A stretch of DNA of 64,000 bases from Rhodobiaceae bacterium. GTDB lineage: Bacteria > Pseudomonadota > Alphaproteobacteria > Parvibaculales > Parvibaculaceae. Below, piece by piece: positions 1 to 64,000 of the stretch. Each line of letters begins with the position of its first letter. Positions within the stretch are counted from its first letter, which is position 1. A model generated the notes under the pieces. That model had not been told where the DNA came from, did not search any database, and saw only the letters and a program-made list of their open reading frames with translations. The stretch is from assembly GCA_021404525.1 (NCBI GenBank), contig JAAWWE010000003.1:186001-250000 (forward strand), written 5' to 3'. Both the position numbers and the translations under genes were made by a program.

Positions 1-185
1 ATGGCATTGAATTGGCCCGGCGCGCTGCTGAGCTGGACCCGACACTCAAGATCATGTTCATCACCGGTTTTGCGGCTGTTGCGCTCAATCCGGAATCTGA
101 GACACCCAAGGATGCGAAAGTGCTTTCCAAGCCCTTCCACCTGCGCGATCTGGTCGATGAAGTTGATCGTCTGATGGCAGCCTAG
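1..185 (+). CDS. cpdR: Response regulator CpdR, C-terminal part (5' end cut by window)
   Basis: The open frame enters at the window edge and stops at 183-185. It encodes the last 60 or so residues of a single-domain receiver. The segments KIMFITGFAAVAL and VLSKPFHLRDLV are near-identical to what I recall of alphaproteobacterial CpdR, including the conserved Lys-Pro pair after beta-5; the phospho-acceptor Asp lies upstream of the window. In Caulobacter, unphosphorylated CpdR brings ClpXP to the pole and delivers cell-cycle substrates for proteolysis. No output domain follows, which fits a stand-alone adaptor. No clear terminator is seen after the stop. Confidence 0.85.
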   Translation, partial: GIELARRAAELDPTLKIMFITGFAAVALNPESETPKDAKVLSKPFHLRDLVDEVDRLMAA

Positions 186-224
186 AGCGGCCACAGATTT
201 CTTCACTGAAATCGCCTGGACGGC

Positions 225-253
225 TTGCGTCTCCCCCCTATTCCCGATATTAC
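225..253 (+). promoter_or_regulatory. Candidate sigma70-type promoter for the tRNA-Val
   Basis: TTGCGT (225-230) and TATTAC (248-253) are 17 bases apart, about 65 bases upstream of the tRNA. The match is partial, so this is a tentative reading. Nothing else is recognised in 186-318. Confidence 0.3.
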
Positions 254-318
254 GTGCCGTCCGGTCAGCATAGCTGAAGGTAGTTATTCCGCCGATTTTC
301 GGCACTGACCATATGGAA

Positions 319-393
319 GGGCGATTAGCTCAGCGGGAGAGCGCCTCGTTGACATCGAGGAGGTCACTGGTTCAATCCCAGTATCGCCCACCA
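319..393 (+). tRNA. tRNA-Val (anticodon GAC)
   Basis: A full cloverleaf can be folded. The acceptor arm gggcgat (319-325) pairs with atcgccc (383-389), followed by discriminator A390 and an encoded CCA (391-393). The anticodon stem CCTCG/CGAGG encloses loop TTGACAT with anticodon GAC at 351-353, giving valine. The T-arm carries GGTTCAATCC. A T-rich run follows but without a clear hairpin. The gene stands alone and no integrase or attachment-site repeat is seen beside it. Confidence 0.95.
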
Positions 394-456
394 TTTTTCT
401 TTTACCTACGCCATCCATTTGACGCGACGATGAGTCCTTAGTCCTGGCGGGCTTTC

Positions 457-527
457 TGGTCTAACCTGATTAGATTATCAAATATGATTCTGACCCCAGC
501 AATACGATCTGGGGTGGCCTTAGACCA
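457..527 (+). promoter_or_regulatory. Nested inverted repeats upstream of the tetR gene
   Basis: TGGTCTAA (457-464) is the exact reverse complement of TTAGACCA (520-527). Inside them ACCCCAG (493-499) pairs with CTGGGGT (509-515). The left arm also has a near partner TTAGA at 470-474, giving a short operator-like TCTAA-N5-TTAGA. The block ends 14 bases before the tetR start codon. It could be an autoregulatory operator pair or a leader hairpin; the sequence alone does not decide. Confidence 0.4.
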
Positions 528-541
528 AAGACGAGATTCTC

Positions 542-1174
542 ATGGCTGATGAGACTGCCTCCAAATCACCCAATCGAAGTTCGCGGCGGCGCGCGAAGAG
601 CCGGGCTGCGCTTATTGAGGCTGCTCGGGAAACCATGAGCGTCAAAGGTGTTGATGCGACAACGATCGCAGATATCACCGAAGCCGCGGATCTGGGCTTT
701 GGTACCTTTTATAACCACTTTAAGTCCAAAGACGAGATTGTCGATGCTGCGATGGCAGATATGGTTGAGCGGCTGGGCGATGAGATTGATGAGCTGATTG
801 CGCCGATTGAGGATCCCTTCTTTGCGCAGATCGTCGCGTGGCATCAGGTTGTGAGTTTGACTGTCGCCGAGCCTATCTGGGGCTGGTTTGTGCTTCGCTC
901 CTCGAAGACGCTCAACATGTTGAACGAGGGATTGATGGGGCGCTTCCGTCGGGATGTCGAAAAAGCCGTCGACGCAGGTGAGTTCACAGTGAGCGACATC
1001 GATGTGGTCGCAAACCTTGTGGGTGGCGGAGTTCTGTCGCTTGTGAATGCTCGTCTGTCTGGCGTGATCGACGATGCACAGGTGTCAGAGGGGTTGGCGA
1101 TGCTGGTGACCCATCTGGGGATCACGCCGGAGAATGCCCGGAAGCTGATTGCGAAACCAATCCCATCACTTTGA
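542..1174 (+). CDS. TetR/AcrR family transcriptional regulator
   Basis: 210 residues. A basic N-terminal tail is followed by a TetR helix-turn-helix at about residues 20-65, with the typical signature GFGTFYNHFKSKDE closing the recognition helix; the remainder is a helical ligand-binding domain. It converges on the ring-cleavage operon, the two stop codons being only a few bases apart (1174 and 1178), so it is a reasonable but unproven local repressor for that operon. The nested inverted repeats at 457-527 suggest autoregulation. Effector unknown. The ATG at 542 directly precedes the conserved domain at normal distance. Confidence 0.85.
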   Translation: MADETASKSPNRSSRRRAKSRAALIEAARETMSVKGVDATTIADITEAADLGFGTFYNHFKSKDEIVDAAMADMVERLGDEIDELIAPIEDPFFAQIVAWHQVVSLTVAEPIWGWFVLRSSKTLNMLNEGLMGRFRRDVEKAVDAGEFTVSDIDVVANLVGGGVLSLVNARLSGVIDDAQVSEGLAMLVTHLGITPENARKLIAKPIPSL

Positions 1175-1177
1175 GCT

Positions 1178-2746
1178 TTAAGATGCGTAGATTGCCTGAA
1201 AGTTCTTTAGAGCTTCAGCCGCGTCTTCCCTATTGAACATGGCTGCTGTGAAGCGGTCCGGGCGCAGGAGGACGAAGGGTGGGCAGGTTCCCTTCCACTG
1301 AGTCAGTGCGCCGGTTATGTCTTTCAGCGTTGAACCAGATGGGGCGTCCTTGGGTGCGACCCATACAAACGCTGCTCCCAGCTCCGCGCATAGGGCTTTC
1401 GCCTCTTCGCTGAGACCTGTTTCCGGGTCGGCGCCAATTCCCAGCACAATAAACCCTTCGGGCAGGAATTCATCCATATAGGCTTGTCTGCCGGTTGCGT
1501 CTTCGACTTTGGGTTGGACGATCATCTCGCCGCTGTGGGGGGACGCGCCAGCTCCCTCCCAGACGAATAGTCCATCGTCCAGTTGTGGGACCACAAAGAA
1601 TGAACGTCTCAACGCTTCCCTGCTGAATTCGAACGAGTTGGCCACCGTAAGCACCACATCTCTGAGCCAGGCTTTGACCTTAGATGTGGGCATAATGATG
1701 GCGCCCAGGCGGTTTGCGACCTTGGTCAGTTTTACAACATGGTCGCGGCGTTCTGACTGGTACGTGTCGAGGATAGCGGTGTTTGCATCGCCTTTTACGA
1801 CCGAAGCCAGCTTCCAGCTTAAGTTCACGGCATCGCGGATGCCTGAATTCATGCCCTGACCGGCGAAAGGCGGCATCATGTGGGCAGCGTCGCCAGCAAT
1901 GAACAAACGTCCATCGCGATATTGTTCGGCAACGATTGAGTTGAAGTTGTAAACGCACTTCCGGAGCATCGTGACTTGCGAGGGGTCAGTATGGGGCGCA
2001 AGCAACTCGTTGATGCGGTCCGGGTTGAGAAACTCTTCCTCGGTTTCTCCTTCATGCAGCATCCACTCCCACCGACGGTGTTTTTGCTTCTTTTTCATCG
2101 TCATGGCTGGACGCGCGGGGTCACAGAAAAAACGACAATCTACCCAATCGTCCAATTGTGGGTCGATCGTATCGATCACCAGCCATGCTTCAGGATTTGA
2201 AAACCCTTCCATCTGGATATTTGAGCTCCGGCGGACCAGGGATCGGCCACCGCCACACCCCACAAGATATTGCGCGCGTGCCTCAAAAGCTTCGCCATCT
2301 TTTGTTCTGCCCCGCGCCGTTGCGTGGCTTTCGGTTTGTGAAACCTCTTCAACCTTGTGGTTGAAAAGTACGTTCACATGGTCGAAGCGCTCCGTGCCAC
2401 TCAGCAATTGTTGCTCGAAGATTGGTTGAATGAAGCTGGACATTTGTGCCTTGCCATAAGGCGACTCTCCCACCTCAACATCCATGATGGTGCGGCCATT
2501 GGCATTCAGGTAGTCGAGATGGAATCCCTGCATCATGTCAGCGGACGCAATCTCTTCCAGACCCATGGTCTGTAGCGCTCGCCCAATTTCGACATCCAGG
2601 CCGATGGCGCGAGGTTCCTCCACCGTTGTCGGGTTTTGTTCAAGCACCAGTGTTCGTATGCCATAAACACCCAGCAGATTGGCCATCGATAGGCCAACCG
2701 GGCCGGCGCCTTTGATAATGATGTCAGCTTCAAGTTGATGTGTCAC
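1178..2746 (-). CDS. FAD-dependent aromatic-ring monooxygenase, MhpA/PheA-like
   Basis: A GTG at 2746 gives 522 residues and begins 14 bases after the FAH gene stop; the longer frame to 2821 would run into that gene, so the GTG is preferred. The N-terminal Rossmann motif GAGPVG lies at residues 13-18. The FAD-ribityl motif GDAAHMMPPFAGQG and a C-terminal thioredoxin-like domain ending in LLRPDRFTAAMF are present, as in 3-(3-hydroxyphenyl)propionate and phenol hydroxylases. The mid-protein DG motif, normally GCDGGRS, reads GCGGGRSLVR here, so its conserved Asp is replaced by Gly. Expected role: NAD(P)H-dependent ortho-hydroxylation of a phenolic substrate, feeding the dioxygenase encoded first in the operon. 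Substrate not predictable. Confidence 0.85.
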   Translation of the reverse strand: MTHQLEADIIIKGAGPVGLSMANLLGVYGIRTLVLEQNPTTVEEPRAIGLDVEIGRALQTMGLEEIASADMMQGFHLDYLNANGRTIMDVEVGESPYGKAQMSSFIQPIFEQQLLSGTERFDHVNVLFNHKVEEVSQTESHATARGRTKDGEAFEARAQYLVGCGGGRSLVRRSSNIQMEGFSNPEAWLVIDTIDPQLDDWVDCRFFCDPARPAMTMKKKQKHRRWEWMLHEGETEEEFLNPDRINELLAPHTDPSQVTMLRKCVYNFNSIVAEQYRDGRLFIAGDAAHMMPPFAGQGMNSGIRDAVNLSWKLASVVKGDANTAILDTYQSERRDHVVKLTKVANRLGAIIMPTSKVKAWLRDVVLTVANSFEFSREALRRSFFVVPQLDDGLFVWEGAGASPHSGEMIVQPKVEDATGRQAYMDEFLPEGFIVLGIGADPETGLSEEAKALCAELGAAFVWVAPKDAPSGSTLKDITGALTQWKGTCPPFVLLRPDRFTAAMFNREDAAEALKNFQAIYAS

Positions 2747-2759
2747 AAGGAGCCCCTGC

Positions 2760-3722
2760 TTATCCCTGAACGATTTTGTTGGTTTGGGTGCCGAGGTCCA
2801 AGGCGCCGTCTTCGGTTGCAATGCGAGATTGAATGACGTCGCCAGGTCTCAGGAAGGCTGGGTTCTCCACATTTTTCTTGATGAAGATTCCCCACTTTTT
2901 TGCTTCTGGGATCAGTTTGGACATAAACATGAGCAATTTGCTTTTTGGGGCCTGCATGGCGACGCCGCCCGGCGTGCCGGTGGCGAGTAGGTCACCCTCT
3001 GCAAAGTCCTGAACACCGGAGAGTTCTGTCAGCGTCTCAGGTGGTTGGAAAAACAAATCATCGGCGAGGGCGTCCTGACGACCTTTACCGTTTACAAAAA
3101 GCTGTAGCCGCAGTTTCGGGAAATGCTTGACGTCTTCCTGATCAATGAGTGTGAGCCACGGACCTGTTGGGCCAAAGGTACGGTAGGATTTGCCTTTGTA
3201 GAACTGCCATTGGGGAAGCTGCACGTCGCGGGCAGAAATGTCGTTGTTGACCACGAGTGCTGCCACATAGTCGGCGAGGTTGTCCCAGGTGACCTGGACC
3301 GGTCCATCAATCTTCTTCCCAAACACGAGGCCGAGTTCAAGTTCGTAATCGAGCAGTTTTACATGTGCCGGCCGTATGACGTCTGTATTGGGTGGTGCAA
3401 TACAGGATGACGCTTTGCGGAAGATCATATTGAAGGTTTGGGTCTCCGGATCGACGCCACTTTCCACGAGATGAGAGACGTAGTTCGTTCCCTGGCAGAC
3501 ATATTGCTGGTTCTGTGTCACCGGGGAGAGCAATGCGACGTGGTCGAGGGGGATGTTATTTTCCGTGCCCGCGGCAGCGATGGTTCGCGCTTCTTCGCGA
3601 CCCTGTCGGATGAAGTCTCCAGTTGTCTCATAGGTGCCAACGAGCGGTGTTAGGCCTCCGTCAGCGACAACACCCCACCCGATATTTCCATTCAACTCGT
3701 AACGCGCAACATTGATTGCCAT
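2760..3722 (-). CDS. Fumarylacetoacetate hydrolase family protein
   Basis: 320 residues with the FAH catalytic fold. Metal ligands are visible in LLDYELELGLVFG (two Glu) and in VVNNDISARDVQ (Asp); an LATGTPGGV segment follows as in the family. In ring-fission pathways such enzymes hydrolyse or hydrate the acyl chain of the meta-cleavage product. It is the middle gene of the minus-strand operon, 34 bases after the dioxygenase and 14 bases before the monooxygenase. Assignment to hydrolase, hydratase or decarboxylase cannot be made from sequence alone. Confidence 0.85.
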   Translation of the reverse strand: MAINVARYELNGNIGWGVVADGGLTPLVGTYETTGDFIRQGREEARTIAAAGTENNIPLDHVALLSPVTQNQQYVCQGTNYVSHLVESGVDPETQTFNMIFRKASSCIAPPNTDVIRPAHVKLLDYELELGLVFGKKIDGPVQVTWDNLADYVAALVVNNDISARDVQLPQWQFYKGKSYRTFGPTGPWLTLIDQEDVKHFPKLRLQLFVNGKGRQDALADDLFFQPPETLTELSGVQDFAEGDLLATGTPGGVAMQAPKSKLLMFMSKLIPEAKKWGIFIKKNVENPAFLRPGDVIQSRIATEDGALDLGTQTNKIVQG

Positions 3723-3756
3723 GGTGCATTTCTCTTTTGTTTGAATATGAAGATCT

Positions 3757-4869
3757 TTAGAGCCAAGGCCGGGCTTTGCGACCGGTCATCGCCAACAACA
3801 GTTTCATTTTCTTGAGGGTGAAACTGGGGATTGTTCGCAGATTGTGGATAGTTTCTAGGATGAAGCCGAGACTGAGGTGCGGCTTTGTGAAGGTTGTGGG
3901 GAAGTCCTCGCCCCACTGATACAGACCTTGCGTGCTTAGTGGGTGATAGCCGGTTTCATATTCAGATGTGTAGACGTCACCATCTGCGTAGTGCTCAAAC
4001 TTAAAACCATCCTGATCTGACCAATAGTCAAAAACCTGACTGCCTAAGATGTGGCGCCCAATACCCCATTCATGTTTATGACCTTTTTGTTTTAACACCT
4101 GCTGTCCCAGGCCAACCGCATCCAGGTCGTATACCTCGAAGGCGGAATGCTCATATCCCTTGACCGGATAGGTGCCCAGCACGATGGAGTGATGGTCGGC
4201 GGGGTGTTCGCCGCGATCAAACCTGTTGAACGCAAGTGCTGGGGTCCCATCATCAAGACAAAGAACATCCGTTGAGATGAGGCCGAGACGTGTTTTGTAC
4301 CATTCCATTGACGTCTCGAAGTCAGGGGTCATTACGGCAACATGACCGAGCCTTGCAATGTCTGGTGGCGTTAGAGGTGCACGCTGGCCCTGATTGATGC
4401 GTACCTTTTCTTCAGGCGTGTTATGCGCCTGCGCCTTTCTCATGGGTTGTTGGATTTGCGGTGCACGGTTGAAGATTGCATCAACTGTAAAGCCGTTCGG
4501 GTCGGTCAGGCGAACTCGCTCGCCGCCACCTGGTCCTTCAACTGTATCTATGGTCACTCCGTCATGAGTGGCAAGAGCTTCGAGGTCATCATGGCTTTTC
4601 ATCTCGACACCCAGCCCCAGGTAAGCTGCTTTTGGAGCCTTTTCCACAACGATGAAATAGGGGCTTGAACCAGCGCCCCGGACATAGAGCCTGTCGGGTG
4701 TTTGCTCTGCGATCACAAACCCGAAGTCTTTGAAAAAGGCAGCTTGTTCTTCGAGGTCGGGTTTGCCAAAGCGAAGATATGCGATGTCCCATGCTTTGGT
4801 GATGGGCGACGCGATCCGGTCTACCCTGCGGGGGTCAACGGGAAGTGTTTCTTCCAGTGAGAAATCCAT
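3757..4869 (-). CDS. Extradiol ring-cleavage dioxygenase (two VOC domains)
   Basis: 370 residues made of two glyoxalase/VOC modules. The C-terminal module carries the 2-His-1-Glu iron facial triad: His in LGHVAVMTPDF, His in KHEWGIGRH, and Glu in FKFEHYADGD; the N-terminal module is structural. This is the pattern of type I extradiol enzymes such as 2,3-dihydroxybiphenyl or catechol 2,3-dioxygenases. It is the first gene of the operon with hydrolase and monooxygenase, so the pathway would be hydroxylation, meta-cleavage, then C-C or ester hydrolysis. The N-terminus is about 50 residues longer than many relatives, but no better start is obvious. Confidence 0.85.
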   Translation of the reverse strand: MDFSLEETLPVDPRRVDRIASPITKAWDIAYLRFGKPDLEEQAAFFKDFGFVIAEQTPDRLYVRGAGSSPYFIVVEKAPKAAYLGLGVEMKSHDDLEALATHDGVTIDTVEGPGGGERVRLTDPNGFTVDAIFNRAPQIQQPMRKAQAHNTPEEKVRINQGQRAPLTPPDIARLGHVAVMTPDFETSMEWYKTRLGLISTDVLCLDDGTPALAFNRFDRGEHPADHHSIVLGTYPVKGYEHSAFEVYDLDAVGLGQQVLKQKGHKHEWGIGRHILGSQVFDYWSDQDGFKFEHYADGDVYTSEYETGYHPLSTQGLYQWGEDFPTTFTKPHLSLGFILETIHNLRTIPSFTLKKMKLLLAMTGRKARPWL

Positions 4870-4941
4870 GTCGTTGGCTCCTGAACATATGGGGTGACCA
4901 CCTTTCCAGAAACGTAGTCATTGTGAGAAACAAGTCAATAG

Positions 4942-4955
4942 TGATGATATCATCA
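4942..4955. promoter_or_regulatory. Perfect 14-bp palindrome TGATGATATCATCA
   Basis: A perfect dyad in the AT-rich divergent region between the dioxygenase and PNPOx-like genes. It lies 72 bases upstream of the dioxygenase start and is followed by a repeated AATATT motif. Position and symmetry fit a regulator-binding site, but no regulator can be assigned. Confidence 0.45.
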
Positions 4956-5003
4956 GAAAATGAAATATTGTAATATTGATAATTATTCTCATAACTGAAT
5001 TGT

Positions 5004-5029
5004 CCTCCTGACAGAATGTTGTCAGGAGG
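5004..5029. promoter_or_regulatory. 10-bp inverted repeat, candidate operator or leader hairpin
   Basis: CCTCCTGACA (5004-5013) and TGTCAGGAGG (5020-5029) are perfect arms around a six-base loop. It is 46 bases upstream of the ATG at 5075. It could be a protein-binding dyad or, if transcribed rightward, a hairpin in the mRNA leader. No T-tract follows, so it is not a terminator. Confidence 0.5.
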
Positions 5030-5074
5030 CTGTCAGTATTGTGCAATACCAGAGAAAACCATGGGAGAACGACG

Positions 5075-5695
5075 ATGAGTAATGTCTTGAAGAGCGAAGC
5101 GGACCTGAGAGAGCATTATGCAACCCCGATGGCTGGTACAATCGACAAACAGCTCGATCATGTGGAGAAACACTGTGCGTCTTTCATTCGCCTGTCTCCG
5201 TTTGTTTGTATCGGAACCTCGCGCGATGGCGCTTTGCCGGATGTATCTCCAAAAGGCGGTGAGCCTGGGTTCGTTAAAGTTCAGGACCCAAAGACGTTGT
5301 TGCTACCAGACTGGCCCGGCAATAATCGTCTCGACACGCTTACGAATGTGGTTTCTTCAGGCAGCGTAGGTCTTTTGTTTTTTATTCCTGGAATAAATGA
5401 CTTGTTGCGCGTCAACGGGCGGGCTGAGGTGTCGGTGGACCCTGCGCATACGGGACAGTTTGAAATGCGGGGGCGAAATCCGCGGAGCGTGCTCGTGATC
5501 CACGTTGAAGAGGCGTATCTGCATTGCACGAAAGCGCTTGTCAGGTCAGGCCTTTGGGATGTTGAAAAACAGGTCGAACGATCTGTACTGCCAAGCACCG
5601 GAGAGATGTACCGAGATCAGTTGGCTCTTGATGGTGTTCCTGCTGAGGTCATTGATCAGGCACTGGATGAGAGCGAGAAGAACGATATTTACTAG
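5075..5695 (+). CDS. Pyridoxamine 5'-phosphate oxidase family protein (MSMEG_1061-like)
   Basis: 206 residues from the ATG at 5075, which follows GGGAGAACGACG; a TTG at 5039 would add 12 unsupported residues. The flavin-binding split-barrel is recognisable from CIGTSRDGALPDVSPKGGEPGF and LLPDWPGNNRLDTLTN segments, conserved in the PNPOx-like family that binds FMN or F420-type cofactors. It is transcribed divergently from the ring-cleavage operon and may share its control region. Its reaction is unknown; an oxidoreductase role in the same catabolism is inference. Confidence 0.8.
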   Translation: MSNVLKSEADLREHYATPMAGTIDKQLDHVEKHCASFIRLSPFVCIGTSRDGALPDVSPKGGEPGFVKVQDPKTLLLPDWPGNNRLDTLTNVVSSGSVGLLFFIPGINDLLRVNGRAEVSVDPAHTGQFEMRGRNPRSVLVIHVEEAYLHCTKALVRSGLWDVEKQVERSVLPSTGEMYRDQLALDGVPAEVIDQALDESEKNDIY

Positions 5696-5797
5696 AGCCG
5701 GTCATGTTTTGATTGAATGGGAGGAACTGCTCTGATCCCATTTTTCGCTTTTCCGGACGCTGAAGTGTGGCAACTTTAGCGGGAAACGCTGAGACAA

Positions 5798-5829
5798 AAA
5801 AAGGCGGCCTACGAGGCCGCCTTTTTCTT
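5798..5829. terminator. Bidirectional Rho-independent terminator
   Basis: AAAGGCGGCCT (5800-5810) and AGGCCGCCTTT (5814-5824) form an 11-bp stem with a 3-base loop. A T-tract follows on the plus strand and an A-tract precedes it, so it can serve both convergent genes (PNPOx-like and outer-membrane protein). Confidence 0.9.
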
Positions 5830-5845
5830 TTCAATCTGTCCGGGG

Positions 5846-7054
5846 TCAGAAGTAGCGAGCAACCCTTAGCTGTACAAAGTCGTCGTCGACAAACGAGAAG
5901 GATGGGTCGGTCGCCTCTATGTTTCCAAAAAAGCGGCCCTCGAGCGAAACGAAATAGTCGTCGCCAAAACGTCGCTCTGCTTCGAGCGAAAGGCTTGTCG
6001 CCTGAGTATCCATGTCGATCACAGACGCAAGAAGTACGGCTGTTGATGCTTCGTCATTGGCGGTCCAGCGGAGCCCGGCGACTGCATCGTTCGCAAATGT
6101 ATTCGCCGCATTGGCGCCGCGGTCATCCCAGATATATTCAGCGACGATCCCCAAATCGTATGCCGTGTCGAAAATCTGGTAAAACGTATATTCGATGCCG
6201 CCAGTGGCTTGAATGCGTTCTTCGCCCAACTCACGGCGCCAGAAACCTTCAAATTTGTACAACCACGCATCCTTGGTCGCCTGTACATCAATCGAGGCTT
6301 GCTTGATCTGTGGATAAAGCGGGATGAGAACAGGGTTGCCTCCGGCATCTAGACCCGGAATGAGCACAGGGTCTCGTCCGGTGCCCTGGAAATAAGCCAC
6401 ACCCACATCCCAGTCTTCAAAGGTGTTTGAGTATCGGGTTGCAAAGTCCAGATGTTGGCGCTTGTCACTGCTGCCATACATGGTCTGGGTTTCATCGACC
6501 GGGATATCAAAGGAGGGGCGCCCGCTCATGCTGGGGAAGGTGCGCTCGCGGAAATAGGGGAGCAGGTAGAAATCGAAGATGCCGAAATCCTGGACGGTGG
6601 AGACGGCGACCATGGGTTGCCCCAGCTTCTCTTCTCCATCAAGGCTCTCGACTTGGTCTGTCTGGTTGATGATGTCGACCAGGTGAGCGACTTCGGTGAC
6701 GCCCCAGAAGACTTTGTCGATGCCAACCCGGAACTCCCAATCACCCGTTATGTAGGAGTATTTGAGTTCCCTAATATCAGCGTGTGTTCTGTTGCCATCA
6801 TTCTGGTCGAGTCTGGCAAATGGTTTGAAAACAACAAACTGATCGCCATTGTCCCAGAAGGCTTCTGCTGTCGCCTCAATGGCGACAGAGCTGTTGAAGC
6901 GTTTTTGTCCGGCGACATTCCCGCGGCTCGGGAATACTTGAAACTCAGGTTCGACATATCCTGTAAACTCAAAATCTGCCGCGATAGATGGCGCCGTCGT
7001 GACCAGGCCGCAGGAAATCACGCCGGCGACGCATGCTGTCTGTAGCTTCTTCAT
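5846..7054 (-). CDS. Outer-membrane beta-barrel protein of RND locus A
   Basis: 402 residues. A signal peptide ending in APSIAA is followed by an aromatic-rich, alternating-strand sequence and a C-terminal strand ending VARYF, the terminal Phe being typical for BAM-assembled barrels. A strong Shine-Dalgarno (GGGAGGGG) precedes the ATG. It lies downstream of the LolA-like and RND genes, a grouping seen for DUF1302-type and related porin-like proteins. It probably supplies the outer-membrane step of that system, but no substrate-specific motif is recognised. A terminator sits between it and the upstream gene. Confidence 0.7.
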   Translation of the reverse strand: MKKLQTACVAGVISCGLVTTAPSIAADFEFTGYVEPEFQVFPSRGNVAGQKRFNSSVAIEATAEAFWDNGDQFVVFKPFARLDQNDGNRTHADIRELKYSYITGDWEFRVGIDKVFWGVTEVAHLVDIINQTDQVESLDGEEKLGQPMVAVSTVQDFGIFDFYLLPYFRERTFPSMSGRPSFDIPVDETQTMYGSSDKRQHLDFATRYSNTFEDWDVGVAYFQGTGRDPVLIPGLDAGGNPVLIPLYPQIKQASIDVQATKDAWLYKFEGFWRRELGEERIQATGGIEYTFYQIFDTAYDLGIVAEYIWDDRGANAANTFANDAVAGLRWTANDEASTAVLLASVIDMDTQATSLSLEAERRFGDDYFVSLEGRFFGNIEATDPSFSFVDDDFVQLRVARYF

Positions 7055-7079
7055 TATTCCCCTCCCAGCAGGGCAACCT

Positions 7080-7114
7080 AAAAAAACAGGCGGGCGTTGT
7101 TGGAGCGCCCGCCT
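7080..7114 (-). terminator. Rho-independent terminator between LolA-like and barrel genes
   Basis: AGGCGGGCG (7088-7096) pairs with CGCCCGCCT (7106-7114). Read on the minus strand, the stem is followed by CTG and seven T residues. It lies just after the LolA-like stop and before the barrel gene start, so it would reduce read-through into the last gene. Confidence 0.8.
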
Positions 7115-7133
7115 CTAAATGCTTATGGAATCT

Positions 7134-8072
7134 TTACCGCGCACGTTTCAGTGCGTTGGTGGTGAAATCTGATTCCGTGAGACCAGCCTGGAAAACGAAA
7201 TCGCTCCAGACAAGGCGTGTGTTTTTCCCAGTCTGATGGTTTTCCATGAACAAATCGTGGGCACGCCAGTGTTTGCCCTCATAGAGCTGATAGTCAGTCA
7301 TTGTGAGGGTTTTCAGAAGCTGGTCTTTGCGGTCGTAATACTCGACTTTTCGTGGCTGATAGTCGGTTGTATCCGTCCAGGCGATCTGGCGTGTGTAGCC
7401 GGAGTGTTCGTAAAGCGGCGTTCGCTCTGACACATGGCATATGCGCTCGCCGCAGGGCTCATCGCGCAGCCAGTTGTAGGAGTATTTGCCGACTTCCTGA
7501 GCGGAGAAATCTTCGAACGCAAATTCAGATCCCATGAACGGGCCTGACTTATTAACCGAAGATATGCGTTTCACGCGCTTTACGGCTGGCAGGTACATCC
7601 ATTGATCATCGGGATCTAGGATACGAGCGTGGGACAGCAGAGCGGTGCCGTCTACGTCGCGGGGTTTGTCAAAAACGATCAAGCTCCAGTCACCCAGATT
7701 TTCCTCAGTAATCTCAAGCACCATATTGCGGAGTTCCCGCTCGCTTGTTTCGCCATAGGCGTTGGTGAGGATCATCTGCATGTTGGCTGATGTGTTGCCG
7801 AAGCCTATATCGCGGCGTTCTGTTTCCTGCGCAATGGCAAGGCCTCTTGCGGCAGGGTCCTCAGCGCCGGGGAGCGTATCAAGCCCTGCCAGCTCTTCTG
7901 CGATTGCTGTTGAAATGCCGACGGGCAAGATGACAAGCATGGCGGCAATGGCCCAAGCCAGGACCAGGTTATGTAGGTTCAGCGCGTTCATATGCATGGG
8001 CTGATTTTCCTCTTTCAAGTTTGTCGTGAGGCGCACGATAGGATTAGCGTCCAGGATTGAAAAGCGAGTCAT
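7134..8072 (-). CDS. Outer-membrane lipoprotein-sorting-type (LolA-like) periplasmic protein
   Basis: 312 residues from the ATG at 8072, which has a GGGAG ribosome site; a second start at 7997, also with a GAGG site, would place the signal sequence (LVLAWAIAAMLVILPVGIS) at the N-terminus. The mature part resembles the LolA-like family (PF17131) with YLPAVKRVKRISS, FMGSEFAFEDFS and KVEYYDRKDQLLKTL. Such proteins have a half-barrel that can hold acyl chains. It sits 14 bases after the RND gene, so a periplasmic lipid shuttle between RND pump and outer-membrane barrel is the natural inference. No lipobox is seen. Confidence 0.75.
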   Translation of the reverse strand: MTRFSILDANPIVRLTTNLKEENQPMHMNALNLHNLVLAWAIAAMLVILPVGISTAIAEELAGLDTLPGAEDPAARGLAIAQETERRDIGFGNTSANMQMILTNAYGETSERELRNMVLEITEENLGDWSLIVFDKPRDVDGTALLSHARILDPDDQWMYLPAVKRVKRISSVNKSGPFMGSEFAFEDFSAQEVGKYSYNWLRDEPCGERICHVSERTPLYEHSGYTRQIAWTDTTDYQPRKVEYYDRKDQLLKTLTMTDYQLYEGKHWRAHDLFMENHQTGKNTRLVWSDFVFQAGLTESDFTTNALKRAR

Positions 8073-8086
8073 GTTTTGATCTCCCT

Positions 8087-10444
8087 CTATGCAGGCGCTG
8101 GAGCATCTGCAGCGCCAGGATCCGCGTCTGCATCTGCTTGTTTGGTTTTATCCGACTTCCTCTTGCCGTCCAGAGCAATTAGCAGCGCTGGCAATAGCAG
8201 GAAGTCGATGATGAGGGCGCAGGCGACGGTGACCGCCACCATGGTGCCCAGCATCGCATTTACGCGGAACGGCGAGTAGGCGAGAAGCGCAAAGCCCACG
8301 ATCAGAACGAAGGTGGATACCCACAATGCGGTCCCAACAGTTGAGAAGGCGTAGCGCACAGCATCTTCTGCCGACTTGCCTTGTTCCGCCCGCGCTCTTT
8401 GATATTTGGACAGGAAGTGAACAGTCGCATCCACAATCAGCCCCAAAGCGGTGGCGATGACGAAGGTTGACCAGAAACCCACTTCAGTGCTGAACAGTGC
8501 CAGAACCCCAAATGCTGCGATGGGCGGTGTGAGGTTGGGCACCAGTGAAATGATCCCCAGCTTCAAGTCCCGCAGTGCCAGCATCAGACAGCCGGAAATG
8601 AGCAAGAGCGCGATGCCGGTTCCCACTGTCATGGCTTCAAAATTACTGATGCCGATGAAGGAGAACATAACAGCTTGGCCTGCTGGGTAGGCGTACATGG
8701 TCTCGGGGGCGTTTTCCCTTAGCCATGCTTCACCGCGATCGATAATGCCCTTCATCTCCTCAGTTGAGACGTCAGTCAGGGTAATGGTGAGTTTTGTTGC
8801 GGATTTGTCGACATTGATCTGGTCGTTCAAGTCCAGGCCATAGGGAAGCGACATTTCATAGAGCAGCAGGAACTGCGCGGCGCTCTGCCGGTCTTCCGGT
8901 ACGCGATAGTAGGCATCATCGTCACCATGCATGCTCTTATTCACGCGTTTGATGACATCAGAGAAAGTGGCTACGTGGACAACTTCTGGTTGCGCACGGA
9001 ACCAGTTGGCAAAAGCTTCCAGCCGTTCCAGATATTCTGGATCGGATATGCCGCCTGTATCGCCTGAATAGAGCGAGTAGCTGATCTGATAAATGCCTGT
9101 CAGATTGTCAGACGCCCAGTCACTTGCGACACGGAACTCCATGCGATCATCGAAATATTCCACGAACCGGTCGTTGAAGGTGAATTGCGGCAGAAGCGAC
9201 GCAAAGCCGATCAAAACCGCGGTCATGCCGACCAGGATTTTGCGACGGTTGCCGATGACCATTTCACCAAATTTCTCCATGAATTCGGATTGCTTGCTGA
9301 GCGACCCTTTCGCCGAGATTGGAAGGATCGACATGAGAGCCGGCAAGAAGGAGATGGAGAGGATCCATGCGACCAGCGCGCCAACGGCTGATGTGTTGCC
9401 CAGATCCCGGAAAGGCGGTGCGTCAGAGAAGTTCAAGCTTGCAAAGCCAATGGCCGTTGTCACGGATGTGAGAAACACTGGTTGGAAGTTTACCCGAAGA
9501 CTTTCAACAATGGCTTCGCGTTTGGCCATGCCTTTTTGCATGGAAACGAGGGCGGTGACCAATATGTGAATAGAGTCCGCGACGGCAACGGTCAGAATGA
9601 TGGTGGGCGCGCCGGAGGAGGGCGGCGTTAGCTTAATGCCCATCCACCCCATGACTAGGCCCATGGCCGCTGCTGCAGAGAGGCCAACCACGAAGAGCGT
9701 TGCGATGGTGCCGCTGATTGAGCGGATAAGGAACCATACGGTGAGCGCCAATACGACATACATGCCGGGGGTGAGTGTTTGCAGATCCCGTGTTGCTGCT
9801 TCAGAGAAGGACGTAGAGAGCATCACTGAGCCTGTAAGCTCAATGCGAAGGTCGGGAAAGCGCTCACGAATGTCTGCGACGATGGCTCGTGCGTGAGCCA
9901 CCGGTGCAGCTGTCGCCGTTACATCATCGCGGGGAATCTTGAGGGTCGCGAAGATCGCTGTTGTGGTTCCGTCGTCTGAGATGATCCGTTTGGCGATCGC
10001 CGGTTCGGTTGTACCAATACGAAGAACTTCGTCGGGATCAACTTCCTGTGGGTCGACCACAAGATCCCGTACCAACAAATCGTCCTCAAAGGCACGCGTG
10101 TGCTGGTAGTTTGTCAGGCTGTCTACACGGATAGAGTAGGGTGTTTGCCATGCCCGTTCGGTGATCTCTTTTATGATCTCCAGAATTTCCGGATCGGTGG
10201 CTTTGCCTTCGTTGGGCCGGAGAACCCACAGCAATGTGTCGGGGCTGGTATAGGTCCGTTCCAGCTGCTCGAATGCCTTCAAATTCGGATTTTCGTCGGT
10301 AAAGAAGTAGCGGTAGTCGTTCGAGAACTTGATGTATTGTCCTCCTGACGCCATTGCCATGGCGCCTGCGACGGTTACGAGAACAACAAGCCAACGCAGT
10401 TTGATAATCCAGTTTGCGTAGGTAGTGACCCATCCATTATTCAT
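8087..10444 (-). CDS. RND superfamily (MMPL-type) exporter, locus A
   Basis: 785 residues with the two-fold RND layout: TM1 near the N-terminus (LRWLVVLVTVAGAMAMASG), a large periplasmic loop starting at NDYRYFFTDENP, a bundle of TMs around residues 220-390, then a second copy of both. Family COG1033, close in architecture to hopanoid and sterol exporters such as HpnN and BstA. Its ATG overlaps the tetR stop by four bases (ATGA), so regulator and pump are co-transcribed and translationally coupled. Substrate unknown; a hydrophobic or lipid-like cargo is inferred from the LolA-like partner. The C-terminus is a low-complexity Ala/Asp/Pro tail. Confidence 0.85.
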   Translation of the reverse strand: MNNGWVTTYANWIIKLRWLVVLVTVAGAMAMASGGQYIKFSNDYRYFFTDENPNLKAFEQLERTYTSPDTLLWVLRPNEGKATDPEILEIIKEITERAWQTPYSIRVDSLTNYQHTRAFEDDLLVRDLVVDPQEVDPDEVLRIGTTEPAIAKRIISDDGTTTAIFATLKIPRDDVTATAAPVAHARAIVADIRERFPDLRIELTGSVMLSTSFSEAATRDLQTLTPGMYVVLALTVWFLIRSISGTIATLFVVGLSAAAAMGLVMGWMGIKLTPPSSGAPTIILTVAVADSIHILVTALVSMQKGMAKREAIVESLRVNFQPVFLTSVTTAIGFASLNFSDAPPFRDLGNTSAVGALVAWILSISFLPALMSILPISAKGSLSKQSEFMEKFGEMVIGNRRKILVGMTAVLIGFASLLPQFTFNDRFVEYFDDRMEFRVASDWASDNLTGIYQISYSLYSGDTGGISDPEYLERLEAFANWFRAQPEVVHVATFSDVIKRVNKSMHGDDDAYYRVPEDRQSAAQFLLLYEMSLPYGLDLNDQINVDKSATKLTITLTDVSTEEMKGIIDRGEAWLRENAPETMYAYPAGQAVMFSFIGISNFEAMTVGTGIALLLISGCLMLALRDLKLGIISLVPNLTPPIAAFGVLALFSTEVGFWSTFVIATALGLIVDATVHFLSKYQRARAEQGKSAEDAVRYAFSTVGTALWVSTFVLIVGFALLAYSPFRVNAMLGTMVAVTVACALIIDFLLLPALLIALDGKRKSDKTKQADADADPGAADAPAPA

Positions 10445-11127
10445 GATGCAAGTCCTTCTTTGGGACCAGACTGACTGTTGTCAGTGGTCCGCAGACTGTT
10501 GAGGTACTGATAAAAAGCTTCAAAACTGAGGCCCCCCACGTCGGTGCTTTGAGCTGTTTTAATCAGCCCAACCGTTCCTTGGTGGGTGGCAATGATCATT
10601 GTTGCGGCGGCGTCAGGCGATATGTCGTCGCGCACCTGCCCTTTTGTCTGGCCAATGTGCAGCGCATCAGCGATGGCGGTCCGCCATCCGGCATGTACAC
10701 CGTTGAGGTAGGTGCGGAAATCTTCGTCGAGTCCTGACATCTCCTGGCTTAGATTTTGAAGGGGGCAGCCAAGCCGAACGTCCGAGAAGATCTCGCCATC
10801 GACATGCTTCTGAAGAATTCCGAGTAGGGTGTCGATCGGGTTGTCAGCCTCAGCCAATGGCTGCAGCCAATTGGTCTCCATAAATCGGTCGATATTGTCG
10901 ACAATGGCGGCAAGGCCGAGAGCATGTTTGTCGGGGAAATGGTGATAGAGAGAGCCTTTGGTGCAACCAGCAGCTTTCAAGATGTCGGTGAGGCTTGCGG
11001 CACGATACCCGTGATGATGAATTTCATCAAAAGCAGCTTCCAGCAGTGCCTGACGGGTGCGTTCGCCGCGTATTTGGCGCGCATCCTCGCTTTTTTCAGC
11101 TGGATTTGTCTTTGGTCCCTGTGCCAT
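10441..11127 (-). CDS. TetR family regulator of RND locus A
   Basis: 228 residues with an N-terminal HTH (about residues 20-65, ending GCTKGSLYHHFPDKHALG) and a TetR_C-type domain resembling AcuR/NemR repressors, including a Cys in LGCPLQNLSQEMS where that group often has a conserved Cys. First gene of the operon tetR-RND-LolA-like-barrel, overlapping the RND gene by four bases. A dyad 19-32 bases upstream of its start is a good autoregulatory operator. Effector unknown. Confidence 0.85.
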   Translation of the reverse strand: MAQGPKTNPAEKSEDARQIRGERTRQALLEAAFDEIHHHGYRAASLTDILKAAGCTKGSLYHHFPDKHALGLAAIVDNIDRFMETNWLQPLAEADNPIDTLLGILQKHVDGEIFSDVRLGCPLQNLSQEMSGLDEDFRTYLNGVHAGWRTAIADALHIGQTKGQVRDDISPDAAATMIIATHQGTVGLIKTAQSTDVGGLSFEAFYQYLNSLRTTDNSQSGPKEGLAS

Positions 11128-11145
11128 AGCCCCTCATTTTCACAA

Positions 11146-11159
11146 ACCGACCGGTTGGT
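11146..11159 (-). promoter_or_regulatory. Candidate TetR operator upstream of the RND-A operon
   Basis: ACCGACCGGTTGGT is a 14-bp dyad with one imperfect pair, centred on CCGG, like operators of NemR/AcuR-type repressors. It is 18 bases from the tetR start, where it would cover a promoter. The rest of 11160-11359, up to the stop of the radical SAM gene, holds nothing I can name. Confidence 0.55.
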
Positions 11160-11359
11160 CTAGTATCTAGGTGCCCCTCACGGGAACGTCAAGAGGCCGT
11201 GTTCAAAAATGACTGGAACAAAAACTCGCTGTTTTTGGTGTCCTGAGTATTTCGGCAGGATTTCCGATTGTGACGGCGCTTGTCGGCTTGCACGCTGGCC
11301 GATTTGCGTCCGCCAAAACCCTATTCTGCTTGGTCTTTAAGAAATACGCTGGGCCAAGG

Positions 11360-12421
11360 TCAGCGGATCACCTGTTTTCTGCCTGAGCGGCGTTTTTCAG
11401 CCAACTCGCGGATGACCGGTTCCATGACTTCTTCGTGGAACTTGTCACATCCGATGCAAAGATTGGCAAAGGGCGTTCCGTCCGGCAGCTCAGTATGGGA
11501 GGCCTGGTGGAACTTCTCCTCTGACCAACCCTGAGTGAGACCCATTCTGTCTGGCGCACCCTCGTTCAAGGCCTCAAATATTGGGTGGCCCTTCAGACTC
11601 TCCAATATGTCGATAAGGGGCTCATCCGCTACGTTGCCAATCGGGACCTTTGTTTTAAGGCAGCAGGGAAAGACCGACCCATCCGGCTCAATAGCAACTT
11701 CGGAACCGGCCATTCCGTGATTGAGGAAATTGCGACCCCCTGAATGGCGGGCGCAGAAATTTGTGTCCATATCGGCTTTGCTTAAAGAGTTCTCCCATGC
11801 GCGTCCGCGCGGCCAAAGCTCTCCAATCCATTGATCGGGCTGCGCGCCAAAGAAGAAATAGAATGGTCCTTCTTCAGTTAGGTGATCTCGGCCGGTTGAC
11901 GCATCAGGGACGGGTTGCATTCCGGCCGCTTCAAACATGTCGGTCAGCTTCTCCATCAGTGGCAGGCGCTTGTCACCCTCCATTCCGACATGGAAGTCAT
12001 CCATTCCTGCAATGGCCACCATCCAGACATTGCGGTCCAGCATTTCTTCCAGGATTTTTGGTGTCACGAGATCACCAGTTGTCTGAATGGAGATATTGAC
12101 GCCACCCTTGCCATATTTTGCGTTCAGCGCGTCGAGGGCGGGGTAGAAAATCCGTTCGCGGACGGGATCAATCAGAACTTCTCCGCCGGCAAGAATGATG
12201 CGCCCTATGCGTTGTTCCGGTTTTCCATCTGGGGTCAGATTTTTTGGATCCTGGTAGATCATCGTGCTGGGCAGATTGGCGATCACGCGCTCAAAATGCA
12301 TATCGCTTTCCACCAGCACGTCCTCAAGGGCATCGCGCACATAGGGACGAAACCGTGTGTCGTAACAGTGCTTGCACCGACGGTGGCAGGCCCAAGTCAG
12401 GACATAGTAAATCGATTCCAT
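11360..12421 (-). CDS. Radical SAM/SPASM-type protein of unknown substrate
   Basis: 353 residues. The radical SAM cluster motif C12-x3-C16-x2-C19 is followed by the AGGE motif at 78-81. A C-terminal SPASM-like auxiliary cluster region is indicated by C223, C253, C254, C322 and C325 (the CC pair in VFPCCLKTK, the CxxC in LCIGC). SPASM enzymes modify peptides or other bulky substrates, or act in cofactor synthesis. It is last in the minus-strand set RND, small membrane protein, TauD oxygenase, rSAM, 84 bases after tauD. No obvious precursor-peptide ORF is present in the flanking gaps. Function unknown; a tailoring role for whatever the adjacent RND pump handles is inference. Confidence 0.8.
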   Translation of the reverse strand: MESIYYVLTWACHRRCKHCYDTRFRPYVRDALEDVLVESDMHFERVIANLPSTMIYQDPKNLTPDGKPEQRIGRIILAGGEVLIDPVRERIFYPALDALNAKYGKGGVNISIQTTGDLVTPKILEEMLDRNVWMVAIAGMDDFHVGMEGDKRLPLMEKLTDMFEAAGMQPVPDASTGRDHLTEEGPFYFFFGAQPDQWIGELWPRGRAWENSLSKADMDTNFCARHSGGRNFLNHGMAGSEVAIEPDGSVFPCCLKTKVPIGNVADEPLIDILESLKGHPIFEALNEGAPDRMGLTQGWSEEKFHQASHTELPDGTPFANLCIGCDKFHEEVMEPVIRELAEKRRSGRKQVIR

Positions 12422-12505
12422 TGGTGCTGGCTCCTCAGGTGATCTCCAAGGTTGAGCCTAGCGTTGCCTGGCGCTGTGTCTCTTCACAAATGCGCGAGAG
12501 GCCCC

Positions 12506-13351
12506 TTAGTGCGGTCTGTCACCATTGATAGTGACCCGGCGCATATGTCGCCGCTGGCCATGATAGTCATTCAACGCGAAGTGCTGAACCGCGCGATTGT
12601 CCCAGAAAGCCACCGCACCCGGTGTCCAGCGGAAGCGACAGGTGAACTGTTCCTGTGTGCAGTGGTCGAACAAGAAATTCAGAAGTGGGCGGCTTTCCCG
12701 ACGGGTCATGTTCTTAAAATACATGGTGAAGGCCATGTTCACATAAAGCGCTTTGCGCCCGGTTTCCGGGTGTGTTCGAACGACTGGGTGTTCGAATTTC
12801 GGCACATCGTCATTCGCATTGTCTATGTCCATTGACGACCGCTTCATCGCTGAGTTCCCACCTTGGCCATATTCACGCTCAGCAGTGTGAATGGCGACCA
12901 TGCCGTCCAGCATTTCTTTCATGCCATCGGAGAGCGCTTCATAGGCCTTGTATTGGCTGGCAAAAAGGGTGTCGCCGCCAAAAGAGGGTACTTCAATGGA
13001 GTGGAGGATGGAGCCCAGAGCGGGTTCTTCTAGGAACGACATGTCGGAATGCCAACCGCCGCCAAAATTCACTTTGTCTTCAGGCTCTTTGATGATTTCC
13101 ATCACTTCTGGATGGTCGGCCATGCCCTTCACATAAGGATGAACGTTTAGCGAGCCGAACCTGCGCCCAAAGGCGGTGTGCTTTTCAGGGGAAAGGTCCT
13201 GGTCGCGAAAGAAAATAACCTGGTGGTCCAAAAACGCCTGATGAATGTCGTCAAAAGTCTCGTTGTCGAGATCAGCGTTAAGATCAGCGCCTGATATCTC
13301 TGCTCCCAGTGCCCCGGAGACGGGCTGAACGTCGATGTTTTTGTAGCTCAT
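12506..13351 (-). CDS. TauD/TfdA family 2-oxoglutarate-dependent dioxygenase
   Basis: 281 residues from the ATG at 13351, which overlaps the upstream stop as TAATG; the longer frame to 13420 lies inside the upstream gene. Fe(II) ligands are HxD in GGWHSDMSF and the distal His in NRAVQHFALNDY; the Arg cluster RRHMRRV binds 2-oxoglutarate. Residues 1-100 match the family start (PVSGALGAEISGADL). The family hydroxylates small organic acids, sulfonates and secondary metabolites. Context is translational coupling to a membrane protein and a downstream radical SAM enzyme, so a tailoring role is as likely as nutrient scavenging. Confidence 0.85.
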   Translation of the reverse strand: MSYKNIDVQPVSGALGAEISGADLNADLDNETFDDIHQAFLDHQVIFFRDQDLSPEKHTAFGRRFGSLNVHPYVKGMADHPEVMEIIKEPEDKVNFGGGWHSDMSFLEEPALGSILHSIEVPSFGGDTLFASQYKAYEALSDGMKEMLDGMVAIHTAEREYGQGGNSAMKRSSMDIDNANDDVPKFEHPVVRTHPETGRKALYVNMAFTMYFKNMTRRESRPLLNFLFDHCTQEQFTCRFRWTPGAVAFWDNRAVQHFALNDYHGQRRHMRRVTINGDRPH

Positions 13352-13845
13352 TATTCGCTCCCAATAGCCGGAGTTGCGTTGTTGCGGTTCCTCAGCTCTT
13401 CGCCGAAAGAATTCTCCCACATTTCTGGGGACGTGGGATCAAGTCCTGCCGCATCTGCCAATGCTCCGATAAAGGTACTGGCTTCAACAAAAAAGATAAC
13501 CACAAGCGCAAGCAGGCCAATGTTGAAAATGACCGCTCTGATCTGATTGATCCTGTAGTTTGGCCAGGAGGTGAAAGCTCGCAGCATCATGCCGGAATAA
13601 CCTGCAATAGGGGTGATCAGCATGGAATAGATAAAGGCTAGGCCAATTGAGGCCATCGCTGGAAACAGATGTTCGTAGGGCACATTGGGCTCTCCCCAGC
13701 TTTCTCCTAAAAAGTGCATGCCTGTCACAAGGGAGAAACCCAAAACGATCTGGATGCCCCGCTCCATCTGTGTCCAGAGAGGGTGTGACGGGCTGATGTC
13801 AAACGGCCGAAGCGTTTCGTCCTGCTGCTTGCTTTCATCGATCAT
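13351..13845 (-). CDS. Small integral membrane protein, unknown
   Basis: 164 residues with three or so hydrophobic segments: about residues 28-48 (GIQIVLGFSLVTGMHFLG), 62-90 (MASIGLAFIYSMLITPIAG) and 103-130 (AVIFNIGLLALVVIFFVEA). Soluble acidic tails lie at both ends. No family recognised. It lies 47 bases downstream of the RND-B gene and is coupled (TAATG) to the TauD oxygenase, so it is probably an accessory subunit or membrane anchor of that set. Confidence 0.7.
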   Translation of the reverse strand: MIDESKQQDETLRPFDISPSHPLWTQMERGIQIVLGFSLVTGMHFLGESWGEPNVPYEHLFPAMASIGLAFIYSMLITPIAGYSGMMLRAFTSWPNYRINQIRAVIFNIGLLALVVIFFVEASTFIGALADAAGLDPTSPEMWENSFGEELRNRNNATPAIGSE

Positions 13846-13892
13846 CAGAATTCCTTTGCCTCTATCTCACCGCTATCCACAAATAGCATACC

Positions 13893-16241
13893 TTATTCTT
13901 GCAAGGACGCGACCCTGCTGCGCGGTACAAAACGGTCGAGTGTTACCGCAAAGGCTGGAAGCGCAAAGATCGCCGAGACCATGTTGGCCATAAACATGAA
14001 AGCGAGCAATATGCCCATATCAGCCTGAAGCTTCAGGCTGGATGAAGCCCATGTTGCAACACCTCCGGCAAGCGTGAGTGCGGTAAACACGACCGCAACG
14101 CCGATCTGTTCGAGCGCTAGTGTATAGGCTTCCTGGAGCGATTTGCCCTGATCTAGGAAGATGTTCAATCGACTGTAGATGTAGAACGCATAGTCCACGC
14201 CGATCCCGGTCGCCAGAACCAGGACGGGCAAGGTTGACACCTTGAGGCCGATGCCAAGCCAGGTCATGAACCAGTAGCCCAGGAAAGTCGCAAGGAGCAG
14301 AGGCATGCAGCAGCAAATAACGGCACGCCAATCTCTGTACGCGATGAGCACCAGAAAGATGATGGCGATGTATACCCAGAGAAGCATTGGGAGTTCAGAG
14401 TTTTCAATCACTTCGTTGGTTGCGGCCATCACCCCGACGCCACCCATACCAAGCCGGATATTGATATCATCGCGAGCGGCAAGGGCTTGATCGGTTGCAA
14501 CAAAAGTCTCAACCGCGTCAATAACCCGATCAATCGTTGTTGCGATATGATCGTCCATGTAAACGATCACCGGTAGAATGGTGCATGTCTCGTTGAGCAA
14601 TCCTGAACTAGGTTCGACGTGTGATGTTGTGCGAATGAGATCTGATTGGGATCGGGGCAGATCTTGCCATTTCAAGTTTCCTTCACGCCAGATGGCGGAA
14701 ACGGATCGCGCAGAGACGGACAGTGATTGTACTGAGGTGACGCCCGGCACATTGTCCATATGGGACGAAAAGCTGTCGACCAAACGCATGGTAGGATAGT
14801 CGACACAACCATCGACTGGTGTCTCTACCACAATGATGAGCGCATCTACGGAGATTGAGAAATCGTCCACCACTGAAGCTGTGTCTACATTGTACCTTGA
14901 GCTTGGCCAAAGCTCTGAGAAGCCGGGGACAAGATCTCCAATGTGGCGTTCGCGAGTCTGATAAATGGCGGTTCCAAGGAGAACCGTAAATGCGAGCAGA
15001 ACCAGTGAGGCGTTATGCGGCTTTGCAACGCGGGCCACAAATCTCATGGCAGCTTCGCGACGAACACGAACACGTTGATAGGTGAACGCGTAGGTCGGGT
15101 TCGCGGGCAGATAGCTTGCGAGCAGAGGTAGCATGATGAGGTTGGTGATGATTTTAAGGGCGACACCTAATGACGCCATGATGGCGAGTTCTCGGATGAC
15201 GTCGATGGGGATGAGATAGAGTGTGAAGAAGCCGACAAGGTCGGTCACGAGCGCCATGCTGCCAGGTACCAGCAACCTGGTGAAAGTGAGTTTGGCCGCG
15301 TCCATTGATGAAGCGCCGTCACTGACTTCGGAGGCAATCAGATTGATCTGTTGGACGCCATGGCTCACACCGATGGCGTACACCAGAAAAGGTACCAGAA
15401 CTGCCAACGGGTCGAGTCCGAACCCCATAATGTTAAGCAAGCCGAATTGCCAGACGACAGAGATCAGTGAGCAGAAGATTGCCAAGAAGGCGAGCCATGC
15501 AGAGCGGATATAGGCATAGACGGCAAGGCCAGTTAGCAAGAAAGCGTAGCCAAAATAGAGGAATACATCACCAGCACCATCTGCCAGGTCCCCGACAAAC
15601 TTTGCGAAGCCAATAATCTCAATACGGACGTCATCTGATTGGAACGGGGTGCGCACCTGTGCTTCGAGGCGGGATGCGAGATCGAGATAATCGAGACGTT
15701 CTCGGGTAAGCGGGTCTATCTCTTGAAGCTCGGCGATCACCAATGCGCCGGTATTGTCGTTGGCGAACAGCGTACCCTGGTGACCGCCATTCATCGCGCG
15801 GTCGCGGATGCTCTCAATGTCGTCGGGTGAGAGCGCATCTGGAGTAATTCTGCTTGGAATAACCTGTTGAGACTCAATGCCGTATTCCGTGTTCTCGGTG
15901 ACGCGAGTTGTCGAAGCCCACAAGGAGCGTACCTTGGTGCGCCGCACACCAGGGAGGAAGGTAATTTCTTCTGTCACGGCATGTAGCGTCTTCAGGAAAT
16001 CTGGTTGCCAAATGTCCCCACTCTCCGTGCGGACAGCGACGAGCACGAGATTGGCGCCGGGCACCTCGTCTTGGTACTCGAAGAAGGTCTGGATATAGGG
16101 ATGTTCCGTAGGGACCTGTTTGAAAAACCCGGCATCCATACGGAGTTGGGTCGCATAGATAGCCATGGCAATCGTAAACGCCCCAAGGGCTAGCAGGATG
16201 ATCAATCGCAGTTTGAACACTGCTAACTCAACAAATTTCAC
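13893..16241 (-). CDS. RND superfamily (MMPL-type) exporter, locus B
   Basis: 782 residues, same two-fold RND plan as the locus A pump: TM1 (LRLIILLALGAFTIAMAIYA), periplasmic domain from MDAGFFKQVPTEHPYIQTF, a TM bundle around residues 220-380, then a repeat ending with VVFTALTLAGGVATWASSS. The proteins are clearly divergent, so this is not a recent duplication. It starts divergently from the DUF1329 gene across a 152-bp gap and heads the row small membrane protein, TauD, radical SAM. RND pumps of this class next to DUF1329 or LolA-like proteins are thought to move lipids or other hydrophobic molecules. Confidence 0.85.
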   Translation of the reverse strand: MKFVELAVFKLRLIILLALGAFTIAMAIYATQLRMDAGFFKQVPTEHPYIQTFFEYQDEVPGANLVLVAVRTESGDIWQPDFLKTLHAVTEEITFLPGVRRTKVRSLWASTTRVTENTEYGIESQQVIPSRITPDALSPDDIESIRDRAMNGGHQGTLFANDNTGALVIAELQEIDPLTRERLDYLDLASRLEAQVRTPFQSDDVRIEIIGFAKFVGDLADGAGDVFLYFGYAFLLTGLAVYAYIRSAWLAFLAIFCSLISVVWQFGLLNIMGFGLDPLAVLVPFLVYAIGVSHGVQQINLIASEVSDGASSMDAAKLTFTRLLVPGSMALVTDLVGFFTLYLIPIDVIRELAIMASLGVALKIITNLIMLPLLASYLPANPTYAFTYQRVRVRREAAMRFVARVAKPHNASLVLLAFTVLLGTAIYQTRERHIGDLVPGFSELWPSSRYNVDTASVVDDFSISVDALIIVVETPVDGCVDYPTMRLVDSFSSHMDNVPGVTSVQSLSVSARSVSAIWREGNLKWQDLPRSQSDLIRTTSHVEPSSGLLNETCTILPVIVYMDDHIATTIDRVIDAVETFVATDQALAARDDINIRLGMGGVGVMAATNEVIENSELPMLLWVYIAIIFLVLIAYRDWRAVICCCMPLLLATFLGYWFMTWLGIGLKVSTLPVLVLATGIGVDYAFYIYSRLNIFLDQGKSLQEAYTLALEQIGVAVVFTALTLAGGVATWASSSLKLQADMGILLAFMFMANMVSAIFALPAFAVTLDRFVPRSRVASLQE

Positions 16242-16393
16242 TCCATCCCCCCCAAGTACACCCTTTGATGCCGGGTGCGCGCAGCTGCCTCAGATCGCAT
16301 GTTTTGTCAGCCGACCAATTTGTGACTGGTCAAGGCCTGTGCTCTGAGGCACTCTTAGTAAACCACATTTATCTGTTTTGGGGGGAGAGTGTT

Positions 16394-17767
16394 GTGAGGA
16401 TTTTGAGTGTTTCGTTGGCGGCGGGTCTTTATTGGTCTGGCGTTGCGGTTGCCGGTGTGTCGCAATCCGAAGCTGACAGACTGGGGCAGGACCTGACGCC
16501 CATCGGTGCTGAGCGGGCCGGAAACGCTGACGGATCTATCCCGACGTGGGATGGCGGACTTACCCAGGTCCCTGATGGTGTGACGTTCACTGGTGGCCAT
16601 TACCCAGATCCATTTTCGACTGATGAGCCGTTAACAACGATTACAGCCGCCAATGCAGATGAACATGCCGCGCTCCTGACAGACGGTCAGCGTGCAATGC
16701 TCAATCTGTATCCAAGCTACAAGATGGACGTCTACGAAACCCGGAGAACCTGCGCGTTTCCGGATTCTGTTTATGAAGCGACCCGCCTGAATGCGATGAA
16801 TGGCAGTATTTCAGATGATGGTTTGAAGCTCTCCGGTGTTGCGCTTGGTGTGCCGTTCCCCATGCCGACCAGTGGTGTTGAGTTGGTCTGGAACCATAAT
16901 TTGCGTTTCCGTGGTCACAAGGTTCGCCGCACCTTTGCTTCAGCTGCGCCATCGCGTGGTGGGTCATTCACGCCCATTCGCATTCAGGATGAGTTGGTGT
17001 TCTCCTACGCAGATCCTACAATCGGCTCGATTGATGACCTGGATAATGTCTCGTTGCGCTACCTGCAGGAAACGCTGAGCCCCGCACGCAGGGCCGGCCA
17101 ATTCCTGCTGGTTCACGAGACGATTGATCCAAGCGTCGCTGAGCGGATTTCGTGGCAATACACTGTTGGCAGATCGGATTCACGGCCGAATGTGCAACGG
17201 ACAACAGCGGTTTCTTATGACAATCCCCAGATTTATTCCGATGCGATGTCGACTGCCGACAATTTTGACATGTATTCAGGTCCTCCGGATCGATATGACT
17301 GGACGCTGCATGGCAAAGAGGAAAAATACATTGCGTATAATTCCTATCGCCTGAGCTCTCCAACGCTTGCCTATTCAGACATCGTGTTGGCAGGCCATTT
17401 GAATCAAGACCACGTTCGCTATGAGCGTCACCGTGTCTGGGCGGTTGAAGCGGTGCTGAAACCGTCAGCCCGTCATATCTATTCACGGCGCATGAACTAT
17501 TTTGATGAAGACAGTTGGAATCTGGCGTCGAGCAATCTCTATGACGCCCGCGGTGGGCTATGGCGGGTACAGGAAGCCCACCTCATGCAGTATTATGATG
17601 TGCCCACCTGCTTCAATGCATCTGACGTTGTTTATGATCTGATCGAAGGGCGATATGTCGTTCAGAATTTGAAGAACGAAGAGCCTGGTATCGAATTCAG
17701 TGCGACTGATCTAGATGAAAGTCAGTTTGTCCCGCAGGGTCTGCGTCAGCGCATCATGCGCCGGTAG
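16394..17767 (+). CDS. DUF1329 family secreted protein
   Basis: 457 residues from the GTG at 16394, preceded by GGGGGGAGAG; the longer frame to 16265 is unlikely because this start puts the signal peptide (LSVSLAAGLYWSGVAVAG) at the N-terminus. The DUF1329 signature is clear: SQSEADRLGQDLTPIGAERA and IPTWDGGL near the start, then an LolA/LolB-like half-barrel with NHNLRFRGHKVRR and RRMNYFDEDSWNL. It is divergent from RND-B. The 152-bp gap holds GACCA (16313-16317) and TGGTC (16327-16331) half-sites but no confident promoter. The predicted role is a periplasmic or outer-membrane carrier for the RND substrate. Confidence 0.85.
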   Translation: MRILSVSLAAGLYWSGVAVAGVSQSEADRLGQDLTPIGAERAGNADGSIPTWDGGLTQVPDGVTFTGGHYPDPFSTDEPLTTITAANADEHAALLTDGQRAMLNLYPSYKMDVYETRRTCAFPDSVYEATRLNAMNGSISDDGLKLSGVALGVPFPMPTSGVELVWNHNLRFRGHKVRRTFASAAPSRGGSFTPIRIQDELVFSYADPTIGSIDDLDNVSLRYLQETLSPARRAGQFLLVHETIDPSVAERISWQYTVGRSDSRPNVQRTTAVSYDNPQIYSDAMSTADNFDMYSGPPDRYDWTLHGKEEKYIAYNSYRLSSPTLAYSDIVLAGHLNQDHVRYERHRVWAVEAVLKPSARHIYSRRMNYFDEDSWNLASSNLYDARGGLWRVQEAHLMQYYDVPTCFNASDVVYDLIEGRYVVQNLKNEEPGIEFSATDLDESQFVPQGLRQRIMRR

Positions 17768-17787
17768 TGTTTTTTAGAAGCGAAAGT

Positions 17788-17824
17788 AGAGGCCGTCTGG
17801 CGATCCAGACGGCCTCTTTTTTTA
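17788..17824 (+). terminator. Rho-independent terminator of the DUF1329 gene
   Basis: AGAGGCCGTCTGG (17788-17800) and CCAGACGGCCTCT (17805-17817) form a perfect 13-bp stem with a CGAT loop, followed by T residues. The T-tract runs into the stop codon of the convergent thiolase gene. Confidence 0.9.
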
Positions 17825-18964
17825 GGGCGCTTCGTTGGAAAAGATGATCGTGCCGGAAGCGCCGAACATGCCGCCGACACCGTGGGAGACCGAGATCTTG
17901 GCTCCATCCACCTGCGCCGGGGCTTGTCCGCGCATTTGGCGCACGCTCTCCTGGAGCGCATACATGCCGTACATGCCGGAGTGCATGTAAGAGAGTCCGC
18001 CACCATTGGTGTTGAGGGGCAGTTTACCACCAGGTGCCGTATTGCGCTCCCAAATGAAGTCGGCGGCCTCTCCGGGTTTACAGAAACCCAGATCCTCCAG
18101 ACCATAAAGTGGCAGGTGAGCGAAGGCATCGTAGATCATCAGATGGTCGACATCATTGTGGGTGATGCCCGCTTCAGCAAAGGCCTGTGTCCCTGAGACC
18201 CGGAAAGCCTTGGAGGACGTAAAATCCTCCATTTGGCTGATCATCGGGGTTTCGACACTTTCTCCAGTGCCGAGAATATAGACGGGTTTTTGCGGCATAT
18301 CCTTTGCGCGATCGGCGCTTGTGAGGATGAGGGCGCCACCACCGTCCGTGACGAGGCAACACATGAGCAGCCGGAACGGGTAGGCGATCATGCGGCTGTT
18401 CAGAACATCATCGACGGTGATGGGGTCTTTGAAGCTTGCGCGCGGGTTCATCGCGGCCCATTCCCGCTGAACCACTGCGACATTGGCGAGCTGTTCTTCA
18501 GTCACTCCGCGGTCCTTCATGTAGCGAAGGACGGGAATGGTGAACATGGTTGGCGGATTGGTGACGCCATAGGGAAGCTCGAACTGGCCCTGTAGGCTCT
18601 GCGGCGAACGGGCAAAGCGCCTGGCGCCGACGCGGCTCCGACCGGACTCCGCATGGGTAATGAGAACGGTGGAGCAGAGGCCCTCATTGATGGCTGCTGC
18701 CGCATGGCGAACATGCAGCATGAAGGAGCAGCCGCCGACGCTCGTTCCGTCCACCCACTTGGGCGTGATGCCGAGATAGTGGGCAGTTTCGGTCGGGCTT
18801 TCTCCGGCTGTGGCTACACCGTCTATGTCAGAGGGTTTTAGGCCTGCATCTGCCATGGCATTGAGTGCCGCGTCCGCGTGAAGCGCGATTTGCGACACGT
18901 CCGGGATCTTGCCGAGTTCAGTGGTTTCTGCAGCGCCGACAATTGCGATTGATTTCTGTTTCAT
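17822..18964 (-). CDS. Thiolase family protein (SCP2/lipid-transfer type acetyl-CoA acetyltransferase)
   Basis: 380 residues. The thiolase fold is evident: VGAAETTELGK at the N-terminus, the nucleophilic Cys79 in GTSVGGCSFMLHV, and the C-terminal GGGLSYMHSGMYG and VSHGVGGMFG segments. These non-classical thiolases act on sterol side-chain or other branched acyl-CoAs and commonly need a DUF35 partner, which is the gene directly upstream (three bases apart). Probably the C-C cleaving step of a side-chain or long-chain degradation pathway; an aldolase-type reaction is possible. Confidence 0.85.
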   Translation of the reverse strand: MKQKSIAIVGAAETTELGKIPDVSQIALHADAALNAMADAGLKPSDIDGVATAGESPTETAHYLGITPKWVDGTSVGGCSFMLHVRHAAAAINEGLCSTVLITHAESGRSRVGARRFARSPQSLQGQFELPYGVTNPPTMFTIPVLRYMKDRGVTEEQLANVAVVQREWAAMNPRASFKDPITVDDVLNSRMIAYPFRLLMCCLVTDGGGALILTSADRAKDMPQKPVYILGTGESVETPMISQMEDFTSSKAFRVSGTQAFAEAGITHNDVDHLMIYDAFAHLPLYGLEDLGFCKPGEAADFIWERNTAPGGKLPLNTNGGGLSYMHSGMYGMYALQESVRQMRGQAPAQVDGAKISVSHGVGGMFGASGTIIFSNEAP

Positions 18965-18967
18965 GCC

Positions 18968-19381
18968 TCACACTCCTGCCGGTTTGAATTTCGGCAAGCT
19001 GATCGTCTCGCTCGCTTTCTCGAAGGTGACTTCCAAGGGCATATCCAGCTCCAGTGCCTCTGGAGTTTGGGGACAATCGACAATATTGGTCATCATGCGC
19101 GGTCCTTCGGCGAGCTCTACCACGGCAATGGAATGGGGTTCGTCGCCAAAGTCGGGTCGCGGGCGATGATTGATGACGTAGGAGTAAAGTTTTGCTTTGC
19201 CGCTGGCTTTCTGCACGGTCACTTTGCGCGACCCGCAGGCGGGGCAGAAGGGGCGCGGCGGGAAATAGGTTTTTGAGCAGTCGTCGCAGGACTGCAGGCG
19301 CAATTCGCCTGCGCGGCATCCCTCCCAAAAATGTTCGGTCTCCGGTGTTGGTTCTGGCAACGGGCGTTTGAAGTCGGCCAT
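18968..19381 (-). CDS. Zn-ribbon/OB-fold DUF35 protein, thiolase partner
   Basis: 137 residues from the ATG at 19381 (AGGGAG site upstream); the longer frame to 19597 has no support. The rubredoxin-like zinc ribbon CDDCSKTYFPPRPFCPACG (four Cys) is followed by an OB-fold. DUF35 proteins form complexes with SCP2-type thiolases and are needed for their activity or CoA-ester handling. It directly precedes the thiolase, consistent with a two-subunit enzyme. Confidence 0.9.
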   Translation of the reverse strand: MADFKRPLPEPTPETEHFWEGCRAGELRLQSCDDCSKTYFPPRPFCPACGSRKVTVQKASGKAKLYSYVINHRPRPDFGDEPHSIAVVELAEGPRMMTNIVDCPQTPEALELDMPLEVTFEKASETISLPKFKPAGV

Positions 19382-19500
19382 ATCACTGCTCCCTGATGTC
19401 CTGGTTCTTGTTGGCGGGAGCATAGCTGGCAGGGGGTGTTTGGCAAACAGGCAAGCAACACGATGTGTCGTACTGCTGCCAGATGCAGAGTGTCGCTGCG

Positions 19501-20163
19501 TTACCTGAAAAAAGCGAACGAAGACAAAGGCTCGCGTTCGGCGACCAGTGTGTTTACCGGAGCGGCTTCGTCTGCATAGCCGAGAGACATGCCGCAAACC
19601 ACATATTCACTCTCTGGGATGTCGAGAATGTCTTTGGTGACTTTCCAAAATTGGTTCCAGGCACCCTGCGCGCAAGTGTCGAGACCTCTTGCGGTGGCCG
19701 AGAGCATGAGCGTTTGCATAAACATGCCGATGTCGAGCCAGCTTGTGCGATCCAGATCCTTGTCGATGGTGAAGATGAGGCCGACAGGCGCGTCAAAGAA
19801 TTTGTAATTGCGGCCCCACTGGTTCCAGTTGGCTTGTTTGTCTCCTTTGGGGATTTCGAGCAGCGTATACATGTCTTTGCCGAGCTTGCGCATTCGGGAA
19901 ATGTAGGGCTCGATGCGTTTGCTGTTTGATGCCCATTCCTTGCCACCATCTTCGGGATTGACCTCTCGGTACGCCAGAAGCTCCTCTGATAGGCGGTCAC
20001 GTGTGTCGCCCATAGCGACATAGACCTTCCACGGTTGCACATTGGTGCCAGAGGGCGAACGCGCCGCCCGTTGCAGCAGTTCCTCGATAAGTTCTTTTGG
20101 TACAGGCGTATCTTTGAACGCACGCGCTGAGCGTCGCGTGTCGAGTGCAATATCAAGATCCAT
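19501..20163 (-). CDS. Nitroreductase family flavoprotein
   Basis: 220 residues. FMN-binding features of the family are visible: TRRSARAFKDTPVP and ARSPSGTNVQPWKVYV near the N-terminus, and the C-terminal GMSLGYADEAAPVN. Reduces nitro-aromatics or quinone-like acceptors with NAD(P)H in characterised members. Upstream of the start (GGGGTGG ribosome site) is a short hairpin. It stands alone between the thiolase pair and the unknown membrane protein. Confidence 0.85.
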   Translation of the reverse strand: MDLDIALDTRRSARAFKDTPVPKELIEELLQRAARSPSGTNVQPWKVYVAMGDTRDRLSEELLAYREVNPEDGGKEWASNSKRIEPYISRMRKLGKDMYTLLEIPKGDKQANWNQWGRNYKFFDAPVGLIFTIDKDLDRTSWLDIGMFMQTLMLSATARGLDTCAQGAWNQFWKVTKDILDIPESEYVVCGMSLGYADEAAPVNTLVAEREPLSSFAFFR

Positions 20164-20170
20164 GGAACCA

Positions 20171-20189
20171 CCCCAAATTTGTTTTGGGG
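20171..20189 (-). promoter_or_regulatory. Short hairpin at the nitroreductase leader
   Basis: CCCCAAA (20171-20177) and TTTGGGG (20183-20189) pair around a five-base loop, 8 bases upstream of the minus-strand start codon. The proximal arm contains the presumed ribosome-binding GGGG, so folding could hide it. No further evidence. Confidence 0.35.
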
Positions 20190-20273
20190 AGGAGATAGCA
20201 TGCTGGATGGTTTTGGTGAACAGGAGAAGAAGGGTGCAGGAAGTTCAAGACAGATAGCCTGGCGCCCATTACG

Positions 20274-20405
20274 ATGCGGGTGAACGCTTTGGGGGAGTGG
20301 GTGGCTTCACCATCGATTTCAGATTTGCCAGACTGGCTTCTGTTTTACTGGGATCAGAAGCTGGTTCGTTTGCTTTTAGGCAGGCTTGGTATTGGAGGGA
20401 CGTGA
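20274..20405 (+). CDS. 43-residue ORF resembling the N-terminus of the next gene
   Basis: ATG at 20274 to TGA at 20403. Residues 12-37 align without gaps to residues 3-28 of the membrane protein that starts two bases after this stop, with 16 of 26 identical. The shared motif is LPD-x2-L-x-Y-x-DQKLVR-x-L-x-GR. Within DQKLVR four of six codons differ synonymously and none changes the residue, which argues for selection on the peptide rather than a fresh DNA duplication. No clear ribosome site precedes the ATG. It could be a small partner protein, a leader peptide or the remnant of a truncated paralogue. Confidence 0.5.
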   Translation: MRVNALGEWVASPSISDLPDWLLFYWDQKLVRLLLGRLGIGGT

Positions 20406-20406
20406 C

Positions 20407-21519
20407 GTGACATCACCGACTATGGCAGAGTTGCCAGACAAGTTTCTGATGTATGGCGATCAGAAACTCGTGCGCGTACTTGGTGGGCGTCCCTGGACTG
20501 CAGGGTTTGTTATTGCTGTCGTGTCACTATTGCTGTTTTTGGCTCTCGCTCAGGGATTTGGCGTCTACGATTATGTTTATAGTGGCGCCAATCCGAACAT
20601 TACGTGGACTTTTGGATTCGACCCCTACACATGGGCGGCAATCGTCACCTCAATGCTCACTGGGTTTGGGGTCAGTGCTTCATCCTTTGCGCTCGCGCAG
20701 GACGTTCGCGATATAAAAGCGATTGCATCCGTCATCGGTCGAGATGAAGATGAACTGGCAAACGAATGGATTGATTATGTCCGAGGGCGCATTGTCCGAG
20801 GTCGAGTGATTGCATTCGTATTCTTCGCTATCGGTGTCGTCATTGTGGTGCGTAACATTCCCGGCGCGGCGGATCTGGTGGGCCTAAATAACCCGCAAGT
20901 CTATCCCTGGTATCAGCAGGTGCCTTCGATTTGGTTTCTCGTGTTTGTTCCGATTAACTTCGCCCTCATCGGCAAGGGTGTCTATTTCACTGTTGTCGAC
21001 GACCGTTTTCATCGTCTGACGCGGAACGCTTACCTGAAGGTTGATTTGCTGCATCCAGACCAACTGACGCCCTTCACCCGGATGGCGCTGAGAAGGTCGT
21101 TGCTGTGGATCGTCGGTTCCTCGATCTGTCTCCTTTTGTTTTTGAATGAGGCTGTGAGCCCCACGGCCCTGCTGCCCTTCGTCATTGCGATTATGGTGGT
21201 GGCGTCTTTGGCGCTTGTTGCGCCGCTTACCGGTATTCACCGGAAAATATCCGCAGCCAAGAAAGAAGAGCTTCGTGCAGTCAGGACGTCCATTGCCTCG
21301 TTTCGGGACGAGGTGCTGCATGGGACCAACCCGACGACGTCAAACAATGCAGCACATCGCCTCACGGGCCTTGTGGCTTATGAGTCGCGTTTGGAAAAAA
21401 CGTCCGAGTGGCCGATAGACCTGCCGACCATTGGAACTTTCTCCTTTTATCTCGCCATCCCCGTATTTTCCTGGGTGGGAGGGGCGCTCATGGAACGGGT
21501 GATTGACGTTCTTATCTGA
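20407..21519 (+). CDS. Multi-pass membrane protein, unknown family
   Basis: 370 residues from the GTG at 20407, placed 7 bases after GGAGGG; an ATG at 20422 is possible but would cut the motif region. A short cytosolic N-terminus with YGDQKLVRVLGGR is followed by hydrophobic segments near residues 32-52, 75-95, 132-152, 176-196, 236-256 and 256-280, and a final one near the C-terminus. A charged cytosolic stretch with VRDIKAIASVIGRDEDE lies between two of these. No known transporter or sensor motif is recognised. Preceded by the small similar ORF at 20274. Confidence 0.7.
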   Translation: MTSPTMAELPDKFLMYGDQKLVRVLGGRPWTAGFVIAVVSLLLFLALAQGFGVYDYVYSGANPNITWTFGFDPYTWAAIVTSMLTGFGVSASSFALAQDVRDIKAIASVIGRDEDELANEWIDYVRGRIVRGRVIAFVFFAIGVVIVVRNIPGAADLVGLNNPQVYPWYQQVPSIWFLVFVPINFALIGKGVYFTVVDDRFHRLTRNAYLKVDLLHPDQLTPFTRMALRRSLLWIVGSSICLLLFLNEAVSPTALLPFVIAIMVVASLALVAPLTGIHRKISAAKKEELRAVRTSIASFRDEVLHGTNPTTSNNAAHRLTGLVAYESRLEKTSEWPIDLPTIGTFSFYLAIPVFSWVGGALMERVIDVLI

Positions 21520-21535
21520 GCATTGATCTTGTTTC

Positions 21536-22768
21536 TTAGAGGCCTAAAACAGCCTTCGCCATAATGTTGCGCTGTATCTCGTTGGACCCTGCATAAATGG
21601 GGCCAGCGCGGTCATTCAGATATTTCGGCAGAACTGTCGTTCCATAGTCAGGTCCGATTGCGGTTTCATTTGCGCTCACAGCGGGTGCTTGCAGCACAGG
21701 GCCACCTGGACTTGTCATGTGCGGTTGGAAGGGCGCGATGTAGTGGTGCAGCGCTTCAACGGCAAGCTCCGTGATCCGGTTGCTCATTTCTGTGCCGCGG
21801 GTCTTGAGCATGGAGCTTGCGGCTCCTGGAGCGCCGCCTTGCGACAATTCGGACAAGATGCGGTGTTCGGTGTACTCAATCGCGGTGATGTCGATCTCTG
21901 CCTGATCCAGTTTCGCCCGAAAATCAGGATCTGAGATGAGCGCAGTCCCGGCGCTTCCGGTCTCTTCTTCGGCCATGGTTCTTACCTTGTTGAGGTGACC
22001 ATGGAGTTTCGGCGCATAGGCATTGCCGCGTTCGAATTGCAGAAGATATTTCGCAACGGTCCAGCCGTCACCGACTTTGCCGACCGCATTCTTCTTCGGC
22101 ACGCGGACATCTTCGAAGAAGATCTGGTTTTGGATGTGTTCACCGGTGAGCATCACGATAGGGTCAACCGTGATGCCTGGGGTGTTCATATCAATGAGCA
22201 GGAAGGTGATGCCGCGCTGGGGAATGTCGGAATTATCGGTCCGTACCAAACAGAATATCCAGTTCGCGTGCTGGGCATGGGTGGTCCAGATTTTTGTGCC
22301 GTTGCAAATGAAGTCGTCGCCGTCTTCCACCGCTGTCATTTGAAGGCTTGCCAGGTCGGATCCTGATCCTGGTTCTGAATACCCCTGGCACCACCAATCA
22401 TCGCCAGAGAGAATGCGGGGCAAGAAATAGTCTTTCTGTTCCTGATTGCCGTGGCCGATCAGAACCGGGCCACACATGCCGACGCCCATGGGAGAGAGGC
22501 TTGGCGTTTCTGCCGCTGCACATTCGCTTTGCCAGATGTATCTTTCGACAATGTCCCACCCGGTCCCGCCATGTTCTTCTGGCCATCCGGGTGCGACCCA
22601 GCCTTGGGCATGGAGTTTCTTGTGCCATTTCAGCGTGGTTTCATAATCTGAGTAGACGCTGGTCATGCCAGCGCCTGCTTGTTTCAGATCATCGGTCATG
22701 GCGTCCGCAAGGAAACTTCTGACTTCCTGCCTGAATGCCTCGTGTTTTGCACCTAATCCCAATTCCAT
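21536..22768 (-). CDS. Acyl-CoA dehydrogenase
   Basis: 410 residues with the full family layout: helical N-domain, beta domain with CQGYSEPGSGSDLASL and WTTHAQHANW, then the C-terminal helical domain ending in YAGSNEIQRNIMAKAVLGL. FAD-dependent alpha,beta-desaturation of an acyl-CoA is expected. At the position of the MCAD catalytic Glu (EGT) this protein has AGS, as in the FadE-like groups whose base lies elsewhere. Adjacent genes suggest long-chain or sterol-type substrates, but chain specificity cannot be read from the sequence. Single-gene unit, minus strand. Confidence 0.9.
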   Translation of the reverse strand: MELGLGAKHEAFRQEVRSFLADAMTDDLKQAGAGMTSVYSDYETTLKWHKKLHAQGWVAPGWPEEHGGTGWDIVERYIWQSECAAAETPSLSPMGVGMCGPVLIGHGNQEQKDYFLPRILSGDDWWCQGYSEPGSGSDLASLQMTAVEDGDDFICNGTKIWTTHAQHANWIFCLVRTDNSDIPQRGITFLLIDMNTPGITVDPIVMLTGEHIQNQIFFEDVRVPKKNAVGKVGDGWTVAKYLLQFERGNAYAPKLHGHLNKVRTMAEEETGSAGTALISDPDFRAKLDQAEIDITAIEYTEHRILSELSQGGAPGAASSMLKTRGTEMSNRITELAVEALHHYIAPFQPHMTSPGGPVLQAPAVSANETAIGPDYGTTVLPKYLNDRAGPIYAGSNEIQRNIMAKAVLGL

Positions 22769-22855
22769 GGGTCACTCTCCGAAATTGTTGGTTAAGGAGG
22801 AGAGTAGGTGCGGCGCGGCTTGAGTCAATCTTGGCAGGGACGTTTGTTGGTCTGC

Positions 22856-23449
22856 TTACCTAAGAAGCTCAAGAGTCTTGTCTCGCGCTGCGTCAAGTAA
22901 AGCCTTCGAGAGTTTGTCATCGTTCATGGCTCGGGCGATGGAGAAACCGCCCACACTCAGAACCACCGCTGCGAGCGCTTCCTTACTCGGGGTGGATCCG
23001 GGTTTGGGTGCACCGCCGGTTCGCGTGCGGTCATATTCATAGGCCAGTTCCAATATCTTGTCGGTGTAGGCGTCTTTGGCTGGTTTGACGCCTGCGCGCG
23101 CTACATCGCTTGGCAGTGCCGCCATGGTGCATTGCTTGGAAATGACGTTGGCGTTTTTGGGATCGAGATAACCTGTCAGTGTTTCCGCAGCTTCCGCATG
23201 TAGTTCTTTTGGCGAGATTCCTTTGCGACGGCGCATCATCCGCCCGAGGCCAGCCTCGTCGCGGACAATCTCTGTAAAGAGCTCGGCTTTGGATTTGAAA
23301 TATCCATAAAAACCGCCTCGGGTGAGCTTCGCGGCACCCATGATTTCATCAATACCGACGCTGTTGAAGCCTTTGCGGCGGAACAGGAGGCCTGCCTGTT
23401 CCAGAATTCGACTGCGGGTTTTGGCTTTGTGTTCTGAGCTATAGCGCAT
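22856..23449 (-). CDS. TetR family regulator, divergent from GST gene
   Basis: 197 residues. The HTH (SVGIDEIMGAAKLTRGGFYGYFKSK, read as its two halves) and the C-terminal region match the group of TetR repressors that control detoxification genes. The intergenic space to the divergent glutathione transferase contains two 18-bp palindromes of one consensus, so it very likely represses both genes. A half-site GCATGTC overlaps its own start codon. Confidence 0.85.
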   Translation of the reverse strand: MRYSSEHKAKTRSRILEQAGLLFRRKGFNSVGIDEIMGAAKLTRGGFYGYFKSKAELFTEIVRDEAGLGRMMRRRKGISPKELHAEAAETLTGYLDPKNANVISKQCTMAALPSDVARAGVKPAKDAYTDKILELAYEYDRTRTGGAPKPGSTPSKEALAAVVLSVGGFSIARAMNDDKLSKALLDAARDKTLELLR

Positions 23450-23464
23450 GTCTCTTTATGTATT

Positions 23465-23482
23465 GCATGTCGTCTGACATGC
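23465..23482. promoter_or_regulatory. TetR operator O1
   Basis: GCATGTCGTCTGACATGC, an 18-bp dyad (outer arms extend to TTGCATGTC/GACATGCAA) in the tetR/GST divergent gap. It matches O2 in every outer position: GCATGTYG-N2-YRACATGC. Confidence 0.75.
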
Positions 23483-23487
23483 AAGTA

Positions 23488-23505
23488 GCATGTTGATCAA
23501 CATGC
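23488..23505. promoter_or_regulatory. TetR operator O2
   Basis: GCATGTTGATCAACATGC, a perfect 18-bp palindrome. Its centre is 23 bp from that of O1, about two helical turns, which would place two dimers on the same face. It lies 18 bases before the GST start codon. Confidence 0.75.
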
Positions 23506-23522
23506 AATGAACGGGTGGCAAA

Positions 23523-24266
23523 ATGAGTGACGCAGGACGGTGTCTTCATCAATTTCGATTTTCGAATTTCAACGAAAAAGCCCGGTGGGCGCTCGCGTTC
23601 AAAGGACTTGATCTGCCTCGGAAGGACTATCTGCCTGGACCGCATGGAGGACAGATTAAGAAGCTGTGTCCGGAGAGCTTTACCCCTGTGCTTGAATGGG
23701 ATGGCGAGCATATCCAAGGCTCTGCTGGGGTTATCGACCATCTCGAGCGGGTCCAGCCCGACCCGGCTCTTTACCCCAGAGACCCGGCAGAAAAAGAGGA
23801 AGCGTTGCGTATCCAGGCCCAATTTGATGAGAAGGTGGGCCCGGAAGTCCGCCGCGCCTTGTTTCTCGATACGATGAGCGACGCGGGGTACATGGCGAAC
23901 CTCTTCGCAGGTGGTAAGCCGTGGCTTGTGCGAAAGAGCTATGGGGCTATGCTGCCGCTGGTGCGGCCCTTGATGCGCTCCGCCATGAACCTCACCCTGG
24001 ATAAGCAATCTGCTGCCTTAAAGGCGACCGAAGAGGGCCTGGACTTCGTCGCTGAGCGATCCAAGGCTACCGGTTATCTGGTCGGGAGCCAGTTTTCCGT
24101 CGCTGATCTGGCGGCAGCGGCTCTCCTCTCTATTACTGCAAATCCGGATCATGCGGATATGAAACGACCCGAGCCCATGTCCAAAACCACGAGGGCCTGG
24201 ATGGAGAGGTGGAAAGACCATCCAGGCGCCCGCTGGATCAACGACATGTATGCAAAGCATCGGTGA
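23523..24266 (+). CDS. Glutathione S-transferase family protein
   Basis: 247 residues. The thioredoxin-like N-domain starts with RFSNFNEKARWALAFKGL and has FTPVLEWDGEHIQGSAGVIDHLE, the cis-Pro and glutathione gamma-Glu binding loop; an all-helical C-domain follows with FSVADLAAAALL, the family N-capping motif. The protein probably conjugates or reduces electrophiles. Control by the divergent TetR through O1 and O2 suggests induction by a xenobiotic or reactive metabolite. Confidence 0.85.
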   Translation: MSDAGRCLHQFRFSNFNEKARWALAFKGLDLPRKDYLPGPHGGQIKKLCPESFTPVLEWDGEHIQGSAGVIDHLERVQPDPALYPRDPAEKEEALRIQAQFDEKVGPEVRRALFLDTMSDAGYMANLFAGGKPWLVRKSYGAMLPLVRPLMRSAMNLTLDKQSAALKATEEGLDFVAERSKATGYLVGSQFSVADLAAAALLSITANPDHADMKRPEPMSKTTRAWMERWKDHPGARWINDMYAKHR

Positions 24267-24330
24267 TCTCAAGCAATAGAGTTTTTTCACCTTGCCCATT
24301 GGCCTTTGCGCCAAACTCCCTTACATGAAG

Positions 24331-24370
24331 AGCGCGCCCCGGCATTTCTGCTCGGTGGGCGCGTTTTCTT
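24331..24370 (+). terminator. Rho-independent terminator after the GST gene
   Basis: CGCGCCC (24333-24339) pairs with GGGCGCG (24357-24363); the loop can extend the stem through CCGGCA/TGCTCGG. TTTTCTTTT follows, ending just before the MFS start region. Confidence 0.75.
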
Positions 24371-24382
24371 TTGGGCTGGGGC

Positions 24383-25696
24383 ATGGCCGAACATTCAAAA
24401 AGCGAGATGAAGGAAGACGAGGATCTTCCCGCGCTGAAAGCAACAACACCTGAGGAACGCAAGCGGGCCTTTGGGGTGTTGTTTGTGTGTCTGTTGTCCT
24501 TGGGCATGGGGCAGTCGCTTTTCTTTGCGGTGTTGCCACCAATCGCCCGCGAGCTTGGCATGAGTGAGTTTGAGACGACGATGATCTTCTCGCTCTCCGC
24601 TCTCCTTTGGACACTGACCAGCGCGTTCTGGGGGACCCGGTCTGACCTTGTTGGCCGGAAGCCGATCATTCTGATGGGGCTAATAGGCTTTGGTGTGTCG
24701 ACACTGGGCTTTGCGCTGGTGGTCATGGTCGGGCTTTGGGGCTGGGTCTCGCTGGCGCTTATGTTCCCCCTTCTCATATCGGTTCGGGCGATCTTCGGGA
24801 CGTTTGGATCTGGCACCATGCCGGCCGCGCAAGCCTATGTAGCAGACCGAACCAGCCGCGCTGAGCGTGCGTCAGGCGTCGCTTCCATTGGGGCCGCTTT
24901 CGGCATGGGAACGGTTGTCGGGCCGGGTTTTGCAGCCGCGCTTGCGACGTTTCACATTCTTGCGCCGTTCTTTGCGGTTTCGGCGCTCGCTTTTGGCGGT
25001 GCCTTCTTCATCTGGCTGTTGCTGCCTGAACGCACGACCCCGCGTAAGAAGCTTGCGGAAAAACAGAAGCAGCGGCGCAGGCTGAAGCTGACCGATCCGC
25101 GTGTGCTGCCCTGGCTGGTGCTGGGTGTCGTGCTGTCATTAGGGCAGTCCATTACCATGCAGCTGGTGGCATTCTTCTATATGGACACGTTCAACGTTGA
25201 AGGCGACGAGGCGACCCAGCTGGTTAGTGTCGGCTTGATGGCGATGGCCATGGCGACCATTTTTGCTCAGATGGTTCTGATCCAGCGGTTCGACCTCTCT
25301 GTTCAGTTTCTCTTGCGCGTCGGCGCTGCCGTTATGATCGGCTCTTTCGGCCTTCTCATCGTTGCTAATTCCTACGGCATGTTCGTGTCGTCGCTGGCGC
25401 TTGCCGGTGTTGGTTTTGGTCTGTTGCGCCCGGGTCTAATGGCTGGCGCTTCCCTCTCCGTGTCACCTCGAGACCAGGGTGCTATCGCCGGTCTCATCGG
25501 GTCGACGGCAGCTACTGGCCATATCCTAAACCCCTTCATCGGTGTGCCGCTGCTTGAGGTTATGCCTCAGGCGCCGTTTATGCTCGCCATGGGCCTCATG
25601 GTCATCATCCTGCTAATGGCTATGTTCCACCCTGTCGTGCGCCGTATTCAGGCGAACGTGGAAGAGGATGAAGACGCAGATCTTCATCCTCACTGA
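24383..25696 (+). CDS. Major facilitator superfamily transporter
   Basis: 437 residues from the ATG at 24383 (a TTG 12 bases earlier is less likely). Twelve hydrophobic segments are apparent. The MFS motif A between TM2 and TM3 reads GTRSDLVGRKP, and the TM5 region has GAAFGMGTVVGPGF (motif C, typical of drug:H+ antiporters). The central loop is very basic (RKKLAEKQKQRRRLK) and the C-terminus acidic. It probably exports a hydrophobic or drug-like compound. It follows the GST terminator, so is probably separately transcribed. Confidence 0.85.
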   Translation: MAEHSKSEMKEDEDLPALKATTPEERKRAFGVLFVCLLSLGMGQSLFFAVLPPIARELGMSEFETTMIFSLSALLWTLTSAFWGTRSDLVGRKPIILMGLIGFGVSTLGFALVVMVGLWGWVSLALMFPLLISVRAIFGTFGSGTMPAAQAYVADRTSRAERASGVASIGAAFGMGTVVGPGFAAALATFHILAPFFAVSALAFGGAFFIWLLLPERTTPRKKLAEKQKQRRRLKLTDPRVLPWLVLGVVLSLGQSITMQLVAFFYMDTFNVEGDEATQLVSVGLMAMAMATIFAQMVLIQRFDLSVQFLLRVGAAVMIGSFGLLIVANSYGMFVSSLALAGVGFGLLRPGLMAGASLSVSPRDQGAIAGLIGSTAATGHILNPFIGVPLLEVMPQAPFMLAMGLMVIILLMAMFHPVVRRIQANVEEDEDADLHPH

Positions 25697-25708
25697 TGAT
25701 CTGATGGC

Positions 25709-26725
25709 TTAAGCTGCTGTGCTGTGTTTGCCAGCTGCTGCCAGCGCGCCTTTGGCTTCCCAATCCGCCATGAGGGTCCCCACAGCGGAAGCGAAGGCGA
25801 CCGGCTGATCCAGCATGATGTGGTGCTGAGCGAAGGGGATGGTGAAGATCGGCGCTTCGGGGCGCAGCGCTCTCATAAAGGCCATGGTTTCAAGATCATG
25901 ATCTTTGGAGATATCGCCATACATGACGCCTACATTGCAGGCGAGGTTCTTGAACATATCTTCATGCTCGTCCCCACCCATGCGCAATCCTTCAAAAGCG
26001 AAGGGGTCGAACTTCCAGCTCCACCCGGCTTCTTCGGCTGGGCGGCGGCCTTCATTCTCGCCAACTGACACCTCTCTCAAAGAATGCTTGCCGATATAAT
26101 CAGTGATAAATTTGTTGGCGCATTCCTGCAGTGGTGAGAGCCGGAAACGTCCGAGGGCTGTTTGCAGGTCTGGATAGATGCGGGTTGGTCGCCGGGGCGG
26201 GTCGCCCAGAAACCATTCTACAGCGTCATGCTTTGGGCGCACTTTGAAGTCCGCGAGAATGACGCCGCCGAGGTCGGCGCCATAAAGCGCGCCTGTGATG
26301 AGTGTTACAAAGCCGCCAAAGCTGTGACCGACGATTACCGGGCGGTGCCCTAGATCGGCATCAAATGCCACGGTCTTGATGGCGTGCGCATAGGTTTCAC
26401 GGGTGTATTCCTCGCGCCAGTGGCTGTCTCCCATGCCGGGCAGGTCAATGGAGGCGACCTCATAGCGGTCGGTCAGGAGTGGGGCGATGAAGTCGAACCA
26501 GCGTGCATGGGCGCCATTGCCATGGACGAAGAGCAATCCCGGGCGGTTTTCAACCTTAGAGCGCCATTTCCGGTAATGGATCTGCGTACCTTCTGATTCT
26601 GCCCAGCGGGTCTCGGGCTTTTCAGCGAGGGTGTCCTGAAACCATCGGGGCTCATGAGTAATGAAATCCTCTGCAGGGAGCGGGGCAATGTCTGGACCCT
26701 GATTCTCGTATTCTTCTTCGCTCAT
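25709..26725 (-). CDS. Alpha/beta hydrolase (HGNGAHARW subgroup)
   Basis: 338 residues from the ATG at 26725; the longer frame to 26935 is unsupported. The oxyanion segment [14 protein letters not shown], nucleophile elbow VGHSFGG and a late His in FAQHHIMLDQP complete the triad layout. It is a clear paralogue of the hydrolase at 46882-47880, sharing [13 protein letters not shown] and the HHxMLDQP ending. Substrate unknown; ester or epoxide hydrolysis are options. It is convergent with the MFS gene (12 bases between stops). Confidence 0.85.
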   Translation of the reverse strand: MSEEEYENQGPDIAPLPAEDFITHEPRWFQDTLAEKPETRWAESEGTQIHYRKWRSKVENRPGLLFVHGNGAHARWFDFIAPLLTDRYEVASIDLPGMGDSHWREEYTRETYAHAIKTVAFDADLGHRPVIVGHSFGGFVTLITGALYGADLGGVILADFKVRPKHDAVEWFLGDPPRRPTRIYPDLQTALGRFRLSPLQECANKFITDYIGKHSLREVSVGENEGRRPAEEAGWSWKFDPFAFEGLRMGGDEHEDMFKNLACNVGVMYGDISKDHDLETMAFMRALRPEAPIFTIPFAQHHIMLDQPVAFASAVGTLMADWEAKGALAAAGKHSTAA

Positions 26726-26887
26726 GGGTGATCTCTTGAGTTGTACTGGGCAAATTGCTCGACTTTTGGGGGTAAAAGTGGCGCCAGCGTCATTTTCGGT
26801 TGAGCTCAGTCCTATGGCCTGGACGGGTGCTTGTAAAGTGATCCAAAGGTTCATGGTTGATTGGGGCGCAGGTCCGCCAATGTGCGG

Positions 26888-26916
26888 TTGACAGGGATGC
26901 ATTCGGGGCTTAGTTT
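26888..26916 (+). promoter_or_regulatory. Candidate sigma70 promoter for rpmJ
   Basis: TTGACA (26888-26893) and TAGTTT (26911-26916) with a 17-base spacer, leaving a leader of about 80 bases. The remainder of 26726-26887 shows nothing recognisable. Confidence 0.5.
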
Positions 26917-27001
26917 CCGGCCAAATTTCAGACATTTACCGGTGATATGTCCGGGGCCGTAAGGCACCCGCTTATCCCGTCCGAGCCCAAGGTAGAGCCA
27001 C

Positions 27002-27127
27002 ATGAAAGTCCGTAACTCGTTGAAATCACTTCGGGATCGCCATCGGGATAACCGTTTGGTCCGCCGCAAAGGTCGTCTTTACGTGATCAACAAGACGAAC
27101 CGTCGCTTTAAAGCGCGCCAAGGCTGA
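27002..27127 (+). CDS. rpmJ: 50S ribosomal protein L36
   Basis: 41 residues: [17 protein letters not shown] at the N-terminus, then [20 protein letters not shown]. This is the zinc-independent alphaproteobacterial L36 form, which lacks the four Cys/His of the zinc type. A sigma70-like promoter lies upstream and a terminator follows at 27206. It is a single-gene unit, as is common in this class. Confidence 0.97.
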
Positions 27128-27205
27128 TCTGTGTTTGGGTGGGGTATCCCACCTGAGACAGGGTTTTGCGCCTTAATTTGATCTAAGACGGACAATAGTC
27201 TTGAG

Positions 27206-27236
27206 AGGCCGCTCCTTTGGGAGACGGCCTTTTCTT
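27206..27236 (+). terminator. Rho-independent terminator of rpmJ
   Basis: GGCCGCTCC (27207-27215) pairs with GGGAGACGGCC (about 27219-27229, one bulge) and is followed by TTTTCTT. Confidence 0.75.
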
Positions 27237-27285
27237 ATGTCTTTTTTCTGGTCTTACAAATCAAAGAAACTGGGGGTTGGGCTGC

Positions 27286-27903
27286 ATGGCAATGATTGAC
27301 GCCATTCTTTTCGATGTTGGCAGAGTGTTGATCGAGTGGGACCCCAGACACCTCTACCGCAAATTGTTGCCGGACGATGAAGCCGTGGAGCGCTTCCTGC
27401 GAGATGTGTGCACCTTGGAATGGCATTTCGCCCATGACCAGGGAAAATCGTTCGAGGAAAACGCCGCGCCTCTTAAGGAGGCGCATCCAAATCATGCAGA
27501 GCTTATTGATCTCTGGGGCGCTCGTTACCTTGAAATGTCGCCGGGAGAAGTTGAAGGCATGAGTGACTTGATGGACCGTGCTGAGCAAGCGGGTGTTGAG
27601 TTTCATGGACTCAGCAATATGCCTTCATCCATCTACCCCAGGCTCAAAAGTGCGTTTCGGCCCATTCAGCGCCTTCGCACGATCGTGGTGTCTGGGGATG
27701 AGAAGGTTTGTAAGCCCGACCTAGAGATTTTTCATCTGGCGATTGGTCGAATGGGAACAGATCCCGCTCGTACATTGTTCGTCGACGATTCTGCTATCAA
27801 TGTTGAGGCTGGTGCGAAAGTTGGTCTGCTCACCCATCACTTCAAGAGTGCGACAGGACTGGAAACGCACCTCGAAGAACTTGGTGTGTTAGGAGCGGAC
27901 TGA
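27286..27903 (+). CDS. HAD superfamily hydrolase (first of a pair)
   Basis: 205 residues from the ATG at 27286 (a longer frame from 27217 would overlap the rpmJ terminator). Motif I FDVGRVLIEWDP with the nucleophile Asp, motif II GLSNMP, motif III Lys in DEKVCKPDLEIF, and motif IV FVDDSAINVEAG are in order, as in the HAD-IA group (haloacid dehalogenase/phosphatase, YihX-like). It overlaps the next gene by one base (TGATG). Substrate unknown, probably a small phosphate ester. Confidence 0.85.
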   Translation: MAMIDAILFDVGRVLIEWDPRHLYRKLLPDDEAVERFLRDVCTLEWHFAHDQGKSFEENAAPLKEAHPNHAELIDLWGARYLEMSPGEVEGMSDLMDRAEQAGVEFHGLSNMPSSIYPRLKSAFRPIQRLRTIVVSGDEKVCKPDLEIFHLAIGRMGTDPARTLFVDDSAINVEAGAKVGLLTHHFKSATGLETHLEELGVLGAD

Positions 27904-28529
27904 TGCGCGATGCTGTGATTTTTGACATGGGCAATGTGCTGATTGATTGGAATCCGCAAGAGGTCTACCAGCCTCATTTTGCCGACAAACAGGAACGGGT
28001 CATGTTCTTTGCCGGTCTGTTTGCTCGCATGCACCACACCGCTCATGATTCACCTGGTTCGTTTACCGAAGCTCTGGCGCCGCTGAAAAGTCAGGAGCCT
28101 GACATGGTGCACCTCATTGAGGTGTTTGAGCATCGCTGGCATGAGTTTGTGCGAGGCCCGCTGACTGACACGGTCGAGGTGCTGCACGACCTTGTTGCGG
28201 CAGATGTTCCGGTCTATGGGCTAACCAACTGGCCTCACCAGACTTGGCCGCCACGTCCGCCAATTGATGCGCCGAGGGCGTATGATTTTTTGGATCATTT
28301 CGTCGATATTGTCGTGTCAGGACAGGTGCAGATGCATAAACCCAATGATGACATTTACGACCATGCGCTTAAGCAGTTTGGCTTGCGGGCCGAACAGGCC
28401 GTCTTTGTCGATGATTTGATTGAAAACATCGCGACTGCAGATCGGTTGGGGCTACATGGTATTCGATTTACCAACGCGGCAGATCTTAGGGGTGAACTGG
28501 AGGAGCTCGGCTTGCTTCAGAGCCGGTGA
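27903..28529 (+). CDS. HAD superfamily hydrolase (second of a pair)
   Basis: 208 residues. Motif I FDMGNVLIDWNP, motif II GLTNWPHQTW, motif III Lys in VQMHKPNDDIYDHAL, motif IV VFVDDLIENIATA. It is translationally coupled to the first HAD gene (TGATG) and has the same plan, so the two arose by an old tandem duplication. The WPHQTWPPRPP insert is a difference. The pair may act as a heterodimer or on successive substrates; unproven. Confidence 0.85.
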   Translation: MRDAVIFDMGNVLIDWNPQEVYQPHFADKQERVMFFAGLFARMHHTAHDSPGSFTEALAPLKSQEPDMVHLIEVFEHRWHEFVRGPLTDTVEVLHDLVAADVPVYGLTNWPHQTWPPRPPIDAPRAYDFLDHFVDIVVSGQVQMHKPNDDIYDHALKQFGLRAEQAVFVDDLIENIATADRLGLHGIRFTNAADLRGELEELGLLQSR

Positions 28530-28577
28530 TGGTCAACAGTATCGGCTCAGACCACGATAGCAGAGAGAACAGGTGAG

Positions 28578-29645
28578 ATGACTGGTGAGAACACTGGCCG
28601 GTTCATGATCTACGGGGCGACAGGGTATACGGGTAGATTGCTGGCACGCTTGGCTCGCGACAAGGGCTTGTCTCCAATAATTGCTGGGCGAAGTGAGGCA
28701 AAGCTCAAAAGCCTGGCAAACCAGTATGGAGCTGAGTTTCGCGCTTTTGACCTTTCAGATCGCAAAGCTCTTGATGAAGCGTTGGAGGATGTAGATGTGG
28801 TTCTGCATGCAGCAGGGCCTTTTTCTGCGACATCAAAACCCATGGTTGATGCCTGTCTGAGGACTGGAACCCATTACCTGGATATCACCGGCGAGATAAG
28901 CGTCTTCGAAGCCTGCGCGCGCCGGGATGATGCGGCAAAGGAAGCGGGCATTATGATTATGCCCGGTGTTGGCTTCGACGTGGTGCCCAGCGATTGTTTG
29001 GCTGCACATATGAAGCGCCGCATGCCGGATGCGACGGATCTGGTGCTGGGCATTTCAGGGATTGGCACGGCATCGCGCGGGACATCAAAGACAATGATTG
29101 AGAGTATTGGTGCAGGCACTCGTGTGCGCCGAGAGGGGCGGATCGTGTCGCTCGGCACCGCACCCCAACGTGAGATCAATTTTGGAGACGGTGACAAGCC
29201 ATCGGTTGGTGTCGGCTGGGGGGATGTTTCCACGGCCTATCATTCGACGGGCATTCCCAACATCACCGTTTATTTTGAAGCAAGCCCACAGCTGCAGCAG
29301 ATGGCAAGCATTGGCGGCTTTATGCGTTTCATTTTGAGCCGCGGGTTCATGCAACGACGGCTCAAAGCGAAGATTGACGCCGAGCCTGATGGACCGACAG
29401 AGCAGGAGCGCTCGGCTGGTTCCAGCGTTCTGATTGGGGAGGCGACCAATGAGGCTGGTGAGAAGGTCGTGTCCCGCCTGCGGACTCCGGAGGGTTATTC
29501 GCTGACCATTCAGACTGGTTTGGACATTGTGGAGCGTGTTCTGGCGGGTGACGCAAAGCCTGGTTTTCAAACACCGTCCACCCTTCTTGGGGCGGATTAC
29601 ATCACGACATTTGATGGGTGCGTGCGTGAGGATTTGAACGCATAG
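28578..29645 (+). CDS. Saccharopine dehydrogenase-like NAD(P)-binding protein (trans-acting enoyl reductase type)
   Basis: 355 residues. The N-terminal Rossmann motif YGATGYTGRLLARLA, then VVLHAAGPFSATSKP and GVGFDVVPSDCLAAHM identify the saccharopine dehydrogenase/reductase-like family that includes mycobacterial trans-acting enoyl reductases. Members reduce enoyl or keto groups in lipid-like substrates, but the reaction here is unknown. It begins 48 bases after the HAD pair and could belong to the same transcript. Confidence 0.8.
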   Translation: MTGENTGRFMIYGATGYTGRLLARLARDKGLSPIIAGRSEAKLKSLANQYGAEFRAFDLSDRKALDEALEDVDVVLHAAGPFSATSKPMVDACLRTGTHYLDITGEISVFEACARRDDAAKEAGIMIMPGVGFDVVPSDCLAAHMKRRMPDATDLVLGISGIGTASRGTSKTMIESIGAGTRVRREGRIVSLGTAPQREINFGDGDKPSVGVGWGDVSTAYHSTGIPNITVYFEASPQLQQMASIGGFMRFILSRGFMQRRLKAKIDAEPDGPTEQERSAGSSVLIGEATNEAGEKVVSRLRTPEGYSLTIQTGLDIVERVLAGDAKPGFQTPSTLLGADYITTFDGCVREDLNA

Positions 29646-29707
29646 GCCTCGCGAAAGTGTGATATTGAGCGCTTGCGGAATTTGTCTTGCACTCTATCTT
29701 CGAGAGT

Positions 29708-30313
29708 ATGGAATTCAGACGCGCATCCCTTTTCTTACTCATTGGACTGATGACATCAGCCCTTGCGCATTTGGCGCAGGCGGACGAGGCGCCGAATGTT
29801 CCTGAGACAGAAGGCGCGCCGGCAAGTGCGGCATCTGTGCAACTTGACCGTCTGTTCAGCCAATTGGCTCAGTCGAAGACGCCAGAAGACGCCAAGGTTA
29901 TCGAAGACCTGATCTGGGATGTCTGGAATCGATCCGGAAGTATCAGCGTCGATCTGTTGATGGACCGGGCGCTTGAAGCGATGGCGGCTGGTGACTATGA
30001 CAATTCGCTGACCTTTCTCGATGAGATCGTCGACCTTGCGCCAGGATATTCGGAAGGTTGGAACAAACGGGCGACTGTTCATTTCTTGAGAGACGATTAT
30101 GCAAGTGCACTGGGAGACCTTGAAGCGACACTGGCACTAGAGCCGCGTCACTTTGGGGCGATCGCTGGCCTTGCGCTGGTGCTGGAAGACTTAGGCGACA
30201 AGGAAGGTGCGCTTGATGCCTATCGCAGAGTGCTGGCGGTCTATCCCTATCTTGAGGGAGCAGGAGAAGCAGAGAGCCGGCTCACCGTTGAAATAGAAGG
30301 CCGGGGAATCTGA
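29708..30313 (+). CDS. Secreted tetratricopeptide-repeat protein
   Basis: 201 residues from the ATG at 29708 (a TTG 21 bases earlier is weaker). A signal peptide (LFLLIGLMTSALAHLAQA) is followed by about three TPR units between residues 90 and 190, with GYSEGWNKRATVHFLRDDY and HFGAIAGLALVLEDLGD as the clearest. TPR proteins act as scaffolds for protein assemblies; no enzymatic motif. It is followed after six bases by an alpha/beta hydrolase on the same strand. Confidence 0.8.
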   Translation: MEFRRASLFLLIGLMTSALAHLAQADEAPNVPETEGAPASAASVQLDRLFSQLAQSKTPEDAKVIEDLIWDVWNRSGSISVDLLMDRALEAMAAGDYDNSLTFLDEIVDLAPGYSEGWNKRATVHFLRDDYASALGDLEATLALEPRHFGAIAGLALVLEDLGDKEGALDAYRRVLAVYPYLEGAGEAESRLTVEIEGRGI

Positions 30314-30319
30314 CAATTG

Positions 30320-31321
30320 ATGTGGGTTTTGATTGCGGTTTTGGCCGTCGTTGGTTTTGCGTTGGTCAATGTGTGGCAGGCGGAGCGTCGCTTTGGGCGG
30401 CACGGACATCTGGTGGCAGTTGACGGTGTGGATTTGCACTATGTTGATGTGGGACCGGATGTCCCGAACGACGATGAAAGAGCGCCCATCGTCCTTATTC
30501 ATGGGGCAAGTGGAAATCTGCGCGACTTTGAAGCGAGTATCCTCCCTGAACTAGCAAAATCCCATCGTGTCCTGGCATTTGACAGGCCGGGGCATGGGTG
30601 GAGCGCGCGTCCGGATGTGCCCGATGCGCATGACCCTGCACGTCAAGCGGCTTTGATCCATGGGGCGCTGAAAAAACTAGGTATTAAACGCCCAGTCTTG
30701 CTTGGGCATTCCTGGGGTGGCGCTGTGGCGACAGCCTATGCCACGCGTTTTGGAGCCGACCTGTCGGGTCTCTTGGTTCTCGCTGGTGCCACTCATCCCT
30801 GGAAGGGGCCTGTTGCCTGGTATCATCGGGTGCTTGCCAAGCCACTCCTTGGGCCGATTTTTCTTTGGCTGGTCGTGTTGCCGTTTGGGCGATTGATGGT
30901 GTCTGCTGGTGTGCAATCGACATTTACGCCAGACAGCGCTCCGGACGGTTATGAGGAAGCTCTCGGTCTGTCTCTGCTTTTTCGGCCAAACCATTTCCGA
31001 AACAATAGCGTAGATACCTCAAACTTGCGGACTCATCTTGCGCGCCAATCGACGCGGTATCATGAGATCAAAGTGCCGACGATCATCGTGACCGGAAATC
31101 GCGATCAGACAGTGATGGCGAAGCTTCACTCTTACGCACTGCATGAGCAGATTTCCGGCTCTGAACTTATCAAGCTTCAAGGCGTGGGGCACATGCCCCA
31201 TCATGTGCGGCCAGACATTGTCATCGACGCGCTTGAAAGACTTGCAAGCGGTAAGGCACCTGCTGCAGGTACGCATGTGCATCCGCCGCAAAGTGATGCA
31301 CAGAAAGCTGCGGTCGCTTAA
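30320..31321 (+). CDS. Alpha/beta hydrolase with N-terminal membrane anchor
   Basis: 333 residues from the ATG at 30320. An N-terminal hydrophobic segment (VLIAVLAVVGFALVNVW) could anchor it in the membrane. VLIHGASGNLRDFE is the oxyanion region, LLGHSWGGAVA the nucleophile elbow, GNRDQTV the acid region and GVGHMPHHV the catalytic His. Belongs to the general alpha/beta-hydrolase fold family near haloalkane dehalogenase/esterase branches. It follows the TPR gene by six bases, so the two are probably co-transcribed. Confidence 0.85.
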   Translation: MWVLIAVLAVVGFALVNVWQAERRFGRHGHLVAVDGVDLHYVDVGPDVPNDDERAPIVLIHGASGNLRDFEASILPELAKSHRVLAFDRPGHGWSARPDVPDAHDPARQAALIHGALKKLGIKRPVLLGHSWGGAVATAYATRFGADLSGLLVLAGATHPWKGPVAWYHRVLAKPLLGPIFLWLVVLPFGRLMVSAGVQSTFTPDSAPDGYEEALGLSLLFRPNHFRNNSVDTSNLRTHLARQSTRYHEIKVPTIIVTGNRDQTVMAKLHSYALHEQISGSELIKLQGVGHMPHHVRPDIVIDALERLASGKAPAAGTHVHPPQSDAQKAAVA

Positions 31322-31328
31322 GGGACCC

Positions 31329-32765
31329 TTATTCAGGAATAGCGGCAGCAGTTGATCCGACATAGGCAACCCGGAGCATGTTGGTTGCGCCGGGCGTGCC
31401 GAGTGGCACACCAGCCATGACAACAATACGTTGACCTGGCTGGGCAAACCCTTCTTTGAAAGCGATGTTGCTGGCGCGATCGACCATGTCATCCAGATCC
31501 TTGGCGTCTTCGGTCAGAACGCAGTGGACGCCCCAAACGAGCGCGAGCCTACGGGCAGTCTCGACAATAGGGGTCAATACAACAATTGGGAGCTGCGGGC
31601 GTTCCCTCGCGGCGCGGAGGCCCGTAGAACCTGAATTTGTCCAGCAAACGATGGCTGCGGCGTTTAGCGTGTCGGCCACAGAGTGGGCCGCCGCACTAAT
31701 CGCATCAGCTCCCGTTGCTTCAGGCTGCGTCTCGCGCGCGTACATGATGCTTGGATATGTGGGGTCCGACTCTACTTGAGCACCGATCCTGTTCATCATC
31801 TCGACCGCTTCAGCGGGAAAGTCGCCAGCAGCAGATTCCGCCGATAGCATCACAGCGTCTGCGCCTTCAAAAACTGCCGTCGCCACATCGGAGACTTCCG
31901 CGCGGGTCGGCAATGGTGATGAGATCATCGATTCCAGCATTTGTGTGGCGACCACGACGGGCTTGCCATTTCGACGGCAAAGGCGGGTGATCTGCTTTTG
32001 CCAACCCGGGACCTGTTCGATGGGAAGTTCCACGCCAAGGTCACCGCGGGCGACCATCATGCCGTCGGCAATGTCGGCAATTTCTTGCAGATGGGTTAGT
32101 GCGAGAGGCTTTTCGATCTTGGCCATGACGGCGGCGCGTCCGCGGGCGATCTTGCGTGCTTCAGCGACGTCTTCGGGCCGTTGGATGAAGGACAGCGCCA
32201 GCCAGTCAACACCTAATTCCAAAGCGAGTTCTGCATCTCGTCGATCTTTTTCTGTAAGGGCGGTGAGTGGCAGCAAAGTGTCTGGCAGGTTCACGCCTTT
32301 ACGATTGGAAAGTTTTCCTCCGACCGTTACCTCTGTGATGGCATGGTCTTTTTGGACTTCCTTCACACGCAACCTAATGCGGCCATCGTCCAACAGAAGT
32401 TGGCTGCCTTCTTCAATCGCGTCAAAAATCTCCTGGTGAGGGACGCAGACGCGGGTCACATCCCCTGGCGTTTCGTCCAGGTCGATGCGGAAACTGTTTC
32501 CTGATTTCAAATCCACACTGTCGTCGGCAAAAGCGCCGACGCGCAGTTTTGGTCCTTGAAGGTCTGCCAGGATGCCGATTGGGCGGCCCAATTCTTCTTC
32601 GACGCCACGCACAGTGCTGTGGACTTTCCTCAGGCCATCGGCGTCCAGGTGGCTCATGTTGAGCCGGAACACATCTGCTCCGGTGGCAAAAAGCGTGCGG
32701 ATCATTTCCGCCGAACTTGAGGCAGGTCCCAATGTTGCGATGATTTTGACGTTGCGGCGCCGCAT
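31329..32765 (-). CDS. pyk: Pyruvate kinase
   Basis: 478 residues from the ATG at 32765, matching the family start MRRRNVKIIATLGPASS; a GTG at 32792 would add nine residues. The (beta/alpha)8 barrel with the active-site segment MVARGDLGVELP and the catalytic Lys in VMAKIEKPLAL is complete; the C-terminal allosteric domain ends normally. Converts PEP and ADP to pyruvate and ATP. It is downstream of a glycerate kinase on the same strand (207-bp gap), as in the ttuD-ttuE pair, so together they would run glycerate to pyruvate. Confidence 0.95.
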   Translation of the reverse strand: MRRRNVKIIATLGPASSSAEMIRTLFATGADVFRLNMSHLDADGLRKVHSTVRGVEEELGRPIGILADLQGPKLRVGAFADDSVDLKSGNSFRIDLDETPGDVTRVCVPHQEIFDAIEEGSQLLLDDGRIRLRVKEVQKDHAITEVTVGGKLSNRKGVNLPDTLLPLTALTEKDRRDAELALELGVDWLALSFIQRPEDVAEARKIARGRAAVMAKIEKPLALTHLQEIADIADGMMVARGDLGVELPIEQVPGWQKQITRLCRRNGKPVVVATQMLESMISSPLPTRAEVSDVATAVFEGADAVMLSAESAAGDFPAEAVEMMNRIGAQVESDPTYPSIMYARETQPEATGADAISAAAHSVADTLNAAAIVCWTNSGSTGLRAARERPQLPIVVLTPIVETARRLALVWGVHCVLTEDAKDLDDMVDRASNIAFKEGFAQPGQRIVVMAGVPLGTPGATNMLRVAYVGSTAAAIPE

Positions 32766-32972
32766 ATTTGCTTTTGCTCCTTCTTCAACCACCGAGATTG
32801 GCCTCTACGGTGATCCTTGGGGAATGTTCCCTTCTTCTTGCGCCTCTTAAACCTGAAGGTCAAATGTCACAGGCTCAAGACGGGTCACTTCCCCTACGCT
32901 CGAATATTTCAATCCAGTTTAGCCGTGAGCAGTCAACGTCTTGTTAAAACTGGGGCTGGACCGGCGAGACGT

Positions 32973-34259
32973 TCAGGCAGAGACCAGGATTGCTCTGAAA
33001 TCGTTGACGTTGGTGAGTGTCGGCCCCGTTGTAATGAGGTCACCGAGTGTCTGGAAGAAGGTGCCTGCGTCGTGGCTCGCCAGAGCCATTTCCGCGTCCA
33101 GCCCCAACCTTTTTGCCCGGGACAGGGTTCTGGACGAGATGACAGCTCCTGCAGGGTCGCTGGCAGCACCCGACCCGCCATCAATGCCATCTGTATCACA
33201 GGCGAGGGCGTGGACATTTCGTTCGCCCTGAAGCTCCAGCGCCAGCGCCAGGGCGAATTCCTGATTTGGCCCGCCCGCGCCATGGTCCTTTCCTAAGGCG
33301 ACTGTTGCCTCACCGCCTGAGAGGATGATCCGCGGGACGCCTGGGTTGGTATGAGACCTGGCCATACGGGCATGGGAGGTTGCGAGCTCAAGGGCACTTG
33401 CCTCAAGTTCGTCACCGACGATTGATACTTCGCATCCTGCCTCGCGGGCGAGCGCAGCAGCGGCGCTTAGTGCGTGAGACCCTGTTGCTATGATCTTGAA
33501 GTCGGCGCGCTCAAAACACGGCGCATCGGGGGCTGGCAAGGCCAAATTCTGTTTGAAGCATTCAATGATAGGTTCTGAAATTGGCACGCGAAACCGTTCA
33601 ATGATGTTTAAGGCATCAAGTGCTGTGGTATGGGCTGGTACCGTTGGACCTGACGCAATAACGCTGGGGTCGTTCCCAGCTACATCGGAGATGGCGAGGG
33701 TGATTGAATGTGCAGGATAAATTGCTTCGGCCAATCCACCGCCTTTGATGCACGAGAGGTGCCGCCGCACACAGTTAATGTCCGCAATGGGCGCGCCGGT
33801 AGCCAATAGGGTTCGCGTGAGTTTCTGCTTCTCTTCAATCTTGATGCCATCGGGTGGCAGGGAGAGAAGAGCGGAAGCGCCGCCTGACAGGAGAACGACG
33901 GCGAGGTCTTCTTCTTGCAGAGAGTTGGCGAGCGCAAGTAAGCCTCTGCTGGCATTTTCGCCTGCACCGTCTGGATAGGGATGACCGGCCTCATGCACTG
34001 CGACATGGCTCGTTGGGACCGTGTGGCCATACCGTGTGATGGCAATACCTTCGATCTCCGTGCCCGGCCAGCGTTCTTCGTAAAAGGCTTCGGCTTCTGC
34101 GGCCATCGCTGCCGCAGCTTTGCCTGCCGCGAGAATAACCAGGCGTCCCTCCGGCGGGGCGGGCAGATGTTTGCGCAAGCAGGCGGCCGGTTGTACTGCG
34201 CGGACAGCGGCCTCGAACAGATTCAGCAGGAACCTTCTTGGGTCTTCATGAAGCGTCAT
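32973..34259 (-). CDS. Glycerate 2-kinase (GckA/TtuD, MOFRL family)
   Basis: 428 residues. Family motifs: LAAGKAAAAMAAEAEAFYE, LLSGGASALLSLPPDG, CVRRHLSCIKGGGLA, and the MOFRL domain end with GGPNQEFALALAL and ACDTDGIDGGSGAASD. It phosphorylates D-glycerate to 2-phosphoglycerate in serine-cycle, glyoxylate or tartrate metabolism (older annotation calls it hydroxypyruvate reductase). It lies upstream of pyk. The 207-bp gap to pyk shows no terminator. Confidence 0.9.
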   Translation of the reverse strand: MTLHEDPRRFLLNLFEAAVRAVQPAACLRKHLPAPPEGRLVILAAGKAAAAMAAEAEAFYEERWPGTEIEGIAITRYGHTVPTSHVAVHEAGHPYPDGAGENASRGLLALANSLQEEDLAVVLLSGGASALLSLPPDGIKIEEKQKLTRTLLATGAPIADINCVRRHLSCIKGGGLAEAIYPAHSITLAISDVAGNDPSVIASGPTVPAHTTALDALNIIERFRVPISEPIIECFKQNLALPAPDAPCFERADFKIIATGSHALSAAAALAREAGCEVSIVGDELEASALELATSHARMARSHTNPGVPRIILSGGEATVALGKDHGAGGPNQEFALALALELQGERNVHALACDTDGIDGGSGAASDPAGAVISSRTLSRAKRLGLDAEMALASHDAGTFFQTLGDLITTGPTLTNVNDFRAILVSA

Positions 34260-34353
34260 TCTGAACGGTGCTCTTTCCTGGCAAGCAAGGTGTGGGCAAT
34301 AGAGGCGTAAGCCTGGTGTCGCATTCCCGGTCTTGTCCGATTATAGTCCGGCC

Positions 34354-35202
34354 ATGCCTGATATGAGTTCCCCCCAGTCTACCAGCAAAGTGCCACTTGA
34401 TTCAGCCGTAGATGGATCACCTTTTGAACTGGTTAACGCCCAAGGAAATCCAGATATTCTGATCCTTTGTGATCATGCGTCAGCGTCTGTGCCTGCCGCA
34501 TATGGGACGCTTGGGCTGCCTGCCACTGAATTCCATCGTCACATCGCCTATGACATTGGATGTGCCGAGGTTGTGCGGTTATTGGCGTCGCACCTCAATT
34601 GCCCTGCGATCCTGGGACGATACTCCCGGCTTTTGGTTGATTTGAACCGTGGGTCGGATGATCCGACCATCGTGATGAAGCTCTCCGATGGGTCCGTGAT
34701 CCCGGCCAATGCAGAGGTGGATCGCTTCCGCGATGGACAAGAGTTCCAGTCGCGGATTGAACATTTCCATGAGCCCTATCACAGCGCTGTAGACGCTCAA
34801 CTGAAGTCGGCGCTGGCTCAGGATCATGTGCCGGTCATTATCTCAATCCACAGCTTTACCCCGTTCTGGCGTGGCGAGGCGCGGAAGTGGCATGCTGGGG
34901 TTCTTTGGGACAAAGACCCGCGCCTGGCGATACCTTTGTTGGAGGCTCTGGCAACCCGAGAGGGGCTCATCGTGGGCGATAATGAACCCTATGGTGGGTT
35001 CCTCAAAGGTGACACGCTCTATCGGCATTGTACGAAGCGCGGTTTGCCGCATGCGCTGCTGGAGATCCGGCAGGATCTGATCGATACAGAGAAAGGCCAG
35101 GCAGAGTGGGCGGACCGGCTTGCCCGAATTTTACCTGATCTGATTGCTCGAGACGGGGTGCGCGAAATCACGCATTATGGGTCACGAACAGACCCTGCCT
35201 AA
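34354..35202 (+). CDS. N-formylglutamate amidohydrolase family protein
   Basis: 282 residues from the ATG at 34354 (TTG at 34333 less likely). LILCDHASASVPAAYGTLG near the N-terminus, the ISIHSFTPFWRG segment and GDNEPYGG are the family's conserved blocks (FGase, PF05013). Characterised HutG members hydrolyse N-formyl-glutamate to formate and glutamate; no hut genes are here, so the substrate may differ. It is followed by the carboxylate-amine ligase (26 bases) and DUF1244. Confidence 0.88.
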   Translation: MPDMSSPQSTSKVPLDSAVDGSPFELVNAQGNPDILILCDHASASVPAAYGTLGLPATEFHRHIAYDIGCAEVVRLLASHLNCPAILGRYSRLLVDLNRGSDDPTIVMKLSDGSVIPANAEVDRFRDGQEFQSRIEHFHEPYHSAVDAQLKSALAQDHVPVIISIHSFTPFWRGEARKWHAGVLWDKDPRLAIPLLEALATREGLIVGDNEPYGGFLKGDTLYRHCTKRGLPHALLEIRQDLIDTEKGQAEWADRLARILPDLIARDGVREITHYGSRTDPA

Positions 35203-35227
35203 CGGATCAGCCCGGAAACGAGACGCG

Positions 35228-36358
35228 ATGGATGCACCTTCCCTCACCCTTGGAATCGAAGAAGAATATCTTCTTGTCGACCGCGAGACTCGCGATCTGG
35301 TGCGTACGCCCCCTGATGCGTTGATGGATCAGCTTCACAAAGCGATTGGCGAGCAGGTCACGTCAGAGTTTCTGCGGTGTCAGGTTGAGGTGGGCACAAA
35401 GGTCTGCACCGAAATCGGGGAAGCGCGGGCTGAACTTGTTCGTTTGCGGGGGTTGGTTGTCGAAGTCGCAAATGAGTTTGGCTATGCACCTATTGCTGCC
35501 AGCACCCATCCGTTTAGCCATTGGGACGAGCAGGAACATACCAACAAGGAGCGGTATGACACGCTGGCGCGCGACCTGGCGGGTGCTGCGCGTCGGATGG
35601 TGATTTCAGGGATGCATGTCCATGTAGGGATTGAGGATGATGATCTGCGGATCGATCTCATGAACCAGGTGCGCTATTTCCTGCCGCATCTGCTTGCGCT
35701 GTCCACATCCTCACCCTTCTGGCAGGGCGAGGATATGGGGCTGCAGTCTTACCGCTTGACGATATGGGATGCGCTGCCGCGGACCGGGCTACCGGACACG
35801 TTTGATGGCTATTCTGAATATCAGCGGCTGGTTCAGCAGTTGGTGGCGACGGGCATCATTCCGGATTCCACCATGCTTTGGTGGGACATTCGGCCGTCGG
35901 GTCGATTCCCCACGTTAGAGAGCCGAATTACTGATATCTGCACCAATCTGGACGATGGCATTGCGATTGCCGCGACCTATCAGGCGCTTCTTTCCATGCT
36001 CTACCGGTTGCGACAGCAGAACCAGCGCTGGCGGCTTTATCCGGCGACGCTTATGGGTGAAAACCGGTGGCGGGCACAACGCTATGGTGTGACTGGCGAG
36101 CTGATTGATTTCGGCAAGGGCACACTTACATCCTTTGACGCGCTGTGTGATGAGATCATAGAGATGACGGCTGAAGATGCGGCGCGCCTTGGATCGCGCG
36201 ATGAGATTGCCCATATCAAACGTATCGCCCGGCGTGGCACGAGTGCGGACCAGCAGCGGCGGGTTTATGCCGATGCGATAGAGGCGGGCGCAGAACCGCG
36301 CGAGGCTTTGGCCGCAATCGTTGATCATCTTGTTGAAGAAACAGCTGCGGGGCTTTGA
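35228..36358 (+). CDS. Carboxylate-amine ligase (YbdK/GCS2-type)
   Basis: 376 residues from the ATG at 35228; the longer frame to 35144 runs into the preceding gene. LTLGIEEEYLLVDRETRDL is the classic N-terminal signature of this glutamate-cysteine ligase-like family, followed by GMHVHVGIEDDD and WWDIRPSGRFPTLESRITD. ATP-dependent amide-bond formation between a carboxylate (usually glutamate) and an amine. Adjacent amidohydrolase and DUF1244 make a set, but the amine partner is unknown. Confidence 0.88.
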   Translation: MDAPSLTLGIEEEYLLVDRETRDLVRTPPDALMDQLHKAIGEQVTSEFLRCQVEVGTKVCTEIGEARAELVRLRGLVVEVANEFGYAPIAASTHPFSHWDEQEHTNKERYDTLARDLAGAARRMVISGMHVHVGIEDDDLRIDLMNQVRYFLPHLLALSTSSPFWQGEDMGLQSYRLTIWDALPRTGLPDTFDGYSEYQRLVQQLVATGIIPDSTMLWWDIRPSGRFPTLESRITDICTNLDDGIAIAATYQALLSMLYRLRQQNQRWRLYPATLMGENRWRAQRYGVTGELIDFGKGTLTSFDALCDEIIEMTAEDAARLGSRDEIAHIKRIARRGTSADQQRRVYADAIEAGAEPREALAAIVDHLVEETAAGL

Positions 36359-36385
36359 TCCGCGGGAACTGGAAGGAACACCGGA

Positions 36386-36685
36386 ATGGAAAAATCCACT
36401 CAAACTGAACTGGAGGCAGCAGCCTTTCGTCGGCTCGTGTCTCATCTGATGGAACGCACGGACGTCCAAAATATTGACCTGATGATCCAGTCGGGTTTCT
36501 GCCGAAACTGCTTGGCGGACTGGTACAGGGAAGCCGCAGAGACGCAAGGTCTGGAGATGAGCAAGGATGCAGCGCGCGAGCATATTTATGGTGAGCCTTT
36601 CTCAGCCTGGAAGAAGAAGCACCAGGCTGAAGCGACGCCTGAGCAGATGGCCGCGTTCAAAGCCGCTCAAGAAAAACACTCCTGA
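36386..36685 (+). CDS. DUF1244 family protein
   Basis: 99 residues. Motifs typical of DUF1244: AAFRRLVSHLMERTDVQN and FCRNCLADWYREAAE with the paired Cys, then an acidic/basic helical tail ending EKHS. The CRNC pair could bind metal or be redox active. Third gene of the amidohydrolase-ligase row, 27 bases after the ligase. Function not established in the literature I know. Confidence 0.85.
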   Translation: MEKSTQTELEAAAFRRLVSHLMERTDVQNIDLMIQSGFCRNCLADWYREAAETQGLEMSKDAAREHIYGEPFSAWKKKHQAEATPEQMAAFKAAQEKHS

Positions 36686-36712
36686 CGGCCTCCTATTGAC
36701 CGCTGGGGCTAG

Positions 36713-37159
36713 CTAGTCACCCAGATAGGCCTCGCACTCGACTTCCAGCGCGCCGCCAAGTGCCAGGCCGTTGGCGCCAAAGGCTGAGCGGGCTGGAAAC
36801 TCGCCTGGCTCAAAATAGGTGACATAGACTTTGTTGAAGTCTGCCCATTGGCTCATGTCGGCAAGCATGACCAGGCATTTTGTCACGTTCGCAAAAGATG
36901 CGCCGTTGGCTTCTAGGACCGTCTTGATGTTGTCCATGGTCTGACGGGCCTGTCCTTCCATGCCGCCAGGGGCGAGATCTAGCGTGCCGGGCACGTTTCC
37001 GATCTGACCAGAGAGATAGAGCATGTCACCGACCCGGACGGCTTGAGAAAAGGGCAGGTTAGCGTCCGCCATGGCAGGGTCCGTGTAGCGTTCCACAGTG
37101 GCTGCCTGCGCCGAGATAGTGAAAAATCCCAACGCCAAACTGACAAAAATTGCGCGCAT
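36713..37159 (-). CDS. Periplasmic RidA-family protein
   Basis: 148 residues. Unlike housekeeping RidA it carries a signal peptide (FVSLALGFFTISAQAA). The YjgF/RidA core is clear: PFSQAVRVGDMLYLSGQIG, and the Arg in FPARSAFGANGLALGGALEVECEAY equals the catalytic imine-deaminating Arg of the family. Exported members are common in this class and deal with reactive enamines or act in other roles. Divergent from gapR. Confidence 0.85.
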   Translation of the reverse strand: MRAIFVSLALGFFTISAQAATVERYTDPAMADANLPFSQAVRVGDMLYLSGQIGNVPGTLDLAPGGMEGQARQTMDNIKTVLEANGASFANVTKCLVMLADMSQWADFNKVYVTYFEPGEFPARSAFGANGLALGGALEVECEAYLGD

Positions 37160-37339
37160 TTCTTGCTCTCCTTAAGACCCCGTTTTGATGCTGTTAGCCT
37201 AGCATGCCTGGCGCTGTAATTAATCCACAGCTTTATGGTCTCTCTCCCTTGCTGGCGCAGTGTCTCGTCGATATGGTGCGCGGCTCGGAGCTGCTATTGC
37301 TCCCTCATTATTTGATACCAGTTCAAGGAAGTCAGACAC

Positions 37340-37606
37340 ATGGCGGATGGCACCACCCCCGAAGGGTCAACAACAATCGCGCAAGGACAGTTGCGTTCTT
37401 TTGTTGAGCGGATTGAACGGTTGGAAGAAGAAAAGGCTGCGCTGGCTGCAGACATTAAAGAAGTCTATGCAGAGGCCAAAGGGAACGGTTTTGACACCAA
37501 GGTCCTGCGCAAAGTGATTTCGCTGCGCAAGAAGGACACGGCAGAGCGGCAGGAAGAAGAGGCGATGCTTGAGCTGTACCTGCATGCGCTCGGTATGCTT
37601 GGCTAA
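37340..37606 (+). CDS. gapR: GapR nucleoid-associated protein (DUF2312)
   Basis: 88 residues. The C-terminal part [19 protein letters not shown] is the DUF2312 signature; a coiled-coil (about residues 20-45) precedes it. In Caulobacter, GapR binds overtwisted AT-rich DNA and supports topoisomerases ahead of forks and RNA polymerases. Start chosen at MADGTT; upstream is the 180-bp gap shared with ridA, without a confident promoter. A bidirectional terminator follows. Confidence 0.93.
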
Positions 37607-37625
37607 GCCTCGCTACCAGATAATC

Positions 37626-37678
37626 AAAAAAAGCCCGGCGAGGACCTACGAGGATGGGTCCTGCCGGGCTTTCTCTTT
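37626..37678. terminator. Bidirectional terminator between gapR and TonB receptor
   Basis: AAAGCCCGGC (from 37629) pairs with GCCGGGCTTT (37663-37672); an inner AGGACC/GGGTCCT stem extends it. A-tract on the left, T-rich TCTCTTTTT on the right, so it can end both convergent genes. Confidence 0.85.
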
Positions 37679-37708
37679 TTGAGGCCAAGCGTTGTTGGGA
37701 GATGGGCC

Positions 37709-39784
37709 TCAGAGTTTTGCGCGAATGAAGAAGCGAGCACTTGCTCCTGGCAGCAACACGTCGTCCTTTTTGAAGGAAACGTGATTTCTGATGTCGTCAT
37801 CCAGAAGGTTCGTACCAACCAAGCCGATTTCAATCTGGCGATTGGTATCTGGGAGGGAGAACAGATAGCTGGCTTCTGCTTTCAAGTCTGTGTACCCGTT
37901 CGTAGCGGTTTCATTTGTTGCCACGTCGTCCTGCTCTTCAGCTCTTAAGAAACCGATGCGTCCAAAGAAGGCATCATCCTTGAAGTAAGCTCCCAGTCCG
38001 TATCGTACAGGCGGGATGCGAGGTACATCGCCGCCGCTGCTGAATTCGGCGCTAACATAGTCAAACTGGGTATCAAAACCCACTGTTCCGCCATGGACGG
38101 AAAACGCATCCCAATAGCCGGAAACTTCAAAGCCATGGAAATCTGCGTCTGCCTGTGAATAGGCGATTTGGGTGAGTTCATCTTCAACACCCGGCGCGCC
38201 ATCTACACCGCAACTGGTAAATTCTTCGCCACAGACGAAGCCTGTGTTGCTTTTGAAGATGAAGTCGTTGAACGAGGTATAGAACCCGGCAATGTCAAAG
38301 CCGTAATTGCTACCTTGCTGTGCGAGCGTCAGTTCAAAAGAGGTTGCGGCTTCTTTATCAAGATTGGGATTGCCGATTTCAAAGGTCTCTGTTGCTTCAT
38401 GAGGACCTTTTGCAAAGAGTTCCAGGAGATCCGGTGCGCGTTCAACATACTGCACGGTCGCCCCAAGTTTTGTTTCTTCGCTCAAACCGAAAACGGCTGA
38501 GACTGACCCACTCAAAGGCGTGAAATCCAGTTCGCGCCTTGTGCCGAAGTCTCCGGTTTCTGTTCCGGCAGGCAAGGTCACACCAGCAAGTGTTGGCAGA
38601 ATTACACCGACACCATCCAACGTGACCTGTTCAACCCGTCCGCCGAACTGGAGTGTGAGCCTGTCGCTTGCTTTCCACTCTTCAAAGAAAAAGCCGGCGA
38701 TGACATCGCGCTCTGATGGCTCGATAAGTTCGCCACCTTCGCCGGTGGCGCTTAGGTCTTGTCCGGAAAGTTGAATGCCGATCGCTCCTTCAAGAGCGCC
38801 GATGGGGGCGTGGATCAACTCTGCCCGTGCTTCCCATTCTTCATTGTCAAAGCGGGACCCGACTGCGCCTGTGATGCGTGATACTTCATCATGGGTGTAA
38901 TCTGTATAGCCTGCGTCCAGTTTGACACCTGAGATCACACCTTCGAGGTCTTCAAACACCGCAGATCCGGTATATTTGGTTTGCTCAAGATCGATGAAAA
39001 GCTGGTTGGTTTCCGCTTCACCGCCCGGCACATCATACTCACTGTCATACTGACTGATCGCAAATCCGACATGTCCCATGTCATGCATGAAGCTTGCGCC
39101 AACGGAGCCGCCGAAGCTTTCATGGGCGCTGTTTAGCTGAATACCCTGGGGCGTGTCGTAGTCATCTGCCTCGCGCGCAAAAGCGTCGGCATGGATGACG
39201 ATGGGCCCCGCACCAAAGTTGACGGTGCCAGCGCCTTGAAAACCCTCGTCCACCGTTGTGTGGTCTACAAGGGCGCTTGCTTCCAAGCCTCCCTCGGGTG
39301 TTTTCGTCGGAATGCGCTCATTTAGGACGCTCACTAGGCCGCCGATCGCGGAAGAACCATAACGCAGTACTGCAGGCCCGCGGATGACTTCTACCTTCTC
39401 AACCGAGAGTGGGTTGACGGGCACGGCATGATCTTCGCTGATCGCAGATACATCATGCGTGCCGATGCCGTTTTCCTGAATGCGGACACGGGTGTTGTCC
39501 AGGCCCCTGATCACTGGGCGACTGGCCCCTGGCGCAAAGGAGGATTGAGCAATGCCGGGCTTGTCGCCGACCAGTCCCCCAAGGGTTGCGGCGCCGCTTC
39601 TGTTGATGGCGTCACGGTTGATGATGGTGATTGGTGTTGCCAAGTCGTCTGTTGTTCGCTCAAGCGGTGTTGCGCTGACAACGATTCCTGGCTGGTATCG
39701 TGAATCGGCAATTGCGTTGGTTGTCGCAATGGCAGAAATCAAAAATGTTGTCGTGAGTAGTTTGGAATTGTAGGCGTGTTTCAT
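37709..39784 (-). CDS. TonB-dependent outer-membrane receptor, Zur-linked
   Basis: 691 residues from the ATG at 39784 (GGGGGTAAGG ribosome site). The signal peptide (LISAIATTNAIA) is followed by a plug domain (TTDDLATPITIINRDAIN, GASRPVIRGLDNTRVRI, VEVIRGPAVLRYGSSA) and a 22-strand-type barrel. It is 92 bases downstream of a Zur-type repressor gene on the same strand, which suggests a ZnuD-like metal or metallophore role. The extracellular loops are not His-rich as in ZnuD, so the ligand may be a chelate. No metal ABC transporter is adjacent. Confidence 0.85.
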   Translation of the reverse strand: MKHAYNSKLLTTTFLISAIATTNAIADSRYQPGIVVSATPLERTTDDLATPITIINRDAINRSGAATLGGLVGDKPGIAQSSFAPGASRPVIRGLDNTRVRIQENGIGTHDVSAISEDHAVPVNPLSVEKVEVIRGPAVLRYGSSAIGGLVSVLNERIPTKTPEGGLEASALVDHTTVDEGFQGAGTVNFGAGPIVIHADAFAREADDYDTPQGIQLNSAHESFGGSVGASFMHDMGHVGFAISQYDSEYDVPGGEAETNQLFIDLEQTKYTGSAVFEDLEGVISGVKLDAGYTDYTHDEVSRITGAVGSRFDNEEWEARAELIHAPIGALEGAIGIQLSGQDLSATGEGGELIEPSERDVIAGFFFEEWKASDRLTLQFGGRVEQVTLDGVGVILPTLAGVTLPAGTETGDFGTRRELDFTPLSGSVSAVFGLSEETKLGATVQYVERAPDLLELFAKGPHEATETFEIGNPNLDKEAATSFELTLAQQGSNYGFDIAGFYTSFNDFIFKSNTGFVCGEEFTSCGVDGAPGVEDELTQIAYSQADADFHGFEVSGYWDAFSVHGGTVGFDTQFDYVSAEFSSGGDVPRIPPVRYGLGAYFKDDAFFGRIGFLRAEEQDDVATNETATNGYTDLKAEASYLFSLPDTNRQIEIGLVGTNLLDDDIRNHVSFKKDDVLLPGASARFFIRAKL

Positions 39785-39876
39785 CCTTACCCCCTGTTGT
39801 GACATGCGAGTTCGTGTCCCCGATGAAGGGGATGGTTCAAATTCAGAGTTGCGGGCGGGCCGCTTAGGTCAGACCG

Positions 39877-40263
39877 TCATGCGGGCCTGCACTCGGCACA
39901 TTGGCCAAGAATTTCAAATGTCTTTTGCGACGGCATAAAGCCGGTCTTCTTTTTCCATTCGCCAAGCAAATTGCAGAGTTGATGATCTTCGATTTCCTGC
40001 ACCTGATTGCAGTCGCTGCAGACTGCAAAGACAGTTTCGTGGGCATGGTTGTGCCCATCGCAGGGAATAAATGCCTTGAGGCTCTCAATGCGGTGCACGC
40101 GGCCTTCCGCGTTCAACCTGTCGAGCGCCCGGTAGATGGCGGGCGGTTTTGGCTTCGGACCTTCAGGCAAAAGATCAAGCAGGTCATAAGCCGACAGGGG
40201 CTGATCCGCTTGTTTCATCGCGTCGATCAGCTGCTCGTCATTGATGGTTCGCGCACGCGCCAT
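39877..40263 (-). CDS. zur: Zur-type Fur-family metalloregulator
   Basis: 128 residues from the ATG at 40263. The winged HTH has LSAYDLLDLLPEG and PPAIYRALDRLNAEGRVHRIES, close to Zur; metal sites are the His cluster CDGHNHAHE and two CxxC pairs, CSDC and CAEC, the latter likely a structural zinc site. A perfect 19-bp dyad precedes the gene. It likely represses itself and the downstream TonB receptor when zinc is replete. Another Fur-family identity cannot be excluded. Confidence 0.82.
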   Translation of the reverse strand: MARARTINDEQLIDAMKQADQPLSAYDLLDLLPEGPKPKPPAIYRALDRLNAEGRVHRIESLKAFIPCDGHNHAHETVFAVCSDCNQVQEIEDHQLCNLLGEWKKKTGFMPSQKTFEILGQCAECRPA

Positions 40264-40278
40264 AATCGCCCCCAAAGA

Positions 40279-40297
40279 AAACGTATAACATACGTTT
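40279..40297 (-). promoter_or_regulatory. Zur/Fur-like box upstream of zur
   Basis: AAACGTATAACATACGTTT, an 8-bp perfect inverted repeat around AAC, 15 bases from the zur start codon. Size and AT-rich symmetry match Fur-family boxes. Confidence 0.65.
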
Positions 40298-40347
40298 AAG
40301 TGGGGCAGGGCTTGCTGTCAAGAAAGAGGGATGGTCGTTTTGGACTT

Positions 40348-41850
40348 TTACCGCGTTACGTCGAGGCCGAGGTCGCGGACTTTGCGGTAGAGGGTTGAGC
40401 GCCCAATACCCAAACGTCTCGCTACTTCAGACATATGGCCTTTGTATTTGTCGATGGCCATACGAATAAGATCCGCTTCAATGTCTTCCAGTTTGCGTAG
40501 TTCGCCGCCATCATCTGTCACCGTAATGCCTTCGCCAAAAGTCGAGCGGGCAAACGCGGCAATGCCGTTGGACGAGGTCGCTGGATCGCTCGTGATCATG
40601 GCGGGCTGTGGTTCAGCTTGAACGCTTGGGGCTGACGGTGCGGTTGCAACGATGGGCTCATACCCGTCGACCTGCGCGGCGATCTGTGGGAAGTCGGCAA
40701 TGGTCAGCATATCGCCGTCACATAATACGATGGCGCGGAAAACGGTGTTTTCCAGTTGCCGGACATTACCTGGCCAGTCATAGGCAGCGAGCATGCCCAT
40801 GGCATCTGGTGCGACGCCGGCAACCTTCTTGCCCTCTTCTGCCGCGATGCGTTGAACAAAGTGTGTTACGAGGTCTGGTACATCTTCTTTGCGGTCGCGG
40901 ACCGGAGGCAGGAAGATGGGGAAGACGTTCAATCGGTAATAGAGGTCTTCGCGGAAGCGTCCATCGGTGACCATCTGGATGAGGTCCCGGTTGGTCGCTG
41001 AGATGAGCCGGATGTCGACTTTGACTGGGCGCTTGGCACCAACTGGGTCCACTTCACCTTCTTGGATGGCGCGGAGCAGTTTCACCTGCATATCGAGAGG
41101 TAGTTCGCCGATCTCATCCAGAAAGAGTGTGCCGCCATTGGCTTCCACAAATTTACCGGCATGTTTTTCGGACGCGCCCGTAAAGGCCCCTTTTTCATGG
41201 CCAAAGAGAATGCTCTCGATGAGGTTTTCCGGGATTGCACCGCAGTTCACTGTAATGAGGGGGCCACCGGCGCGGTCGCTTTCGCCCTGGATGGCGCTGG
41301 CAATCAGTTCTTTACCGACGCCGCTTTCGCCTTCAATGAGAACGGGAATGTTGGATTGAGCGGCGCGTCGACCCAGCTTGAGGACCGAACTCATAGAGGG
41401 GGCGCCCGCTATAATGTCGTCAAATGTGAGTTGGCCCTTGGCTTTCTTCTGAAGGCGGTTCACTTCGCCTGCGAGTGCCGTCACTTTTAAGGCATTACGA
41501 ATAGAGACATAGAGCCGCTCGGGGCTCACAGGTTTCATGACAAAGTCGTCGGCGCCTGCGCGCATGGCTTTTACGACGGTCTCTACCCCTGCTTGGGCCG
41601 TTAATACGATGACCGGCAGCTCACTGTGTGTTGGGGCGATGGCCTCAAGCACTTCCATACCGTCCATGCCTGGCATTACCAGGTCCAGGATCATGCAGGA
41701 GATGTCTTTCCCATTGGGACCATTGAGGATGTCGAGAGCCGGATCGCCCCCATCAGCGCTCACTACCCGGTAGCCATCACGGCTGACGACTTCTTCCAAA
41801 ATACGCCGCTGTGCTGGGTCATCATCGACGACCAATACCGTTTGAGCCAT
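40348..41850 (-). CDS. Sigma54-dependent response regulator, NtrC/TacA-like orphan
   Basis: 500 residues from the ATG at 41850. An N-terminal receiver (VLVVDDDPAQ, phospho-Asp in MILDLVMPGMDG, Lys in FVMKPVSP) precedes an AAA+ domain with Walker A GESGVGKE, the sigma54-contact loop GAFTGA, Walker B TLFLDEIGE and the R-finger region, then a Fis-type HTH at the C-terminus (MSEVARRLGIGRSTLYRKV). It activates sigma54 promoters when phosphorylated. There is no histidine kinase nearby, as with Caulobacter TacA, which it resembles in layout. Targets unknown. Confidence 0.9.
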   Translation of the reverse strand: MAQTVLVVDDDPAQRRILEEVVSRDGYRVVSADGGDPALDILNGPNGKDISCMILDLVMPGMDGMEVLEAIAPTHSELPVIVLTAQAGVETVVKAMRAGADDFVMKPVSPERLYVSIRNALKVTALAGEVNRLQKKAKGQLTFDDIIAGAPSMSSVLKLGRRAAQSNIPVLIEGESGVGKELIASAIQGESDRAGGPLITVNCGAIPENLIESILFGHEKGAFTGASEKHAGKFVEANGGTLFLDEIGELPLDMQVKLLRAIQEGEVDPVGAKRPVKVDIRLISATNRDLIQMVTDGRFREDLYYRLNVFPIFLPPVRDRKEDVPDLVTHFVQRIAAEEGKKVAGVAPDAMGMLAAYDWPGNVRQLENTVFRAIVLCDGDMLTIADFPQIAAQVDGYEPIVATAPSAPSVQAEPQPAMITSDPATSSNGIAAFARSTFGEGITVTDDGGELRKLEDIEADLIRMAIDKYKGHMSEVARRLGIGRSTLYRKVRDLGLDVTR

Positions 41851-42266
41851 GCCTACCTCTAGTTCCCCTGCCGACCCGCTAAAGATCGCGGGCGACGAAT
41901 CACAAAACGAGGCCACTGAAATAGGAAACGAGTGTTCGCTCCCCTCAGCGGCTGTGACCCAATATGGGGCAGACAGGTAAAGGCGGGTTTAAAGAGGGGG
42001 AGATTCGTTTGTTTCGCCGCCGATTTTTTCGCCGAACGCTGCCAAAAATGGTTAATCTATGGGCGGGGTGCGTAAAACTGTCACATTTTGGTCCATAGGT
42101 GTTGCGGAGGGGTGACTCTGCGCTCGCAATTAAGGCTAAAACCTGAAACCACCTTGATGGAACCTGCCGATACGTGCGACCAATTGGTTTCATGAATGGC
42201 AGTCCGGTGGGGTCCGGGTCCTCCGTATGTGCGGGGGGTGTGCTTAAAACGACGACGGAGAGTGGG
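41851..42266. other. 416-bp divergent intergenic region, no feature identified
   Basis: Lies between the NtrC-like gene and the OmpA lipoprotein gene. T-rich, with TTCGCCG occurring twice near 42015-42035. I found no convincing sigma70 or sigma54 promoter pair, no terminator and no ORF with a plausible start other than the ompA frame. A strong promoter for ompA must be here given its codon use. Confidence 0.4.
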
Positions 42267-43109
42267 ATGAAAATTCTATCCCGGATGATTGCGGTAGGGG
42301 CGATGTTGGGTTTGGCCGCTTGCGGTACCTGGCATGCTGAGTCCTACCTCAGCGAGGAAATTTCAGGCAGTGATTTTAACGCCTGTCTCGCGCGGGAATA
42401 TCAAGACCGTGCTACTTCAGAAGCATATGTTGATTGCGACTGGATCGATACAGCACGCATCGTAGAAAAAGGCCGCGCTGCAGCTGCCGGTCAGACGGTA
42501 ATGCCGTATGACCCAGCAAATTTTGCAGTTTTGCCTGAAGCTCTTGGCGAATTGCAGGAAGGCCGTGCGCGTCTTCTTGCTGCGCTCGACAATGGTGGTC
42601 GCGAAGGCGACAACGCTTGTCAGTGTGCAAAAGCTCAGCGCTACTATGATGGTTGGGTTGAACAAGCTAGCGACAACGACATGGGCATTGACGGCTCATA
42701 CTTCGGTGGCGTTGGCGGTCCTGTTCAGCCAAACCGTGTTGAAGCAGAAAAAGCAGCTTTCTACGAAGCTCTTGCTGAATGTGAACAAGCTCCAGCTGGT
42801 CCTTGGACCATCTATTTCGGCTACGACAAGTCGAACCTGACAGCTGCAGCTCAGTCTGTTGTTGACGAAATTGCCAACACAGTTGGAAGCCGCTCCGTGA
42901 GCGTTGTCGGTCACACCGATACCTCAGGTAGCTCCGCTTACAACCAGGCACTTGGTCAGCGTCGCGCAAATGCAGTGTCTAGCGCTCTGCAGGCTCGTAA
43001 TGCAGGCGTGTCTAGCGCAACAACATCTGGTGAGAGCAATCTTGCTGTCTCCACAGGTGATGGTGTGCGTGAGCCGCTCAACCGCCGTGCGGTTGTGACG
43101 GTCGACTAA
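42267..43109 (+). CDS. OmpA family lipoprotein
   Basis: 280 residues from the ATG at 42267 (GGAG site upstream); the longer frame to 42174 is unlikely. A lipobox LGLAAC gives a lipidated N-terminus. The N-terminal part has several Cys (DCDW, CQCAKAQ) and the C-terminal OmpA domain has WTIYFGYDKSNLT and GHTDTSGSS with the Asp and Arg (LGQRRANAV) that bind peptidoglycan. Codons in this gene favour GCT, GGT and GAA more than neighbours, which is usual for abundant proteins. Likely a structural envelope tether. Confidence 0.88.
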   Translation: MKILSRMIAVGAMLGLAACGTWHAESYLSEEISGSDFNACLAREYQDRATSEAYVDCDWIDTARIVEKGRAAAAGQTVMPYDPANFAVLPEALGELQEGRARLLAALDNGGREGDNACQCAKAQRYYDGWVEQASDNDMGIDGSYFGGVGGPVQPNRVEAEKAAFYEALAECEQAPAGPWTIYFGYDKSNLTAAAQSVVDEIANTVGSRSVSVVGHTDTSGSSAYNQALGQRRANAVSSALQARNAGVSSATTSGESNLAVSTGDGVREPLNRRAVVTVD

Positions 43110-43130
43110 GCCGACACATATAGACTTTGG

Positions 43131-43167
43131 GAAGGCCCTGGTTTTGCGACCGGGGCCTTTTCTTTTG
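43131..43167 (+). terminator. Rho-independent terminator of the OmpA gene
   Basis: AAGGCCCTGG (from 43132) pairs with CCGGGGCCTT around loop TTTTGCGA (one mismatch), followed by TTCTTTTGG. Confidence 0.8.
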
Positions 43168-43241
43168 GCCAAACGTTTTTTCGATCACTTGCCTCTTTGA
43201 GACTCAGGTTCTCAGGGCCATATTCTTTGTTCTCTAAGACA

Positions 43242-45068
43242 ATGGCAGCGAGTGGTTTTATGGATATGAGTGCATCCCCAGCAGACGAATTGGGTAATTT
43301 GCCGGAGTGGGACCTTTCTGTGTTCTACCGGGGCGTCGACGACCCTCAAATTACGGCCGACATGGCCTCGCTGCGCGGACAGGTGTCGGATTTTGCTGAA
43401 ACCTATCGAGGACAGGTCGCGGCCAAGGCCGCAGATTCAGATGGTGGCGGTCAGCTTGCTGCGGCGATCAGCACTTATGAAGCGCTCGAAGATCGAATGG
43501 GGCGGATCGCATCATATGCGGGATTGGTCTTTGCCTCGTCATCAATGGTTCCTGAGCATGCGCGCTTCTATGGGGATATGCAGACCGCGTTGACGGAACT
43601 GAATTCGGACCTTCTCTTCTTTGGCTTAGAGCTCAATGGGCTCGGCGATGAGGAGATAAGCCGGCTCGCAGCATCGTCTTCGGCTTTTGCCCACTATCTG
43701 CCCTGGGTGAACGATTTACGTCTTCACCGTGAACATGACCTTTCAACGGAATCTGAGCAGCTCATGCAGGACAAGTCTCTGACCGGACGGTCTGCATGGA
43801 CTCGCCTCTTTGATGAGACGATGGCGCGGATGCGGTTTGACTTCGAAGGACACACTGTCTCGCTTGAACAGGTATTGGACAAGCTCTCTGATCCGGACCG
43901 CGCATTGCGGCAGAAAGCTGTCGAAGCATTGACGGCTCGGTTTCAGGCTGACCAACCGCTATTCACCCATATCACCAATACCCTGTCCAAAGATCTTGAG
44001 CTGGAGGGCAAGTGGCGCGGCTATGAGGATGTGGCGGATGCTCGTCATATCGCCAACCGGGTGGAAGCTCCTGTTGTTGACGCCCTAACAGAGTCAGTGA
44101 GGCAGGCTTATCCTCGACTGTCGCATAGATATTATGCGCTGAAGGCAAAGTGGCTGGGTCTGGATCAATTGGAGACTTGGGACCGCAATGCCCCGCTGCC
44201 GGAAGAAAAGACGGATCTCATTCCCTGGGACCGGGCGAAAGACATTGTGCTCTCAGCCTATGGCGATTTTGCGCCAGATCTTGCGGCACATGCGGCTCCC
44301 TTCTTTGAACGTGGGTGGATCAATGCGGCGTCTCGAGAGGGCAAAGCGGGCGGCGCGTTTTCTCACCCAACCGTGCCGTCAGCGAATCCTTTCGTTCTGA
44401 TCAACTATATGGGCCGCACGCGCGATGTGATGACCCTTGCCCATGAGCTGGGGCATGGGGTGCATCAGGTGCTTGCCGCAGACCAGGGCGCCCTGATGGC
44501 AGAAACACCGCTGACGCTTGCAGAGACTGCCTCGGTGTTTGGGGAGATGCTTACCTTCAAACGTTTGCTGTCTGAGACAACGGATGCTGCTTCGCGCAAG
44601 GCTATGCTTGCCTCCAAAGTGGAGGACATGATCAATACCTGTGTGCGCCAGATCGCCTTTTACACATTTGAACGGCGGCTCCATATGGCTCGGCGTGAGG
44701 GCGAGCTCACCTCCGAGGATATCGGCAAGATCTGGATGGAAGTGCAGACCGAAAGTCTTGGCCCGTCTGTGCGTTTGTCCGAGGGGTATGAGACCTTCTG
44801 GTGCTACATTCCCCACTTCATACATTCACCTTTCTATGTCTACGCGTACGCTTTTGGTGATTGTCTGGTGAACTCGCTCTATGCGGTTTATGAATCCTCA
44901 GAATCCGGGTTCCAGGAGCGATATTTCGATATGCTGCGGGCTGGTGGATCTCGACGACACAAAGAATTGTTGGCGCCGTTTGGTCTTGATGCATCAGACC
45001 CTGCCTTCTGGAATAAGGGGCTCGGCGTGATTGAAGGCTTTATTGATGAGTTGGAGACGCTCTCTTGA
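43242..45068 (+). CDS. pepF: M3 family oligoendopeptidase F
   Basis: 608 residues from the ATG at 43242; an ATG 18 bases later is also possible. The zinc-binding motif HELGHGVHQ is in the usual place in the C-terminal third, with the downstream Glu in LAETASVFGEM. M3B enzymes cleave peptides of 5 to 20 residues in the cytoplasm. No signal peptide. It overlaps the next gene by four bases (TTGA), beginning an operon with a UbiB-like kinase, a thioesterase and a hydrolase. Confidence 0.9.
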   Translation: MAASGFMDMSASPADELGNLPEWDLSVFYRGVDDPQITADMASLRGQVSDFAETYRGQVAAKAADSDGGGQLAAAISTYEALEDRMGRIASYAGLVFASSSMVPEHARFYGDMQTALTELNSDLLFFGLELNGLGDEEISRLAASSSAFAHYLPWVNDLRLHREHDLSTESEQLMQDKSLTGRSAWTRLFDETMARMRFDFEGHTVSLEQVLDKLSDPDRALRQKAVEALTARFQADQPLFTHITNTLSKDLELEGKWRGYEDVADARHIANRVEAPVVDALTESVRQAYPRLSHRYYALKAKWLGLDQLETWDRNAPLPEEKTDLIPWDRAKDIVLSAYGDFAPDLAAHAAPFFERGWINAASREGKAGGAFSHPTVPSANPFVLINYMGRTRDVMTLAHELGHGVHQVLAADQGALMAETPLTLAETASVFGEMLTFKRLLSETTDAASRKAMLASKVEDMINTCVRQIAFYTFERRLHMARREGELTSEDIGKIWMEVQTESLGPSVRLSEGYETFWCYIPHFIHSPFYVYAYAFGDCLVNSLYAVYESSESGFQERYFDMLRAGGSRRHKELLAPFGLDASDPAFWNKGLGVIEGFIDELETLS

Positions 45069-46432
45069 GCAAACGTGATGCTGAAGAAAACCGCTTAAGT
45101 GCTCGGGTCGCCCGCTATGCGAAAGTCGGCGTCAATGTGGGCGGCGTTGCAGCCAAGGTGGCTGGTCAACGCCTTATGGGCGGAGATGGTGTATCTGACA
45201 AGAATGCGCAGGATCTAAAGGCGGCACTTGGTGGCCTGAAAGGTCCCATCATGAAGGTCGCTCAGATGATGGCGACGATCCCGGAGGCTTTACCAAAGGA
45301 ATATGCTGCCGAGCTTTCCCAGCTTCAATCCATGGCACCGGCGATGGGATGGCCATTTGTGAAGCGGAGGATGGCTGCGGAACTGGGGCCCGGATGGAAA
45401 AAGAAGTTCGCGACCTTTGAGCGTGAAGCGGCGGCGGCTGCCTCACTTGGGCAAGTGCACAGAGCTGAGACGCCTGACGGTCAGGCGGTTGCCTGCAAGT
45501 TGCAATATCCCGACATGCAGTCAGCGGTAGAAGCCGATCTTAGTCAGTTGGCCCTGATTTTTTCCATTCATCGGCGGATGGATACGTCTATCGATACGAG
45601 TGAGATGGCCGATGAGATTGGTCTGAGGCTTCGGGAAGAGCTGGATTATGAGCGCGAGGCGGCGCATATGCGCCTTTATGCTGATATCTTCCAAGAAGAG
45701 CCTCGCATTCAGGTTCCTGGCGTTCATAACGATCTATCGACGGAGCGGTTGCTCACGATGGACTGGCTGGACGGCAAGCCGCTTCTCGATTTCACCGAGC
45801 ATTCGCTGGAGGAACGCAATGCGATTGCCGAAGCGATGTTCACGGCCTGGTGGTATCCCTTCAGTCACTATGGGGTGATCCATGGGGATCCGCATCTTGG
45901 CAATTACAGTGTTCGTCCGGACTTTGGGATCAATCTTCTCGACTATGGTTGTATTCGGGTTTTCCCGCCGACTTTCGTGCAGGGCGTGATTGAACTTTAC
46001 CGGTCGCTCGAAGCAGATGATCGGGACCGGTCCGTTGCGGCCTATGAAACCTGGGGTTTCCGCAACCTGTCGAATGAGTTGATTGATATCCTGAATCTAT
46101 GGGCTGGCTTTATCTATGGGCCGCTGCTTGATGACCGTGTTCGCTCCATTGCGGATGGGATATCGCCGGGAGACTATGGACGCAAGCAGGCGAGCTCGGT
46201 CCATGCGGCTCTTAAAGAGCATGGACCGGTGACACCGCCTCGCGAATTCGTCTTTATGGACCGGGCAGCGATTGGCCTTGGCGGTGTGTTCCTGCATCTC
46301 GGCGCGGAGCTCAATTTCTATAAGCTCTTCAATGAGACCATTGCAGATTTTGAGTTTGCGGAGCTAGAGCAACGCCAGGCTGCTGCGCTTGAAAAGGCTG
46401 GCGTGCCGACCCCCGATTTTTCAGCTTCCTAA
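45065..46432 (+). CDS. ABC1/UbiB-family atypical kinase
   Basis: 455 residues. The TTG at 45065 overlaps the upstream stop. Family features: the KxGQ-like motif (KGPIMKVAQMMATIP), the A-rich loop AAAASLGQVHRAE, the catalytic HGDPHLGN and the DYGCIR metal-binding segment. UbiB/COQ8 proteins are ATPases that support ubiquinone biosynthesis. No ubiE or ubiJ is adjacent here, so a role in quinone or other lipid metabolism cannot be told from context; it is probably the ADCK-type variant found in many alphaproteobacteria. Confidence 0.88.
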   Translation: MSKRDAEENRLSARVARYAKVGVNVGGVAAKVAGQRLMGGDGVSDKNAQDLKAALGGLKGPIMKVAQMMATIPEALPKEYAAELSQLQSMAPAMGWPFVKRRMAAELGPGWKKKFATFEREAAAAASLGQVHRAETPDGQAVACKLQYPDMQSAVEADLSQLALIFSIHRRMDTSIDTSEMADEIGLRLREELDYEREAAHMRLYADIFQEEPRIQVPGVHNDLSTERLLTMDWLDGKPLLDFTEHSLEERNAIAEAMFTAWWYPFSHYGVIHGDPHLGNYSVRPDFGINLLDYGCIRVFPPTFVQGVIELYRSLEADDRDRSVAAYETWGFRNLSNELIDILNLWAGFIYGPLLDDRVRSIADGISPGDYGRKQASSVHAALKEHGPVTPPREFVFMDRAAIGLGGVFLHLGAELNFYKLFNETIADFEFAELEQRQAAALEKAGVPTPDFSAS

Positions 46433-46447
46433 CGCACACGGTATTTC

Positions 46448-46885
46448 ATGACTGACGATCTTTTAGAAGAAACGCTTCTGCCTGTCCCGGATGGCTATGA
46501 GCAGATGAATTGGTCACGGGGATTTGGCCGTCAGATCGGCCCTCTTTATGAACGCCGGGGCGAGGGACAGGCCTATACACGGGCTTTCCGTGTTGAAGAA
46601 CATCACACGAATGGCATGGGCAATTGTCATGGCGGCATGTTGATGGCTTTTGCTGATACCGCTTTTGGGCATGCGGTCACCGTTGCGCATCACCGCTACT
46701 GGGTGACAGTGCGTTTGTTGACAGACTTTGTCTCGGCAGCCCATCTTGGCGACTGGGTTGAAGGCTCGGCGGAGATTACCGGCGAAGAAGACGGCTTCAT
46801 TACAGTATCGGGCAAGATCTGGGTTGGGGAGCGCACGGTCATGACCGGCAGTGGCGTTTTCAAAGCGCTAGGAGAACGTCCATGA
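46448..46885 (+). CDS. PaaI family hotdog thioesterase
   Basis: 145 residues with hotdog-fold motif [22 protein letters not shown], where the Gly-rich turn and Asp match PaaI-type acyl-CoA thioesterases. It lies 16 bases after the UbiB-like gene and overlaps the following hydrolase by four bases (ATGA), so they are translated together. It probably releases free acid from a small or aryl-CoA thioester. Confidence 0.85.
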
Positions 46886-47880
46886 GTGATGACGCGAAGG
46901 GCAAAGCCAGAGACGGCTTGGTTGTCGATCAGCCAGTCGAAAAAAAGGCGTTTGATCTGGCGCCAGGTGACAGTGTTGGCCCTGACGTTATTCAGCCGCC
47001 CTCCTGGTTCACGCGGGCGCTGGATGCGGAGCCGACAAGCCACACGGTTGATGTGGGTGGGTGTCCCATTCACTATCTGCACTGGGGCGACCGCTCCAAA
47101 CCTGGTCTCCTGCTGGTTCATGGGAATGGGGCGCATGCCCGCTGGTGGTCCTTCATTGCGCCGTTTCTCGCTCGGGAATACTCGGTCGTGGCCATGGACA
47201 TGTCGGGTATGGGCGACAGCGGCTTCCGGGACGTTTACACGGTGGAGATGTTCGCCGAGGAACAGATGGCGGTCTGCGAGGCGGCGGGATTTTTCGAGAA
47301 TTCTGAACCTCCAATCATTGTTGCCCATTCTTTTGGTGGTTTTATCGCCATCCTGACAGGGGCTCTTTATGGAGACCGACTGGCGGGAACGGTCATTGTC
47401 GATAGTCCGGTGAACCCGCCGGACCGCCCCGGTGGTCCACCGGACCGCAAAGTCCGCCCTCACCGGGTCTATAAAACGCTGGATGAGGCGGTGTCCCGGT
47501 TCCGTTTGGCGCCGCCGCAGCCCTGCGAGAACCTCTATGCGACCGATTATATTGCCCGGACCTCGCTCAAACGGGTTGAGGGCGGCTGGACGTGGAAATT
47601 TGACCCAAAAATCTGGCAAAGGTTCGAGATCGGGGACACGGCTGGGCGCCTCAAGGCCACAAAATGTCGAATCGCGCTCATGAGGGGCGAATATTCGGTC
47701 CTGATGCCGGTCGAAATAGGTGAATATATGTTTGATTTGCTGGGGCGAGCGGCGCCTGTGATCGAAATTCCTCAGGCCCGCCATCACGTTATGCTGGACC
47801 AACCGCTGGCCTTTGTGGCGGCGATCCGCGCGCTTTTGGCGGATTGGGAGCATTCTGACCCCACTCACAGGGTTGGCTGA
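46882..47880 (+). CDS. Alpha/beta hydrolase (paralogue of 25709-26725)
   Basis: 332 residues. [20 protein letters not shown], nucleophile elbow [10 protein letters not shown] and final [14 protein letters not shown] match the other HGNGAHARW hydrolase in this window. It is coupled to the thioesterase (ATGA) and ends the M3 peptidase operon. Likely an esterase or epoxide-type hydrolase. A compact terminator follows at 47965. Confidence 0.85.
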
Positions 47881-47936
47881 TCGCCTATGCTCTCCTGTCT
47901 GATCATTTTCGACTAGAATTAGTGCATCTGCGAAGG

Positions 47937-47964
47937 TTGCCGGAGGGGCCGCTTTTGCTATAGT
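47937..47964 (+). promoter_or_regulatory. Candidate sigma70 promoter for coxIV-pnt
   Basis: TTGCCG (47937-47942) and TATAGT (47959-47964) with a 16-base spacer, about 38 bases before the coxIV start codon. Confidence 0.55.
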
Positions 47965-47986
47965 CCGCGCAAATACGCGGTTTTTT
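47965..47986 (+). terminator. Small terminator overlapping the coxIV promoter start
   Basis: CCGCG (47965-47969) and CGCGG (47976-47980) around loop CAAATA, followed by six T residues. Transcripts from the promoter above would begin inside it, so it would act on read-through from the upstream hydrolase. Confidence 0.5.
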
Positions 47987-48001
47987 GAAAGGCAGAGGGC
48001 A

Positions 48002-48151
48002 ATGAGCGAAGGAAAATCCGACAGCGTTTGGAGTGACACCATGGACGCGGCAGAGCATGAGCGTACGTTTGATGGGTTTGTCGCTTTCACAAAGTACGGC
48101 ACCATCGGGTGTACCGTTCTTTTGATCCTGATGGCTGTGTTTCTCCTCTAG
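48002..48151 (+). CDS. aa3-type cytochrome c oxidase subunit IV
   Basis: 49 residues. A short N-terminal region (MSEGKSDSVWSDTMDAAEHE) precedes one TM helix (GTIGCTVLLILMAVFLL). This matches the bacterial aa3-oxidase subunit IV family, which packs on the oxidase core. The gene pair coxIV-pntAA is common in alphaproteobacteria. Confidence 0.85.
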   Translation: MSEGKSDSVWSDTMDAAEHERTFDGFVAFTKYGTIGCTVLLILMAVFLL

Positions 48152-48316
48152 TCAGGTCTCTTTTTCGTGAGGTCGGTTGCGGATTTCCGCGCGGCGCCTC
48201 ATGTGGTTCAAGCATTCGTAGTGTGCAATCGGCGTGGGACGTGGGTTTGTCGACGTTCCACAAACAGACAACGACGTCATCAAGAACGTCCGTGGTGAAA
48301 GGGTGGCGATTAATCC

Positions 48317-49453
48317 ATGAAGCTCGCAATTCCCAAGGAAAGAATGGCAGGGGAACCGCGTGTTGCGGCGTCTGCTGAAACGGTGAAGAAACTCACTGGA
48401 CTTGGTTTTGACGTGGTCGTTGAAACTGGTGCAGGGGCAGGGTCTCACATCGCTGATGAAGAATTTAAAGAAGCTGGTGCCAGTATTGCTGGATCATCTG
48501 CAGACGCCATCAAAGACGCAGATGCGGTCTTTGCCGTGCGTGGTCTAGATGATGAGCAATTGGGCGCTATGAAAAAGGGCGCACTGCTTGCCGCGATCCT
48601 GAACCCTTATGGGGACAAGGAACGTGTTCAGAAGTATGCGGATGCAGGCATTGTGGCGATTGCCATGGAATTCATGCCACGTATCACCCGAGCGCAGTCG
48701 ATGGATGTTCTGTCCTCGCAGTCGAACCTCGCTGGTTATAAAGCGGTGCTTGAAGGCGCAAACGCATTCTCCCGCGCCATGCCAATGATGATGACGGCGG
48801 CGGGGACAGTTGCTCCGGCCCGCGTCTTTGTGTTCGGGGCGGGTGTTGCTGGTCTTCAGGCCATTGCAACCGCCAAGCGCCTTGGCGCTATCGTCAGTGC
48901 AACCGATGTGCGGCGCGCTGCTGGTGAGCAGATTGAAAGCCTAGGCGGCACCTTCATCATGGTCGAAAGCGACGAAGAAGATGGGGAAACGGCTGCCGGT
49001 TATGCAAAAGAGATGAGCGAAGATTACAAGCGCCGCCAAGCGGAGCTTGTGGCTGAGCACATTAAGAAGCAGGACATTGTCATCACGACAGCGCTCATTC
49101 CTGGGCGTGCTGCGCCGGTGCTTGTGACAGAAGACATGGTCAAAAGCATGAAGCCTGGCTCAATCATCATTGACCTCGCGGTTGAGCAGGGCGGGAACTG
49201 TCCTCTCTCCAAACCGGGCGAGACGGTTGAAGCGCATGGCGTCTCCATCATTGGCATGACGAATATGGCTGGTCGTTTGCCAGTTGATGCGTCGTCGCTT
49301 TATGCCAAGAACCTACTCAATTTCATTACGCCCCAGATCGATCAGGAAGCAAAAAGCCTGAATCTTGATTGGGAAGACGAAACTGTTACCGGCACGGCCC
49401 TGACGCGCGATGGTGCGATCATCCATCCGGCCCTAACTGGGGAGACTGCATAA
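48317..49453 (+). CDS. pntAA: NAD(P) transhydrogenase subunit alpha, domain I
   Basis: 378 residues: the NAD(H)-binding domain I alone, as in Rhodospirillum-type three-subunit enzymes. Conserved features are the opening [38 protein letters not shown] and the mobile-loop region; it ends in [17 protein letters not shown]. It is soluble and peripheral to the inner membrane. The following gene starts on its stop codon (TAATG). Role: proton-motive-force-driven transfer of hydride from NADH to NADP+. Confidence 0.95.
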
Positions 49454-49758
49454 TGGGTGAGATTGCTCCATTCATCTTTCTGTTCTCGATTTTCGTGATG
49501 GCCATTTTTGTTGGTTATTACGTGGTCTGGTCAGTGACGCCGGCGCTTCACACGCCTTTGATGGCTGTGACGAACGCTGTGTCCTCCGTGATCATCGTGG
49601 GTGCTGTTACCGCTGTGGGTGTGGAAGCGCTCAGCGATGGCGCAACGGTTTCCAAGTGGCTCGGCTTCGGTGCGGTGGTGTTGGCTTCGGTCAATATTTT
49701 TGGCGGGTTCCTCGTCACGCAGCGGATGCTAGCGATGTACAAGAAAAAAGAAAAATAA
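49453..49758 (+). CDS. pntAB: NAD(P) transhydrogenase subunit alpha-2, membrane domain
   Basis: 101 residues from the ATG at 49453, coupled to pntAA; an earlier in-frame start would lie within pntAA. About three TM helices: [18 protein letters not shown], then two after [15 protein letters not shown], which is the conserved domain II segment. It supplies part of the proton channel together with PntB. Confidence 0.93.
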
Positions 49759-49770
49759 GGAGGCGACATC

Positions 49771-51177
49771 ATGTCTGCGAACGTAATCGCACTGCTCTAT
49801 CTCGCCTCTGGCGTACTCTTCATTATGGCTCTTCGGGGTCTGTCCTCACCTGAAACGTCCCGTCAGGGGAACGTCTATGGCATGGTCGGTATGGCCATTG
49901 CTGTTGGCACCACGCTGACGCTGCTGCAATCAACCACCAGTCTAACCTGGGGCATGATCGCGGGCGGCATTGTGCTGGGTGGTGGTATTGGCGCGATCAT
50001 TGCCAATCGCATCGCCATGACGGACATGCCGCAGCTTGTGGCGGCGTTTCACTCCCTTGTTGGGCTGGCGGCTGTGCTGGTTGCCTGGGCGGCCTTTATG
50101 GCGCCTGAAGCCTTCGACATTGGCGTGGTGGGCAATATCAAAACAGCCAGCCTGATCGAAATGTCGATAGGGGTGGCGATTGGTGCCATCACCTTCTCGG
50201 GCTCGGTCATCGCGTTTGCGAAGCTCAATGGCAATATGTCCGGTGCGCCGATCATGCTGCCAGCGCGTCATCTGATCAATGGATTGCTTGCTGCGGCGAT
50301 CGTTGGTGGTATCGCCTATATCTGTATTGATCCAGCGAACCAGACGGTTGAGATGTTCCTGATTGTGACGCTCTTGTCGTTCATCATCGGCTTCCTGATC
50401 ATCATCCCCATTGGCGGTGCTGATATGCCGGTGGTTGTGTCCATGTTGAACTCCTATTCCGGATGGGCAGCTGCAGGCATCGGGTTCACGCTGGGCAATA
50501 TGGCGCTCATCATTACTGGGGCGCTTGTTGGTTCGTCCGGGGCGATCCTCTCTTACATCATGTGTAAGGGCATGAACCGCTCCTTCTTCAGTGTGATCCT
50601 TGGCGGCTTTGGCGGTGAAGAAGCTGCCGCCGGCGGTGGGCATGTGGAGACCCGCCCTGTGAAGCAAGGTTCTGCGGACGACGCGGCCTTCATCATGAAG
50701 AACGCTGCTTCTGTGATCATCGTGCCGGGTTACGGCATGGCGGTGGCACAGGCACAGCACGCGCTTCGTGAAATGGCTGATGAGCTTAAAAAGGAAGGCG
50801 TCAAAGTGTCCTACGCCATCCACCCTGTTGCGGGGCGTATGCCTGGTCATATGAACGTGCTTCTTGCTGAAGCGAACGTTCCTTATGACGAAGTGTTTGA
50901 GCTGGAAGATATTAACAGCCAATTCAGCCAGGCTGATGTTGCCTTCGTTATTGGTGCAAATGACGTGACCAACCCGTCTGCGAAGACGGACACAGCGAGC
51001 CCGATTTACGGCATGCCGGTTCTCGACGTTGAGAATGCGGCGACGGTTCTCTTCATCAAGCGTGGTATGGCAGCAGGTTATGCCGGTGTTGAGAATGAGC
51101 TCTTCTTCCGTGACAACACGATGATGTTGTTCTCGGATGCGAAGAAGATGGTTGAGGAAATCGTGAAGGCCCTCTAA
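49771..51177 (+). CDS. pntB: NAD(P) transhydrogenase subunit beta
   Basis: 468 residues: a domain II membrane part (about eight or nine TMs, with the conserved QLVAAFHSLVGLAAV and INGLLAAAIVGG), then the NADP(H)-binding domain III with the motifs PGYGMAVAQAQHALREMAD and HPVAGRMPGHMNVLLAEA. A GGAGG ribosome site precedes the ATG. A GAAA-loop terminator closes the operon. Confidence 0.96.
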   Translation: MSANVIALLYLASGVLFIMALRGLSSPETSRQGNVYGMVGMAIAVGTTLTLLQSTTSLTWGMIAGGIVLGGGIGAIIANRIAMTDMPQLVAAFHSLVGLAAVLVAWAAFMAPEAFDIGVVGNIKTASLIEMSIGVAIGAITFSGSVIAFAKLNGNMSGAPIMLPARHLINGLLAAAIVGGIAYICIDPANQTVEMFLIVTLLSFIIGFLIIIPIGGADMPVVVSMLNSYSGWAAAGIGFTLGNMALIITGALVGSSGAILSYIMCKGMNRSFFSVILGGFGGEEAAAGGGHVETRPVKQGSADDAAFIMKNAASVIIVPGYGMAVAQAQHALREMADELKKEGVKVSYAIHPVAGRMPGHMNVLLAEANVPYDEVFELEDINSQFSQADVAFVIGANDVTNPSAKTDTASPIYGMPVLDVENAATVLFIKRGMAAGYAGVENELFFRDNTMMLFSDAKKMVEEIVKAL

Positions 51178-51217
51178 GGGGCGCTTTGACGCATCTCTCA
51201 TCTCGTGCGAGTTTTGA

Positions 51218-51246
51218 AAGGGCGGTGGAAACACCGCCCTTTTTTA
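51218..51246 (+). terminator. Rho-independent terminator of the pnt operon
   Basis: AAGGGCGGTG (51218-51227), GAAA tetraloop, CACCGCCCTT (51232-51241), then T residues. A textbook structure. Confidence 0.92.
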
Positions 51247-51339
51247 TGGGCGCTGGTGGTCACGGGGGCGCCCTGTTATTGCATTTCAGCTTGAGGCCGC
51301 CCATTTATCGGGGGTGGCTTCCGGGGAAGGGCGTTAGGC

Positions 51340-51690
51340 ATGGATATTTATCACGGGTGGTGTGACCTGAAAGATGGCGTCAGTGATATGGACTTCGCTG
51401 AAGCCTTCACGACCTATATGGAAAAGCTCAAGTCGGACGGATTTATCGAAGGTTACCGGCTGACAAGACGAAAGCTGGGTCTAGGTGGTGAGGGGCTTGG
51501 TGAATTTCATTTCATGATTGAAGTGGAAGGATTGGCGCAGTTGGATGAAGCCTTCGGGCTGGTCGCTTCGCGGGCGGCACCCATTGAAGGTCCGCATTTT
51601 GCGGTCAATTCTCTGATTAAGAATGTTCGCTTTGCGCTCTATCGCGATTTTCCGGATACGGGTCGCGTGCAGGGCGAAGAGCTCTTCTGA
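51340..51690 (+). CDS. DUF6614-like small protein
   Basis: 116 residues, no signal peptide or TM. The segment MDIYHGWCDLKDGVSDMDF, the central GEFHFMIEVEGLAQLDEAFG and NSLIKNVRFALYRDFPD recall DUF6614, a dimeric alpha/beta-barrel-like fold, but I am not certain of the number. It overlaps the following GNAT gene by one base (TGATG). Function unknown. Confidence 0.7.
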   Translation: MDIYHGWCDLKDGVSDMDFAEAFTTYMEKLKSDGFIEGYRLTRRKLGLGGEGLGEFHFMIEVEGLAQLDEAFGLVASRAAPIEGPHFAVNSLIKNVRFALYRDFPDTGRVQGEELF

Positions 51691-52172
51691 TGTCGAAGAT
51701 TTTGGTGCGGCCTGCTGAACCGGCAGATCGAAACACGCTCGTTGTGTTTATGTCAGGGATGTTGGCTGCGGCCGGTGAGATCGAACAGAATAGAGCAAAG
51801 CCAGATGATGCGGCGGCGCCTCATACTGATGACCTTCTCAAGGACATTGTGACCCAGGATGGTGCGGTCTTTGTTGCTGAGGTCGCGGGCACAGCGGTTG
51901 GGTTCATCGCCTGCACACTGAGCGAGGAAAGCGGCGCTTATATTCGCGAAGAAGAACGGCGGTTTGGTCAGGTGAATAATTTGTTCGTTGTCGAAGGTGA
52001 GCGCGGGCGTGGTGTGGCAGAGGCGTTGATGGTGGCTGCGCAAGACCATATCCAGGCTCGAGGTGTCACCCATATGCGGCTTTCTGTGCTTCAGGGGAAT
52101 GGGCGCGCCAGGGCGTTTTATGAACGGTGTGGCTGGACGCCCTATGAAATTTCATATCGGTTATCAATTTGA
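51690..52172 (+). CDS. GNAT family N-acetyltransferase (first of a pair)
   Basis: 160 residues. Acetyl-CoA-binding motif A is seen in VNNLFVVEGERGRGVAEALM, and the C-terminal GRARAFYERCGWTPYE is typical of small GNATs. Paralogue of the next gene, same length. Substrate unknown. Coupled to the DUF6614-like gene. Confidence 0.85.
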   Translation: MSKILVRPAEPADRNTLVVFMSGMLAAAGEIEQNRAKPDDAAAPHTDDLLKDIVTQDGAVFVAEVAGTAVGFIACTLSEESGAYIREEERRFGQVNNLFVVEGERGRGVAEALMVAAQDHIQARGVTHMRLSVLQGNGRARAFYERCGWTPYEISYRLSI

Positions 52173-52231
52173 AACGCTGTGCCAAGGCGCTTGTCCAGGA
52201 ATGCTGCATTTAATAGAGAAGAACAGTCTTA

Positions 52232-52714
52232 ATGGTTGAAATTGTTGTCAGGGTTGCTCTGCCGGAGGACCATGCTTTTCTGGCGGCGTGTATGGGGGGA
52301 CTGCAAGAAGCCGAGATTGAGGTTGAAGCGAACCGGAGCAGTGTCGAAGCTGCTGCTGAGCCCCATCTTGCCTGGGTGCTGGAACAGGTCGCGCAAAAAG
52401 AGGGTGCTGTGTTCGTTGCAGAGTTTCAAGGGCAGCGGGTCGGCTGCCTTTTATGCTCCGTCGGCGAAGACAATGGGGAATATGTGAAACCCGAGCACCG
52501 GCGGCACGGATATGTCAATGATCTCTATGTCGGCAAAAAGGCGCGTGGCACAGGGGTCGCTGATGCCCTGATGCAGGCCGCAGAAGACTTCTTTCGTGAC
52601 CAGGGACTTACCAATATTCGGCTGGGTGTCCTGAGCGAGAACAAGCGGGCGCGGTCCTTTTATGAACGCCTTGGCTGGCATTCCTACGAGCAGGTTTACC
52701 GGAAGAATCTCTAG
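52232..52714 (+). CDS. GNAT family N-acetyltransferase (second of a pair)
   Basis: 160 residues, aligning end to end with the previous gene: VNDLYVGKKARGTGVADALM for motif A and KRARSFYERLGWHSYE at the C-terminus. Separated from the first by 59 bases. The pair is a tandem duplication; sequence divergence is large enough to suggest distinct substrates. Confidence 0.85.
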   Translation: MVEIVVRVALPEDHAFLAACMGGLQEAEIEVEANRSSVEAAAEPHLAWVLEQVAQKEGAVFVAEFQGQRVGCLLCSVGEDNGEYVKPEHRRHGYVNDLYVGKKARGTGVADALMQAAEDFFRDQGLTNIRLGVLSENKRARSFYERLGWHSYEQVYRKNL

Positions 52715-52767
52715 CACTATTGGTTGCTGCAATTGTTTTTCTAAAGAAAACTGTTTATCTATTTTGC

Positions 52768-53451
52768 ATGTCTAAATCTTCTTCTCAAAACGGATCGCGC
52801 GGTGCCGGTCGCAGCCGTGCAGCAATTCGGACGATCCTGAAGAATTCAGGCCCGGCTGATGCCTCTACCATGGCCGAAGAGCTGGGGATCGCGCCCATGG
52901 CAGTGCGACAGCATCTTTATGCGATGCAGGAAGAGGGCCTTGTCTCCTTTGAGGAAAAAGCCGAGGGACGGGGGCGCCCCACCAAATATTGGGCGCTGAC
53001 AGATGCGGCCAATGCGTACTTCCCGGATGCTCATGGGGATCTCGCCGTGAGCCTTCTGACGGAAATGCGGGAGGTGTTTGGCGAGGACGGCCTGGAGCAG
53101 CTGCTGGCGGCGCGCACAGAAGACCAAAAGAAGACCTATAAAAAGCGTCTGAAGGGGGCTGAGACGCTGGAGGCCAAGGTTGGCGCCCTGGCCGATATCC
53201 GCTCTGAGGAGGGCTATATGGCCGCCTCAATGCCTGCGCCAGATGAAGAAGGCGCGTACCTCCTGGTGGAGAACCATTGTCCTGTCTGCAGCGCAGCGGC
53301 GACCTGCCAAGGCTTATGCAAATATGAACTGGAGCTCTTTCAGAGCGTCGTCGGCCGAGGCGTGGATGTCACACGGGAAGAGCATATTTTGAGTGGTGCT
53401 CGGCGCTGCGCCTATCGGATTTGTCCAAAGCGCAAAAAAGCCGCCCGTTAA
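52768..53451 (+). CDS. SufR-like Fe-S winged-helix transcriptional regulator
   Basis: 227 residues from the ATG at 52768; no good Shine-Dalgarno is visible. An N-terminal winged helix (ASTMAEELGIAPMAVRQHLYAM, read in two halves, and GRPTKYWALTDAA) is followed by a C-terminal cysteine cluster, C-x2-C-x6-C-x3-C in NHCPVCSAAATCQGLC, with a further Cys in ARRCAYRI. This matches COG2345/SufR-type regulators that bind an Fe-S cluster. No suf genes are in the window. Its last codons overlap the terminator of convergent rpsU. Confidence 0.82.
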   Translation: MSKSSSQNGSRGAGRSRAAIRTILKNSGPADASTMAEELGIAPMAVRQHLYAMQEEGLVSFEEKAEGRGRPTKYWALTDAANAYFPDAHGDLAVSLLTEMREVFGEDGLEQLLAARTEDQKKTYKKRLKGAETLEAKVGALADIRSEEGYMAASMPAPDEEGAYLLVENHCPVCSAAATCQGLCKYELELFQSVVGRGVDVTREEHILSGARRCAYRICPKRKKAAR

Positions 53452-53458
53452 GGCGGCT
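53433..53458 (-). terminator. Rho-independent terminator of rpsU, inside the sufR-like 3' end
   Basis: GGCGGCT (53452-53458) pairs with AGCCGCC (53439-53445) around a six-base loop. On the minus strand six T residues follow (53438-53433). The stem contains the stop codon of the plus-strand regulator gene. Confidence 0.8.
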
Positions 53459-53487
53459 CATTTGGATTTTTGGCTGTTAGCGCTGGT

Positions 53488-53709
53488 TTAGCGTTTTTTG
53501 CCAGGTAGCAGGCCTTCGCGCTGCATCTTCTTGCGGGCGAGCTTGCGGGTCCGACGAACAGCTTCTGCTTTTTCGCGCGCGCGTTTCTCGGATGGCTTCT
53601 CGTAGAAGTTCCGCAGCTTCATTTCGCGGAAAATCCCTTCACGCTGCATTTTCTTTTTGAGCGCTTTGAGAGCCTGATCGACGTTATTGTCGCGAACGAG
53701 TACTTGCAC
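53488..53709 (-). CDS. rpsU: 30S ribosomal protein S21
   Basis: 73 residues beginning [20 protein letters not shown] and ending in a basic tail, [15 protein letters not shown], standard for alphaproteobacterial S21. Divergent from def with about 294 bases between; that gap holds no ORF or clear promoter I can name. Terminates convergently with the SufR-like gene. Confidence 0.96.
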
Positions 53710-54003
53710 GAGCTATCCTGCCTTTTCCCAATTGGGTCAGAAATGGCCAAAATTGGCCGAAAACTGCGGATTTTCACCGCCAAGCGCTGCCGCGGGACGT
53801 GTCCTGCGCAGCGAGGCCGGATAGGTAGCAAAAGAATCGGGGTCTGTCCACCTTGGGAGGAGAGAATTTTTGGCTGATTGTCAGGGATTCTCTGGTCGAT
53901 GCCCTGTTCCTGGTGGCTGCTATTTAGGGGGAGCTTTCTAAATCCGTGTTCCGCGACTGATTGGGAACTTTACGCCCTGGAACCCCAAGCCCATATTCCC
54001 CTC

Positions 54004-54576
54004 ATGACGATCCGAAAAATTGCCCGCATGGGCCATCCTGTTCTTCAGGGTGTCGCCGAACCTGTTTCTGAGCCCACAGCGCCAGAGGTGCTTGATCTCG
54101 TGCGCGACATGATCGAGACGATGGAAGATGCCAATGGGGCGGGCCTTGCCGCACCGCAGGTTTATGTCCCTCAGCGCGTGGTGATTTTCCAGGCGCCGGG
54201 CGCACGGGCAACCGCTGAAATCGATGCGGAAGAGGAATTTGATCCCACCGCCCCGCTTACTGTGCTGATTAATCCGGAAATTGAGCCAGTCGGCGAGGAG
54301 TTGGAACTTGGCTGGGAAGGATGTCTGTCAGTCCCAGGCCTGCGTGGTCTTGTGCCGCGCCATCGGCGCATCATTTATCGCGGAGTGGATTTGGACGGGC
54401 AGTCAATTGAACGCCGAGCCCAGGGCTTTCACGCACGCGTCGTGCAGCATGAATGTGATCATCTGGACGGCATGTTATATCCCCAGCGCATGCCTGATAT
54501 GCGCGCGCTGATCTTCGAGAGCGAAATCAAACACTGGCTCGAAGAACCACATGAAAAGGTATCAGACGATGACTGA
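54004..54576 (+). CDS. def: Peptide deformylase
   Basis: 190 residues from the ATG at 54004; the longer frame to 53878 has an unlikely N-terminus. Motif 1 GAGLAAPQ, motif 2 WEGCLSVPG and motif 3 HECDHLDG supply the metal ligands (Cys, two His) and catalytic Glu. Removes the formyl group from nascent proteins. Probably a second, non-canonical copy, because the usual def-fmt pair is not here. It overlaps coq9 by eight bases. Confidence 0.93.
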   Translation: MTIRKIARMGHPVLQGVAEPVSEPTAPEVLDLVRDMIETMEDANGAGLAAPQVYVPQRVVIFQAPGARATAEIDAEEEFDPTAPLTVLINPEIEPVGEELELGWEGCLSVPGLRGLVPRHRRIIYRGVDLDGQSIERRAQGFHARVVQHECDHLDGMLYPQRMPDMRALIFESEIKHWLEEPHEKVSDDD

Positions 54577-55243
54577 GCAAAAGAAAACTGGGGCAAAGAA
54601 AGATCAGTTGGAAAGCGTGCGGAGTAAAATTCTCAAAGCGGCACTTCCAGACGTCCCGTTTGATGGCTGGACAGGTTCTGTGCTGCTGCGTGCCGCGAAG
54701 ACAGCGGGGGTAGACCATGGTCTCGCTCGGCTAGCTTTTCCCAATGGCGCGCGTGATCTCGCCGAGTATTTTCTCAGCGACGGCGATCGTCGGATGATTG
54801 AGCGCCTTGCAAAGAGCGATCTTGCATCGATGAAGATCCGCGAGAAGATTACGTTTGCCGTTCGGACCCGTCTTGAAGTGGATGCAGCCAATCGCGAAGC
54901 ACTGCGTCGCGCGAGCACCTCGCTGCTTATCCCTCCTGCTTCAGGCAGTGCCGCCAAATCACTCTACAACACAGTTGATGCGATTTGGGTCGCGATCGGC
55001 GATACGTCGACAGATTATAATTTCTACACAAAACGGGCGACGCTTGCGGGTGTCTTTACAACGACGCTGGCCTGCTGGTTTTCAGATGAGAGTGACGGTC
55101 ATGCTGACACGTGGGCCTTTCTCGACCGCCGCATTGCTGACGTGATGCAGATTGAGAAAATCAAAGCTCAGGCGACAAAAGTGATGGACGCTTTGCCAGA
55201 CCCCTTGGGATTGATCGCACGGCTTCGCTATCCCTCAGCATGA
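54569..55243 (+). CDS. coq9: COQ9 family protein
   Basis: 224 residues from the ATG at 54569, which overlaps the def stop; an ATG at 54551 is an alternative. The N-terminal TetR-like fold (VRSKILKAALPDVPFDGWT) and the C-terminal lipid-binding region AIWVAIGDTSTDYNFYTKRATLAGVFTTT (read in parts) match the family. COQ9 binds ubiquinone intermediates and helps Coq7-type hydroxylation. The close association with rpsU and def is common in this class. Confidence 0.92.
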   Translation: MTEQKKTGAKKDQLESVRSKILKAALPDVPFDGWTGSVLLRAAKTAGVDHGLARLAFPNGARDLAEYFLSDGDRRMIERLAKSDLASMKIREKITFAVRTRLEVDAANREALRRASTSLLIPPASGSAAKSLYNTVDAIWVAIGDTSTDYNFYTKRATLAGVFTTTLACWFSDESDGHADTWAFLDRRIADVMQIEKIKAQATKVMDALPDPLGLIARLRYPSA

Positions 55244-55325
55244 TAAGGGGGTTGATGGAACGCCTGAGCCACCATCAATTCAGGTCGCAGCTATTGTCTG
55301 TTTGAAAAGAGGCCAACAACCAGGG

Positions 55326-55919
55326 TCAAGGCGAGATTATCTCGTCTGGGACACCCGCGCCCAAATCAATCCATTTGAGTTCAATGATTTTGGCGGCGAC
55401 CGTAGAGTGGTCCTGTTCCTTTTCATAGGTGACCGTTTTCTCGCGCGAATGCACGCTGACGATCCGATCTGACTGGTTTTCTGTTTTTTGAAGCGGAAGG
55501 TAGAGGCTCTCTACAACCGCTCTTTTGCCGGTGTTGTAGACATTCTCGTAGGTCGCTAAGGCCCCAACTGGGTGGGACACTATCAAGTGTAGAATCTTCG
55601 AGACCGTATCGCGCATGGCAGGGGCGGTCATCTCAATCAAGTTGTTGCCTGTCGGGTCTTCGCCCATTCGCTCGGCAATTCCCGTGCCGGCCAGACGATA
55701 TTGAATGTGCAACTCGTCAATGACATCCAGGATCGCAATGTCTCTTAAAATGTAGGCGATCTGCGAAGGATCAATCTCATTTGCGTTGGGCAACAATCTG
55801 TCACCACGGACCTCGTCCCAGAATTCGCAGAGTGGTTTGAGAGCGGGATTATGAATCTGTTCGGCTAGTTTGCTGCTCGTTGAACCGGAGCTGTTTTGTT
55901 TGTTGTTTTCTTCAGTCAT
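55326..55919 (-). CDS. PAS domain protein (PAS_5 type)
   Basis: 197 residues from the ATG at 55919; the longer frame to 55982 is unsupported. A PAS_5-like domain covers residues 35-160 with NEIDPSQIAYILRDIAILDV and YRLAGTGIAERMGED. There is no output domain, so it may sense a small molecule and act on a partner. Typical of Rhodospirillales/Hyphomicrobiales, function unknown. Confidence 0.75.
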   Translation of the reverse strand: MTEENNKQNSSGSTSSKLAEQIHNPALKPLCEFWDEVRGDRLLPNANEIDPSQIAYILRDIAILDVIDELHIQYRLAGTGIAERMGEDPTGNNLIEMTAPAMRDTVSKILHLIVSHPVGALATYENVYNTGKRAVVESLYLPLQKTENQSDRIVSVHSREKTVTYEKEQDHSTVAAKIIELKWIDLGAGVPDEIISP

Positions 55920-56068
55920 GGTCCCCCGACCCGTACGCAACTCTACTTTAGCTCCGGCCAATACACGGCGGGGCCGACTCAACTTGAGGGATAGTTTCTC
56001 AGTTTCTTAAGCGAATGAAAATGGCACTAATTTGAAAAGTACTAGGTCGGGTGATCTAGTCTTCCTAC

Positions 56069-57181
56069 CTAATCGGATTTGGTAAAACCCGAATTAAGTT
56101 TTGTTGCGTGTCCCATCTTTCGCCCTGGACGTGCTTCGCCCTTGCCATAGAGGTGAACGGCGCAATGGGGTTCTGACGCATGGGTGATCCACTCACCGAC
56201 TTCTGCACCGATCAAGTTGGTCATCACCGCATCGCTGTGGCGCGCCGGATTTCCCAAAGGCCATCCAGCGATAGCCCTTATGTGTTGCTCAAACTGACTC
56301 ACGGTGCAGGCATCTGAGGTCCAGTGACCAGAATTGTGAACGCGTGGTGCAAACTCATTGACACAGAGTGTGCGGTTTTCGCCGTCTAGGAGTACGAAGA
56401 ACTCGACGCCGATCACGCCAACATAGTCGAGTCCGTGCGCGATGCGCTCAGCAACGGTTCGTGCTTCCTCAGCGATGGAGGCATCCAGCGCGGCGGGGAT
56501 TGTTGTCGTATGCAATATGTGATCGCGATGCACATTTTCGCCGACATCATATGCGACTGAAGCGCCATCCAGGGCGCGCGCCGCAATGACGGAGACTTCC
56601 TTTTCAAAAGGCATGAACCCTTCAAGAATGGCAGGTGCGCCGGCAATAGCCTCGAAAGCTGCCGCTGCTTCTAACGGAGCATCGATCTTGACCTGGCCTT
56701 TACCGTCATACCCGAAGCGGCGGGTTTTCAGAACAGCGGGCGTGCCCAATCTGTCCAGAGCATCGACTAGGTCGTCCAGCGTATCCACCTGTGCGAAGGG
56801 AGCAGTTGCGATCCCCAGGCTGTTCAGGAAATTCTTTTCATCAAGTCGGTCTTGAGATATCGCCAGCGCTTTCGGGCCGGGGCGCACCGGTGCGTGTTCG
56901 CTGAGAATGCGTGCCGTTTCGCCCGGTACATTTTCAAATTCATAAGTGACGACGTCGACGGCGTCGGCAAAGGCAATCAGTGCCGCTTCGTCTTCGTAGG
57001 CTGCGCGGGTTGCGTTGCTGGCGACTTCAGCCGCGGGGCTTGTCTCTTCCGGCGCATAGATATGAACCCGCAGGCCAAGTTCCGCCGCTGCTAGTGCGAG
57101 CATGCGACCCAATTGCCCACCGCCCAAGATGCCGATGGTGCTGCCTGGAGGGAGCGCTGTTGCAGAGCCCTGATTAGCCAT
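56069..57181 (-). CDS. purK: N5-carboxyaminoimidazole ribonucleotide synthase
   Basis: 370 residues from the ATG at 57181. The ATP-grasp fold has [18 protein letters not shown] at the N-terminus, then GYDGKGQ and [14 protein letters not shown]. Together with PurE it converts AIR and bicarbonate to CAIR in purine synthesis. It overlaps purE by eight bases. Confidence 0.96.
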
Positions 57182-57671
57182 TGCGATCCGGTGTTTCTGC
57201 CACAGCATCTGTCTGAGCCTGGCGCCAGGCATCCAGGCGGGTGGCGAGCGCGTCATCCTGCAGTGTCAAAATGCTGGCTGCGAGAAGGGCGGCATTTTTT
57301 GCGCCGGCATCGCCAATAGCTAATGTCCCGACTGGAATGCCGCCTGGCATTTGCGCGATCGAGAGAAGGCTGTCCTGTCCGCTCAACGCTCTTGATTGAA
57401 TGGGCACGCCCAGCACAGGCAGGGGGGTCATGGATGCTGTCATGCCAGGCAGGTGAGCAGCACCGCCTGCTCCTGCAATGATGACATTAATGCCCCGCGC
57501 TTTTGCCGTCTTTGCATAGTCGGCCATGCGGTCTGGCGTGCGGTGGGCAGAGATGATTTTCACTTCGTGGGGAACCTGCAGCGCTTCCAAAATGTCGGCG
57601 GCATGTTTCATGGTTGGCCAGTCAGATTGGCTGCCCATGATGATACCGACTTGTGGTGTTGGCTCGGCCAT
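57174..57671 (-). CDS. purE: N5-CAIR mutase
   Basis: 165 residues from the ATG at 57671. [16 protein letters not shown] is the family signature and [16 protein letters not shown] the substrate loop; the [13 protein letters not shown] region closes the active site. First gene of purEK. The 242-bp gap upstream to the GGDEF gene shows no confident promoter. Confidence 0.97.
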
Positions 57672-57913
57672 AGTGCGGTTCCGTTCGCAAAGCGCGCGGA
57701 GTGCCAAAAACGGCACTGGTGCGCGGAAAGCGGCGGATTATAGGCATGGGGTCGGGCTTGGCAAGCTGCGAGATGGCCTTTTGATGTCCCGGTGATCAAG
57801 GGGTAGCGGCGCACCATCCTTCGCCCTATTCTGGGTAGGAAGTCACGCCGAATCACGTCGTTTTCTGCGGGTTTTGTGGGGATCGGGTGGAGCTCGAAAA
57901 AAGGGGGCAGGCG

Positions 57914-58648
57914 ATGAAAATTGGTGAGAAAAGGCCCGTTGGGAAGGCAACCGTCCGTGGTGCCGCTGCGCCATCAGCCAATACTGCGCCGTCTGATGTG
58001 GTTGGTGTCGATGGTCGCGTGATCAAAGACAGCACATCGATCATGGGTATTCCTGAGCCTGAGCTCACGCCCAGCGTGCGTACCGCCATCATGACCCTCA
58101 TGGGCGAAGTCGATAAGATGCGCAAGGAAATGCGTTCTGTCCGCGAACGCCTGCGCAGCGCCGAAGCGCTGGCCGACCATGACGGCCTCTTACCATTGCT
58201 CAACCGTCGTGCTTTTGTTCGCGAGCTCTCGACGGCCATTTCCTACGCCAAGCGATATCAAACACCGCTCAGTCTCCTCTATATCGACATTGATGGCTTT
58301 AAGGCGATCAATGACACCTATGGTCATGCGGCAGGCGATGCGGTGCTGAACGATGTGGCGCGCAAGATCATCGCCCATATCCGTGAGTCAGATATTGCCG
58401 GACGGCTGGGTGGCGATGAGTTTGGGATTATCCTGCCCCACGCAGCGGAGAAATCGGCACGGGCAAAAGCGAGCTCCATCTCCGATGTGGTGGCTCGTGA
58501 CCCTGTCCTGATGGAGGGCCAGAGCCTTGCCGTGACGATTTCCATCGGGGCAGTGATGATCGGGCCAGATGATGAGGCCGAAGGAGCTCTCGCGCGAGCA
58601 GACAAGGCGATGTACACCGCGAAACGTTTCTCCCGCTCCTCGCACTAG
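57914..58648 (+). CDS. Diguanylate cyclase with GGDEF domain
   Basis: 244 residues from the ATG at 57914 (GGGGGCAGG upstream). The N-terminal 85 residues are poorly structured with a coiled-coil region before the domain. The catalytic GGDEF motif is intact (RLGGDEFGIIL) and the inhibitory I-site RxxD is present five residues earlier (RESD), so a c-di-GMP-synthesising, product-inhibited enzyme is expected. Input signal unknown. Confidence 0.9.
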   Translation: MKIGEKRPVGKATVRGAAAPSANTAPSDVVGVDGRVIKDSTSIMGIPEPELTPSVRTAIMTLMGEVDKMRKEMRSVRERLRSAEALADHDGLLPLLNRRAFVRELSTAISYAKRYQTPLSLLYIDIDGFKAINDTYGHAAGDAVLNDVARKIIAHIRESDIAGRLGGDEFGIILPHAAEKSARAKASSISDVVARDPVLMEGQSLAVTISIGAVMIGPDDEAEGALARADKAMYTAKRFSRSSH

Positions 58649-58682
58649 ATTGAGCGGTTTTGATAATCAGAGAATTCGAGCC

Positions 58683-58883
58683 TTAGGCAATGATGTCGGG
58701 CGTGAGACGATCCTCGATTTCCAGTACCCGATCGCGCAGGGCGAGCTTTTTGATCTTTAGGCGTCGCAGCTGCAAATGGTTCGGATAGGGCATGGCCTCC
58801 AACGCTTGCACGGCACCATCGAGGTCCCGATGTTCCTGCTTCAGCTGGATCAGCTCTTTTCTGAGCTCCGCTTCGTCGTCCAT
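58683..58883 (-). CDS. YdcH/DUF465 family small protein
   Basis: 66 residues from the ATG at 58883 (a GTG at 58922 would add 13). Amphipathic helical sequence with LKQEHRDLDGAVQAL and LRRLKIKKLALRDRV, the DUF465 signature. Function unknown. Divergent from another DUF465 protein at 59120. Confidence 0.85.
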   Translation of the reverse strand: MDDEAELRKELIQLKQEHRDLDGAVQALEAMPYPNHLQLRRLKIKKLALRDRVLEIEDRLTPDIIA

Positions 58884-59119
58884 GCGCTTCGTACCCGGCT
58901 TCTCTTGTTGCGCGGATTTCACTCTTGCCGCTCAAAGCGTTCTAGCGATGTCAGGCGTCGCAAACAAGTCTGTTAGTTGAGTGTGGTCTTTGTTTTTGCC
59001 GATTCGTGTCAAGGATGAATTCGACTAAAATCTGGCGCAGAAATCAGCCAAACTCGACAGGGGTCCAAGAAAGAGTCACACTTATCACCGTAAACCTCAG
59101 ATGACATAAGGAGATATGT

Positions 59120-59299
59120 ATGGCTGTTGAGTCGCGCATCGCCGAATTGGAAAAGCGGCACGAACTCCTGGAACGAGCGATTGAGGACGAACTGCAAAGT
59201 CCCGGAAGTGACGATTTGCAGGTCACTCAATTGAAGCGACAAAAACTCCGAATAAAGGAAGAGATTGAGCGATTATCGGCAGAGGCCAAAGCCGCCTGA
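59120..59299 (+). CDS. YdcH/DUF465-type small protein
   Basis: 59 residues: MAVESRIAELEKRHELLERA then LKRQKLRIKEEIERLSAEAKAA, a helical hairpin. An excellent AAGGAGAT ribosome site is six bases upstream. Same family as the divergent neighbour at 58683-58883; it ends just before a terminator. Confidence 0.85.
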   Translation: MAVESRIAELEKRHELLERAIEDELQSPGSDDLQVTQLKRQKLRIKEEIERLSAEAKAA

Positions 59300-59333
59300 T
59301 AATCGCGTCCCTACAGTTTCTGAGTGCGTTTCA

Positions 59334-59370
59334 ACGCTGGGCCAGGATGGCCCGGCGTTTTGTATTTTTG
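59334..59370 (+). terminator. Rho-independent terminator of the DUF465 gene
   Basis: ACGCTGGGCC (59334-59343) pairs with GGCCCGGCGT (59349-59358, one GU) around AGGAT, followed by TTTGTATTTTT. Confidence 0.88.
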
Positions 59371-59387
59371 GGGCGCCTAAACGAGGC

Positions 59388-61043
59388 TTAGTCCGGCATG
59401 AAGGATTTGCCGCCGGCGAGATCTTCGGCCATGCCGCGTAGTTTGAACTTTTGAACCTTGCCCGTTGATGTTTTGGGAAGCTCACAGAAAACGACCTTGG
59501 TTGGGCATTTGAAGTGGGCGAGATTTTCCCGGCAGTAGGTGATGAGGTCGGCTTCGGTCATTTCTGCAGCAGTTGCTTTAAGCGTCACGAAGGCGCAGGG
59601 CGTTTCGCCCCAGCGCTCGTGCGCCATGGCGACGACCGCGGCTTCCAGAATATCGGCATGCTTGTAGAGCGTATCTTCCACCTCAATCGATGAAATGTTT
59701 TCGCCGCCTGAGATGATGATGTCTTTGGAGCGATCCTTCAGCTGCACATAAGAATCTGCGTGCCAGACGCCGAGATCGCCGGAATGGAACCACCCGCCGG
59801 CGAACGCGTCATTGGTTGCTGTTGGGTTTTTCAGATAGCCCTTCATCACCACATTGCCGCGGAACATAACTTCGCCCATGGTTTCGCCATCCTGCGGGAC
59901 GGGCTTCATGGTCTCGGGGTCAATGACGGCGAGGTCTTCCAGCACCGGATAGTTCACCCCCTGACGCGCTTTCACTTGGGCGCGTTCGCCATCTGGGAGC
60001 GCGTCCCATTCTTCGTGCCAGGCATTCACGACCGCGGGCCCGTAGGTTTCGGTGAGGCCGTAGACATGGATGACATTGAAGCCTTCTTCCTCCAGGGCGC
60101 GGATGGTGGCGGCCGGGGGTGGGGCCGCGGCAGCAAAGAAGTTGACCGTGTTGGGCAATTTCTGTTTTTCGTCGGCACCTGCATTTATCAGGAAGCTCAT
60201 GACGGTCGGTGCGCCGCCCATGTGAGTCACTTTATGCTCTGCGATTGCCGCATAGATATTGGGGGCGGCGACCTTCCTGAGACAGACATGGGTGCCTGCC
60301 ACCACACTCATGGACCAGGTGAAGATCCAGCCATTGCAGTGGAACATGGGCACGGTCCAGAGATAGACGCTGTCGCGGGTCATCTCGGCCGTCACAATGT
60401 TTCCTGCCGCTAACAGATAAGCACCTCGGTGGTGATAGACGACGCCTTTGGGATTGCCGGTGGTCCCGGATGTGTAATTCAGAGCGATCGCGTCCCATTC
60501 ATCATCGGGCAGGGACCAGTTATATTCCGGATCGCCGCCGGCGATGAAGGTCTCGTACTCGGCCTCACCGATTAACTCTCCGGGGCCATCATATTCCGGG
60601 TCGTTGATGTCAATGATCATCGGGTCGCATTTCGCCAGCGAAACCGCTTCTTGGGCGAGGCTTGCAAATTCACGATCCACAAAGAGGGCTTTGGCTTCCC
60701 CGTGATCCAGAATGAAGGCGAGAGCAGCTGCGTCCAACCGGATGTTCAACGTGTTGATCACGGCTTTGAGCATCGGCACGCCGTAATGCAGCTCCAGCAT
60801 GGCGGGCACGTTGGGTGCAAGTACGGCGACCGTGTCGCCTTTGCCGATGCCTTTGGCAGCAAGCGCGCTCGCCAGCTTGCGGCAGCGAGCATAATACTCG
60901 GCGTAGGTCCGGCGCATGTCCCCATGAATGACGGCTGTTTTGTCAGGGTAGATGCGGGCCGCGCGGCGCAAAAAGGAGATAGGAGAAAGCGATTGATGAT
61001 TGGCGGCGTTTTTGTCCAGATCCTGATCATAGATGCCGGTCAT
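59388..61043 (-). CDS. Acyl-CoA synthetase (AMP-binding, medium/long-chain type)
   Basis: 551 residues. ANL-superfamily motifs in order: P-loop YTSGTTGNPKGVV, GGAPTVMSFL, the adenine region HVYGLTETYGPAVVNAW, WFHSGDLGVWHADSYVQLKDRSKD and the C-terminal hinge with SGGENISSIEVED. It forms an acyl-AMP, then the CoA thioester; probably a medium-chain or aryl acid. Similar in outline to FadD-like enzymes of lipid-degrading relatives. Single-gene unit. Confidence 0.9.
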   Translation of the reverse strand: MTGIYDQDLDKNAANHQSLSPISFLRRAARIYPDKTAVIHGDMRRTYAEYYARCRKLASALAAKGIGKGDTVAVLAPNVPAMLELHYGVPMLKAVINTLNIRLDAAALAFILDHGEAKALFVDREFASLAQEAVSLAKCDPMIIDINDPEYDGPGELIGEAEYETFIAGGDPEYNWSLPDDEWDAIALNYTSGTTGNPKGVVYHHRGAYLLAAGNIVTAEMTRDSVYLWTVPMFHCNGWIFTWSMSVVAGTHVCLRKVAAPNIYAAIAEHKVTHMGGAPTVMSFLINAGADEKQKLPNTVNFFAAAAPPPAATIRALEEEGFNVIHVYGLTETYGPAVVNAWHEEWDALPDGERAQVKARQGVNYPVLEDLAVIDPETMKPVPQDGETMGEVMFRGNVVMKGYLKNPTATNDAFAGGWFHSGDLGVWHADSYVQLKDRSKDIIISGGENISSIEVEDTLYKHADILEAAVVAMAHERWGETPCAFVTLKATAAEMTEADLITYCRENLAHFKCPTKVVFCELPKTSTGKVQKFKLRGMAEDLAGGKSFMPD

Positions 61044-61216
61044 GGTGTTTCTCCCCTGATTGACCTTTTTGTTTAGGGGCTTTTTACCATGAAGTTCGCG
61101 GGATCGGGGCGATTTCTAGGATTGGGCAGCCCCGTTGGTAACTCTGTTTTTTCAGGCCATTTTAAGGCCCATGCCGCAGACTGGCAGTCTCTCAGACCTC
61201 AGAAAGGAGGCCGATC

Positions 61217-61489
61217 ATGACCCGTTTCCTCGTCTCCGATGACAATGCAAACGGCTATCGCCTGGAAGACATATTGACCGCAGTGCGGGCAGATGTCGTC
61301 AAGCGGTGTGAGAAGATTGTCGATGACCATCGCGATGAAGCCCACCACGTCTTGGACAATAATATTCGGGTGCTGTCGCTCTTGAGTGAAGCCATCAAAC
61401 TGGCTGAAGACTCAACCCATGTGCTCGACAAGTCCTTTGGTCCGAGCGCTGCCGCTGAAGGTGGGGAGCCACGCATCGGGCGTGCCTAG
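61217..61489 (+). CDS. Hypothetical protein, 90 residues
   Basis: A strong ribosome site (AAAGGAGG) precedes the ATG. Predicted helical and acidic, no signal peptide: MTRFLVSDDNANGYRLEDIL at the start, a central VLDNNIRVLSLLSEAIKLAED helix and a flexible tail. I do not recognise the family. It is convergent with the TauE/SafE gene (stops six bases apart) and divergent from the acyl-CoA synthetase. Confidence 0.7.
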   Translation: MTRFLVSDDNANGYRLEDILTAVRADVVKRCEKIVDDHRDEAHHVLDNNIRVLSLLSEAIKLAEDSTHVLDKSFGPSAAAEGGEPRIGRA

Positions 61490-61495
61490 GCGTTG

Positions 61496-62260
61496 CTAAA
61501 GGAACGCGCCTGTTGCGCCGTCCCAGACGAGTTTGCAGCCCACCAAAAACAAAGCCATGTAGGCAAAGCGGTAGAATGGTTTCTCCGGGATCAGGTCAAG
61601 CGCCTTGATGCCGAGCCACATGCCAATGGGTGCTAGGGGCATCAGCATGAGCGATGTGGAGAGGTTTGTAATCTCAAACTGACCGAGCAAGGCATAGGGC
61701 GGTACCTTGATCAGGTTCACCGCCCAGAAGAACATGACGCTCGTGCCGACATAAAGTTTTTTGTCGAGCTTTTGCGGCAGCATGTAGATCTGAAAAGGAG
61801 GACCACCTGCATGGGCTACGAAGCTTGTGAAGCCTCCGACAGCGCCCCAGGCCGTTCCCTTTGTCTGATTGACTTGCTTAGGTGCGGCTTCCGCACGTCG
61901 TCCAATCCAATGATCAAGCGCAAAGGCAACAGCGATGCCGCCTACGAGCAGGCGCACAAAATTATCGGTGACATAGCTCGCGGTCTGCGCCGCAATCAGA
62001 ATGCCGATGGCAGCGCCCGGCACCATGATCATGAGATTCTTTAGATGGAAGCTTTTGCGGTAGGCCCAGACGCCAATCAGGTCCATCACAATGAGTATGG
62101 GGAGCAGGATGCCTGCTGCCTGCAACGGCGAAATGACAAGTGCCATCATGGGCACGCCGAGAATACCAAGCCCCCCTGCAAAGCCGCCTTTTGAGAGGCC
62201 CACCAAGAGAACAGCGGGTACGGCTACTGCGTAGAACCAAGGGTCGATAATCATGTCCAT
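61496..62260 (-). CDS. TauE/SafE family sulfite/organosulfonate exporter-like permease
   Basis: 254 residues, about eight TM helices. Characteristic motifs LVGLSKGGFAGGLGILGVPM at the N-terminus and a second, weaker copy GGFTSFVAHAGGPPFQIYMLP in the middle show the internal repeat of the family. Characterised relatives move sulfite, sulfoacetate or small carboxylates. No adjacent catabolic genes show the substrate. Confidence 0.85.
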   Translation of the reverse strand: MDMIIDPWFYAVAVPAVLLVGLSKGGFAGGLGILGVPMMALVISPLQAAGILLPILIVMDLIGVWAYRKSFHLKNLMIMVPGAAIGILIAAQTASYVTDNFVRLLVGGIAVAFALDHWIGRRAEAAPKQVNQTKGTAWGAVGGFTSFVAHAGGPPFQIYMLPQKLDKKLYVGTSVMFFWAVNLIKVPPYALLGQFEITNLSTSLMLMPLAPIGMWLGIKALDLIPEKPFYRFAYMALFLVGCKLVWDGATGAFL

Positions 62261-62403
62261 ACACGCATTCTCCGCGAGGTTCTGTTTTCTCAGTGCGGCA
62301 AGACTTGCAAAGCCCGGTCAGGCTTGAAACAGTCATCCGCAAAAGAAGGGCGCCCTTCCGGAACTGGGTGGGGCGCCAAAGATAAGTCCGGGAGGAAAGT
62401 ATC

Positions 62404-64000
62404 ATGAGTCGCTACCCTGAAACCTACGAGGCTTGGAAAAAGGATCCGGAGGCTTTCTGGGCGGATGCCGCACAGGAGATCACCTGGTCACGGCCCTGGG
62501 ATAGCGTGCTTGAGACAGATGGTGGTGGGGCGAACTGGTTCACAGGGGCGACCTGCAACACCTGCTATAACTGTCTGGACCGCCATGTCGAAACTGGGCG
62601 GGGCGACCAGGCTGCGCTCATCTATGACTCGCCTATCACCGGCAAGCAGAAGACCTTCAGCTATTCGGAACTGCTGGACAAGGTGGCGACTTTTGCTGGT
62701 GTGCTTCAGGCCAATGGTGTGGGCTTCGGGGACCGAGTCATCCTTTACATGCCCATGGTGCCTCAGGCGGCGGTGGCGATGCTTGCCTGCGCGCGTCTCG
62801 GCGCTGTGCACTCCGTTGTCTTCGGTGGTTTTGCGGCAAACGAACTGGCGACCCGGATTGATGATGCGAAACCAAAGCTCATTGTCACGGCGTCGTGTGG
62901 TATCGAGCCCGGGCGGGTGATCGCATATAAGCCGTTGCTTGATGGGGCGATTGAGCTTGCCGCCCATAAACCTGAGCGTTGCATCATCCTACAACGCGAA
63001 CAGGAACCGGCGGAGTTGACGCCGGGGCGCGATCTCGACTGGAAAGAAGAGATGGAGAAGGCGGCGGCTGCGGACAACAAACCGGCCTGTGTCAACGTTG
63101 CGGCGACTGATCCTCTTTATGTGCTCTACACGTCTGGTACGACTGGGCAGCCCAAGGGCGTCGTGCGGGACAATGGCGGCCATATGGTGGCGCTTAAATG
63201 GTCCATGAAGAATATTTATGGAATGGACCCGGGCGATGTGTGGTGGGCGGCGTCTGATGTGGGTTGGGTCGTGGGCCATTCCTATATTGTGTATGGGCCG
63301 CTGCTGCATGGGTGCACGACCATTCTGTTTGAAGGTAAGCCTGTGGGCACGCCGGATGCGGGTACGTTCTGGCGGGTGATTTCAGAACATAAAGTGCGCG
63401 CGTTCTTCACCGCGCCGACGGCGTTTCGCGCGATCAAGAAAGAGGACCCACAGGCCTCCCTCATCGCAAATTATGACTTAAGTGGATTCGAGACACTCTT
63501 CCTTGCGGGGGAGCGTGCTGACCCGGACACGATCCAGTGGGCGGAGACTGCTTTGAAAGTGCCGGTGATTGATCACTGGTGGCAGACGGAGACCGGCTGG
63601 TCGATTGCCGCGAACCCGGTGGGTCTCGGCATGTTGCCGATCAAACACGGCAGCCCGACGGTTGCGATGCCGGGTTATGACGTGCAGGTGGTGGATGAAG
63701 CCGCGAAGCCTGTGGCGACGGGGGAGACAGGCGCAATTGTGGTGAAGCTGCCCTTGCCGCCTGGATGCCTGCCGACGCTTTGGGAGAATGAAGACGGGTT
63801 TCGGTCTTCCTACCTGGAAGATTATCCAGGCTTTTATAAGACAGCAGATGCAGGCTTCATGGATGAGGACGGCTATCTCTACATCATGAGCCGCACCGAC
63901 GATATCATCAATGTGGCGGGACACAGGCTCTCCACCGGCGGCATGGAAGAAGTGTTGGCAGGTCATCCTGATGTTGCCGAATGTGCGGTCATGGGGATTG
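62404..64000 (+). CDS. prpE: Propionyl/acetyl-CoA synthetase (PrpE/Acs), 3' end beyond window
   Basis: ATG at 62404 after GGGAGGAAAG; 532 codons are inside the window and the frame is open at 64000. RYPETYEAWKKDPEAFWAD and the downstream GDRVILYMPMVPQAAVAMLA are standard for Acs/PrpE; the P-loop YTSGTTGQPKGVV starts at residue 242. WWQTETGWSIAANPVGLG and the SRTDDIINVAGHRLSTGGMEE hinge follow. The WWQTETGW motif and close fit to PrpE favour propionate over acetate. Would activate propionate from odd-chain or branched acyl chains. Confidence 0.85.
   Translation, partial: MSRYPETYEAWKKDPEAFWADAAQEITWSRPWDSVLETDGGGANWFTGATCNTCYNCLDRHVETGRGDQAALIYDSPITGKQKTFSYSELLDKVATFAGVLQANGVGFGDRVILYMPMVPQAAVAMLACARLGAVHSVVFGGFAANELATRIDDAKPKLIVTASCGIEPGRVIAYKPLLDGAIELAAHKPERCIILQREQEPAELTPGRDLDWKEEMEKAAAADNKPACVNVAATDPLYVLYTSGTTGQPKGVVRDNGGHMVALKWSMKNIYGMDPGDVWWAASDVGWVVGHSYIVYGPLLHGCTTILFEGKPVGTPDAGTFWRVISEHKVRAFFTAPTAFRAIKKEDPQASLIANYDLSGFETLFLAGERADPDTIQWAETALKVPVIDHWWQTETGWSIAANPVGLGMLPIKHGSPTVAMPGYDVQVVDEAAKPVATGETGAIVVKLPLPPGCLPTLWENEDGFRSSYLEDYPGFYKTADAGFMDEDGYLYIMSRTDDIINVAGHRLSTGGMEEVLAGHPDVAECAVMGI

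Follow-up and report, generated by a model that had tools for sequence, protein, structure and literature searches.

The window analysed here, a stretch of 64,000 nucleotides, belongs to a genome of 4.16 Mb in 67 contigs. Among named genomes it is nearest to 'Alpha proteobacterium Mf 1.05b.01' and to those of Rhodobiaceae/Parvibaculum; the group is called Parvibaculaceae in the following. Four genes of the locus lie on the minus strand and are transcribed in the order of an HAE3-like RND/MMPL transporter (RND; 16241-13893, 782 aa, MMPL 57 bits), a three-TM membrane protein (13845-13351, 164 aa, no match in the Pfam and NCBIfam scans), a TauD/TfdA-family Fe(II)/2-oxoglutarate dioxygenase (TauD; 13351-12506, 281 aa, PF02668 253 bits) and a radical SAM/SPASM protein (rSAM; 12421-11360, 353 aa). 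The last of these scores 29.2 bits with the Pfam SPASM model (cut-off 21.5) and 29.2 with Radical_SAM (cut-off 29.5). On the plus strand, a secreted, AmeB-like DUF1329 protein of the LolA superfamily is encoded at 16394-17767 (PF07044, 435 bits). The first-pass annotation had placed all five genes, and their directions, correctly. The TAATG coupling that it reported is also exact, with the TAA of the three-TM gene at 13353-13351 and the ATG of TauD starting at 13351.

The start of the DUF1329 gene was moved from the over-extended TTG at 16265 to the GTG at 16394, on the basis of a signal peptide and the ribosome-binding site GGGGGGAGAG. Judging from these features, the GTG is most likely the real start, and about 150 bp then separate the divergent DUF1329 and RND genes. 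Within the genus, dN/dS is 0.02-0.03 for rSAM, 0.01-0.02 for TauD and 0.03-0.04 for RND, while the three-TM gene is under looser constraint (0.06-0.13). These low values indicate purifying selection, which means that the genes are real and not chance open reading frames.

The neighbours on both sides are all on the minus strand. Beyond DUF1329 lie an SCP2/Ltp2-type thiolase (17822-18964, PF22691 199 bits), which has a conserved order and is part of the family cluster described below, its DUF35/ChsH2-type OB-fold partner (18968-19597, PF01796 and PF12172, the listed start being over-extended) and a nitroreductase-family protein of the conserved cluster (19501-20163, PF00881 122.7 bits). Beyond rSAM there is a TetR regulator (10441-11127, PF00440), at which a separate promoter with the palindrome ACCAACCGGTCGGTTTGT begins; the sequence 5' of this gene is kept in locus L132, which has no rSAM. 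It is followed by a second MMPL-family RND transporter (RND2; 8087-10444, PF03176 130 bits), a LolA_like periplasmic protein of the lipoprotein-sorting type (7134-8072, PF17131 197 bits) and a secreted protein of 402 aa (5846-7054) that is probably an outer-membrane beta barrel. The latter ends in R-Y-F, and the terminal Phe is kept in 11 relatives; its predicted model is beta-rich and of low confidence (pLDDT 53), too poor for a fold search.

Across Parvibaculaceae the cluster runs nitroreductase, DUF35, thiolase, DUF1329 (divergent) with RND, GST or three-TM, TauD, rSAM, TetR with RND2, LolA_like and the barrel, where the DUF1329-RND pair, rSAM and the TetR-RND2 pair are the parts that vary between genomes. 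In the sister genera a GST gene fills the three-TM slot (L086, L088-L096), and TetR-RND2 precedes LolA_like and the barrel in some genera only. An acyl-CoA dehydrogenase gene flanks the cluster at one end; at the other end there are genes for an FAD monooxygenase, an FAA hydrolase and a protein with a glyoxalase fold. By their family names these are degradation-type enzymes, and a catabolic role is the most likely reading of the set.

A TauD orthologue (at least 72% identity) is present in 37 of the 40 Parvibaculaceae genomes. The closest solved relatives of the window protein are the (R)-phenoxypropionate and taurine dioxygenases, matched over the full length with E about 1e-74 to both, and with the NCBIfam taurine dioxygenase equivalog it scores 289.7 bits, below the cut-off of 313. 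An alignment with Pseudomonas TauD shows that the counterparts of His70 and Arg270 of E. coli TauD, which we take to be the sulfonate side of the pocket, are kept, and that those of Tyr73 and Asn95, presumably the amine side, are replaced. Taurine is therefore unlikely as the substrate, and on the basis of these residues an anion without an amino group would be expected.

For the transporter, the best NCBIfam model is TIGR00921, with 140 bits against a cut-off of 351.9. An HAE3 RND protein together with DUF1329, DUF1302 and AmeC proteins forms AmeABCD of Castellaniella defragrans, an efflux system for apolar monoterpenes, in which the RND-DUF1329 pair AmeD/AmeB shields a monoterpene degrader from its own substrate (PMC6394551). 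DUF1329, the AmeB counterpart, adjoins RND in the window. A DUF1302 protein (AmeA) was not matched among the window genes scanned, and the DUF1302 genes of the same genome sit on other contigs. The RND-DUF1329 pair thus makes up one half of a system of the AmeABCD type, which is already known. The statement that no described system has this gene set accordingly fails for the exporter part, since the pairing has already been described (AmeD/AmeB, PMC6394551). On a link between a radical SAM/SPASM protein, TauD and RND, the literature gave nothing useful.

It is important to note that the locus is not the single unit that had been assumed. While TauD is nearly universal in the 40 genomes, rSAM is found in only 19 of them. 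The genomes without it (L132-L149) keep an otherwise identical cluster, in which TauD is followed directly by TetR or LolA_like and the site of rSAM is empty; the gene is optional. If supported branches alone are counted, its presence switches at least 5 times on the TauD tree, against 7 times as drawn, although one genome divided between two contigs (L097/L098) was scored as lacking rSAM, which may make the count a little too high. A check for plasmid carriage of rSAM gave no plasmid match. Where rSAM occurs, it is adjacent to TauD in a fixed order in 17 of 18 Parvibaculaceae loci. Of the loci with rSAM, 12 of 18 have RND and DUF1329 beside TauD, as have 6 of 14 loci without it (Fisher p=0.28, loci with too little flank omitted), so that the pair shows no dependence on rSAM. 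The suggested association of TauD orthologues with RND and DUF1329 holds only in part, as some 14 of the 32 family loci lack the pair; the cluster is the same with or without rSAM.

The rSAM protein itself belongs to a sharply bounded radical SAM/SPASM family that is nameless in Pfam and NCBIfam; in the NCBIfam scan no model of a named subfamily came near its own cut-off, and Pfam likewise gives no family name. Its 37 relatives from Alpha- and Gammaproteobacteria, Bacteroidota and Acidobacteriota have a mean column identity of 66%, a near-invariant N-terminus (MESIYY) and eight invariant cysteines. C12, C16 and C19 form the CX3CX2C motif of the SAM cluster; C223, C253, C254, C322 and C325 are the other five, and the C-terminal domain with conserved cysteines is of the auxiliary-cluster type (SPASM above the cut-off). 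The predicted model (pLDDT 87.5) has the partial TIM-barrel fold of the peptide epimerase EpeE (Z 16.3) and of BtrN (Z 14.5), matched across nearly the full length. EpeE and BtrN are enzymes with a single auxiliary cluster. Since such a cluster takes at most four of the five extra cysteines, one would be left free, and this residue would suit a hydrogen donor of the EpeE kind. A search of the rSAM profile against PDB sequences returned only chance troponin matches.

We have also considered a viperin-like role in defence, as viperin-like enzymes reach a structural Z of 13 with the model. In the sequence models the similarity is N-terminal only: the PADLOC pVip match has 24.9 bits and covers residues 4-130, and with the viperin model NF038283 rSAM scores 22.3 against a cut-off of 180. 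The reading was rejected.

Outside Parvibaculaceae the gene has a different partner. The relatives comprise 51 from one scan of species genomes, with extra alphaproteobacteria added for the neighbourhood count. In 40 of 50 loci, spanning Alpha- and Gammaproteobacteria, Bacteroidota and Acidobacteriota, YnjB lies downstream of rSAM on the same strand, within 200 bp in 36, and YnjC and YnjD are usually next; in two of the ten loci without YnjB the contig breaks off at rSAM (L070, L077). YnjB scores 499 bits with NF008633 (cut-off 203), which identifies the importer firmly. RND and DUF1329, for which the first-pass annotation had suggested a check as recurring partners of the radical SAM family, are found beside it in 12 of 18 family loci and in 0 of these 50, so that most rSAM orthologues occur without the two. 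Upstream, the neighbours differ, being the malonate transporter MadLM and an acyl-CoA synthetase in Gammaproteobacteria and an SbtA-like transporter in Bacteroidota, so that YnjBCD alone recurs across the lineages. In some alphaproteobacteria TIGR04282/04283, MerA-like, TVP38 and CDP-alcohol transferase genes are also found near rSAM, possibly linked to arsenosugars; they accompany a minority of rSAM loci, and some also stand by YnjBCD without rSAM (L183, L193).

The pairing can also be seen in gene co-occurrence. A sample of 289 alphaproteobacterial genomes contains rSAM in 16 and YnjB in 55. Among the 284 outside Parvibaculaceae, YnjB is present in 8 of 13 genomes with rSAM versus 47 of 271 without it (p=7e-4, a value that treats related genomes as independent, which they are not). 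As 47 of the 55 genomes with YnjB are without rSAM, the importer does not need the enzyme. No YnjB above the cut-off was found in any of the 40 Parvibaculaceae genomes, nor elsewhere in the genome of the window, where rSAM is followed by TetR-RND2 and not by YnjB, YnjC or YnjD. The Parvibaculaceae rSAMs form a single clade (support 96/95), and its neighbours in the tree are two alphaproteobacterial rSAMs without YnjB. The simplest reading of this tree is that the importer was lost no later than on entry into Parvibaculaceae, which is not a proof because the rooting is arbitrary. As to the ligand, a search for a solved YnjB relative that could name it found none, and the literature gave no paper on the YnjBCD substrate beyond one polyamine-type annotation, and nothing useful on YnjBCD with a function.

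Taken together, we consider that two units overlap at this locus, a Parvibaculaceae-wide oxidation and efflux cluster and an optional rSAM gene behind TauD, and we give this reading a probability of about 0.6. The family cluster would most likely oxidise an amphiphilic anionic compound and then degrade it as the CoA derivative, while the HAE3-type pump with its periplasmic DUF1329 partner would keep the compound or its intermediates out of the inner membrane, as AmeABCD does with monoterpenes. In rSAM, SAM would be cleaved at the [4Fe-4S] cluster held by C12, C16 and C19, and the 5'-deoxyadenosyl radical would attack a small metabolite by hydrogen abstraction. The electron could then pass to an auxiliary cluster on four of the five remaining invariant cysteines, giving an oxidation of the BtrN type; alternatively, the spare cysteine could return a hydrogen, giving an epimerisation as in EpeE. 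This metabolite would be imported in genomes with YnjBCD, and in the genome of the window it would be made internally or enter by another route. rSAM is thus best read as acting on a small metabolite that is usually taken up from outside, and not as part of biosynthesis and export. More tentatively, and at somewhat below even odds, rSAM and YnjBCD may constitute an undescribed module that spans Alpha- and Gammaproteobacteria, Bacteroidota and Acidobacteriota, in which the importer takes up a small solute and the dedicated enzyme encoded directly upstream of it transforms this solute, Parvibaculaceae carrying the enzyme without the importer, behind TauD.

A different possibility is that rSAM was recruited in Parvibaculaceae to the metabolism of TauD, acting on its product or substrate, and that in other bacteria its substrate is a related compound brought in by YnjBCD. 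The fixed gene order throughout the family, the single clade and the strong constraint on rSAM (dN/dS 0.02-0.03) speak for it, and the adjacency could mean that the two genes are truly linked in function here. However, about half of the genomes keep TauD without rSAM, and inheritance alone can hold an insertion behind a conserved gene, so that we consider recruitment unlikely. The first-pass annotation proposed that two oxidative tailoring enzymes and a lipid-type exporter make and export a modified molecule at the envelope. On this view TauD and rSAM would act one after the other on the molecule and RND would export it, with DUF1329 (and LolA_like and the barrel) as carrier. The view draws on the same adjacency, on the RND-DUF1329 pair alongside in 12 of 18 loci and on export-type proteins flanking both sides. 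Yet about half of the family has the cluster without rSAM, the pair is independent of rSAM, the relatives elsewhere go with an importer, and a biosynthetic core gene is absent while the neighbours on both sides are degradative; we regard this proposal as distinctly improbable. Finally, a peptide (RiPP) maturase is very unlikely indeed: EpeE is the top structural match and there are weak NCBIfam matches to the DynA, YhhB and StsB maturases, but every named maturase model stays far under its cut-off, the partners are solute importers rather than peptidases or exporters, and no short open reading frame that could be the suspected precursor peptide is common to the spacers beside rSAM (12422-12505 and 11128-11359) and the corresponding spacers of four genus members.

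Separating an efflux and degradation cluster of known type from an optional enzyme removes a biosynthesis hypothesis that the data do not support. The part worth pursuing lies outside the window, namely a strictly conserved, nameless family of radical SAM enzymes whose transporter partner, YnjBCD, is fixed. The pairing offers an experimental handle on both proteins, as the ligand of YnjB is probably the substrate of the enzyme, and the module, if real, would for the first time place YnjBCD, an orphan transporter, in a biochemical context.

We now compare the locus with the known systems. As in AmeABCD, an HAE3-like RND gene lies next to a secreted DUF1329 gene inside a degradation-type gene set; in the window, however, the two are divergent and DUF1302 is not alongside. 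TauD is related over its whole length to the taurine and (R)-phenoxypropionate dioxygenases (TauD/RdpA), but differs from taurine dioxygenase in falling under the NCBIfam cut-off and in its changed amine-side residues. With BtrN and EpeE, rSAM shares the CX3CX2C motif, a SPASM/twitch-type C-terminal part and the predicted fold, whereas it is only about 14-16% identical to them and has five invariant extra cysteines and other gene partners. The partner of its family outside Parvibaculaceae is the same ABC transporter as YnjBCD of E. coli, beside which, to our knowledge, no such rSAM is encoded; Parvibaculaceae, including the genome of the window, differ from these rSAM-YnjBCD loci in carrying the enzyme without YnjB.

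In about 20 gammaproteobacterial loci besides L048 and L059, the radical SAM/SPASM gene (rSAM; 11360-12421, minus strand, in the window) lies in the row MadL-MadM-acyl-CoA synthetase-(lipocalin)-rSAM-YnjB-YnjC-YnjD, the last three encoding an ABC importer, and the shared orientation of all these genes suggests a malonate-linked operon. Among the alphaproteobacteria, L127, L128, L069, L049, L044 and L122 have rSAM together with TIGR04282/TIGR04283 'arsenosugar' glycosyltransferases, further companions being a kinase-like protein, a MerA-like flavoprotein, TVP38 and a CDP-alcohol phosphotransferase. Some of these companion genes also adjoin YnjBCD where rSAM is lacking (L183, L193). It should be noted that in GC-rich relatives (L034, L040, L042 and others) long open frames run antisense to rSAM and to the dioxygenase gene TauD (12506-13351, minus strand, in the window), and that naive gene calling is misled by them.

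Several genus members have a two-gene YeeE/YedE pair, a TsuA-like thiosulfate/selenium transporter that is absent from the window; encoded on the opposite strand, the pair separates rSAM from TetR (L029:11099-12209; same position in L080, L081 and L084). Upstream of TetR (10441-11127, minus strand), the palindrome ACCAACCGGTCGGTTTGT (within 11128-11200) is kept in L132, and TetR likely autoregulates through it the operon TetR-RND2-LolA_like-barrel (down to 5846). In the window, consecutive genes for an FAD monooxygenase, an FAA hydrolase and a glyoxalase-fold protein (1178-4869) look like a ring-cleavage pathway.

The three-TM gene (13351-13845) occupies exactly the slot of a glutathione S-transferase in sister genera, and evolves faster than the adjoining genes (dN/dS up to 0.13).

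Finally, another contig of the same genome carries one DUF1302 gene with three DUF1329 genes in tandem behind it (G000:C59:114138-121421), an AmeABCD-like efflux set that is more complete than the RND and DUF1329 genes of the window.
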